From the NCBI GenBank assembly GCA_021296175.1, contig JAGWAX010000005.1, forward strand, positions 1 through 32,897: DNA of 32,897 nt, in the 5' to 3' direction. Positions within the stretch are counted from its first letter, which is position 1; each line of letters starts with the position of its first letter. The notes beneath the pieces are model-generated. The model was not told the origin of the DNA. It did no database searches and saw only the letters and a program-made list of their open reading frames with translations. This document shows, piece by piece, positions 1 through 32,897 of this stretch. The translations under genes were made by a program, and so were the position numbers. The stretch is from Nitrosopumilaceae archaeon (GTDB taxonomy: Archaea; Thermoproteota; Nitrososphaeria; Nitrososphaerales; Nitrosopumilaceae).

Positions 1-536
1 GGGCGCTCGACGCCAAGCTCGCCTACTCTAGGCACTATCCGTCCATCAACTGGATGAACAGTTACTCGGGATACCTGGCCGACATCGCGAAATGGTGGGG
101 GCAGAACGTCAGCGAGGACTGGCTTGACCTCAGGTCCGACGCGTACGGCATACTGCAGCGCGAGGATACCCTCAAGGAGATCGTCCGACTGCTGGGCCCC
201 GAGGCCCTCCCGGACGAGGAGAAGCTGATCTTGGAGGTGGCCAGGATGATCAAGATCGGACTGCTGCAGCAGAACTCGTTTGACGATGTCGACACGTACT
301 GCAGCCCCGACAAGCAGTACCGCCTGCTGAAGATGCTCGTGGAGTTCTACAAGAGGGGGCAGACCGCGCTAAAGGAGGGCGCGGGGCTGGCCGATATCAG
401 GGCCCTGCCGATTATAGGGTCGCTGCTAAAGGCCAGGATGGAGATAAAGGACGAGGAGACCCAGAAGCTTGACCAGCTCGGCGCCCAGATGGCCGAGCAG
501 TTCCAGGGAATAACGGGGGTAAAGGTCTCGAGTTGA
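1..536 (+). CDS. atpA: A-type ATP synthase catalytic subunit A, C-terminal part (5' end outside window)
   Basis: The reading frame is open from the first full codon at base 3 to TGA at 534-536, giving about 177 residues of the C-terminal helical domain. The stretch '[11 protein letters not shown]' followed by a helical region containing '[17 protein letters not shown]' and 'YCSPDKQY' is typical of the catalytic A subunit of archaeal/vacuolar ATPases; the P-loop lies upstream of the window. The subunit is part of the soluble A1 head and synthesises ATP on the inner face of the membrane. Its stop overlaps the TTG start of the next gene (TTGA), so the two are translationally coupled. Identity is clear from sequence and from the following B and D subunits. 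Confidence 0.95.
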
Positions 537-1948
537 GCGGTTCTGACGCGGCGGCTGCCGCAGCCAGCAAGGGCGGCGTCCAGTACAGCAAGATTGCCGA
601 GATAAAGGGGCCCCTCGTCATCGTAGACGACGTGGAGAACGCCGCGTTCGACGAACTGGTAGAGGTGGAGACCCGCGACGGCGAGAAGCGGCTGGGCAAG
701 GTGCTCGAGGTGGGCAACGGCAAGGCCATCGTGCAGGTGTTTGAGGGGACCACGGGACTGTCCGTATCGGGAACCAATGCAAAGTTCATGGGCAAGGTGA
801 TGGAGATGCCCGTCTCAAGGGAGGTGCTGGGCCGCGTCTTTGACGGGCTCGGGCGCCCAAAGGACGGCCTGCCGGACCCGATAGCGGACAGGTTCATCGA
901 CATCAACGGCGAGCCGATGAATCCGGAGCAGCGCGAGTATCCCAAGGACTTCATACAGACCGGCGTCTCGGTCATAGACGGCATGATCACTCTCGTACGG
1001 GGGCAGAAGCTTCCGATATTTTCGGGCTCCGGCATGTCGCACAACCTGCTTGCGGCCCAGATCGCGCGGCAGGCCGCGGTAATCGGCACGGACGACGAGT
1101 TTGCCGTGGTGTTTGCCGCAATCGGCGTCCAGTACAGCGAGGCCGAGTACTTCAAGCGCAGCCTAGAGGAGTCCGGCGCGCTGAAGAGGAGCGTGCTGTT
1201 CCTCAACCTCGCCGACGATCCGGCAATAGAGCGCATCATCACGCCGCGCGTGGCGCTCACCGTGGCAGAGTACCTGGCGTTTGATCTAGGGATGCACGTC
1301 TTGGTTATCCTTACCGATATGACGAACTACGCGGAGGCCCTCCGGGAGATCAGCGCGGCACGAGAGGAGGTTCCCGGGCGCAAGGGATATCCCGGATACC
1401 TGTATACCGACCTGTCGACCATATACGAGAGGGCCGGCAAGCTGATGGGCAAAAAGGGCAGCGTCACGCAGGTGCCCATCCTGTCGATGCCGTCTGACGA
1501 CATTACGCACCCGATACCCGACCTGACCGGATACATCACGGAGGGGCAGATAGTGCTCGGCAGGGACCTGTTCAGGCAGGGCATCTACCCGCCGGTCAAC
1601 ATACTGATGAGCCTCAGCCGCCTGATGAAGGACGGCATCGGCGAGGGCAGCACCCGCGCGGACCACGGCGAGATATCCAACCAGAACTATGACGCGTACT
1701 CTAGGGCGCAGGAGGTCAGGGCGCTTGCCGGCATTGTGGGCAAGGCCGGGCTTACTGAGATCGATCTAAAGTATATGGGCGTGGGCGACACGTTTGAGAA
1801 GGAGTTCCTGTCCCAGTCCATAGACGAGAACCGTAACGTGGACGAGACACTCTCCATCCTGTGGAAGGTGGTCTCGCAGCTGCCCAAAAACGAGCTTACA
1901 AAGGTAAAGGACAAGTACATGGACCAGTACTACCAGGGTACCGACTGA
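533..1948 (+). CDS. atpB: A-type ATP synthase regulatory subunit B
   Basis: 471 residues, close to the roughly 460 usual for archaeal B subunits, with an alanine-rich N-terminal extension of about 15 residues. B is the non-catalytic nucleotide-binding subunit that alternates with A in the hexameric head. In place of a P-loop it has the degenerate 'SGSGMSHN' typical of B subunits. '[20 protein letters not shown]' and '[16 protein letters not shown]' are hallmark stretches of the family. The start is TTG at 533, overlapping the atpA stop; no ATG lies in frame before the conserved sequence begins. It is followed by atpD after 16 bases. The unusual start codon is the only oddity. Confidence 0.96.
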
Positions 1949-1964
1949 GAGGTGGCGTACCCGG

Positions 1965-2597
1965 ATGTCCTTTGGCCAGAACGTCGCTGCAACCAAGATC
2001 GAGCTCCTAAAGTACAAGCGCTCAAGCCAGGTCGCCACCATGGTCCAGAAGATACTCGATGACAAGCGCAAGGTGCTGCTCAAGAACATAGAGGAGATGA
2101 TAGACGAGGCCTCCAAGGCGCGCGGCGGCATATGGGACCCGCTCCAGGACATCTACAGGTCCGTCAACGAGGCGTATCTGGCCCTCGGGACGTCCACCGT
2201 CGACACGGTTGCAGAGTCCACCCCGCCCATAATGCAGGTCGACGTGGCGGTGCGCCGCGTGGTGGACGTAAAGATACCGGCGCTCTCAGTCACCGAAAAG
2301 GACGACGTGGGTATGCCGTACGGGTTTGCCGACACCAACTCCTCGATAGACAGGGGTGCAAAGCAGATCAAGGAGCTGCTGCCGAGCATATGCAAGGCCG
2401 CAGAGTACGAGAACTCGATATTCAGCCTGGCAAAGGCGCTCGAAAAGACCCAAAAGCTGCTCAACGCCCTTGAGAATGTAATCATACCCCAGTACCAGCA
2501 GCGCATCAGGTTCATACTTGCGACGCTAGAGGAGCGCGAACGCGAAGAGTTCGCAAAGTTAAAAAAAGTCAAGGCGGCCATGGAGAGTAGAAAGTAG
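1965..2597 (+). CDS. atpD: A-type ATP synthase central stalk subunit D
   Basis: 210 residues, the usual length for subunit D. This is the coiled-coil rotor shaft that turns inside the A/B hexamer. The N-terminal helix includes 'ATKIELLKYKRSSQVA', the C-terminal helix includes 'LEKTQKLLNALENVIIPQYQ', and the protein ends in a Lys/Glu-rich tail; these paired helices form the antiparallel coiled coil of the family. ATG at 1965 lies 16 bases after atpB in the same operon. A 45-residue ORF begins one base after the stop codon. Confidence 0.95.
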   Translation: MSFGQNVAATKIELLKYKRSSQVATMVQKILDDKRKVLLKNIEEMIDEASKARGGIWDPLQDIYRSVNEAYLALGTSTVDTVAESTPPIMQVDVAVRRVVDVKIPALSVTEKDDVGMPYGFADTNSSIDRGAKQIKELLPSICKAAEYENSIFSLAKALEKTQKLLNALENVIIPQYQQRIRFILATLEEREREEFAKLKKVKAAMESRK

Positions 2598-2598
2598 G

Positions 2599-2736
2599 AT
2601 GCCAAAAGACGACATTAGGGATCTTGTAAAGGACTCCAAAAAATCGGTGGAACAGGACCGCAAAAAGTTCGCGGACTCTGTAAGAAAGGATCTAGAATCG
2701 TTCAAGAAAAAGGCCCTCAAGGACATCGGCGGCTGA
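2599..2736 (+). CDS. 45-residue charged helical protein at the end of the ATP synthase operon
   Basis: An ORF of 45 residues starts with ATG one base after the atpD stop. It begins 'MPKDDIRDLVKDSKKS' and ends 'KKALKDIGG'. About half the residues are Lys, Arg, Asp or Glu, with hydrophobic residues spaced as in a single amphipathic helix; there is no Cys and no membrane segment. Its tight spacing to atpD argues that it is translated with the ATP synthase subunits. I do not recognise the family. It could be a small peripheral-stalk-like or assembly factor, but that is inference from position and helix character only. No further same-strand gene follows before the proteolipid promoter. Confidence 0.65.
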   Translation: MPKDDIRDLVKDSKKSVEQDRKKFADSVRKDLESFKKKALKDIGG

Positions 2737-2948
2737 GCCTGCCACCCGTCCCGTCCGCGCACATATTGTTCTCGTCCTGACTGCAAAACAGCGCCGCTTG
2801 CGCATCAAGCCGCCCGCATGTGACAACGCGGCCGCGCTGCCGCCATCGCGCCCCCTCCCTCCCCGCCGCCGGCCCCCGCGCGGCCGCGCTTTTGCCGCAA
2901 CTTGTTATCATGATTTAAATAAGGACTTTCGAGACGCCACAACATAAC
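2737..2948 (+). promoter_or_regulatory. GC-rich spacer with TATA box for the proteolipid gene
   Basis: The first 160 bases are GC-rich with no supported gene. Near the end, 'tttaaata' at 2914-2921 stands in a short AT-rich island, centred about 31 bases before the ATG at 2949. This fits an archaeal TATA box and a transcript with a leader of only a few bases, so the proteolipid gene probably has its own promoter separate from atpABD. Confidence 0.6.
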
Positions 2949-3260
2949 ATGAAGCCAATAACGCTGGTACTTTTTGCAATAGCGGCAATATCTGTTGTCG
3001 GTTCGACCGGCATTGCATATGCTGCTGAGGACGACACATCATCGACAGGCTCCGACTCTATGAAGATCCTCGGAGCCGGACTGGCCTTTGGTCTTGCGGC
3101 CTTTGGTGCCGGAATCGGCCTCGGCCAGGTAGGAGCGGCGGGACTTGCTGTAATCAGTGAGAACCCGGCACTGCAGTCAAAGGTGTTCATCTTTGTGGGC
3201 ATGGTAGAGTCGATCGCCATATACGGCATCGTCATGATGTTCATCATTCTGGGACAGTAA
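2949..3260 (+). CDS. atpK: A-type ATP synthase proteolipid (c/K) subunit, single hairpin with signal peptide
   Basis: 103 residues. Residues 1-25 form a cleavable-looking signal peptide ending 'TGIAYA'. Two membrane helices follow (about 38-68 and 78-102). The first is glycine-rich ('GLAFGLAAFGAGIGLGQ'), and the second carries the ion-binding carboxylate E87 in 'VGMVESIAIYG'. The loop 'SENPALQSK' is characteristic of c subunits. It forms the membrane rotor ring that couples ion flow to rotation. The single-hairpin form with a presequence contrasts with the doubled hairpins of eukaryotic V-type subunits. It is separated from atpABD by 212 bases and has its own TATA box. A T-rich stretch downstream may end the transcript. 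Confidence 0.93.
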   Translation: MKPITLVLFAIAAISVVGSTGIAYAAEDDTSSTGSDSMKILGAGLAFGLAAFGAGIGLGQVGAAGLAVISENPALQSKVFIFVGMVESIAIYGIVMMFIILGQ

Positions 3261-3283
3261 GACTGCGATACTTCCTATCCACA

Positions 3284-3318
3284 AATTTTTCTCTCTAGTG
3301 TTGTGTGGCCGGCCACAC
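3284..3318 (+). terminator. T-rich stretch and 16-bp palindrome between convergent atpK and pyrI
   Basis: After the atpK stop the sequence runs 'aaatttttctctct' (about 3283-3296), a pyrimidine-rich run of the kind that ends archaeal transcripts. It is followed at 3303-3318 by the perfect palindrome 'gtgtggccggccacac'. The pair sits in a 92-base gap between two convergent genes, so it could serve as a two-way termination region. The palindrome may alternatively be a protein-binding site. Confidence 0.45.
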
Positions 3319-3352
3319 GTGCCGAGCGTATGCAACACACGCCCGTCTCGCT

Positions 3353-3814
3353 CTAGTTGTACCTGAGTCTGTCCACGTCGAGGGTCCTCGAGCAGTACCT
3401 GCACCTGAGCACCCGCCCCTCCCTGTCTATCACGTCCATTACGGACTCTATCTTCTCGGCGCTGTTGGTGACGCAGTCGGGGTTGGTGCACCTGAATATG
3501 CGGTCGATCTCGTTTGGCAGCGAGACGCGGCGCTTCTCGATCAGCCTGTAGTCCTTTATCATGTTGATGGTGGCCTTGGGGGCTATGACTGCCAGCTTGT
3601 TGGTGTCGTCGTCCTTGAGGAACCTGCCCTCCACCTTTATGATGTCCTTTTTCTTGAACTTGCCGCTCGGCACGTTGAGGGCTATGGTAATCAGGCTGCC
3701 GTCGCTGCCGTCTATCTGCAAGGCGTCAAGCACCTTGAGGCCCATCCCCTCGTCTATGTGGTCTATTACTGTGCCCTCCCTTATCCGCCTTACAAGCAGC
3801 TCGGACTGCTCCAT
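3353..3814 (-). CDS. pyrI: aspartate carbamoyltransferase regulatory chain
   Basis: 153 residues from ATG at 3814, close to the roughly 150 of PyrI. It is the regulatory, nucleotide-binding chain that assembles with PyrB and senses CTP/ATP in pyrimidine synthesis. The N-terminal allosteric domain contains 'GTVIDHIDEGMGLKVL'. The C-terminal zinc domain has the four cysteines C109, C114, C138 and C141 in the patterns C-x4-C and C-x2-C. An in-frame TTG immediately before the ATG would add one residue. A TATA box lies about 26 bases upstream of the ATG, so the message is probably leaderless. It is transcribed divergently from pyrB rather than in the usual co-directional operon. Confidence 0.94.
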   Translation of the reverse strand: MEQSELLVRRIREGTVIDHIDEGMGLKVLDALQIDGSDGSLITIALNVPSGKFKKKDIIKVEGRFLKDDDTNKLAVIAPKATINMIKDYRLIEKRRVSLPNEIDRIFRCTNPDCVTNSAEKIESVMDVIDREGRVLRCRYCSRTLDVDRLRYN

Positions 3815-3842
3815 CAAAATATTTTATACTCCCCTCTATATA
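3815..3842. promoter_or_regulatory. 28-bp divergent pyrI/pyrB promoter
   Basis: Only 28 bases separate the two ATG codons. Read rightward, 'aaaatatttta' (3816-3826) lies 17-27 bases before pyrB. Read leftward, the 'tatata' at 3837-3842 lies about 26 bases before pyrI. Each TATA box therefore abuts the start codon of the other gene, and both transcripts should start at or next to their ATG. Confidence 0.7.
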
Positions 3843-4799
3843 ATGCTGAAAGTGGACAAACACGGCTCAGAAAACGGGTTCTACGGGCGCGACGTCATAT
3901 CGGTAAAGGATCTCGATCGCGCGCAGTTTGAGACCCTGTTTGCCGCCACGGAGCGCGTCATGGGCATGACGCCCGAGCAGCGCAGGACGCTCTGCGCCGG
4001 CTCCACTTTGGGGTACCTCTTTTACGAGCCGAGCACGAGGACGAGGCTGAGCTTTGACGCGGCGATGGCCTCCGTGGGCGGCAGCTCGCTTGGCATATCG
4101 GACGTCTCCTCGTCGTCTACGCACAAGGGCGAGAGCCTTGCAGACACGGTGCGCATGATGTCGATCTATTCTGACGTGCTGGTGCTGCGGCACAGGCTGG
4201 ACGGCTCCAGCCGATTTGCATCCGAGGTGTCCTCAAAGCCCGTCATCAACGCGGGAAGCGGCACAGAGGAGCACCCGACCCAGGCAATCCAGGACCTCTT
4301 CACCATCAGGCAGGAGAGGAGGAAGATAGACGGGCTGAAGATAGGGATAATCGGGGACCTAAAGTACGGCCGCACCGTGTACTCGCTGCTGTACGGCCTC
4401 GGGAACTATGACGTGGACGTGAGGCTGATCTCGCCGGAGCCCCTCAAGATCAGGTCGGACTCCACATATGAGATCCGAAAGAGACTCGAGTTTGTGGAAT
4501 CCTCGGACATATCTGACCATATAGAGGAGCTTGACGTGCTGTATGTCACCAGGATACAAAAGGAGAGGTTTCCGGACGCCGAGGAGTACCTCAAGGTAAA
4601 GGGGAGCTACGTGGTGGGGCTTGACATGCTGCGCCAGATGAAGAAGGACGCGATAATAATGCACCCGCTGCCGCGCGTCGACGAGATATCGCCGGATGTG
4701 GACGCTACTGACAATGCAAAATACTTTAGGCAGGCCGAGTACGGAATGCACACGCGCGCGGCGCTGCTGGCCGTCATGCTGAACGAGAAGGGCGTCTGA
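3843..4799 (+). CDS. pyrB: aspartate carbamoyltransferase catalytic chain
   Basis: 318 residues, within the usual range. The enzyme condenses carbamoyl phosphate with aspartate, the committed step of pyrimidine synthesis. The carbamoyl-phosphate loop is 'YEPSTRTRLSF' (STRTR at 64-68). Also present are 'EEHPTQAIQDL' and the aspartate-binding 'HPLPRVDEI'. ATG 3843 is chosen because the conserved N-terminal sequence begins soon after and the TATA box is correctly spaced; longer in-frame extensions upstream would run through pyrI and its promoter. It pairs functionally with the divergent pyrI. Confidence 0.96.
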   Translation: MLKVDKHGSENGFYGRDVISVKDLDRAQFETLFAATERVMGMTPEQRRTLCAGSTLGYLFYEPSTRTRLSFDAAMASVGGSSLGISDVSSSSTHKGESLADTVRMMSIYSDVLVLRHRLDGSSRFASEVSSKPVINAGSGTEEHPTQAIQDLFTIRQERRKIDGLKIGIIGDLKYGRTVYSLLYGLGNYDVDVRLISPEPLKIRSDSTYEIRKRLEFVESSDISDHIEELDVLYVTRIQKERFPDAEEYLKVKGSYVVGLDMLRQMKKDAIIMHPLPRVDEISPDVDATDNAKYFRQAEYGMHTRAALLAVMLNEKGV

Positions 4800-4968
4800 G
4801 CGGCGCCGTGCCAGCCGTCGTACGATCTACACTTGTGTCCCGTCCCTGCTCCCGCCTCCATCATCAGGGCCGCGGACTGTCTCCCCATCACCTCCCCCCG
4901 CTGCAATGACTCTTGGCACCTCCCCTGCTGCTTGATATATACGCCTGAACGAACTCCGTATCCTTGGC

Positions 4969-5688
4969 GTGCCAACAGAAAAGATTATCCCGATATTCCC
5001 GCTCGATCTGGTGCTTTTCCCTCGGCAGGAGCTTCCGCTGCGCGTCTTTGAGCCGCGGTACAAGCAGCTTGTAGATGACTGCATGCTGGGGGACGGGCAG
5101 TTCGGGGCGTGTCTGGTAAGGGACGGCGGATCCGTGCTTGGATGGAGCATGCCGCATTCGGTCGGGACCGTCGCCAAGATCATAAGGTGCAAGGACGTCG
5201 GGCTTGACGGGCTGCAGCTGCAGATAGAGACTGTCGGACGGAACCCGTTTCGCATAAACGAGATTATAGAACCGTCCATGCCACAGCCCCCGGACTATGA
5301 CCCACTGTCTGTAGAAGGGCACAAGATCATATCCGAAATGAACGACAAGATGGGCCCGGGCGGCAAGATGTACATACGCGCCAAGGTTACGATGCTGCCT
5401 GAGATCGACGGCAGCATTCCGCTTGACTCGTGGGAGAACCTGGTCTTTTTGTGGAAGAAGAACATAAAACACCAGGCAACGTCAGACGACGTCACGCCCG
5501 GGGCGCTTGGCGAGGTGCTGCGGCGCTTTTACCTCGCCACGGACACCCCCACCGCGGAGTACGTGTACAGCCTGTGTGCGCTCGCATCAACGGGCCCCGC
5601 CGATCTCCAAGATCTGCTGGAGGCCGAATCGGCCGACGACCTTCTGGGTAGGGCAGAGCGCCTGATGAGGCGCGGCATGCCCTCCTAG
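4969..5688 (+). CDS. Lon N-terminal (substrate-binding) domain protein
   Basis: 239 residues starting with GTG, beginning 'PTEKIIPIFPLDLVLFPRQ' and then 'LPLRVFEPRYKQLVDDCM'. These are the classic opening strands of the Lon/LAN substrate-binding domain. No ATPase or protease domain follows; the rest is a helical C-terminal part. Stand-alone proteins of this type are widespread and are thought to bind unfolded or specific proteins, but their partner is generally unknown. A TATA-like 'gatatatac' lies about 30 bases upstream. The 169 bases between pyrB and this gene hold nothing else I can support. Confidence 0.85.
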   Translation: MPTEKIIPIFPLDLVLFPRQELPLRVFEPRYKQLVDDCMLGDGQFGACLVRDGGSVLGWSMPHSVGTVAKIIRCKDVGLDGLQLQIETVGRNPFRINEIIEPSMPQPPDYDPLSVEGHKIISEMNDKMGPGGKMYIRAKVTMLPEIDGSIPLDSWENLVFLWKKNIKHQATSDDVTPGALGEVLRRFYLATDTPTAEYVYSLCALASTGPADLQDLLEAESADDLLGRAERLMRRGMPS

Positions 5689-5891
5689 CGCCGTGGCGGC
5701 GGTCTGGCATGCCCGCAACGGCCCCCGCGCGGCTGATGTATGTGGCGAACCGCGCGCTGGAAAATTAACTAGTTATATCTCGGCGTGCCGCATGAAGGCG
5801 AGAAGGTTTGGTTTGCTGGCATGACGGCGTTTTGCGCGTACGGCGCGGTTCGGGCCGCGCCGCGTCAGGCACGGCAGTCGGCGGCCCCCGC
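5689..5891 (+). promoter_or_regulatory. Promoter and two short upstream ORFs chained by ATGA overlaps
   Basis: AT-rich boxes lie at 5761-5768 and 5772-5779. From 5792 an ATG opens a 10-codon ORF ('MKARRFGLLA') whose stop overlaps ATG 5821. That ATG opens a 24-codon ORF whose stop in turn overlaps ATG 5892, the chosen start of the large PEFG protein. Both junctions are ATGA. The chain could couple translation of the large gene to short leader ORFs, or be chance in GC-rich DNA. Confidence 0.4.
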
Positions 5892-7448
5892 ATGACTGCG
5901 CGCGGCCGCATCAAGGGCGCCGTACGGCGCCCGGCAGCCGGCCGGATGCTGCCGACTCCTGCAATGATTGTGGTGGCGGCCGCGGCAGTAGCACTGTACG
6001 TGGCAGTCGCGCCGCAGCCCCTTCCGGACGCGTCGCTTTTGCCATACGGCGGCGGCGCCCCACCCGCCCTTGGGTCGGCGCTGGGAGGCATGATGCTGCC
6101 CCCGGCATACGGGCACGGGCTGGGACTTGACCGCATACCGTCAGTCGGGGCCGGGGACCAAAAGATCATGATACACGTCGAGATGCCGCAGGAGCTTGCA
6201 GGCGGCTCGGCCGCGGAGCGGATCACCATCACTGCCACAGACGCCACGACACGCCAGCCCGCCGGGGACATCGTATACCTGCTTGGCGCATCGCACGCCA
6301 GCCAGACGGTATTCCGGGACTATTTCCTTGCATCTGACGGCGTGCTTGCGCTTGACGTGGAGGCCGCCCGCGGCGACAGTCCGGTCATAATCGGGGAGCG
6401 GGGGGGCGACGGCGGACTCCTTCCCGATGCATGGCGCCCCGCCGGCGACAGTCCGGTCCAGATAGAGGGATCTGCCTTTGGCCACGGAGGACTCTACACC
6501 TTTGATGTCGCAGTGCACGCCATAGGGGGGGACGTAGTTACAGAGCCCGGCACGTATTATGCCGATCTGAGCATCATAGAGTCCGCGACCCATGCGGAAA
6601 CTGGCTCTGACGGAAGCCCGGTCGCATTCGGCACGAAGTCCTACTTTGATCAGATAGAAAGCCTCGAGTACGACGCCGAGTCGGGCCGCATAACCGTCGT
6701 AATGCCTTTTGACTGGAGCGAGACCCGGATGTCGCACATACCGGTGGTTCACGTGGAGACGCACTTTCCAAAGGACTTTCTAGAGTTTCGCTCGCCGGGC
6801 TACGAGGGACACGCCAACGGCGTAAAGCTCTTCAGGGCGTCGGTCATCACGGACGACTACACGCTGGAAGACGAGAGGATAGTGCATTTCGTCCTCCTGC
6901 AGGATCACGTAAGGTTCGTCAAGAACGAGATGAAGAAGACCGGCGAGCCATTCCCGGACAGCATCACATTCACGCTCGCCATGGCCGAGGAGCTGGAGTT
7001 TCCGCTGGTCGCATACACGATAAGCGAGGAGTTTCTCATCAACCTGTCGTGGGATCCGCCTGAGATACTCCCCGGCGAGGAGACCACGTTCGTGTTTACC
7101 ATACGCGACGGGCAGACCGGCGAGCCGCTCCGGAACTCGGAGTACACGTTTGTAATAGAGCAGGACGGGGACGAGATACACCGCGCGTCGGGCCAGGCGC
7201 GAATCGGGGGACAGTTTGTAAAGTTCACCTTTGCCGAGGATCAGACGGGACCCACCACGATAAAGTTCGAGGACATACGCGGCACCGGGCAGGAGACCGA
7301 GTTTGGCATTCTGGTGGTGCCCGAGTTTGGGACGGTCACAGCAGCGATGCTTGCCGCGGCCGGCGCTGCCGCCGTCGCGCTGTATGCCGCGTCAAGGCAC
7401 AACGGACGCGCAAAACGCGCAGAACCATCACTGTTGTCTGCCGCGTAA
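5892..7448 (+). CDS. Large secreted surface protein with PEFG-CTERM anchor
   Basis: 518 residues from ATG 5892; an in-frame TTG at 5808 would add 28 residues without a better signal. Residues about 24-42 are a hydrophobic signal or anchor segment. The extracellular part holds beta-rich domains. The central motif is 'YDAESGRITVVMPFDWSE', followed by 'VVHVETHFPKDF' and 'ERIVHFVLLQDH', and a second Ig-like domain begins near 'LSWDPPEILPGEE'. The C-terminus is 'VVPEFG' (PEFG from about residue 477), a hydrophobic alanine-rich helix and a basic tail, which matches the PEFG-CTERM sorting signal known from Thaumarchaeota and processed by an archaeosortase. It is a paralogue of the proteins at 18344-20350, 20613-22352 and 25133-27427. 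Ligand and role are unknown. Confidence 0.85.
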   Translation: MTARGRIKGAVRRPAAGRMLPTPAMIVVAAAAVALYVAVAPQPLPDASLLPYGGGAPPALGSALGGMMLPPAYGHGLGLDRIPSVGAGDQKIMIHVEMPQELAGGSAAERITITATDATTRQPAGDIVYLLGASHASQTVFRDYFLASDGVLALDVEAARGDSPVIIGERGGDGGLLPDAWRPAGDSPVQIEGSAFGHGGLYTFDVAVHAIGGDVVTEPGTYYADLSIIESATHAETGSDGSPVAFGTKSYFDQIESLEYDAESGRITVVMPFDWSETRMSHIPVVHVETHFPKDFLEFRSPGYEGHANGVKLFRASVITDDYTLEDERIVHFVLLQDHVRFVKNEMKKTGEPFPDSITFTLAMAEELEFPLVAYTISEEFLINLSWDPPEILPGEETTFVFTIRDGQTGEPLRNSEYTFVIEQDGDEIHRASGQARIGGQFVKFTFAEDQTGPTTIKFEDIRGTGQETEFGILVVPEFGTVTAAMLAAAGAAAVALYAASRHNGRAKRAEPSLLSAA

Positions 7449-7477
7449 CCAGCGTCCTACACCGGCCGCCGGCCCCT

Positions 7478-7861
7478 TCAGAACGCGACTATCTTCACCG
7501 TGTCCATATACCTGTTCGTGGTGTACTTGGCCGTCATCTCGGTGATCAGCTTTGCATTCCCCTTCAGCACGAAGAGCTCCATGCACTTTTTGCCGTCTAT
7601 CTTGCTGTGCATGCGGGTTCTTATCATGTCCTCGTAGTTCTTGCTGAGATCCGACGCGACATTGTCAAAGTCGTCGTCGTGCAGCACGAGCAGTATCGAG
7701 TTTATGTTGCCGCTCAGCTCGGCCTTTTGCTTCTCCTCGGAGATGAACGACCTGATCCCCGCCCTGATTATCTCCGAGCGTCCGGAAAAGCCCAGCGCCT
7801 TCTTGTACGCGTCAATCTCAGAGAGGATCTGGTCGTTTAGGGAGATTGAGATGATCGACAT
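7478..7861 (-). CDS. NikR-like ribbon-helix-helix metalloregulator
   Basis: 127 residues from ATG 7861; upstream in-frame starts would run into the TATA box. Residues 1-45 form a CopG/NikR ribbon-helix-helix ('SIISISLNDQILSEID', 'GFSGRSEIIRAGIRSF'). Residues 50-127 resemble the NikR ACT-like domain. Compared with Escherichia coli NikR, the positions of H87 and C95 are kept (H85 and C93 here), while those of H76 and H89 appear to be Lys. The nickel site is therefore altered and the metal sensed may differ. It faces znuA across a decayed insertion sequence, and its own TATA box (7881-7890) is flanked by an inverted repeat also hinted at upstream of znuA. Likely a repressor of metal uptake; zinc as effector is inference. 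It ends 29 bases from the convergent PEFG gene. Confidence 0.85.
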   Translation of the reverse strand: MSIISISLNDQILSEIDAYKKALGFSGRSEIIRAGIRSFISEEKQKAELSGNINSILLVLHDDDFDNVASDLSKNYEDMIRTRMHSKIDGKKCMELFVLKGNAKLITEMTAKYTTNRYMDTVKIVAF

Positions 7862-7880
7862 GTACGTAGTTATTAAGATC

Positions 7881-7913
7881 AATTTTATAAGTTTTTACTA
7901 TTTATTAATAGTA
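7881..7913 (-). promoter_or_regulatory. Promoter and inverted repeat of the NikR-like gene
   Basis: On the minus strand the TATA-like 'ttataaaatt' (7881-7890) is centred about 25 bases before ATG 7861. Just upstream is the inverted repeat TACTAT-N6-ATAGTA (7896-7913), placed where an autoregulatory operator would sit. The heptamer TTACTAT recurs upstream of the TATA boxes of both znuA genes (8532-8538 and 11856-11862). Confidence 0.55.
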
Positions 7914-8528
7914 TTAAGCATGTTACATAATTCGCCGACCTTACGGACAGAATGGGATTGCCGGGTGGCCGACAGACTCCTGTGGCGGCGTGCTGTAAGA
8001 TGTTGCCCGCCATCTTGGACAGGACGTGCCCGAACGCCGCGCCTCTGACTGGGACGCGCTTTGAACCCCAACAAGATCCGGCCGCGTGTGGCGGGCGGTG
8101 CACTACAGGGGACTGGCTGGCAGTTGCACTGTCAGGCCCTCATGGCTACCCCCCCGCAGATCCGCGGCATCCTATTGTACGTGCAGATCTTTCGTCTGAT
8201 CTCCTGACAGATGCCCTCCATCTTTTTGGGCATGCCAGAGTCACCGTACGTCCTCTTGAACGCCGATATTGCGATCTCTACAAGCCACTGCTACCCGTAA
8301 GGCATCAAGGTGCGTAACGCATCGTGCCTTGCTCGTACCCTCTGCACGTTTGGAGGCACGACTTGCTTACGGCCTGCTGTCGATGAACCGGCACGTCCAT
8401 CTACACTGGGTGGTTTGGGGCACGGCAGCGCTTCCTGTCCTGTTTGCGGGGCAGTCCAGCGGCCTGTACCATGCCGCAGAGCCATACCCTTCAAGCGGGG
8501 CGGTATGAAAAATTATGTAATACGTTAA
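7914..8528. mobile_element. Decayed IS4/IS5-type insertion sequence flanked by TTAA
   Basis: About 607 bases between two copies of TTAA (7914-7917 and 8525-8528). The ends carry inverted copies of 'ttacataatt' (7923-7932 and, on the other strand, 8511-8520), 5 and 4 bases inside the TTAA respectively. A disrupted transposase frame lies on the minus strand. The element separates the regulator promoter from the znuA promoter. The left end is similar to 32821-32868 at the window edge, which suggests a family of such elements. At about 600 bases it is shorter than a complete IS of this type, so internal sequence has been lost. Confidence 0.7.
8132..8494 (-). pseudogene. Transposase remnant (DDE, IS4/IS5 superfamily)
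   Basis: Reading leftward from 8494, the frame runs to a TAG at 8291-8293, then continues in the same frame as 'QWLVEIAISAFKRTYGD' and 'MEGICQEIRRKICTYNRM', and stops at 8132. The spacing of Tyr, two residues, a basic-residue site, three residues, Glu, six residues and Lys is the Y-(2)-R-(3)-E-(6)-K signature that contains the last catalytic acid of IS4/IS5 transposases. Here the Arg is replaced by Gln and the residue before it is the TAG stop. The upstream half is poorly preserved and the catalytic Asp residues cannot be placed. The gene cannot make an active enzyme. Confidence 0.72.
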
Positions 8529-8588
8529 TCTTTACTATTTGTTATTAAGTTATAAAGCTTTATTAATAACCACTTATGCCTATCATAC
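8529..8588 (+). promoter_or_regulatory. znuA promoter (first copy)
   Basis: 'TTACTAT' at 8532-8538 is followed by a TATA element 'tttattaata' (about 8559-8568), centred 25 bases before ATG 8589, so the transcript is probably leaderless. The TATA region and the next few bases ('tttattaataaccac') are identical before the second znuA. The heptamer is the candidate operator half shared with the NikR-like gene. Confidence 0.6.
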
Positions 8589-9638
8589 ATGGTGTCTAGG
8601 GCGGTCTACGCGGGTATCGCGATCGCAGTGATAATCCCGCTTGCCATATTTGTCGTATACAGCACCACGATAGAGCCGGAACCGGCAGATGTGCAAGACG
8701 TGACTCCGGTAGAGGAGCCAAAGATATTCGTATTATCATCGTTTTACCCAATTGAGCAGTTTGTAAGTAATGTGGGCGGGGACAGGATCGAGTCGGCGCT
8801 GGTTCTGCCGCCGGGCGCCGAGCCGCATGACTGGGAACCCACGGTCAAGGATGTCCAGAATATGAAGAGCGCAGACGTTGTCGTGATTAACGGAATCGGG
8901 TTTGAGACGTGGGTGGAGAGTCTGGGAGACATCGGGTTTGAGGGCGTCTTGATTGATACCAGCAAGGGAATAGAGGTGATGGAGGCAGTGGAGGGCGCAC
9001 ATGGCCATGAAGACGAAGACGAAGACCACGGCATGGAGGCCAAGGAGGACGATGACGACGACGACCACGGCATGGAGGCCAAGGAGGACGATGAGGACGA
9101 AGATCACCACGAAGATGAGCTGCTCGGCGATCCCCACATATGGTTGAACCCTGTTCTCGTCCAGATACAGGTACAGAATATCGCCGACGGGCTTTCAGAG
9201 GCCGATCCCAAAAACGCCGACTACTATCAGGAAAACGCCGACAGGTACATCGCAGAGCTGCAGCAGCTGGACTCTGACATCAGGGCCGGGCTGGAGTCGT
9301 GCTCCCGTGAGTTTGTAGCGTTCCACCAGGCGTTTACCTACTTTACATTAGAGTATGGCTTGGTCCAGCACACCATACTCAAGTCGGCAACCCCCCATAG
9401 TGAGGTCGCCCCGAGAACGCTCCAGGCCGTAATTGAGACTGCCAAGGCGCAGGGCATAGACGTCATATTCACCGAAGAGGCAGTCGATCCTAGGACCGCA
9501 CAGGTTGTTGCAGATGAGATAGGCGGAAGCGTTATGGTCTTGTCGCCACTTGAGATTGGAGAGCCTGGCGAGACGTACGTATCCAAAATGTACAATAACC
9601 TCGAGAACCTTCAGGTAGCATTATGCCACGACCAATAG
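8589..9638 (+). CDS. znuA: Zinc ABC transporter substrate-binding protein, copy 1
   Basis: 349 residues of the cluster A-I (ZnuA/TroA) family. Residues 5-27 are an N-terminal membrane anchor or signal without a lipobox Cys. Probable metal ligands are H80 in 'AEPHDWEP', H183 in 'DPHIWLNP', H246 in 'AFHQAF' and an acidic residue near 'FTEEAVDP'. Between residues 138 and 176 is a loop rich in His, Asp and Glu, typical of zinc-specific members, containing a 13-residue tandem repeat 'DHGMEAKEDDDDD' (39-bp DNA repeat, 9024-9101). It captures zinc outside the membrane for ZnuB/ZnuC. Its end overlaps znuC by 16 bases. A second, diverged copy lies at 11903. Confidence 0.93.
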   Translation: MVSRAVYAGIAIAVIIPLAIFVVYSTTIEPEPADVQDVTPVEEPKIFVLSSFYPIEQFVSNVGGDRIESALVLPPGAEPHDWEPTVKDVQNMKSADVVVINGIGFETWVESLGDIGFEGVLIDTSKGIEVMEAVEGAHGHEDEDEDHGMEAKEDDDDDDHGMEAKEDDEDEDHHEDELLGDPHIWLNPVLVQIQVQNIADGLSEADPKNADYYQENADRYIAELQQLDSDIRAGLESCSREFVAFHQAFTYFTLEYGLVQHTILKSATPHSEVAPRTLQAVIETAKAQGIDVIFTEEAVDPRTAQVVADEIGGSVMVLSPLEIGEPGETYVSKMYNNLENLQVALCHDQ

Positions 9639-10390
9639 AGGTCTCCAATCTAAGCGTGGGCTATGCCGGAGTGCCGGCCCTTGAGAACGTGTCATTTGCG
9701 GTGGACCAGGGAGAGTTTCTTGGTATAATAGGGCCCAACGGAGCGGGTAAGTCCACACTCTTTGCATGCATGCTTGGACTCAACACGCAGTATACCGGAA
9801 CGGTAAGGATATTCGGGCAGGACATACATAGGTCTAGGAGTCCACTCAGAAAGATCGGATACGTGCCGCAGATGGTGCACTTTGAACGAAACTTTCCCAT
9901 TACGGTCCGGGAGGTAATACGACTGGGAATGTGGCACGGCGTGCAGGAAGAGCGAGTAGACGAGGTGATGCGCGAGTTGTGGATACATGAGCTTGCGGAT
10001 CGGCGGATTGGGGAGCTCTCCGGGGGGCAGCAGCAGCGCGTATTTATTGCAAAGGCCATAGTAAATGATCCCCAGCTGCTCATTCTGGACGAGCCCGTCA
10101 CGGGCATAGACCAGCCCAGCATGAACCTGTTTTATGGAATACTGAAGGATCTCAACTCAAACCACGGGATAACCATCGCGTGGTCGTCGCACGATCTTGA
10201 CACCATAAACATGATGTCAAGTCACGTGGTATGCCTGAACCGTACGTTGCACTTTCACGGTGCTGCCAAGGCGTTCTTCTCTGACGAGAAACTGGTACAG
10301 ATCATGTGCAAGTGCACCGACCCCTCTGAATGCACGGATCACAAGTGCGACGTTGCCGAACCCCCGCCCATAAGAAATGAAGCCTCGTGA
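9623..10390 (+). CDS. znuC: Zinc ABC transporter ATP-binding protein
   Basis: 255 residues. Walker A 'GPNGAGKST' (37-45), signature 'LSGGQ' (132-136), Walker B 'LLILDEP' and the switch histidine H190 in 'SSHD' are all present, so it should be an active ATPase powering zinc import. The start ATG lies within the end of znuA, indicating coupled translation. The C-terminal tail has four cysteines (C229, C231, C237, C242) and H240 within 14 residues, a potential metal site that is not part of the core ABC domain. It could let the ATPase sense metal, but this is inference. Confidence 0.94.
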   Translation: MPRPIEVSNLSVGYAGVPALENVSFAVDQGEFLGIIGPNGAGKSTLFACMLGLNTQYTGTVRIFGQDIHRSRSPLRKIGYVPQMVHFERNFPITVREVIRLGMWHGVQEERVDEVMRELWIHELADRRIGELSGGQQQRVFIAKAIVNDPQLLILDEPVTGIDQPSMNLFYGILKDLNSNHGITIAWSSHDLDTINMMSSHVVCLNRTLHFHGAAKAFFSDEKLVQIMCKCTDPSECTDHKCDVAEPPPIRNEAS

Positions 10391-10459
10391 CATTGGTGGG
10401 TGGTTGCAGGTGATTATGGCCATGACAGCGGCAAGCAGCAATGCGTGTGGGGGAATATA

Positions 10460-11278
10460 ATGGTCTTTGAGGTGCTCGAGTACGACTTTATGCAGCGGGC
10501 GCTCTTGTCAGGCACCACCATCGCTGTGCTGTGTTCTGTAGTCGGCATGTTCTTGGTGCTGAGGCGCTACTCGCTGTTCGGTGACGCCATAGCCCACTCC
10601 TCGTTTGGCGGCGTGGCTCTGGGGCTCTTTATGGGCATCTACCCGCTGTGGATGGCGTACGTGGTATCCATAATCAGCGCCGTGCTGATCACGCGGATCC
10701 GGGAAAAGTTCGACGTGTCCGGAGACGCGGCAATCGCGGTGATGCTGTCGTCCGGGATAGCGGTGGCGCTGGTCATCATAGGACTGGCCGGGGGGTTCTC
10801 AATTGACATATTCAGCTTTCTGTTTGGAAGTATACTGCTTGTAAGCGCCCATGACACCATACTGGTCCTGGCAATGACCGGCTCCATCCTGCTTGTCATA
10901 CTGGCGCTCTTCAGGCAGATACTGTACTCTACGTTTGACGAAAAGCAGGCAAAGGTGAGTGGAATACACGTGGAGCGGATAAACTACCTGGTAGTGTTTA
11001 TGGCGGGGCTGACCGTGGTCACTGCAATACAGCTCGTAGGGGTGCTGCTCATATCTGCACTTTTTGTCATACCAAACGTCACTGCCATGATGCTGGGGCG
11101 CGGGTTTCAGAGCACGATTATCATATCGATCGTGATCTCCATATCGTCTGTAATTGCGGGGATAATGCTGTCGTATTCCCTGAATATAGCCCCTGCCGGA
11201 AGCATAGTCCTCCTGTCAATATGCATGCTTGGGGCCTCGATGGCGGCAAAGTCGACCGGACTGTTTGCCCGGCGGTAG
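10460..11278 (+). CDS. znuB: Zinc ABC transporter permease
   Basis: 272 residues with about eight hydrophobic segments, the ABC-3 (ZnuB/MntB) family. Hallmarks are 'SLFGDAIAHSSFGGVALG' near residue 40, the family's conserved cytoplasmic loop contacting the ATPase, and 'QLVGVLLISALFVIPNVTA' near residue 195. ATG 10460 is preferred over an in-frame GTG at 10400, because the extra residues lack family similarity. It lies 69 bases after znuC in the same operon. Its last 180 bases are also found, decayed, at about 12970-13198. Confidence 0.93.
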   Translation: MVFEVLEYDFMQRALLSGTTIAVLCSVVGMFLVLRRYSLFGDAIAHSSFGGVALGLFMGIYPLWMAYVVSIISAVLITRIREKFDVSGDAAIAVMLSSGIAVALVIIGLAGGFSIDIFSFLFGSILLVSAHDTILVLAMTGSILLVILALFRQILYSTFDEKQAKVSGIHVERINYLVVFMAGLTVVTAIQLVGVLLISALFVIPNVTAMMLGRGFQSTIIISIVISISSVIAGIMLSYSLNIAPAGSIVLLSICMLGASMAAKSTGLFARR

Positions 11279-11346
11279 GCTCGCCGTCACGCCATCCGGC
11301 CTCCCCCCTGTTGTACACTGCCTTCACATGGAACGGCGGGGCGGTA
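11279..11346 (-). pseudogene. Duplicated 3' tail of the CopC/CopD fusion gene
   Basis: Immediately after znuB, the DNA resembles 13196-13260, the last codons of the large minus-strand CopC/CopD gene. Read leftward it encodes 'FHVKAVYNRGEAGWRDGEP', matching 'FYVKAVRDRRRLDGM' at the true C-terminus. No upstream part of that gene is recognisable here. It marks one end of a tandem duplication that covered the zinc transporter and the end of its neighbour. Confidence 0.65.
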
Positions 11347-11855
11347 GGCCCGTAGAACTCCACGAGCTGCTAGGCAAAGCCTGTGTATACGGCCGTGTGC
11401 GAACGGCCTTGATGCCGACGTCTTGGGACACGAGGGTATGCAGTTTAGAACGGCTGCCATCTTCTGTGTACAGTACTGGTGTTACATTTTCTGCCGTCCC
11501 CGACGTCTTTTGCATGGCACTTTTGTGCAAGCGGCTCCATCATCTCCTGCCATCTGCCTTGCTGTACATGCGAGGTAGTCGTCGTCGTCACTACATCCAC
11601 GCGACCGCTTCCGCGGTTTGATGCAATGCCGTCAGAATCGTCACCGTCGTGCATAGCAGGAAATGCTGCGCCATCCTGCCGGCCGTATCCGTCTTTTCCC
11701 GTCGTCGACAAACTCCCTGGTTCCAGCTCTGCCCGTCTTGGATCCGCTGGCAGAACCTAGGGATCTCGATGCGAGTCCAGTCGGATAGCGTCTGGCCGTT
11801 GAGGCTGCAGCACGCGGCTATGCTTGTTATATTAATTGTAATTTCTTAATAATTA
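11347..11855. other. Apparently non-coding stretch between the duplicated units
   Basis: About 510 bases follow the duplicated tail. Short open frames occur on both strands, but none has a credible start, hydrophobic pattern or family resemblance. Base composition is like its surroundings until the AT-rich znuA2 promoter begins near 11826. I see no structured RNA or transposase signature, although the stretch may be decayed coding DNA. Confidence 0.4.
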
Positions 11856-11902
11856 TTACTATCTTTCAAAGATTTATTAATAACCACCTGCGTACACTGT
11901 GC
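11856..11902 (+). promoter_or_regulatory. znuA promoter (second copy)
   Basis: 'TTACTAT' at 11856-11862, then 'tttattaata' at about 11873-11882, centred 25 bases before ATG 11903. The TATA segment is identical to the first copy. The heptamer is 10 bases closer to TATA than in copy 1, one helical turn, so a bound regulator could occupy the same face of the DNA. Confidence 0.55.
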
Positions 11903-12925
11903 ATGGTATCCAAGGCGGTCTACGCGGGCATCGCGATCGCAGCGATAATCCCGCTTGCCATATTTGTCGTATACGGCACCACGATAGAGCCAGAACCAGC
12001 TTATGTGCAAGGCGCGGCTCTGGCAGATGAGCCAAGGATACTAGTATTGTCGTCATTTTATCCAATTGGGCAGTTTGTAAACAACGTGGGTGGGGACAGG
12101 ATCGAGTCGGCACTGGTTCTGCCGCCGGGCGCCGAGCCGCATGACTGGGAGCCCACCGTCAAGGACGTCCAGCGTATGAGGGGCGCAGACGTTGTCGTGA
12201 TTAATGGAATCGGGTTTGAGACGTGGGTGGAGAGTCTGGAAGACATCGGATTTGAGGGCGTCCTGATTGATACCAGCGAGGGAATAGAGGTGATGGAGAT
12301 AGCTGAGGGGACACGCAGCCACGGCCATGGAGGCGAAGAAGGCGACGGCCACGGCATGGCGGTTAGGGATGATGATGATGATGGCGACGACGGCTACGGA
12401 GACAAGATGCTCGGCGATCCCCACATATGGCTGAGTCCGGTTCACGCCCAGGTACAGGTACAGAATATCGCCGATGGGCTTTCAGAGGCCGATCCCAAAA
12501 ACGCTGACTACTATCAGGAAAACGCCTACAGGTACATCGCAGAGCTGCAGCAGCTGGACTCTGACATCAGGGCCGGGTTGGAGTCGTGCTCCCGTGAGTT
12601 TGTAGCGTACCACTATGCGTTTGCCTACTTTTCAGCAGAGTATGATCTGGTCCAGCACGTCATACTAAATTCGATGACCCCGCACGGCGAGATAGCCCCG
12701 AGAACGCTCCAGGATGTGATTGAGACTGCCAGAGCGCAGGGCCTAGACGTCATATTCACCGACGAGGCAGCCGATCCCAAGACAGCGCAGGTTGTTGCAG
12801 ACGAGATAGGCGGACAGGTCCTGATTTTATCGCCGCTTGAGATTGCACAGCCCGGCACTACATACATGTCCAAAATGTATGAAAACCTTGAGAGCCTCCA
12901 GACGGCGCTGTGCCGCGACCAGTAG
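11903..12925 (+). CDS. znuA: Zinc ABC transporter substrate-binding protein, copy 2
   Basis: 340 residues, a close paralogue of the protein at 8589 with most of its length aligned without gaps. The ligand histidines H80, H174 and H237 are kept. The acidic/His loop (about 138-163) has diverged: it contains 'HGHGGEEGDGHGM' followed by a short Asp run and lacks the 13-residue repeat of copy 1. Sequence similarity to copy 1 continues past the stop into what was the start of znuC, after which the transporter genes are missing. The protein probably works with the intact ZnuB/ZnuC of copy 1, perhaps with different affinity. Confidence 0.92.
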   Translation: MVSKAVYAGIAIAAIIPLAIFVVYGTTIEPEPAYVQGAALADEPRILVLSSFYPIGQFVNNVGGDRIESALVLPPGAEPHDWEPTVKDVQRMRGADVVVINGIGFETWVESLEDIGFEGVLIDTSEGIEVMEIAEGTRSHGHGGEEGDGHGMAVRDDDDDGDDGYGDKMLGDPHIWLSPVHAQVQVQNIADGLSEADPKNADYYQENAYRYIAELQQLDSDIRAGLESCSREFVAYHYAFAYFSAEYDLVQHVILNSMTPHGEIAPRTLQDVIETARAQGLDVIFTDEAADPKTAQVVADEIGGQVLILSPLEIAQPGTTYMSKMYENLESLQTALCRDQ

Positions 12926-13198
12926 GAGCTGGTGTGTGGACGGATGGCGCCTGTTCTTCCAGTATCTGGTCGCCGCCATAATACTTGGGGGCGCGGGTTT
13001 CAGAGCACGGCTGCCCTGTAGATCGGGATCTCCGCATCCCCCGTAATTGTTGGATGATGGGTGGGGGGGAGGGGAAAGAGAAAGATAATGCCGCCGTATT
13101 CCCTGTATGCCGCCCCTGTTGGAAGCACAGTTCTCCTGTCAGTATGACGCTTGGGGCCCCAATGGCGGCAGAGTCAACCGGATCGCTCGCCGGGCGGC
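12926..13198 (+). pseudogene. Remnant of duplicated znuC start and znuB 3' end
   Basis: The bases around the znuA2 stop still align with the first codons of znuC ('gtgccgcgaccagta' against 'atgccacgaccaata'). From about 12970 the DNA matches the 3' end of znuB: it shares 'gcgcgggtttcagagcacg', then the codons for 'MLGASMAAKSTG' appear as 'TLGAPMAAESTG', up to the CopC/CopD gene. All of znuC after its first codons and most of znuB are deleted, and the rest carries substitutions and frame changes. It cannot encode a permease. Confidence 0.8.
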
Positions 13199-16100
13199 AT
13201 ACTCATCAGCATGCCGTCCAGCCTCCTCCTGTCGCGCACGGCCTTCACATAGAACAATGAGGCTGCCATCACTCCCAAGGCCATCATGGGCGAGACGAGG
13301 TCCGCGTACTTGACCTCGTATGCGGGTTCCTCCTGCTGCCCCTGCGCGCTGTACATGCTGGGCCTCTCGGAGACGTACACGGCCCCTACCTTGCCTCCCC
13401 TCTGCTCTGCAAACCATATGTTTCCGTCGCCGTCGGACTCTACAAACTGCACAAACGACGTGGCGGTCGGAACCTCCACCTCGGCCATGTCCCCGTTGCG
13501 CGGGTCAATGACGCCTATGACGTCTATGGTGTGCTGCGCAAACCAGACGTTGCCGTACCTGTCAAAGGCCATTCCGAACGGAAGCGCGTCGGCGTCTTGC
13601 ACCTCGTACCTTGCAAGCGTGTCCAGCACGGGATCAAACCTTGCGACTGCAAGGCCCGTGTGCTCCGTGATCCAGAGGCCTCCCCCCTCCGACTCATCCT
13701 CAAAGAGGAGGGCCTCCGGTGCCTCGAGCGGCCGGTCGGGGCCGATTACCTGCGTCAGGCTGCCGTCGCCGGGATCAATGTACCCGACGGTCCCGGTTCC
13801 CGTGGCCGTATACCACATCATACCGCCGGGCCCCTCCGCCAGCGCGAACGGAAACGAGTCGCGGCCCGGGACGTGAACCTCGTCAAACTCTCCGGACTGC
13901 GTGTCATACCTTGCTATCAGCCCCTTGTTTATCACGGTGAACCACACGTCGCCGTTCCCGTCGGACTCGATAAAAAATGGCACGGCCCTCTCGTCCGTCG
14001 GATCCGACCGGGGCTGCCTTGACTCAAAGTCCGGCGTCTTTATGGTGGTTATGACATAACCGCCGCTGCCGCCGCTGCCCTGCTGCCTCGCGTACCCGAT
14101 CTGGCCGCCCCTGCTGTCGGTAAACCATATGCTGCGGTCCTTTTCGTTATATGTGACAAACGACGACGAGACGCCCTCAAACCCGTGGGGGGTAGCTGTG
14201 CCGGTCCCCGTGTCGACCTGCCACAGGCGCGGCGCCGACGCGTCGGTGAACCAGACGCTCCCCGCATGGTCGTACGCGGCATGAAGCGGACTTGTGCCAT
14301 TGGCAGGAAGCTCGTACTCTGCGAGCGTGACGTCCATGTCGTCCAGGCTGGGCCTCGCGGTTATGTCGAGGCGCACCGCCTCGTTTGCGCCCTGCGTGCG
14401 CTGGGCCTCTATCTCGACGAGCCACTGGCCCGAGAATGCAAGCGTGAGCACCCCCTGGTATGTGACGGAGTCCACTGCCGCTTCCCCCGCCTTGTCCCGC
14501 GTTACATCCCGCAGGTCAAGCTCGATGGGTGGTATGTCCCTGGCTGGGTTCGACGCCTTTGCCTTTATCCTGTCCAGATCGTCCAGAACCGTCTGATCCG
14601 CGCCCGAGGCCGTTATGATGATGCCGTTCTCCCCGGTGGCAAACGGGGTTATCTCTATGTCGAACCTCACGTTCTCGGAGAACTTGGTCACGGCAAACCC
14701 CGCATATGTCTGCTGCGCGTCGGCGCTCCGTATCTCGCCTGCGGGAAGCGTCCCGTTGGTGAGTACTGCCACGACCACCAAAAGTGTTATTCCGAGCGCC
14801 GCGTCTACCTTGAGCGTCCTGCTGAGCCTGCCGTATACCCGGGGCTTTCTTGATGCTGCAATGTCGGACTCCGCCCTCTTCTGTATGGTGTACTGGACGA
14901 GCCCGCCCATGCCCACCATGATCGACGCGATTGCGACCTTTAGTATGATTAGCCTGCCAAATACCGATTCGGTAATCATGCCCACATCACTCTCCAGCGT
15001 CCACAGCAGGGTGGGGCCCGTCACTATGACTATCCCCACCGATACGATGAATATGGCAGAGAACCTCGGGATTGCGGCCAGGCTGAGCCGGTCCCTAGCG
15101 TCGGGAAATCCCGAGAGTGCGGGCAGGAGTCCGAACACGATGTATATTATTCCACCTATCCATATTCCTGCCACTATGTTGTGGATATAGTCCAGGGTTA
15201 CCGCCTCGGCCGTCTCCGTCGCCGCGCCGTGCCCTGACATGCTTGACGTCAGCATGAGGGCCAGCGCGGCCGCCAGCATGGCCGCGTGCATCGTCTTTGG
15301 CCTCGACCTGCCCGTCCTGTTGGCGGCAAACCATATGCCAAACAGAGCCATGGTAATTATCATTCTTGCAAGCCATATCATGCCAAACTGGGTCTGGACT
15401 GTCTCCACGAGCCCGGACTCCAGCCTTGACATCTGTAGTGCGATTACCATCATGTCCGACGCCAGCACGAGCAGCAGGCCCGCCCCCGTAAGCTGCATGA
15501 ACCTCTTGTTGTGTTCTAGATCCATTGCCGACGATGTCGACGATTCGTCCCCGCCGCGCCGCTTGCCCCTGCCCGCTTCCCAGACTACGATTGCCGCCAC
15601 CGCGGCCCCCACTATTATGGTCTGGCCCACTATTCCTGGGAGCTCGGCGCCCGCCTCGGGCAGGAACAGCAGTTCTGTCGGCTTTTCCTGCAACAATAGC
15701 TCGGGATCTATCGTTGCCCCTCCCACGCCAAACAGAAAGACGCCGGGAACCAGGTGGCCGTCCACCTTTGAGAGCACCTTTGTAGAGACTGTGTAGACCC
15801 CATCCTCAAGGGGCGGCGTCGAGACAGCCAGCGCCAGATCCTTGTGGTAGTACGTGAGGTCCCTGTTGTCGATGCGCTCCCCCCTGTCGTTAATGACCTT
15901 GATCTCGCTGAACTCTATGTCCACCGATTCTGAAAAGTATACTATCACCTCGACTGTCCCGGCGGGCGCGTTCTGGGCCGTACTTGGGATGGTCTGGTCT
16001 ATGTATGGGTGGGCAGATGCGAGCGGAACCGCGGGCGACGCCAGCATGAGGGGTATTGCTAGGACCGCCAGCAGGATCATGACCCGCGCGGCCTTGGCGG

Positions 16101-16230
16101 CAGTGTTGGCAGTAGCCGGCGCCGATGACGGTGATGATGATGACGACGACGACAACGATGACGCGCGCAGTGGAGGGCTTGCCGCCGCGCCCCTTTTTGC
16201 GGCCTGCATAGGAAGTGACATGATCCGCAT
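13174..16230 (-). CDS. CopC-CopD copper protein fused to a Vgb/NHL-like beta-propeller
   Basis: 1018 residues. After a Ser-rich cytoplasmic N-terminus and a signal helix (about 50-72) comes a CopC domain beginning at H74 in 'AHPYID' and including H159 in 'VDGHLVPGVF'. A membrane segment near 200-216 is followed by a CopD domain (about 245-495) with 'MSGHGA' (H334) and 'YIHNIVAGIWIGG' (H350). Residues 500-630 form a beta-rich domain. Residues 640-965 contain seven 'GNVWFA/WFTD'-type blades like virginiamycin B lyase propellers. A last membrane helix lies near 978-1000. CopC binds copper outside the membrane and CopD is thought to carry it inward; the propeller's role is unknown. ATG 16230 fits a TATA box at 16254-16261. 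The 3' end overlaps the znuB remnant. Confidence 0.87.
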   Translation of the reverse strand: MRIMSLPMQAAKRGAAASPPLRASSLSSSSSSSPSSAPATANTAAKAARVMILLAVLAIPLMLASPAVPLASAHPYIDQTIPSTAQNAPAGTVEVIVYFSESVDIEFSEIKVINDRGERIDNRDLTYYHKDLALAVSTPPLEDGVYTVSTKVLSKVDGHLVPGVFLFGVGGATIDPELLLQEKPTELLFLPEAGAELPGIVGQTIIVGAAVAAIVVWEAGRGKRRGGDESSTSSAMDLEHNKRFMQLTGAGLLLVLASDMMVIALQMSRLESGLVETVQTQFGMIWLARMIITMALFGIWFAANRTGRSRPKTMHAAMLAAALALMLTSSMSGHGAATETAEAVTLDYIHNIVAGIWIGGIIYIVFGLLPALSGFPDARDRLSLAAIPRFSAIFIVSVGIVIVTGPTLLWTLESDVGMITESVFGRLIILKVAIASIMVGMGGLVQYTIQKRAESDIAASRKPRVYGRLSRTLKVDAALGITLLVVVAVLTNGTLPAGEIRSADAQQTYAGFAVTKFSENVRFDIEITPFATGENGIIITASGADQTVLDDLDRIKAKASNPARDIPPIELDLRDVTRDKAGEAAVDSVTYQGVLTLAFSGQWLVEIEAQRTQGANEAVRLDITARPSLDDMDVTLAEYELPANGTSPLHAAYDHAGSVWFTDASAPRLWQVDTGTGTATPHGFEGVSSSFVTYNEKDRSIWFTDSRGGQIGYARQQGSGGSGGYVITTIKTPDFESRQPRSDPTDERAVPFFIESDGNGDVWFTVINKGLIARYDTQSGEFDEVHVPGRDSFPFALAEGPGGMMWYTATGTGTVGYIDPGDGSLTQVIGPDRPLEAPEALLFEDESEGGGLWITEHTGLAVARFDPVLDTLARYEVQDADALPFGMAFDRYGNVWFAQHTIDVIGVIDPRNGDMAEVEVPTATSFVQFVESDGDGNIWFAEQRGGKVGAVYVSERPSMYSAQGQQEEPAYEVKYADLVSPMMALGVMAASLFYVKAVRDRRRLDGMLMSMPPGERSG

Positions 16231-16442
16231 TTACCCGAATGTATGCGTTGCCACAAATAAACGCATTTCGTTTCCCACATGGGCCGCACCCCGTCGCATC
16301 ATACTTTTTCAATCTGCGGTTTTTCAGGCTCCGCGATGATCGCACCGCGCACGTTTTTTGGAACTTGCTGTGGTACATTTTTGAAAGTTCTGCAGTTACT
16401 TCCCGCGTAAATATAATAAGCCATTATGACTGAAATGGTGTG
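16231..16442. promoter_or_regulatory. Divergent promoter region of the copper fusion gene and its neighbour
   Basis: Leftward, 'tttatttg' (plus-strand 16254-16261) is centred about 27 bases before ATG 16230. Rightward, 'taaatataataa' (about 16407-16418) is centred about 30 bases before ATG 16443. Both genes therefore have probable leaderless or short-leader starts. The 145 bases between the two boxes hold no gene I can support. Confidence 0.55.
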
Positions 16443-17189
16443 ATGGTTACTGGTACGTCGGCAGCAAGACTGGAGGTGCCAAAGACGGCAGGGCCAAAAA
16501 TACTAGCACTGTCCGCGTGCGCACTGGGTCTGTTTTTCATCTTGTCGGCCGGACTTGTCACTCCCTCTTTTGCCCATACCACCATCGCAGTCGACAAGTA
16601 TGATGTCGAGGCCGGATGGGACGTGGAGCCCCCCATAGTGGGACTGAGAAACTCGGTCATACTGTCGGTAGTCGAGCGCGGTGAGATAGAGGGCCAGTCC
16701 ACTGGTGTCACGCATGTTTTCCGCGGCGTGGGGGCGACGATACTGTTCGGCGGCGAGTCAAAGGTGCTTGCCTTCAACCCCACCGACCTGCCGGGACACT
16801 ACAAGGCCCCGATAATTCCGACCAGAACCGGAACGTACCTGCTCCAAGTGCAGGGTGACATTAGGGGCACGCCCGTGGATATTGTAATTCCAGTCGAGGA
16901 CGTGGAGCACACAGCGGCGCTGGACTTTCCGCCTGTTGCAGGCGGGGGTAGCAGCAGTGTAGGCGGCAGCGGAGGAGCGGATGCGGCCGACATCATCGCA
17001 ATAAAAAAGGCGGTATCCTCCCTGCAGCAGGATGTCTCGGGGCTGAGATCCGGCGAGGGTGTTGCCGTGCCTGGCAACGATAGTGGTGCAGGCGGACTCT
17101 CGTACAACTTTGCAGTCATGGGGCTCTCCATGTCTGCCGTCGCCATCGTGATGGGCGTGATATCCCTGACTCGAAGGCCTGCTGCCTGA
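16443..17189 (+). CDS. Secreted, C-terminally membrane-anchored protein of unknown function next to the CopC/CopD gene
   Basis: 248 residues from ATG 16443; a GTG immediately before it would add one residue. Residues about 20-45 form a signal peptide ending 'PSFAHTTIAVDKYDVEAGW', so the mature protein would begin with a histidine. A beta-rich domain of about 110 residues follows ('PTDLPGHYKAPIIPTRTGTY'), then a Gly/Ser linker, a short coiled region ('IKKAVSSLQQDV') and a C-terminal membrane helix. An N-terminal histidine after cleavage recalls copper proteins of the CopC/YtkA kind, and the gene is divergent from the CopC/CopD fusion, so a copper-related role is possible. I do not recognise the family with certainty. 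Confidence 0.75.
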   Translation: MVTGTSAARLEVPKTAGPKILALSACALGLFFILSAGLVTPSFAHTTIAVDKYDVEAGWDVEPPIVGLRNSVILSVVERGEIEGQSTGVTHVFRGVGATILFGGESKVLAFNPTDLPGHYKAPIIPTRTGTYLLQVQGDIRGTPVDIVIPVEDVEHTAALDFPPVAGGGSSSVGGSGGADAADIIAIKKAVSSLQQDVSGLRSGEGVAVPGNDSGAGGLSYNFAVMGLSMSAVAIVMGVISLTRRPAA

Positions 17190-17356
17190 TGATTGGCACT
17201 GCTTGGGAACCGCGCTCAATCTCCTCGAATCCGCGCTTTGTCCTTTTTGACTGTGAGGTGGCCCGCGTATGTAACTTGGCTTGGATGAAGGGCGCCCTGT
17301 TTTAGTTATGAAAGTTAAAAATATGTAGACAATGTAATGTGCTGTTGCCTGTTACA
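17190..17356. terminator. Convergent spacer with a 7-bp hairpin
   Basis: The gap between two convergent genes contains AATGTAA (17331-17337) and TTACATT (17352-17358), which can pair around a 14-base loop overlapping the stop of the leftward gene. A T-rich run (17297-17303) lies nearby. It may act in termination; evidence is limited to the repeat. Confidence 0.3.
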
Positions 17357-18298
17357 TTATCTGTTTTGGGGGTTTTCTGTGTGAAGTCTTGCACGTACCA
17401 GTTTGGTGCACTTCAGGATTGCAAACGCTGGAATTCCAACATACATTCCCAGGTTCAGCAGGACAACTGATATGCCGTATCCGAGCATCTCCGTCTCTGT
17501 GTCAATGTCTGCATGGTTTAGCAGCGAGAGTGTGGAGAGCATTGGAGTTAGTGCCACCTTGACTGTTTCCCTGAACGCCGGATTCTCTCTTTCGAGATCT
17601 GCCACCGCCGGGGAGAATGTATAGTATATGCTGTTGAATCCGGACATAAATGCCGTACCGGACTCTGTTGCAAGTACCGTGTTGTCTCTCAGTTCTCTAA
17701 GTTGCTGAACTTGTGGTGCAAGCTCGGAGCCAAATGCCGCAGTTGCAATAAGGCAACCACCGGTCTCCTCGTCTGCCGCCGACGCGTCATCCATCATGGT
17801 GTCGTCCATCATCTCCTCGTCGTCGCCCATCATGGTATCATCCATCATGGTGTCGTCCATCATCTCCTCGTCGTCGCCCATCATGGTATCGTCATCACCA
17901 TGTGTTGCTTCTACTATGATCTGGCCGATCATCCACGGATGAACAAGGCAGTAGTGACTGTATTCTCCCTCTTCATCTATTGTGAACTCGTACGTGGCCC
18001 CGACCAATACCAAGCCGCTGTCAAACACGCCGGTCATGCCGTCTGCTGGAGAGCCTGATGTCAGTGTGTGTGCTGCATTGTCTGTGTTTGAGAAAGTTAT
18101 CGTGGTTCCTGGAGCTACTGTCAGTATGGGCATGTTGTAACAACCCTCGTCGGTCTGCTCACATCCTGCGGTGGCCGACCCTGCAAGGGGCTCGAGCACC
18201 GTATTCGGATGATCTGCAAATACCGGGGGGGTAGTCGCAACCATTCCTGCCACAAGTACGGACAGTAAAAAGAACGAACTGATTGTTCTAGTCTTCAT
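17357..18298 (-). CDS. Cupredoxin (plastocyanin-like) with CFI-box C-terminal domain
   Basis: 313 residues. Signal peptide 1-29; cupredoxin domain about 30-131 with type-1 copper ligands H77 ('NAAHTL'), C117, H120 and M123 ('YCLVHPWMIG'). C46 and C53 may form a disulfide. An acidic linker follows with two copies of a 17-residue unit 'TMMGDDEEMMDDTMMDD' (138-171). Then comes a CFI-box C-terminal domain beginning 'GGCLIATAAFGSELAP' (C182), with 'LRELRDN' and a hydrophobic segment (about 272-296). The cupredoxin likely carries electrons or copper at the cell surface, tethered by the C-terminal domain. Such blue copper proteins are abundant in ammonia-oxidising archaea. A TATA box is centred about 25 bases before ATG 18298. 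Confidence 0.9.
   Translation of the reverse strand: MKTRTISSFFLLSVLVAGMVATTPPVFADHPNTVLEPLAGSATAGCEQTDEGCYNMPILTVAPGTTITFSNTDNAAHTLTSGSPADGMTGVFDSGLVLVGATYEFTIDEEGEYSHYCLVHPWMIGQIIVEATHGDDDTMMGDDEEMMDDTMMDDTMMGDDEEMMDDTMMDDASAADEETGGCLIATAAFGSELAPQVQQLRELRDNTVLATESGTAFMSGFNSIYYTFSPAVADLERENPAFRETVKVALTPMLSTLSLLNHADIDTETEMLGYGISVVLLNLGMYVGIPAFAILKCTKLVRARLHTENPQNR
17786..17887 (-). repeat. 51-bp tandem duplication coding the Met/Asp linker
   Basis: Two adjacent 51-base units (17786-17836 and 17837-17887) differ at only one base. Each encodes the 17-residue acidic Met-rich unit of the cupredoxin linker. Near identity points to recent expansion or ongoing homogenisation. Confidence 0.85.
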
Positions 18299-18343
18299 TA
18301 TTAGGTCTAACTCGTTGGGTTTTAAAAATTTTTATCTGATTGT

Positions 18344-20350
18344 TCACATATGAGTGACCGATCTGTGGTTTACATGCTGCCGCCTTTCTACCACCCGCAT
18401 GCTCGTGTCTGGCAGTCTGTCGTCTCTCCACCTCTTTAATCTCTCACACGCTATGACTGTGACTGCAACCGGGAGTGCCACGTAGACTGCCCCGTTCAGC
18501 GCGATTATGGAGATGCCGTATGCCAGCATGTCGTATTCCGTCCCTATACTGGTGCCGTCAAGCAACATGAGCGATACCAGCATGGGTGTCAGTGCGATTC
18601 TGGTCATGTCACGCAGCGTTTGGTGCTCCCTTTGAAGGTCGGCCACTGCAGGGGAGAACGTATAGTATATGGAGTTGAATCCGGACATGAATGCCGTGCC
18701 GTATGCGGTTCTCAGTATGGTATTGTCCCTCAGCTCCCTGAGCTGCTGTACCTGCGGGGCAAGCTCGGAGCCGTATGCGGCAGTCGCAATGAGGCAGCCG
18801 CCGCCCTCTTCCTCATTGTAGGACGTTTCTCCCGCCCCGTTCGCACCTGCCGTTACGCCTATCGTACCGTCGTCTATGACGGCGCCGCCTGATACCCTGT
18901 CTATTACGATAGGCATGGAGGTTCTGGCGCGCTCGTTGCCCTGCAGCCTCTCAAAGTTGAGGTATGCTATCCCGGAGACGCCCTGGGGCATCTCAAACTC
19001 CGCCACGTTTGTGGGGTCGTCCCTCGAGTCCGTACTGACGCCTGACTGCTCAAAGATGGTACTGCCGTCCTCCGTTGTTACGGAAAAGTGGTACTCTGCT
19101 GCAATGGGCGCGCCCTTCAAAAAGACGTCTGTTACCTCGAAGATTATCCTGGCGTTCTGGCCGGACCTCAGCTCCTCTGGTTCCCACGAGGCGAATATCC
19201 GGAACTGGCCGTTCTCCGTCACTGACGCTATGCGCGTATGGTTGGTGTCGGGCCTGATTACAAAGTTCATGATGTCGTCCTCCTGGCCGCCGCCGCCGTC
19301 TCGTATGCTGTAGAGCTGCTCCTGAGGTACGATAAAGTGCACTATTCTCTCCCCCGTGAAAAAGTCGTCAATCAGCACCGTCTCCTCTGGTAGCCTTACG
19401 TCGTTTATGTAGAGCTCGAATCCCGACAGCAGGAGGTCCCCATACGTGTCCGGTATAGAGAGCTCCTCGTGCACCACATATGACTGGTCTATGTTAGAGT
19501 CGCTCCACTCAAACGGCATAGAGTACCTGATCTCCCTTGTCTTGGAGTCGTACTCAAAACCGGCTATCTTGTCGTAGTATGTGATGACCCTGATGTACTG
19601 GTCCCCAAAGTTGGGATCCTTTACGCCGTACGTGGTTATCATCGGGATGGATATGCCAGAGTCGTACCCTATCGGGGAGGCCAGGCGTTCTGAATAGTCG
19701 CCTGCCGTAACTATGGAAATGTCAAACTTGTAGAGTCCACCGTCTGCAAGGCTTGGCCCTGACACGCGGACGTTCCTGCTCTCGACTCCGAGCAGGTACG
19801 AGACAATGTCGTACTGATCGCCTCCCTCTCCCCCGTCGCGCACTGTTATCTCATCGCCCGCGCTGTCGTCTGATGCAAAGTTAAAGACGAGAAACCCGTT
19901 ATCGGCCCTGAATTCCCGCTCAAAGAGGAACTTGTTTCCAAGCTCGGCCCTGATGTAAAACGTCACGTCGCGGAGCGTAACTTTCGAGTCAAAGTCGACG
20001 AGAGCTACCCCTATCTGCAGGTCTTCGCCCGGCACGATCCCGGCCGGTGGCCGTCCCGTCGTCTCCGGCGGTGGGGGGGCAGACGATGATATCTCCAGGG
20101 CAACCTGCCGCCCGTTCAGTTCTACCGGGGGGAACGTCTCGCTCGACGTGCCGTGCCCTGCGGCAGGCTGTATGCCGGATGCGGCCATCGCCGTAACGCA
20201 TACTGCCGTCAAGACAAGGACTGCGGCAAGGGATGCGTACGGCGATGGTTGTGGTTGTTGTCGTTGGGCCGGATGCCGCTGTCGTAGACATCCTCCTGCC
20301 GCGAGTATCGGCCCCCCCGTTGTTGCAGCTGTGGTTGTCATGCTTGCCAT
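18344..20350 (-). CDS. Large secreted surface protein with CFI-box C-terminal domain
   Basis: 668 residues from ATG 20350, three bases after the stop of a small upstream ORF. A long cytoplasmic N-terminus precedes a signal/anchor helix (about 40-60). The extracellular core has the family motifs: 'GLYKFDISI' (206), 'FEYDSKTREIRYSMPFEWSD' (265-284), 'YVVHEELSIP' (291), 'GERIVHFIVPQ' (333), and a second beta domain from about 385 ('ASWEPEELRSGQ'). The C-terminal CFI-box starts 'GGGCLIATAAYGSELAP' (C519) and ends with hydrophobic helices (about 607-635) and a basic tail. The core is shared with the proteins at 5892, 20613 and 25133. Function unknown; probably an envelope component. Confidence 0.85.
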   Translation of the reverse strand: MASMTTTAATTGGPILAAGGCLRQRHPAQRQQPQPSPYASLAAVLVLTAVCVTAMAASGIQPAAGHGTSSETFPPVELNGRQVALEISSSAPPPPETTGRPPAGIVPGEDLQIGVALVDFDSKVTLRDVTFYIRAELGNKFLFEREFRADNGFLVFNFASDDSAGDEITVRDGGEGGDQYDIVSYLLGVESRNVRVSGPSLADGGLYKFDISIVTAGDYSERLASPIGYDSGISIPMITTYGVKDPNFGDQYIRVITYYDKIAGFEYDSKTREIRYSMPFEWSDSNIDQSYVVHEELSIPDTYGDLLLSGFELYINDVRLPEETVLIDDFFTGERIVHFIVPQEQLYSIRDGGGGQEDDIMNFVIRPDTNHTRIASVTENGQFRIFASWEPEELRSGQNARIIFEVTDVFLKGAPIAAEYHFSVTTEDGSTIFEQSGVSTDSRDDPTNVAEFEMPQGVSGIAYLNFERLQGNERARTSMPIVIDRVSGGAVIDDGTIGVTAGANGAGETSYNEEEGGGCLIATAAYGSELAPQVQQLRELRDNTILRTAYGTAFMSGFNSIYYTFSPAVADLQREHQTLRDMTRIALTPMLVSLMLLDGTSIGTEYDMLAYGISIIALNGAVYVALPVAVTVIACERLKRWRDDRLPDTSMRVVERRQHVNHRSVTHM

Positions 20351-20353
20351 TGA

Positions 20354-20569
20354 TCATGTCCACTTGTCAGGACTCTTTCTTCTGATATGCTTCCCATCAA
20401 TCGATATGAGATCTTCATGCTCAAAGACCGTATGCCACCTGCCGTTGTCGGGGAATATCCTGTCCATCTCCCGTACCCTATCCTTGGTTGGCGGCCTGTT
20501 TGTCAGGGCCCCCCACTTCATGTTGTCGATCTTTGGCATTATCTCGTTTATGTCTCTCATTACAATCAT
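20354..20569 (-). CDS. Small protein of unknown function upstream of the surface protein gene
   Basis: 71 residues, or 68 from a second ATG at 20560. It contains 'INEIMPKIDNMKWGAL' and 'FPDNGRWHTVFEHEDL', and ends with a basic tail. There is no signal peptide, membrane segment or cysteine, so it is probably cytoplasmic. The stop lies three bases before the ATG of the 668-residue gene, which suggests one transcript, and a TATA-like 'ctttaa' precedes it. No gene is present on the other strand. I do not recognise the family. Confidence 0.55.
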   Translation of the reverse strand: MIVMRDINEIMPKIDNMKWGALTNRPPTKDRVREMDRIFPDNGRWHTVFEHEDLISIDGKHIRRKSPDKWT

Positions 20570-20612
20570 TCTCGTCTGTTGTGTTAAAGCTTATCGCGTC
20601 CAACCGCTGCCG

Positions 20613-22352
20613 TCAGGTCACGCGTATTATTCCCTCTTTTATCAGGTACTGCAGGCCTGACACAAAGGACCCGTCGTCTATTGCGCCCTCGGCCCACCAG
20701 CCCGCGTTGGTCTTTATCCACGACGGTATCTCTGCCGCCGCCGCACCATCCGTAGTGCCGTCTAGGCCCTGGTCGTCGCCGCCATCGGCGACTGGCACCA
20801 CGAGTACTCCGCTCTGTATCAGGTACTGTATGCCGGTCACAAACGTGGCGTCGTCTATTGCGCCCTCGGCCCACCAGCCCGCGTTGGTCTTTATCCACGA
20901 CGGTATCTCTGCCGCCTCCGTGCTTGGGGGAGTGCCGTCTGCGGGCGCCCCGGGCCCGATCTCTATGAGCCCGGATCCGATTCCCGAATACGTGGGGTCG
21001 TAGTCAAGGCCGGTCCCGTATACAATCACATCCATCCTGATCAGTCCCTCAGACGGTATCTTGATGTTCTGCACGTCTATGCCTTCCAGCGAGGCTATCC
21101 CCGTATTGAGCGGGTCGTTTCCAGAAAACCTTGCTATCTGACTGCCCGACTCGTCGCTCACTATGTATCCGTACCAGACGTCCTTGATCAGCTTGTTGTT
21201 CTGATTCAGGAAAGTGAACTCGAACGGGATCTCATCGCCCGCGCCGTACTGCCCGTCCCACTCTATGATTACGGTCGTCGGGGCTTTCTCCTGCATGGTC
21301 TCAAGATCCACCAGGTAAAACTCCACGGAGCTGACATCCACCTCCTCGATGGGAACGAGCTTCAGGTTCATGTTCTTGCTCTCGAACCTGTCGTCCTCCA
21401 TGCTCTCGCTGATCCTTTGCAGCTCGTTGTTGGTTATCAGGAAGTGGATCACGTTTGTGTCCTCGTCCCAGTAGGGATCATTCAGCAGGGCCCGCTGATC
21501 CACCTCCACCCCGTTTACGTACCCCTTGAACTGCTTGCCCTCGGCATACGGCACAAAGTCCTTGGGGATCCTGATCTCCTCGTGCACCACCTGGACTAGG
21601 TCGACATAGTCCGGCGTCCAGTCAAACGCCATGTCGAACGTGATGGAGTTGTCTGACGGTTCAAATTCAAAGTTCTTTACGTCGTCGTAGTACGTCTTGA
21701 TTATTACGGGAATCTCCTCGGCGTGGGCGGCCTGTATTGCAAAGTTCTGCTCCTGGGCCACGCTGACAAACGTGTCGTAGCTCAGCCTCTCTGCAAGCTG
21801 CACTCTGGGGCTGGTCGCGCCTTCGATGTCGACGCGTACGTGGTACAGCCCCCCCTTCTCGAATATGGGCCCTGTTATGGTGGGCCTCGCGCATACGTCG
21901 TAGTTGTCGCCGGTGCACGGCTCCCCGTACACGAACAGGGCGCCGGGCGAGCTGACGTGCTCCGAGCCGCCGTACTTGCTGCATAGTCGCGGCTCCGCCT
22001 GGTCGCAGTCCGCATTGGGGCGGATCTCCACGTCGAGGCTCCCGTCTGGATCGTAAAAGAGGTTCCTTGCAAGCAGCTCGCCGCCGCGCCACATCTCTAT
22101 CCTGTACGTGACCTTTTCGAGCGTGGTATCTGTCAGCGTGTCAAAAAACCTGACCTTCATGTTTATGTCGTCGATGTCCCCTATCGTGATGTCCGATGGC
22201 GTGAGGTCTGTGCGTACGGTCACCTCCATTCCCGAAAAGCTGATGGGTGGTGCCTGGTCGCCTCCGAGTCCGTGCCCAGAGACCGTCTGGACGGCAGCCG
22301 GAATTATGGCAATGGCGACTATGGTCGCTAGCAGCGCAAGTCTATTGTACAA
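20613..22352 (-). CDS. Large secreted surface protein with two C-terminal GWW repeats
   Basis: 579 residues from TTG 22352, chosen because TATA 'tatattta' (22373-22380) is about 25 bases upstream; GTG 22370 is an alternative adding six residues. A signal helix ends near 'TVSGHG'. The extracellular core shares family motifs: '[17 protein letters not shown]', '[12 protein letters not shown]' and '[11 protein letters not shown]'. Pairs of cysteines occur in an insertion near residues 110-150. The C-terminus has two repeats of about 38 residues beginning '[19 protein letters not shown]', with no PEFG or CFI-box anchor. The repeat is common in thaumarchaeal surface proteins and may bind the cell envelope, which is inference. 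Divergent from the gene at 22479. Confidence 0.85.
20673..20916 (-). repeat. Two identical 67-bp segments inside the GWW repeats
   Basis: Bases 20673-20739 and 20850-20916 are identical over 67 bases, while the DNA between them differs. They encode the '[12 protein letters not shown]' core. Identity at third codon positions suggests recent duplication or gene conversion. Confidence 0.85.
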
Positions 22353-22478
22353 TATTCCAAATAGTTTCACACTATATTTAAAGATCAAAGGGACGCATGC
22401 ATGCGTCCCCGTCCATGCGCGGTCACGCCTGTCGTCGGGCCCCGCGTTGGAACGTTTTTTATCTGTGTAACCCGTATC
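22353..22478. promoter_or_regulatory. Divergent promoters with a 20-bp perfect palindrome
   Basis: The leftward TATA is 'tatattta' (22373-22380). The rightward TATA is 'ttttttatc' (about 22455-22463), placed about 26 bases before ATG 22485. Between them, at 22390-22409, stands 'gggacgcatgcatgcgtccc', a perfect 20-bp palindrome whose edge is 10 bases upstream of the leftward TATA. That position suits an activator or shared regulator of the two GWW-repeat genes. Confidence 0.65.
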
Positions 22479-23228
22479 ATGTTTATGAAGGCAGTCTTGG
22501 TTGCTCTGGTGCTTGCCGCTGCATGCGTGCTTGCCGCCGGACATCAGGCGCATGCCGAGACCCAGACCTTGTCCACCGAGCAGGGAGCCATAGACGTCCA
22601 GCTCGTGTATGACGACATGATAATGCCGGGCGAGGAGACCAAGATCAAGGTGGACTTTCTGAATCCCGTAACCGGTAGGACTCAGGAGCACATAGACTAT
22701 ACGATTACGATTACCAGAGATGGGGAGCAGGTATTCGGACCTACCAACCTCATACATACGTCTCCCGGCACCATAACTCTCCCGGTACAGTTCCAGAATG
22801 CCGGCGTCCATTCCTTGGGCTTTACGGTGGAGGGGATACTCTTCCAGCCCATTCCCGCCGAGGCCGTATCATTTGAGATACCTGTGGGGGAGGATGTATC
22901 GGCACCCGCAGCGCCAGACGTGGCGGTGATCCCGCCGTGGGTCAAGAGCAACGCCGGGTGGTGGGCCGACGGCCTGATAGACGATGCCACGTTTGTATCC
23001 GGAATCGAGTATCTGATACGGAGCGGCATACTGGTCGTTCCCGTCGCCGATACTGCCAGTGACCCGGGTAACGGTGCGGACGGCAGTGGGGGAGAGGACG
23101 CGCCGGGGCCGCAGATCCCGCCGTGGGTCAAGAGCAACGCCGGGTGGTGGGCCGACGGCCTGATAGACGATGCCACGTTCGTGAGCGCCCTGCAGTTTCT
23201 GATTACGGCCGGAATCATACGGGTCTGA
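22479..23228 (+). CDS. Secreted protein with one beta domain and two GWW repeats
   Basis: 249 residues from ATG 22479, or 247 from ATG 22485, which fits the TATA box better. Residues 1-26 are a signal peptide ending '[10 protein letters not shown]'. An Ig-like domain of about 110 residues ('[20 protein letters not shown]') is followed by two repeats beginning '[19 protein letters not shown]', ending '[13 protein letters not shown]'. There is no membrane anchor, so the repeats are the only candidate for attachment. It is divergent from the larger GWW protein and may be co-regulated with it. Two 65-base segments (22929-22993 and 23115-23179) inside the repeats are identical. Function unknown. 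Confidence 0.85.
22929..23179 (+). repeat. Two identical 65-bp segments inside the GWW repeats
   Basis: Bases 22929-22993 and 23115-23179 are identical and encode '[16 protein letters not shown]' plus the next five residues. The spacer between them is unrelated. As in the neighbouring gene, the two copies inside a gene are more alike than copies between genes. Confidence 0.85.
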
Positions 23229-23347
23229 GTCTTACAGTATGGCGCGCTTTTTCGTGCGGGCGCCTGACTCTGCCTTTTCGACGCGGCATCGCAGGCCGTT
23301 GCGCCTGCAAAGATTGACGTTTGAACCACGCGTCTTAAATTAGGACA

Positions 23348-23758
23348 ATGCCTACTCTGTATATGACAGCCTACGTCCAGTCGCTACGCTCCAACCTGAC
23401 CAGCCTGTTTCTGGTTGCCGTCCTGGGAATCGCGCTGATGCTCTCGGTTCCGGTGGCGTTTCCGCACCTGATGCACGGGTTCCACGCGGCCCACATACTG
23501 CTTCACACGGGCGGCATGATACTCGCGCTCTTCATCACGACGCTGGCCGCCGTCTCATACCGCACGCTGCGCTCAAGACGCCTGCTGCTGACCACAATTG
23601 CATTTGCAAACTTTATGTTTACAGAGGCCCTGCTGCTTGCCTACGCGCTAGAGCCCTCGCTTATCCACTTGGGGGACGCGCACATATCCGAGGTGGGGCA
23701 CCTGCTGATGTTTGCCACGCTGGGACTGCTGGCTCTGGGGGTGCTGAGAAATGACTGA
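23348..23758 (+). CDS. Small membrane protein with a histidine-lined helix
   Basis: 136 residues from ATG 23348. ATG 23363 (131 residues) is better placed, about 26 bases after TATA 'cttaaatta', and may be the true start. Four hydrophobic segments lie near 19-38, 45-70, 79-101 and 115-133. Histidines H40, H43, H46, H49 and H53 follow 3-4 residue spacing along one helical face at a membrane boundary, and H107, H112 and H118 cluster near the last helix. This suggests heme or metal binding. The stop overlaps the start of a winged-helix regulator by 8 bases, so the two are made together. I do not recognise the family. Confidence 0.75.
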   Translation: MPTLYMTAYVQSLRSNLTSLFLVAVLGIALMLSVPVAFPHLMHGFHAAHILLHTGGMILALFITTLAAVSYRTLRSRRLLLTTIAFANFMFTEALLLAYALEPSLIHLGDAHISEVGHLLMFATLGLLALGVLRND

Positions 23759-24275
23759 CAAGTCAGATACGATACTAGAGGCCATAGAGTCAAACCCCGG
23801 CATACACTTTAGGGGAATCATGCGCAAGACCGGGCTCATGAACGGTGTGCTGTCGTACCATCTTGCCAAGCTGGAGCGCAACAACCTGATAATTGCAAGG
23901 CGCCGGCCGCGCACCGCCCGGTTCTATTCCGTGCGGATACCAGAGTCGGATCATGCCGTAATCAGGGCACTGCGCAGGCCCACCCCCCGCGCGCTGCTGA
24001 TCGCGCTTTTGCACGAGGATCCCGAAAACGAGAACGGGCTCTCGTTTGTAGAGTTGGTAAAGAGGGCGGAAAGATCCCCCTCGACTGTGTCACTGTATCT
24101 GTCGCAGCTGGTAAGGGAGAGCTTGGTGGACATGCGTCCGGCCAATTTCAAAAAGCACTACCAGCTCCGGGATCGGGAGCGCATAGACCGCCTGCTTGAG
24201 GATCACGATCCGAGCCTGGTTGGCAGGTACGCCTCGAACTTTGAGGACATGATAAACCCGCTGGGCTCCTCCTAG
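23751..24275 (+). CDS. Double winged-helix transcriptional regulator
   Basis: 174 residues. The first winged helix (about 5-62) has 'NPGIHFRGIMRKTGL' and 'VLSYHLAKLERNNLI', with a wing 'RRPRTARFY'. The second (about 78-150) has 'LSFVELVKRAERSPSTVSLYLSQL'. Both recognition helices look intact. Archaeal tandem winged-helix proteins of this kind bind DNA. Its start lies inside the end of the membrane protein gene, implying a sensor-regulator pair in which the membrane partner controls the DNA-binding protein. Ligand and targets are unknown. Confidence 0.85.
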   Translation: MTDKSDTILEAIESNPGIHFRGIMRKTGLMNGVLSYHLAKLERNNLIIARRRPRTARFYSVRIPESDHAVIRALRRPTPRALLIALLHEDPENENGLSFVELVKRAERSPSTVSLYLSQLVRESLVDMRPANFKKHYQLRDRERIDRLLEDHDPSLVGRYASNFEDMINPLGSS

Positions 24276-24451
24276 CACGTTGTACGGGATCGTATATCCT
24301 GCTGATGTCCCTCATCAAGACCCTGACAGAATCCGCCCCCCGTCTTATCAAATCCTTCTTCCGTGGAAGCAAACCTCCATTTTGACACCTTTGTTATCCT
24401 GTCTATCTCGCGCTCTGCCGGGAGAAGGTTCGTTAGGGGGCGCTTCCTCTT
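24276..24451. other. Non-coding spacer after the regulator
   Basis: No supported gene. Read leftward, an open frame continues from the pseudogene at 24452 after a frame change, ending near 24350, so part of this DNA may be the decayed 3' end of that gene. Confidence 0.35.
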
Positions 24452-24856
24452 TTATGTCAAATTCCATGCCCTGCATGCCGTCTCTGCTGAGATGCCCTGC
24501 CTTGCCAAGTGGTGTACGGAGCTCGCAAACTGTCCGTCAATGATCTTTCCATCCCGTCACCACGCCGTCCTAGTTTCGATCCACTCGATCACCCACGACG
24601 TGAGGTGGATCTCCATCGAGGCCGTGCCTGCTTCCGTAGCCGAAACGTTCATGGAGCCGGGCACATCATCCCTTGTCAGTTCGAACCTAGACAGTACGGC
24701 AAGCGCGTCCTAGAAATCACCGTCGGAAATATCATCCTCAAGCCATCTCTCGGCCGCCTCCCTGGTTCAGCCCGGAATTTCAGAATTATGCTCTTCCTGC
24801 GCCATGACGACAGGCGCCTGTGCTGCCAGCATGATGGCAAGCGTTACTGCGGTCAT
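24452..24856 (-). pseudogene. Broken secreted protein gene with two GWW-type repeats
   Basis: From ATG 24856 the leftward frame begins with a signal peptide ('MTAVTLAIMLAAQAP', cleavage near 'VMAQEE'). It reaches TGA at codon 30, TAG at codon 49, TGA at codon 100 and a final TAA at codon 135. Reading through, codons 26-55 give 'EIPG-stop-TREAAERWLEDD' and 'SDGDF-stop-DALAVL', and codons 88-122 give 'WIETRTAW-stop-RDGKIIDGQF' and 'SSVHHLARQGI'. Both match the 'IPxWxKxNAGWWAxGxIDD' repeat of the neighbouring genes. Both TGA stops fall where the repeat has Trp (TGG). The gene is evidently inactive. Confidence 0.75.
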
Positions 24857-24948
24857 CGACCATAACGGACCTTGGCACCACTGGTGCATGATCAATATCC
24901 GTGTCTTCTGGCTGTGACTGAATTGGTACATATTTCAAATATGCGCCT

Positions 24949-24980
24949 TATTTTTTATAGTCAAGTCTGCTATGTGATAT
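24949..24980 (+). promoter_or_regulatory. TATA box of the 51-residue ORF and Met/His-rich gene
   Basis: 'ttttttata' (about 24950-24958) is centred 26-27 bases before ATG 24981, consistent with a leaderless transcript covering the small ORF and the large gene after it. Confidence 0.6.
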
Positions 24981-25136
24981 ATGGCAGGTCTGCAGGACAA
25001 AACAATTCTGGCTGGCGCTACTGCTGCGAAAATATTGATTATAGGCGCCGCCGCGATCGTTCCGGCGCTGTTGCTGGACACGGGCGCCTCTGCAGGCGAC
25101 GACAGTTCTGAGATATCCGTGGAGGTTCCGTCATGA
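24981..25136 (+). CDS. 51-residue secreted or membrane peptide coupled to the next gene
   Basis: ATG 24981 opens 51 codons: 'MAGLQDKTILAGATAAK', then a hydrophobic segment 'ILIIGAAAIVPALLL', then an acidic tail ending 'SVEVPS'. It looks like a signal peptide or single membrane helix followed by about 20 extracellular residues. The TATA spacing supports the start. The stop TGA overlaps the ATG of the 764-residue gene (ATGA), so translation of the two is linked. It may be a leader ORF or a true small partner of the surface protein. No family is recognised. Confidence 0.6.
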   Translation: MAGLQDKTILAGATAAKILIIGAAAIVPALLLDTGASAGDDSSEISVEVPS

Positions 25137-27427
25137 TGTGGCCGGCTGGCGGCCGGCATGGGCCCGGACGTAATGCAGCGCTATCATTAGTGCTTGTGGT
25201 GGCGCTTGTGTCGGCGTCCGCATTATTTGTGCATGGCGGCATGTTTGAGGAGGCTCATGCGGGAAGCTCTGGCTCCGCTGACAGTGAACTCTTGCTGATA
25301 AACGGCGACTACCACCTGCTCGAGATCTCGACTGACCCCGCGATATTGAGCGGGGATGAGGAGCATGTCGCAATGACCATATCCCTGATGAACGTGGACG
25401 CGGAGCCTGCCATCCCGGTGTCCGGAGTAGAGTACGGCCTGACGTTTGCCGATGGCAGTGACAGGGACGTCACGCTTGCATCCCTTGACGCGTACTCTCC
25501 TGGTGAAAGCCTGAGCATACTGATACGGCCTTCCGCGGATGCACACGTCGAGGTATCCGGCGAGAGCGCCAAGGAGGGATCTTGGCTGGCATCCGGCGAC
25601 TCTCCGGCCACGTTGAAGGCCCCTGTATTTTTGGAGGGTGGCATAGTCTACATACATGCGACAGTCAAGTCCATTGACTCGCAGCCCGTGTCCGCGGACG
25701 GGGATTCCACCTTCGAGGTGATGCTCAGCATGGGCCAGTACGTGCCGCTTGCAGTCGAGATTGACGGCATACCGTCGGATCTCACATTTGCCACTTATTT
25801 TGACAAGGTCGACAAGTTCTCGTACGACGAGCAGGCCAGAAGCGTCTCAGTAGAGATGCCGTTTGTCTGGACCGAGGAGTACATCGAGGCGGCATCATTT
25901 ATCCACGCCGAGTTCTTCATACCAAAATCAATTGATCTCTTTGAGAGACACGACATACTGCTTGCAGTAAACGGAATGGACTATTTCGGCACGGTGGACC
26001 GCTCCGGCAGCGACGAGACGGTGGTGCACTACCTGCTGTCCTCTGGCAAGATGCTTGAGATGATGCAGGGCCTGGAACCCGAGTATATTGACAGGATGGT
26101 GTTTGAGATAAGGGTCGGCGCCGAGCGCCAGCACCAGATAAGTGGTGACGCTTCAATCGAGTCGGGAGACGCGGTAATAGCGAGGTCGACTGGGGGTGCT
26201 GACGGGAACTATGACGTGCGCGTGTCAGCCGAGCCTGCAGGCATGCTGCATCCGGGAAACGAACTGACGCTGTCACTTGAGATTCGCCACGAGGGCTCTG
26301 ATGACCATATTCCAGGCGCCGCATACGACATGAGACTGTCGCTAGGCGGCGATGTCGTGCTGTCCGAGGCCGGACGCGAGGCGCCCGAGGGGGGCGACCG
26401 CATTACGGCCACGTTTGATGAGACGGGGATTGCAGTGCTCGAGGTGGCAAACATAGAGGGAACCGCCTCGTCTGCTAGGATCTCCTTTGTGATCAGCGAG
26501 CCGCACGACATGTCCGCGATGAGCGGCGGCGGCATGTCCTCCCACGGCTCCATGGACATGGCGGACCCTACAATGATGGGATACGACGAAATGGTAGTTG
26601 GGCATGGCAAACTCTTGTCTGCGCACGATTCGATGATGGAAGAGCATCGCAGCATGATGAGGATGATGGTAGAGGACGAGACGATGATGAAGCATGACGG
26701 CATGATGACGGAGCACGATGAGAGGATGATGAAGCATGACGGCATGATGACGGAGCACTATGACATGATGCTGATGATGCCGGACAACGGTATGGTTCCA
26801 GAGGACAAGATGGAGGCGTATACTGTCATGATGGAGGAGTTCGCCGCCATAATGGAAGAGCACGCCTCGATGATGGAAGAGCGCCGCGACATGATGGAGA
26901 GGCACCACGAGATGATGATGATGATGATGGAGGGCCAGGCGGAGGCCGACGATCCGGTGACCGCAGGCAGTAGTGACGGCGGCGACGCCGGCCCGGACAG
27001 TGGCCTGGTGGATAGCGACACCGGCGGCTGCCTGATCGCGACTGCCGCATTTGGCTCCGAGCTTGCCCCGCAGGTTCAGCAGCTTAGGGAGCTGAGGGAC
27101 AACACCGTACTTGCAACCTCGTCCGGAACCGCATTCATGTCGGGCTTCAATTCCATATACTATACGTTCTCCCCGTCTGTGGCGGACATTCAGAGGGAGA
27201 ACCCGGCAATTAGGGAAGCAACCAAGATTCTGCTGACGCCAATGCTGTCGTCACTCTCGCTGTTGGAGCATGCGGGCATCGACACGGAATCGGAGATGTT
27301 GGGGTACGGCATGTCGGTAATACTCCTGAACCTTGGAATGTACGTGGGCATTCCCGCGTTTGCGGCCGTGGGATGCGCGCGGCTGGCACGGACCCGGATG
27401 CGCTCACGTGCCGGGGCCCGGCCCTGA
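25133..27427 (+). CDS. Met/His-rich surface protein with CFI-box C-terminal domain
   Basis: 764 residues. Signal helix about 15-33. The family core includes 'FSYDEQARSVSVEMPFVWTE' (229-248), 'IHAEFFIPKS' and 'ETVVHYLLSSG', then a second beta domain (about 360-455). Residues 458-600 hold about 40 Met and 12 His, with repeats such as 'MMKHDGMMTEH' (518-528 and 532-542) and a run of six Met. Such Met/His clusters bind Cu(I)/Cu(II) in CopA-, PcoA- and Ctr-type proteins, so copper binding is likely. The CFI-box begins 'GGCLIATAAFGSELAP' (C633) and ends with hydrophobic helices and an Arg-rich tail. It may be a surface copper store or donor. Start ATG 25133 overlaps the small upstream ORF. Confidence 0.85.
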   Translation: MMWPAGGRHGPGRNAALSLVLVVALVSASALFVHGGMFEEAHAGSSGSADSELLLINGDYHLLEISTDPAILSGDEEHVAMTISLMNVDAEPAIPVSGVEYGLTFADGSDRDVTLASLDAYSPGESLSILIRPSADAHVEVSGESAKEGSWLASGDSPATLKAPVFLEGGIVYIHATVKSIDSQPVSADGDSTFEVMLSMGQYVPLAVEIDGIPSDLTFATYFDKVDKFSYDEQARSVSVEMPFVWTEEYIEAASFIHAEFFIPKSIDLFERHDILLAVNGMDYFGTVDRSGSDETVVHYLLSSGKMLEMMQGLEPEYIDRMVFEIRVGAERQHQISGDASIESGDAVIARSTGGADGNYDVRVSAEPAGMLHPGNELTLSLEIRHEGSDDHIPGAAYDMRLSLGGDVVLSEAGREAPEGGDRITATFDETGIAVLEVANIEGTASSARISFVISEPHDMSAMSGGGMSSHGSMDMADPTMMGYDEMVVGHGKLLSAHDSMMEEHRSMMRMMVEDETMMKHDGMMTEHDERMMKHDGMMTEHYDMMLMMPDNGMVPEDKMEAYTVMMEEFAAIMEEHASMMEERRDMMERHHEMMMMMMEGQAEADDPVTAGSSDGGDAGPDSGLVDSDTGGCLIATAAFGSELAPQVQQLRELRDNTVLATSSGTAFMSGFNSIYYTFSPSVADIQRENPAIREATKILLTPMLSSLSLLEHAGIDTESEMLGYGMSVILLNLGMYVGIPAFAAVGCARLARTRMRSRAGARP
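26684..26767 (+). repeat. 42-bp tandem repeat coding a 14-residue Met/His unit
   Basis: Two adjacent units of 42 bases encode 'MMKHDGMMTEHDER' and 'MMKHDGMMTEHYDM'. The first 33 bases of each are identical. They lie inside a longer region of imperfect Met/His repeats. Confidence 0.8.
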
Positions 27428-27537
27428 CGGTGGGACGCGCGGCCGTTTCTCAAATTACGGACGCGGAGAGGCCCTGCCCGCGGCCCGCCCCGGTTTGACA
27501 AATCTTATTTAGTCAATTTCCCTCCAACAGCTTTGGT

Positions 27538-28308
27538 ATGATTCCGCTAAAGGACGAGAACCCGCATCCGCCGGGATTCCGGCCCGTCATGACGATCATA
27601 CTGATAATTGCAAACGCTGTCGTCTTCGTATTTGAGGTGCTGTATACGGGCCAGTTCTTTGACTTTACAAACCGCAACGCGTTTGCGATGTTTTACAGCT
27701 GGGGGGCCGTGCCCAACTGCGTCACGGGCGCCAGCGAGTCGCTGATAAACTTCGGGGCAGGCGCCGTGTCGATACCGTGCCCCGACATGCAGTATACGTC
27801 ACTGCTCAGCTCCATATTCATGCACGGCGGACTCGTGCACTTTGGCGGCAACATGCTGTTTCTGTGGGTCTTTGGGGACAACATAGAGCAAAAGTTCGGC
27901 AAGTTCAAGTTCCTGGGCATATACCTGATGTGGGGGGTCGTGGCGGGACTGGTCCACATATACGGCGACGCCACAAGCCCGATTCCGGCAGTCGGCGCGT
28001 CGGGCGCCATATCGGGGATAATGGGGGCGTACCTGGTGCTGTTCCCGAGGGTCCGCATTCTCACGTTTGTGGGCTATTTCATGCTGCACATACAGGCAAA
28101 GTGGTTCATGCCGTTCTGGCTCATCATGCAGAACCTGCTCCCGTACCTGGTGGGGGGGTTCGGCGTGGCAGGCGGCGGCGTCGCGTACCTTGCGCACATC
28201 GGGGGGTTTGCAATCGGGCTGATCACGGCGTACGCGTACAAGAGGGCGTTTGATCCGCCCCCGCTGTACGGGACCAGATACGGGTACAGGCCGGACTATT
28301 ACGAATAA
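27538..28308 (+). CDS. Rhomboid-family intramembrane serine protease
   Basis: 256 residues with six or more membrane segments. The catalytic Ser is S155 in 'VGASGAISG' and the catalytic His H220 in 'LAHIGGF'. The oxyanion-region motif is 'HGGLVHFGGNMLFLWVFGD' (96-114) with N105. All residues needed for activity are present. Rhomboids cut membrane proteins within or near their helices. Given the many single-span surface proteins encoded nearby, these may be substrates, but that is inference. ATG 27538 follows a TATA-like 'cttattta' by about 30 bases. Confidence 0.93.
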   Translation: MIPLKDENPHPPGFRPVMTIILIIANAVVFVFEVLYTGQFFDFTNRNAFAMFYSWGAVPNCVTGASESLINFGAGAVSIPCPDMQYTSLLSSIFMHGGLVHFGGNMLFLWVFGDNIEQKFGKFKFLGIYLMWGVVAGLVHIYGDATSPIPAVGASGAISGIMGAYLVLFPRVRILTFVGYFMLHIQAKWFMPFWLIMQNLLPYLVGGFGVAGGGVAYLAHIGGFAIGLITAYAYKRAFDPPPLYGTRYGYRPDYYE

Positions 28309-28332
28309 ATCCCGCGTGCGCAAACCGCGGCC

Positions 28333-28509
28333 ATGCCACTGGTTACAGTCTCGATGTATCCCGGCAGGACACAGGAGCAGAAGGACGACTTTGCAAGGGC
28401 CCTGACGGAATCCGCCGTGGAGATACTGGGCACGAAAAAAGAGCACGTCATCGTGGTGTTCGACGAGAACCCAAAGGAAAACTGGTTCCTTGCCGGAAAG
28501 CAGCTCTGA
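28333..28509 (+). CDS. 4-oxalocrotonate tautomerase-family protein
   Basis: 58 residues, the length of a typical 4-OT monomer. It begins 'MPLVTVSMYPGRTQEQKDDF'; Pro2 would become the catalytic N-terminal proline after Met removal, and Arg12 is in a place often used for substrate binding. 'KEHVIVVFDENPKENWF' is the usual C-terminal half of the family. The natural substrate is unknown. It lies 24 bases after the rhomboid gene and may be cotranscribed. A T-rich run (28527-28533) follows. Confidence 0.85.
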   Translation: MPLVTVSMYPGRTQEQKDDFARALTESAVEILGTKKEHVIVVFDENPKENWFLAGKQL

Positions 28510-28564
28510 ATAAAACCCTGGAACCGTTTTTTTGATTAAACCTTTATTGCGCGGCGCGCGCCTC

Positions 28565-29377
28565 GTGGCGTTGAAGGCTGCCATAGTCCAGTTCAAGGCA
28601 TCCGCGTCAAAGCAGAAGAACCTGGGCCGCATACTCTCGTACGTTGAGAGGGCAGCAGGACGGGGGGCCTCCCTGTGCGCATTTCCAGAGTTCATGATGC
28701 TGTATACGAGCGCATCACAGACCCCTGAACAGCTTGCATCGGAAGCCGAGCCGGTTACGGGCGAGTTTGTCTCCCGTATAGCGGAGGCGGCCCGGCAGAA
28801 CGGCATACAGGTTATCGGCTCCATCTACGAGACGAGTCCGCGGCCCGACCGCGTGTATGACACACTGTTCGTATCAGACAAGAGGGGGAGGATAATCTCC
28901 ACGTACAGAAAGATCCACCTGTACGACGCGCTAGGGTTCAGGGAGTCCGACAAGATGGCGCCCGGCTCCGGCATGGCAAAGCCGGTCAGGACCGCGATAG
29001 GAAGAATCGGCATGATGGTCTGCTACGACCTGAGGTTTCCGGAGATGTCGCGCTCGCTTGCCGTGGCCGGATCCGAGGTGCTAGTCGCGCCCTCGGCATG
29101 GGTCGGGGGGTACATGAAAAAGGAGCACTGGCGCACGCTGAACCGCACGCGCGCAATAGAGAACGGGTGCTATGTGATTGCGCCGGACCAGGTGGGCCAC
29201 GTATACTGCGGGCATAGCATGGCAGTAGATCCGTACGGCAAGGTGCTTCTTGACATGAAACAGAGGGAAGGAATAGGATACGTGGACGTTGACATATCAA
29301 AGGTAAGGGAGACGCGCAAGGCCCTCCCGCTTTTGAAGAACCGCAGGACCGACATCTATCCGTCCTTGCGCGCCTGA
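28565..29377 (+). CDS. Nitrilase-superfamily carbon-nitrogen hydrolase
   Basis: 270 residues from GTG 28565. TTG 28571 is an alternative, and in-frame starts further upstream would overlap the promoter. The catalytic triad is E42 ('CAFPEF'), K116 ('YRKIHLYD') and C153 ('MVCYDLRFPE'). 'NRTRAIENGCYVIAPDQVG' and 'GHSMAVDPYGKVL' are typical of the Nit/omega-amidase branch. It probably hydrolyses an amide such as a 2-oxo-amide or deaminated metabolite; the exact substrate cannot be read from sequence. A TATA-like 'ctttatt' is about 26 bases upstream. Convergent with the zinc-finger gene that begins at its end. Confidence 0.9.
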   Translation: MALKAAIVQFKASASKQKNLGRILSYVERAAGRGASLCAFPEFMMLYTSASQTPEQLASEAEPVTGEFVSRIAEAARQNGIQVIGSIYETSPRPDRVYDTLFVSDKRGRIISTYRKIHLYDALGFRESDKMAPGSGMAKPVRTAIGRIGMMVCYDLRFPEMSRSLAVAGSEVLVAPSAWVGGYMKKEHWRTLNRTRAIENGCYVIAPDQVGHVYCGHSMAVDPYGKVLLDMKQREGIGYVDVDISKVRETRKALPLLKNRRTDIYPSLRA

Positions 29378-29949
29378 TCCCTTGTGGGGCACGCTATGTT
29401 GGAGCACTGCCTCGTCCATTTCTGCTTTGAGGAGTAGCGGAATATCACCTCGGGCCACGCGCACGTTCCGCATGCCTTCTTCGTGGCGCGCAGTCGCGCC
29501 CTCTGCAGAAGCGGCGACGAGGCGTCGCACCCGCCGTAAAAGTTGGAGCACCCCATAAAGCGCTTGCCGGTCCTTGGCGACTTTATTACGAGCAGCTGGC
29601 CTATGCCGCAGCCGGGGCACGGGACCAGCCCGCCCTCCGTGAAACTCGTCCCGAGTATCATGTACTGGCGCTTTTTTGCGGACCACGAGACGTACCCGCC
29701 AGAGTCCATATACTGCACGAGCTGCCTCCTGAGCGTCTCGGCCTCTGGCTTTGTGGCGCGAACCGAGTGCCTGTCTGCGTGCCACCGCCCCCGCCCTGCC
29801 GCCGCGGATCCGGTACTGCCCTTGGTGCGCCTCTTTCTGCCTGCCTGCCCGGATCCCTTCTCTGCCGCCGCCTTTTTTGCGGTCCCGCCCGTGCCGCCGC
29901 CCTTCTTGCCCCTTGCAGGCCCTGCGCGGCGCTTGGCGGCTTCTTTCAT
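29356..29949 (-). CDS. Stand-alone topoisomerase-type C4 zinc-finger protein
   Basis: 197 residues from ATG 29949. Residues 1-68 are rich in Lys, Arg, Ala and Gly and probably disordered. Two C4 zinc fingers follow: C111, C114, C134 and C141 ('PCPGCGIG', 'FMGCSNF'), then C160, C163, C182 and C187 ('ACGTCAWP', 'QCSNIACP'). They resemble the C-terminal fingers of type IA topoisomerases, but no topoisomerase domain is present, so it is likely a DNA-binding accessory protein. A TATA box midway to the divergent thiolase gene supports the start. The 3' end overlaps the nitrilase gene by 22 bases. Confidence 0.8.
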   Translation of the reverse strand: MKEAAKRRAGPARGKKGGGTGGTAKKAAAEKGSGQAGRKRRTKGSTGSAAAGRGRWHADRHSVRATKPEAETLRRQLVQYMDSGGYVSWSAKKRQYMILGTSFTEGGLVPCPGCGIGQLLVIKSPRTGKRFMGCSNFYGGCDASSPLLQRARLRATKKACGTCAWPEVIFRYSSKQKWTRQCSNIACPTRDQARKDG

Positions 29950-29998
29950 GAGATATGTTGCTATTACGATTTTTATAGGGATTCTGATTACGCGCCGC
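29950..29998. promoter_or_regulatory. 49-bp divergent promoter with one central TATA element
   Basis: A single AT core, 'tttttata' (29970-29977), is the only TATA candidate. It is centred 25 bases from ATG 29999 on one side and 24-25 bases from ATG 29949 on the other. Reading leftward the same bases give 'tataaaaa'. It may serve both leaderless transcripts. Confidence 0.65.
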
Positions 29999-31156
29999 AT
30001 GGAGAAGGTCTGCGTCCTTGGGGCCGGAAGCACAAAGTATGGAAACCTGGCCAATGACAGCATTGCGGACATTACCACACAGGCCTCCGTTGCGGCAATC
30101 GAGGATGCGGGCGTAGACCCCAAAGAAGTAAAGGCCGCCTACATCTCAAACGTGTTCGGCGTGGCGGACAAGCAGGTGCACATAGGCCCCGTCCTGATGA
30201 GCAACCTGGGAATATCGGACCGCCCGTCCCTATCAATAGAATCGGCGTGCGGCAGCGGATCAGTCTCGTTCCGGGAGGCGTATGCAAACGTGGCCGCCGG
30301 ATTCTACGACTGCCTTGTGGTCACGGGAGTCGAAAAGGTGACGCATACCGGCACCGAGTGGACCACGACCTACTTTGCGTACTGTTCTGACTTCTTCTAC
30401 GAGGGCCAGGCCGGCGCGTCGTTTCCGGGGCTGTTTGCGTCCATGGCGCGCGCGTACCTGACCGAGTTTGACGCGACCGAGGAGGACTTTGCCAGGGTCG
30501 CCGTCAAGAACCACGAAAACGGGTTCTTGAACCCAAAGGCGCACCTCAAAAAGCGCATTACGGTCGACGACGTGATGCACTCCCCCGTAATCGCAAGCCC
30601 GCTAAAGCTGTTTGACTGCTGCCCGTTCTCTGACGGCGCCAGCTCTGTAATCCTGTGCTCTGAAAAATTTGCCAAGGAGCACGGGGGCGACTATGTTGAG
30701 GTTTCAGGCTCGGGCCGTGGCGGCTCGCCCGCCGCGCTGCAGGGCCGGGAGCACCTCACCACGATCCCCAGCACCAAGATAGCCGCGGACGCGGCATACA
30801 AGATGGCCGGCATAACCCCAAAGGACGTGGACTTTGCCGAAGTGCACGACTGCTTTACGATAGCAGAGGTGGTTGACACGGAGGATCTGGGGTTCTTCAG
30901 AAAGGGGGAGGGCGTACAGGCGGTGCGCGAGGGAAGGACGAGCCTCAACTCTGAAATTTCGATAAACCCGTCCGGAGGGCTGAAATCCAAGGGCCATCCG
31001 ATTGGCGCCACCGGCGTCGGGCAGGTGGTCGAGGTGTACGACCAGCTGACTGGACGCGCAGGCGAGCGCACCGTGAAGGACGCCCACATAGGACTCACGC
31101 ACAACTTTGGCGCCACGGGCGCCAGCTGCGCAGTCCACATATTCCAAGGCGTGTAA
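29999..31156 (+). CDS. Thiolase (acetyl-CoA acetyltransferase family)
   Basis: 385 residues from ATG 29999, chosen because the frame upstream crosses the divergent promoter and the next gene. The nucleophile is C84 in 'ESACGSGSVSF', and 'GHPIGATG' holds the catalytic His. The C-terminal 'NFGATGASCAVHIF' is of the SCP2/archaeal thiolase type. It condenses or cleaves acyl-CoA thioesters. The DUF35 partner begins six bases downstream, as in archaeal acetoacetyl-CoA thiolase complexes that feed the mevalonate pathway. In ammonia-oxidising archaea thiolases also serve the 3-hydroxypropionate/4-hydroxybutyrate cycle, so either role is possible. Confidence 0.92.
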   Translation: MEKVCVLGAGSTKYGNLANDSIADITTQASVAAIEDAGVDPKEVKAAYISNVFGVADKQVHIGPVLMSNLGISDRPSLSIESACGSGSVSFREAYANVAAGFYDCLVVTGVEKVTHTGTEWTTTYFAYCSDFFYEGQAGASFPGLFASMARAYLTEFDATEEDFARVAVKNHENGFLNPKAHLKKRITVDDVMHSPVIASPLKLFDCCPFSDGASSVILCSEKFAKEHGGDYVEVSGSGRGGSPAALQGREHLTTIPSTKIAADAAYKMAGITPKDVDFAEVHDCFTIAEVVDTEDLGFFRKGEGVQAVREGRTSLNSEISINPSGGLKSKGHPIGATGVGQVVEVYDQLTGRAGERTVKDAHIGLTHNFGATGASCAVHIFQGV

Positions 31157-31162
31157 GAAGAG

Positions 31163-31549
31163 ATGTCTGCAAAAGAACAGATGATAAATTACGCCAGAGA
31201 GGGCAAGATGCTTACGCACAAGTGCACCAAGTGCGGGCGCCTGCATCTGAGCACGGTCTACTTTTGCCAGGGTTGCGGGGCAAAGGGCTTTGAACCCATC
31301 GTGCTGGAAGGGCGCGGCAGCATTGCAACGTACACAATAATTACCGTCCCCCCCGCGGGATTTGAAGGGTACACCCCGTACGCGTTTGTCGTGCTGCGCC
31401 TTGACGACTCCGAGCTCCGCATATCGGGGTTCATGGCAGACATTACGACCCCAGCTGACCTGCCCGTCGGCACCAGGGCCAAGATTACTGGCTTCGATGA
31501 GCGCGGCATAGTGATCTCAAAGGACGCCAGTGACAACAGCGCTTCATGA
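31163..31549 (+). CDS. DUF35 zinc-ribbon/OB-fold acyl-CoA-binding partner of thiolase
   Basis: 128 residues. The N-terminal helix and zinc ribbon have C21, C24, C35 and C38 ('HKCTKCGRL', 'YFCQGCGA'). An OB-fold follows ('GSIATYTIITVPPAGFEGY', 'PYAFVVLRLDD'). DUF35 proteins bridge thiolase and HMG-CoA synthase in archaea and hold CoA intermediates. It begins six bases after the thiolase stop, with 'gaagag' just upstream as a possible ribosome-binding site. No HMG-CoA synthase gene lies in the window. Confidence 0.9.
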   Translation: MSAKEQMINYAREGKMLTHKCTKCGRLHLSTVYFCQGCGAKGFEPIVLEGRGSIATYTIITVPPAGFEGYTPYAFVVLRLDDSELRISGFMADITTPADLPVGTRAKITGFDERGIVISKDASDNSAS

Positions 31550-32312
31550 ACAGTCACCGTCTCCATTACTCGGTGTCTGCCCGCCTGTACCTGTCGACAA
31601 CACAGGCCGATCCCAATGCCGGTGTCAGTCATGGCAGGAGTCAGAACCGTCCTTTGGTGTGCCGAGCGTCGTCATGGGCGGCGCGGATCCGGATGCCGAT
31701 GGCAGACGCGTTTTTCCGGATATCCGGAGTGCTGGGACGGGACAGCCCTCGAGTCCGTCGACGCAGCGCACCTGCCGGAGCAGAGTGCGTGCCTGTCGCG
31801 CCGGCATCCCGTTGACGATACGGCCGTCTCTTACCGCCTGTCACGGCTGGCAGTCCCTGTCCGGCGGACGGGCACTTGCGGAAAAATAAGCGTCGAACAA
31901 ATCCTCCTTTTGTGTTTGAAACCGAACTCGAACTATGGCCGCCACCGCCACACCTTCAAATTTCCCACACGCGTGCGCGATAAATAACTTGTGGCATGGA
32001 TTCGCGCATCCACAAGGCCGATCGGCCTTTCCAACTCCCCGTTGTACTCGTGTGTGTGTAAGAGGCCATGGGCCGTAAAACAAAGAGCAGCTTTCTGCGC
32101 CCGTGGACGTCCACCCGTCCCCCGCTTTGCCGCTTTGCTGACTTGTCGCTGCTGCTGCTGCCGACGCATGGCCCTGATCTGTACGGCCGCACGTGCGACT
32201 GGCAAAGTATCGGCATCCTGTGATCCGGGCCCTTCCTGATCCTCTAACCCACTTCCAGCCGCCACACACCACGCAACAACAATTTTATTTTGCACCCCCC
32301 AACCGGCGTATC
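31550..32312. other. Long stretch without an intact gene; possible transposase fragment and a palindrome
   Basis: About 760 bases separate the DUF35 gene from a small zinc-ribbon gene. Read leftward, 31630-31830 contains 'DGLEGCPVPALRI' and, one frame away, 'RKNASAIGIRIRAAHDDA'. These recall the middle of IS5-type transposases but are interrupted by frame changes and stops. At 32014-32029 is the perfect palindrome 'aaggccgatcggcctt'. TATA-like 'aattttatttt' at about 32281-32291 belongs to the next gene. No other gene is credible. Confidence 0.4.
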
Positions 32313-32474
32313 ATGTCTGTGAATGTGGTATGCGGCAAGTGCGGCGAAAAGATCACAAACATGAAGATGCTAAAATCCCTCAAAGACACGATGGCCTCAA
32401 ACAACGGCAAGTGCCCCGCATGTGGCGAAAAGCTGTCGTCTTCCGAGTTTGAGCTCGACGCCAAGGAAAAGTGA
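32313..32474 (+). CDS. 53-residue zinc-ribbon protein
   Basis: Two CxxC pairs, C7/C10 ('VVCGKCGEK') and C34/C37 ('GKCPACGEK'), should bind one zinc ion; the spacing region is helical and basic and the tail acidic. TATA 'attttatt' is centred about 26-27 bases before ATG 32313, which supports a leaderless start. Small proteins of this form are common in Thaumarchaeota, and their partner (nucleic acid or protein) is unknown. It stands alone, with no neighbour close enough for an operon. Confidence 0.8.
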   Translation: MSVNVVCGKCGEKITNMKMLKSLKDTMASNNGKCPACGEKLSSSEFELDAKEK

Positions 32475-32510
32475 CCCGCGCCAGGAACGGCAACGGATGC
32501 CGCATGCGGC

Positions 32511-32545
<35 letters not shown>

Positions 32546-32897
32546 CCAAAGCAAGAATCATCCTGGGTGCGACATAGTGGTCGGGAGGAAAGCGGCGCTC
32601 CTGCCTGAAGTCCACCATCTGTACCCGGATGCGGTTGTCGCCGTTGGCGCTGTCTGGCATGCGGTGAATCCGCTGCGCCCGCATAACGGCTCGCTTCCAA
32701 ACAGCCGTCAGTCCGGCCCGCCGGGCAGCCCGCCGCCGCAGGCTCTGTCCGACGACGACGGCGCAAAAGATCTGCAGCTCGAGCATTATGATCATCCCCT
32801 GTTTGGCATAAGGCCCGTCTAGCGTGTTGCATAATTCGTCGACCCAACGGACAGAACGGAATTATCAGACGTCCGGCGGGCCACGCGGCGGCGCGCT
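32546..32897. other. Window end: no intact gene, terminal segment resembles an insertion sequence end
   Basis: Open frames on both strands from 32577 to 32820 lack any recognisable family feature. From 32821 to about 32868 the DNA resembles 7917-7964, the left end of the decayed insertion sequence, in the same orientation ('cataattcg', 'acggacagaa' shared). If this is a second copy, the rest of the element lies beyond the window. Confidence 0.45.

Follow-up and report, generated by a model that had tools for sequence, protein, structure and literature searches.

Two adjacent ZnuA-family binding proteins beside one permease: relics of a tandem duplication in an archaeal znu locus

A presumed zinc-uptake locus in an archaeal genome (hereafter W; 1.78 Mb in 166 contigs, completeness 91.5%) carries two intact genes for ZnuA-family metal-binding proteins, and the second of these, znuA2, is flanked by remnants of the genes that accompany the first. 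The best joint explanation, to which we assign a probability of roughly 0.88, is the tandem duplication of a unit comprising a nikR-like gene, znuACB, and the 3' end (tail) of a CopC/CopD gene, followed by partial loss of the second copy, with both binding proteins sharing the one permease. The locus lies within the window, i.e., the whole stretch of 32,897 nt that was analyzed. The G+C content of the window (58%) and the relatives of W point to the Cenarchaeum-like branch, and W is a marine ammonia-oxidizing archaeon, with a presumed habitat as a sponge symbiont. For comparison, 95 genomes of the genus were searched with ZnuA and with the CopC/CopD protein, and W was compared with the relatives G102 (independently assembled) and G093 and with the outgroup G019. 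The phage collection that was searched gave no match, and nothing useful was found in the literature on ZnuA or NikR in this archaeal genus.

The duplicated unit and its relics

A ZnuA-family binding protein, an ABC-3 permease, and an ABC ATPase together identify the locus as a ZnuABC-type (cluster A-I) system (Table 1). The start of znuC lies within the end of znuA1, the two genes overlapping by 16 nt. The start of the nikR-like gene was set at the conserved MSIISISL (7861); a longer span (7478–7882) was also used.

Table 1. Features of the znu locus in W, in window coordinates.
Feature	Coordinates	Strand	Basis
NikR-like regulator gene, intact, unit 1	7478..7861	-	Pfam NikR_C 42.9 bits (cut-off 22), RHH_1 24.1 (20.5)
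znuA1 core promoter, TATA-like TTTATTAATAAC	8555..8588	+	sequence; promoter alignment
znuA1, metal-binding protein	8589..9638	+	Pfam ZnuA (PF01297) 266 bits vs. cut-off 29
znuC, ABC ATPase, sole copy at the locus	9623..10390	+	Pfam ABC_tran (PF00005) 124.3 bits
znuB, ABC-3 permease	10460..11278	+	Pfam ABC-3 (PF00950) 222.6 bits vs. cut-off 20.1
CopC/CopD 3'-end copy, right end of unit 1	11279..11344	-	z 9.3, 0/2000 shuffles
Duplication junction somewhere inside; no detectable homology to either flank	11345..11444		
nikR-like second copy, frameshifted relic, left end of unit 2	11445..11838	-	alignment z 8.5–10; tblastn
znuA2 promoter, conserved TATA-like TTTATTAATAAC	11839..11902	+	copy and promoter alignments
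znuA2, second metal-binding protein, intact	11903..12925	+	Pfam ZnuA (PF01297) 256 bits vs. cut-off 29
Deletion junction, unalignable to znuC/znuB; partly common to G102	12926..12968		
znuB relic, last ~200 nt, unit 2	12969..13201	+	E 7e-38 alignment; in-frame stops
CopC-CopD-beta-propeller gene, intact	13174..16230	-	Pfam CopC, CopD, Vgb_lyase

The duplication is directly visible when the locus is aligned with itself. In a blastn comparison between halves, the promoter and znuA (8526–9638 vs. 11839–12925) are 82% identical across 1,118 nt (E 0.0), and the 3' ends of znuB and of the CopC/CopD gene (11078–11334 vs. 12969–13255) are 69% identical across 289 nt (E 7e-38). Taken alone, the CopC/CopD tail (11279–11344 vs. 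13202–13266) scores 148, compared with a shuffle mean of 57 (SD 9.8) and none of 2000 shuffles as high. The TATA-like TTTATTAATAAC stands upstream of both znuA genes, about 26 nt before the ATG; the promoter alignment took in both copies from two genomes as well as G093 and G019. A TATA box at this distance from the ATG is expected for archaeal leaderless transcripts, and we infer such a layout for both promoters and separate transcription for znuA2.

Downstream of znuA2, the copy of znuB is reduced to a relic that, in a protein search of W's own genome, is interrupted by in-frame stops (two TGA and one TAG); it also contains a 30-nt insertion. The stop positions show that the intact CopC/CopD gene extends, with its last codons, antisense into what was formerly the end of znuB. 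Nothing is left of the second znuC beyond the 16-nt overlap with znuA, and the 43 nt that follow the znuA2 stop codon (12926–12968) resemble znuC or znuB no more than expected by chance (z about 0); the exact deletion breakpoint is unalignable.

Upstream of znuA2, the segment 11445–11838 aligns over its whole length with the NikR-like gene (z 8.5–10 against the intact gene of W, G102, and G093), and tblastn finds it as a collinear series of fragments in two reading frames (E 2e-4), i.e., as a frameshifted relic. Since this relic precedes znuA2, the duplicated unit comprises nikR, the promoter, znuACB, and the CopC/CopD tail; the junction between the units falls within 11345–11444. A copy of the upstream gene 5808–7448 was sought in the junction and none was detected (z 0.6). 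Both ends of the unit are repeated in register, internal genes are missing from one copy, and relatives are single-copy, which is the pattern of tandem duplication followed by deletion.

A good part of this picture was anticipated by the preliminary description, which had proposed a duplicated unit of promoter, znuACB, and neighbor tail from a TATA segment common to both znuA genes, similarity that extends into the opening codons of znuC and then jumps to the last ~200 bases of znuB and the CopC/CopD 3' end, and a copy of that tail behind the intact znuB. The common TATA segment, the jump, and the tail copy are all recovered in the alignments above, as is the absence from the second copy of znuC and of the greater part of znuB, and the pairwise alignment it had named as a check is significant for the znuA unit and for the znuB remnant alike. 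The similarity to znuC holds only through the znuA/znuC overlap, the following 43 nt being at chance. The proposed unit is borne out in the alignments and in relatives but proves larger, the upstream extension of similarity into the nikR relic having been missed.

Relatives and the age of the duplication

The arrangement is conserved in a second genome. Among the 95 genomes of the genus, it was found in one other, G102, where contig L083 carries nikR and the N-terminal half of znuA1, and contig L082 carries the C-terminal half of znuA1, znuC, znuB, znuA2, and then the CopC/CopD gene. The copied CopC/CopD tail is present after the intact znuB of G102; its znuB relic is nearly all lost, and G102 and W have the beginning of the deletion junction in common. 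Since this independently assembled genome has the arrangement too, an assembly artifact in W is unlikely. An apparent frameshift in znuA2 of G102 was rejected, as the break in its linker is a run of N, i.e., a scaffold gap. In G093 and the outgroup G019, the locus is single-copy, with the order nikR, znuACB, CopC/CopD, and elsewhere in the genus one znu cluster lies beside the CopC/CopD gene. Relatives thus display the unduplicated state that the preliminary description had expected of them. It had also stated that a relative with a second znuA and no znuB remnant would speak against duplication; G102 does not do so, since a portion of the deletion junction and the tail copy are both retained there.

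G093 is the closest of the single-copy relatives but does not offer a clean picture of the locus before duplication, because its znuACB allele is divergent. In the rpoB and thermosome regions, W, G102, and G093 are about equidistant (89–96%). The nikR, CopC/CopD, and downstream genes of G093 are close to those of W (dS 0.12–0.22), and its nikR and CopC/CopD genes are at dS 0.12–0.50 from W and G102 taken together. Its znuC and znuB are at dS 0.88–1.00 from W and 0.84–1.04 from G102, the znuACB genes (L084, 7653–10511) being far more divergent from both genomes than the genes that flank them. Judging by these distances, homologous recombination probably exchanged the znu genes of G093 for a more distant allele. 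The ancestral gene order is taken from G019 and from the other members of the genus. Reciprocal loss of paralogs in G093, with the second unit kept, was considered and rejected, as the relic in W resembles the znuB of W and G102, not that of G093.

Among the informative znuA sites of W and G102, 46 group by paralog (A1 with A1, A2 with A2), 13 by genome, and 2 otherwise, which places the duplication before these two genomes split. In the ZnuA tree, the A2 proteins of W and G102 form a clade (support 100), and the G093 protein branches outside A1+A2 (support 85). The genome-type sites crowd into the central part of znuA: paralog-type and genome-type sites number 42 and 4 outside this region and 4 and 9 within it (Fisher p 3e-5, for boundaries set post hoc; scan test p 0.005). 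Because of this clustering, patches of gene conversion between znuA2 and znuA1 are probable; the longest-identical-run test for conversion on znuA was not significant.

A variant of this history, differing in timing only, is possible but distinctly less probable: the duplication may have preceded the separation of the three Cenarchaeum-like genomes, with a later loss in G093 upon replacement of its znuACB by the divergent allele. It would fit the observation that the three genomes are about equidistant and yet znuC and znuB of G093 stand at dS 0.84–1.04, as against 0.12–0.50 for nikR and CopC/CopD, so that the znu genes of G093 would have been replaced or would represent the other lineage of a hidden duplication. 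However, no loss in G093 is required, because the relic in W is of the W/G102 type and the G093 ZnuA branches outside both paralogs.

Under the preferred reading of tandem duplication and partial loss, the ancestral unit nikR(-)/znuA-znuC-znuB(+)/CopC/CopD 3' end(-) was duplicated in an ancestor of W and G102, leaving the original CopC/CopD gene intact at the right and the original nikR at the left. The inner, second nikR decayed by frameshift, and deletion removed the second znuC and most of the second znuB. The surviving znuA2 retains a separate TATA box and has remained subject to purifying selection, probably with patchy conversion with znuA1. Capture capacity or range might then change without a second pump, ZnuA1 and ZnuA2 differing mainly in their acidic/His-rich linker.

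Selection on ZnuA2 and its predicted role

Judged from its substitutions, znuA2 is under purifying selection: omega is 0.24 (95% 0.17–0.34) for the gene of W and its G102 ortholog and 0.15 for the A1 pair, i.e., the A2 protein evolves somewhat faster. In alignments with solved ZnuA proteins (PDB 2o1e, 1pq4), His80, His174, and His237 of ZnuA2 coincide with the metal-ligand histidines and form the inter-lobe three-histidine set, and the same motifs are kept in ZnuA1. Given this omega, the retained ligands, and its own TATA box, znuA2 is not in decay. The acidic/His-rich linker between the lobes has 45 residues with 3 histidines in ZnuA2 and 54 residues with 6 histidines in ZnuA1. The ZnuA linker is an expanding in-frame minisatellite with units like HGMEAKDDDD, whose copy number differs per species (8990–9120 in the window; L083 5540–5716; L082).

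The search of W's own genome found no znuB besides the intact copy and the relic, in an assembly from which a further permease could be missing because it is 91.5% complete and in 166 contigs. ZnuA2 is, to that extent, a second binding protein without a permease of its own, and most likely two extracytoplasmic binding proteins, ZnuA1 and ZnuA2, serve one ZnuBC permease, with ZnuA2 predicted to dock on ZnuB.

Zinc is only the presumed substrate, because both proteins score below the cut-offs of the zinc equivalogs, i.e., ZnuA NF007091 (cut-off 268; 112.8 for ZnuA1 and 93 for ZnuA2) and AztC NF040870 (cut-off 350; 162.1 and 157.3), and because the neighboring regulator is NikR-like. A NikR-like gene beside the znu cluster is kept across much of the genus and is syntenic in many members, and in view of this conservation a nickel-type sensor may control the presumed zinc importer. 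It is conceivable, if unlikely, that the shorter linker and changed residues of ZnuA2 have specialized it to hand a different metal to ZnuBC, e.g., nickel, which is suggested by the adjoining regulator, or another divalent ion. If true, one pump would be toggled between metals by two tandem binding proteins.

A slightly smaller chance still is given to ZnuA2 being a functionless passenger heading for loss. Such a fate would suit a gene whose neighbors nikR2, znuC2, and znuB2 are dead or gone, and whose product evolves faster than ZnuA1 and has fewer linker histidines; against it, the ORF, the ligand histidines, and the TATA box are kept in two species, and omega is low even at its upper bound of 0.34. 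By far the least probable origin of znuA2 is horizontal transfer or dispersed duplication with a chance landing beside znuB and no duplication of a whole unit, since, although unlinked extra ZnuA genes exist in the genus (G013 C1:308809, G093 C33), relics of nikR, znuB, and the CopC/CopD tail flank both copies collinearly, and A1 and A2 are sisters within W's clade in the ZnuA tree.

Comparison with known systems and further features of the locus

Two binding proteins with one permease are a known arrangement, AdcA and AdcAII of E. faecalis having been inferred to share AdcBC (PMC8966984); W provides a new example, a product of ordinary genome evolution that is unusually legible. Like AdcACB with the orphan AdcAII in streptococci and Enterococcus faecalis (PMC8966984), the locus pairs a single ZnuABC-type permease with two binding proteins of cluster A-I. 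However, AdcAII is unlinked and Zur/AdcR-controlled (PMC8966984), whereas znuA2 of W adjoins the operon, derives from a visible tandem duplication with relics, is archaeal, and lies near a NikR-like regulator. The phosphate-binding proteins PstS and PhoX of Xanthomonas citri (PMC5439949) are likewise two binding proteins for the same type of ABC importer within a single genome; unlike the ZnuA proteins of W, they differ in substrate and family, and their origin is not traced through relics here. Within W's genus, the nearly complete genomes G013 and G030 carry two or more ZnuA genes and a single close ZnuB homolog, but their extra ZnuA genes lie elsewhere in the genome and not in tandem. Unlinked extra ZnuA genes alongside a single close ZnuB homolog were noted at G013 C1:308809, G030 C6:61536, and G093 C33 (L087).

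The locus of W thus illustrates a well-preserved route to a second binding protein, in which a whole operon is copied and the binding-protein gene alone is retained; most steps are readable as relics, and the arrangement is held in two species. It also yields a testable paralog pair, differing mainly in the acidic/His-rich linker, from uncultured metal-dependent ammonia oxidizers.

Several further features of the region were observed. The gene at 13174–16230 is a single gene that fuses CopC, CopD, and a virginiamycin-lyase-like beta-propeller; across the genus, the CopC/CopD gene is convergent to znuB, with overlapping ends (57 nt in G093). An insertion of ~0.6 kb at 7917–8527, between nikR and znuA1, is absent from G102 and G093. 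Both of its ends recur elsewhere in the genome (C82, C146, C67, and also window positions 32821–32897), and a TTTACTATTT-like stretch lies on both sides of it. It resembles a small mobile element or repeat that has displaced the regulator from the znuA1 promoter. The right part of the window contains two diverged repeat families, some of them inverted (17394–17767, 18470–18803, 27017–27390; 20594–20940, 22900–23225).

Follow-up and report, generated by a model that had tools for sequence, protein, structure and literature searches.

One gene of the window, as the whole 32,897-nt stretch of DNA from a Nitrosopumilaceae archaeon (contig JAGWAX010000005.1) is called here, codes for a protein named MH_CFI which, judging from its sequence and from those of its relatives, is on balance probably a cell-surface copper-handling protein with copper buffering or storage as its main role. 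As part of this same reading it is suggested that, in one GC-rich clade, a Met/His-rich stretch has replaced a plastocyanin-like domain and a CFI-box has replaced the WIKNNAGWWA repeats. The locus represents a natural experiment, in which one surface protein in one gene cluster carries either a one-copper plastocyanin domain or a Met/His stretch. It also hints at a role in copper handling for a family of unannotated surface proteins with three domains, four copies of which lie in the window. Ammonia-oxidizing archaea (AOA) depend heavily on copper.

Architecture of MH_CFI

MH_CFI consists of a signal peptide, three β-sandwich domains, a Met/His-rich region predicted to be helical, a CFI-box and a C-terminal membrane span, in this order (Table 1). 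Judged by eye, signal-peptide cleavage is possible between residues 43 and 44, after AHA (AHA/G). The signal peptide, the CFI-box and the C-terminal span with its Arg-rich tail support extracytoplasmic anchoring, as the initial annotation had proposed for a surface protein, and the CFI-box named there scores above the curated cut-off of NF041770, which places MH_CFI among the CFI-box-CTERM proteins. The N-terminal part was modelled as three β-sandwich domains (pLDDT 82, pTM 0.68), for which Foldseek returned generic Ig-like folds, namely complement and α-2-macroglobulin domains, and also the soluble domain of PmoD (6cpd, TMt 0.59). These matches, PmoD included, are not counted as evidence for copper binding.

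The whole protein matched no Pfam family, the Met/His stretch was recognised by none of the Pfam and NCBIfam profile families, and only weak, implausible matches to it were found among PDB sequences with phmmer. As for a type-1 copper site (H...C..H..M), MH_CFI of the window does not match PF00127, and loci L055 and L056 lack such a site behind the N-terminal part. A frame or strand artefact as the source of MH_CFI was rejected, since all 764 codons lie in one open frame, which is kept in the relative from RHO2_bin_25 (G055, hereafter RHO2) and, as two pieces, in that from p16x60bins.31 (G119, hereafter p16).

Table 1 Features of MH_CFI and of the surrounding gene cluster in the window.
Feature	Position	Strand	Remarks
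N-terminal fold, fourth copy	5808..7448	+	
CopC-CopD fused to Vgb-lyase-like β-propeller	13174..16230	-	PF04234, PF05425, PF24684
Plastocyanin-like domain, Met/Asp-rich linker (MMDD repeats) and CFI-box	17357..18298	-	PF00127 27 bits; NF041770
Paralog of the N-terminal part with CFI-box	18344..20350	-	NF041770, synteny
Paralog of the N-terminal part with WIKxNAGWWA C-terminal repeats	20613..22811	-	first ~150 codons overlap opposite gene
Winged-helix regulator (HVO_0163-type/MarR/ArsR-like)	23751..24275	+	member of conserved cluster
MH_CFI gene	25133..27427	+	764 aa; one open frame
Signal peptide of MH_CFI (predicted)	25133..25261	+	hydrophobic core residues 15-33 (hydropathy)
Conserved N-terminal part, residues 36-458	25238..26506	+	also in plastocyanin-bearing orthologs
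Met/His-rich region, residues 458-600	26504..26932	+	in-frame translation
42-bp tandem DNA repeat	26678..26774	+	2.3 copies, 90% match; encodes MMKHDGMMTEHDER
CFI-box C-terminal domain, residues 633-704	27029..27244	+	NF041770, 71 bits, cut-off 40
C-terminal membrane span, residues 729-747	27317..27373	+	Arg-rich tail after span (hydropathy)
Rhomboid protease gene	27538..28308	+	PF01694 104.8 bits; directly downstream of MH_CFI

Composition and spacing of the Met/His stretch

The stretch contains 41 Met, 12 His and no Cys in 143 aa (29% Met), which agrees with the initial annotation, where about 40 Met and 12 His had been counted on the correct coordinates. The rest of MH_CFI has 3.4% Met and 2.4% His, so that the binomial chance for the stretch is 2e-26 for Met and 2e-4 for His. 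The repeat MMKHDGMMTEH, to which the annotation had drawn attention, is present twice, and the spacing goes beyond what composition-preserving shuffles give as expectation (H-x6-H 5 vs 0.7, HxxMM 8 vs 0.6, HxxM 9 vs 2.8 and MxxH 8 vs 2.8, observed vs expected), with many His residues on a 7-residue ladder and Met 3–4 residues off. HxxMxxxHxxM, known as motif 2 of SilE (PMC5008109), occurs twice in the window stretch (0.04 expected) and seven times in that of RHO2 (0.08 expected), where 41 Met and 18 His include 13 cases of H-x6-H against an expected 1.6.

Part of this regularity comes from tandem DNA repeats of 21 and 42 bp: besides the 42-bp repeat listed in Table 1, there are weaker 21-bp arrays at 26827-26917 within the Met/His region, and the RHO2 stretch has a 21-bp array of its own. 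Nevertheless, a plain microsatellite was rejected as the source of the stretch because the His ladder continues where no DNA array is detected, as in RHO2, where two runs of six His with exact 7-residue spacing lie outside the 21-bp array.

AlphaFold places helices at residues 484–547 and 557–601 of the window protein with low confidence (mean pLDDT 50.8). Met and His cluster on one helix face in RHO2 (p<0.0005) and in the window helix 557–601 (p=0.009), and only weakly in helix 484–547 (p=0.35 at 100 degrees); the ordered ligands probably lie on a helix. The long predicted helices, the tandem repeats in the underlying DNA and the neighbouring linkers, which are likewise repetitive and of variable composition, could also be those of a helical spacer or coiled coil raising the N-terminal domains off the membrane, with Met and His being incidental to repeat expansion. 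Such a spacer is improbable given the persistence of the RHO2 His ladder outside its array, the conservation of His and Met above other residues and the copper domain that low-GC orthologs have at that position (both described below), and, on reasoning from the heptad, Met at a/b and His at e are unlike the classical a/d coiled-coil pattern.

Plastocyanin domain at the same position in orthologs

The N-terminal 420 residues are common to relatives in 22 other genomes. The whole-protein search gave one full-length relative (G055, 77%) and eleven matching only residues from about 33 to 459, which continue past ~459 into a plastocyanin-like domain (in L010 scoring 32.8 bits with PF00127, above the cut-off) and then into WIKNNAGWWA repeats. 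A named scan of one genome per species across 84,980 species resulted in 17 loci, two of which are of the Met/His type, namely JAPPIP010000109 of RHO2_bin_25, which is also the contig of G055, and JAJEHG010000068 of p16x60bins.31, likewise that of G119. In the other 15, the type-1 copper site is complete (AHTVTSG...YYC.LHPWM). When 250 genomes of the family were searched with a profile, the domain was present in 23 genomes from 2 of 22 genera, and the loci newly read from this search, including G171 and G600 of the second genus, also carry the plastocyanin domain.

With duplicates between the searches merged and G109 left out as its sequence ends earlier, 19 distinct orthologs outside the clade of the window could be read beyond this point. 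They come from two genera, and in every one of them the position of residue 458 is followed at once by a type-1 copper domain (H...C..H..M). The Met/His form is limited to three GC-rich genomes, the window, RHO2_bin_25 and p16x60bins.31, which form one clade with a support of 100/100. By comparison, the form with plastocyanin is widely distributed. It is simpler to take this form as ancestral, but the tree is unrooted and the branch is long. Orthologs from Nitrosopumilus (L010-L020, L057-L071) resemble MH_CFI in the N-terminal part (33–44% identity), in the locus and in having a copper-handling domain at the same position, but they possess one structured type-1 copper site and WIKNNAGWWA repeats where MH_CFI has a multi-ligand Met/His stretch and a CFI-box.

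The link to copper drawn in the initial annotation gains from this type-1 copper domain at the same position in the orthologs and from the CopC-CopD and plastocyanin genes nearby. Since both the position and the chemistry of the Met/His ligands support it well, copper binding of some kind by the stretch is likely.

RHO2 has a second copy of the gene, of the plastocyanin type, on another contig (L122, L123, L124; G055:C105), interrupted by a transposase-bearing insertion and masked sequence, so the Met/His form coexists there with a broken plastocyanin form. In the tree, the 5′ piece of this copy joins the Met/His clade with 99/99 support but along a long branch, whereas the 3′ piece is placed outside it.

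Conservation and distribution of the Met/His form

In p16, where the repeats break the assembly, the gene lies in two parts at contig ends inside the Met/His stretch. Its identity with the window amounts to 11/12 for His, 33/41 for Met and 71/125 for the remaining residues, so that Met/His sites taken together (44/53) are better conserved than the rest (Fisher p=0.001). In RHO2 the stretch is almost unalignable with that of the window, and the N-terminal part is 92% identical. While the stretch varies in sequence and length, its Met/His composition and spacing persist, which points to selection on the ligands.

A similarity search over the genus with the stretch alone found only G119 besides the window and missed RHO2 because the stretch diverges quickly. 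The DNA pattern MMxxHxxMM, searched in 398 genomes of the phylum, mostly matched Met-rich secreted proteins of the Gln/Asn type or occurred by chance, and the architecture of MH_CFI was found among these matches in the window only. Other CFI-boxes of this and related genomes mostly have 0–5 Met within 120 residues upstream, the exceptions being the Met/Asp- or Met/Glu-rich linkers of plastocyanin-CFI proteins, and among the CFI-box proteins compared the Met/His stretch is combined with a CFI-box only in the clade of the window. The initial annotation knew of no description of this combination; literature searches gave no match for 'CFI-box' and none for Met/His-rich copper proteins of Nitrosopumilus.

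Copper gene cluster

Upstream of the MH_CFI-type gene, the window, RHO2 and low-GC congeners share the order of a plastocyanin gene, two paralogs, a membrane protein and an HTH regulator, with CopC-CopD further upstream where the fetched sequence extends that far (L043, L045). The gap between the HTH gene and the MH_CFI-type gene is about 8–9 kb in the low-GC congeners and RHO2 and less than 1 kb in the window. A rhomboid gene also lies directly downstream of the plastocyanin-type ortholog in L046, so the two represent the same locus. The rhomboid is a possible processing partner of the CFI-box protein, yet it is present also where the CFI-box is absent; it shows weak similarity to rhombosortase (23.8 bits, cut-off 84).

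The N-terminal fold has four copies in the whole genome, all inside the window, and the true start of the paralog at 20613..22811 is probably further downstream. Genes of the cluster swap their C-terminal modules. In CFI2 a CFI-box takes the place of the WIK repeats of its low-GC relative, and the plastocyanin gene of the window carries a fused CFI-box, which in L045/L046 is found on another gene. The C-terminal repeats of the paralog just mentioned, of the gene at 22401-23228 (+) and of L010-L020 have no Pfam match and exchange with the CFI-box in the same genes. The linker of the plastocyanin-CFI protein varies strongly across species (MMDD, VMEE, AQATADAE). The gene with CopC-CopD codes for a three-part copper protein, whose virginiamycin-B-lyase-like propeller scores 134.7 bits with PF24684 and which has close relatives in RHO2 (L043) and p16 (L054). 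Upstream of the copper cluster, genes for two ZnuA-type metal-binding proteins lie at 8589-9638 and 11903-12925 (+), with two further ORFs between them.

A promoter motif published for copper limitation in terrestrial AOA shows no enrichment in the window (2 matches with 3 mismatches vs 0.75 expected). None of the window genes tested was identified as an amo gene; that this organism oxidises ammonia is inferred from its kin.

Proposed role and alternatives

The export signal would take MH_CFI across the membrane, where the C-terminal span would keep it. In the stretch, thioether and imidazole ligands stand 3, 4 and 7 residues apart, presumably on a helix, and by analogy with SilE/PcoE they could bind several Cu(I), perhaps also Cu(II) or Ag(I). 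The stretch would thus act as a high-capacity copper buffer or store, swapping metal with CopC-CopD and plastocyanin from the same cluster, and ammonia monooxygenase and other cuproenzymes would be the final users. MH_CFI might equally serve as a buffer or chaperone, in acquisition or in detoxification; a store rather than a relay or detoxification is what we infer, from findings that suit delivery and detoxification too.

In detoxification the stretch would soak up excess Cu(I) at the surface, like SilE/PcoE in resistance operons; the chemistry and the motif are the same as in these proteins, and sponge hosts may concentrate metals, which would count in favour of such a role. CopC and CopD families are classically resistance genes too (PMC7785015), but in Nitrososphaera viennensis, an ammonia-oxidizing archaeon of another genus, the CopC/D cluster responds to a shortage of copper, as would be expected of acquisition rather than detoxification: two CopC/D genes belong there to a 25-gene cluster in which 15 genes rise under copper limitation (PMC7785015). 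Tests of the cluster genes also revealed no efflux gene, and detoxification is regarded as unlikely.

Met-rich surface segments can scavenge oxidants, and surface Met might be sacrificially oxidised by host- or nitrification-derived oxidants. Although CopC/D genes are upregulated under oxidative stress in two marine AOA (PMC7785015), such a sink leaves both the ordered His ladder and the replacement of a copper domain unexplained, no methionine sulfoxide reductase was identified among the annotated cluster genes, and the idea is very doubtful. The preference of SilE for Ag(I) (PMC5008109) and the presence of two ZnuA-like binding-protein genes in the window would suit another soft or borderline metal (Ag, Zn, Ni) as the true ligand. 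However, the plastocyanin domain of the orthologs and the nearby CopC-CopD indicate copper, making a different metal highly improbable. Moreover, 41 thioethers disfavour Zn and Ni.

Nitrosopumilaceae associated with sponges have larger genomes of higher GC content than their free-living kin (PMC11812461). This pattern is matched by the genome of the window (1.78 Mb, about 57% GC at the locus), from which its label of a symbiont would follow; the three GC-rich AOA of the clade are probably sponge-dwelling, and 'RHO2' may denote a sponge sample. Only tentatively can a domain-for-domain switch from a redox-type single-copper domain to a high-capacity Met/His reservoir, i.e. from relay to store, be proposed, by which a single, probably sponge-symbiotic lineage would have adapted to its copper supply. 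Because some low-GC plastocyanin forms may be sponge-derived as well (isolate PfA), the switch may not be a matter of habitat alone.

Comparison with known systems

The initial annotation had compared the stretch with copper-binding clusters of bacterial periplasmic proteins and of eukaryotic Ctr proteins; the latter have three membrane spans and a Ctr domain, whereas MH_CFI has one C-terminal span and no Pfam match, and SilE/PcoE, with an i/i+3/i+4 His-Met pattern on a predicted helix, are closer. Both SilE/PcoE and MH_CFI are rich in Met and His at i/i+3/i+4, contain HxxMxxxHxxM, are likely helical there and are encoded near cop genes. They differ in that SilE/PcoE are small soluble periplasmic proteins, whereas MH_CFI is an archaeal protein of 764 aa with three N-terminal β-sandwich domains and a C-terminal membrane span, a stretch denser in Met and only predicted metal binding. 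SilE/PcoE are disordered in the metal-free state and become helical when Ag(I) or Cu(I) binds; for the stretch of MH_CFI, helices are predicted with low confidence. No match of MH_CFI to the SilE/PcoE family was obtained in NCBIfam, Pfam or among PDB sequences, so by sequence the stretch resembles SilE/PcoE in motif and belongs to none of the metal-binding families searched. CopM of Synechocystis is a copper-binding protein encoded beside copper-response genes (PMC4335983), and its architecture is unlike that of MH_CFI.

A copper store of the Csp type has been proposed in Nitrososphaera viennensis (PMC7785015). Csp proteins (DUF326) are Cys-rich helical bundles, in contrast to the Cys-free stretch, with which they share the proposed role of a multi-copper store. 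A search of 95 genomes of the genus, that of the window included, gave no DUF326 protein, which leaves room for another copper store, although with a model of 21 positions this absence is weak evidence.

Other Met-rich exported proteins occur in related archaea. Congeners and further genomes of the family (L073-L086, several genomes) encode secreted, unannotated proteins rich in Met, Gln and Asn, with up to about 30% Met, e.g. MMNDPELRQQMMDMMMQHQ. In another family of the order (L091, G066), a 245-aa Met/His-rich exported protein weakly resembles PepSY in one part and has a tail of tandem MMGGHDKMMGPEMGMGG.
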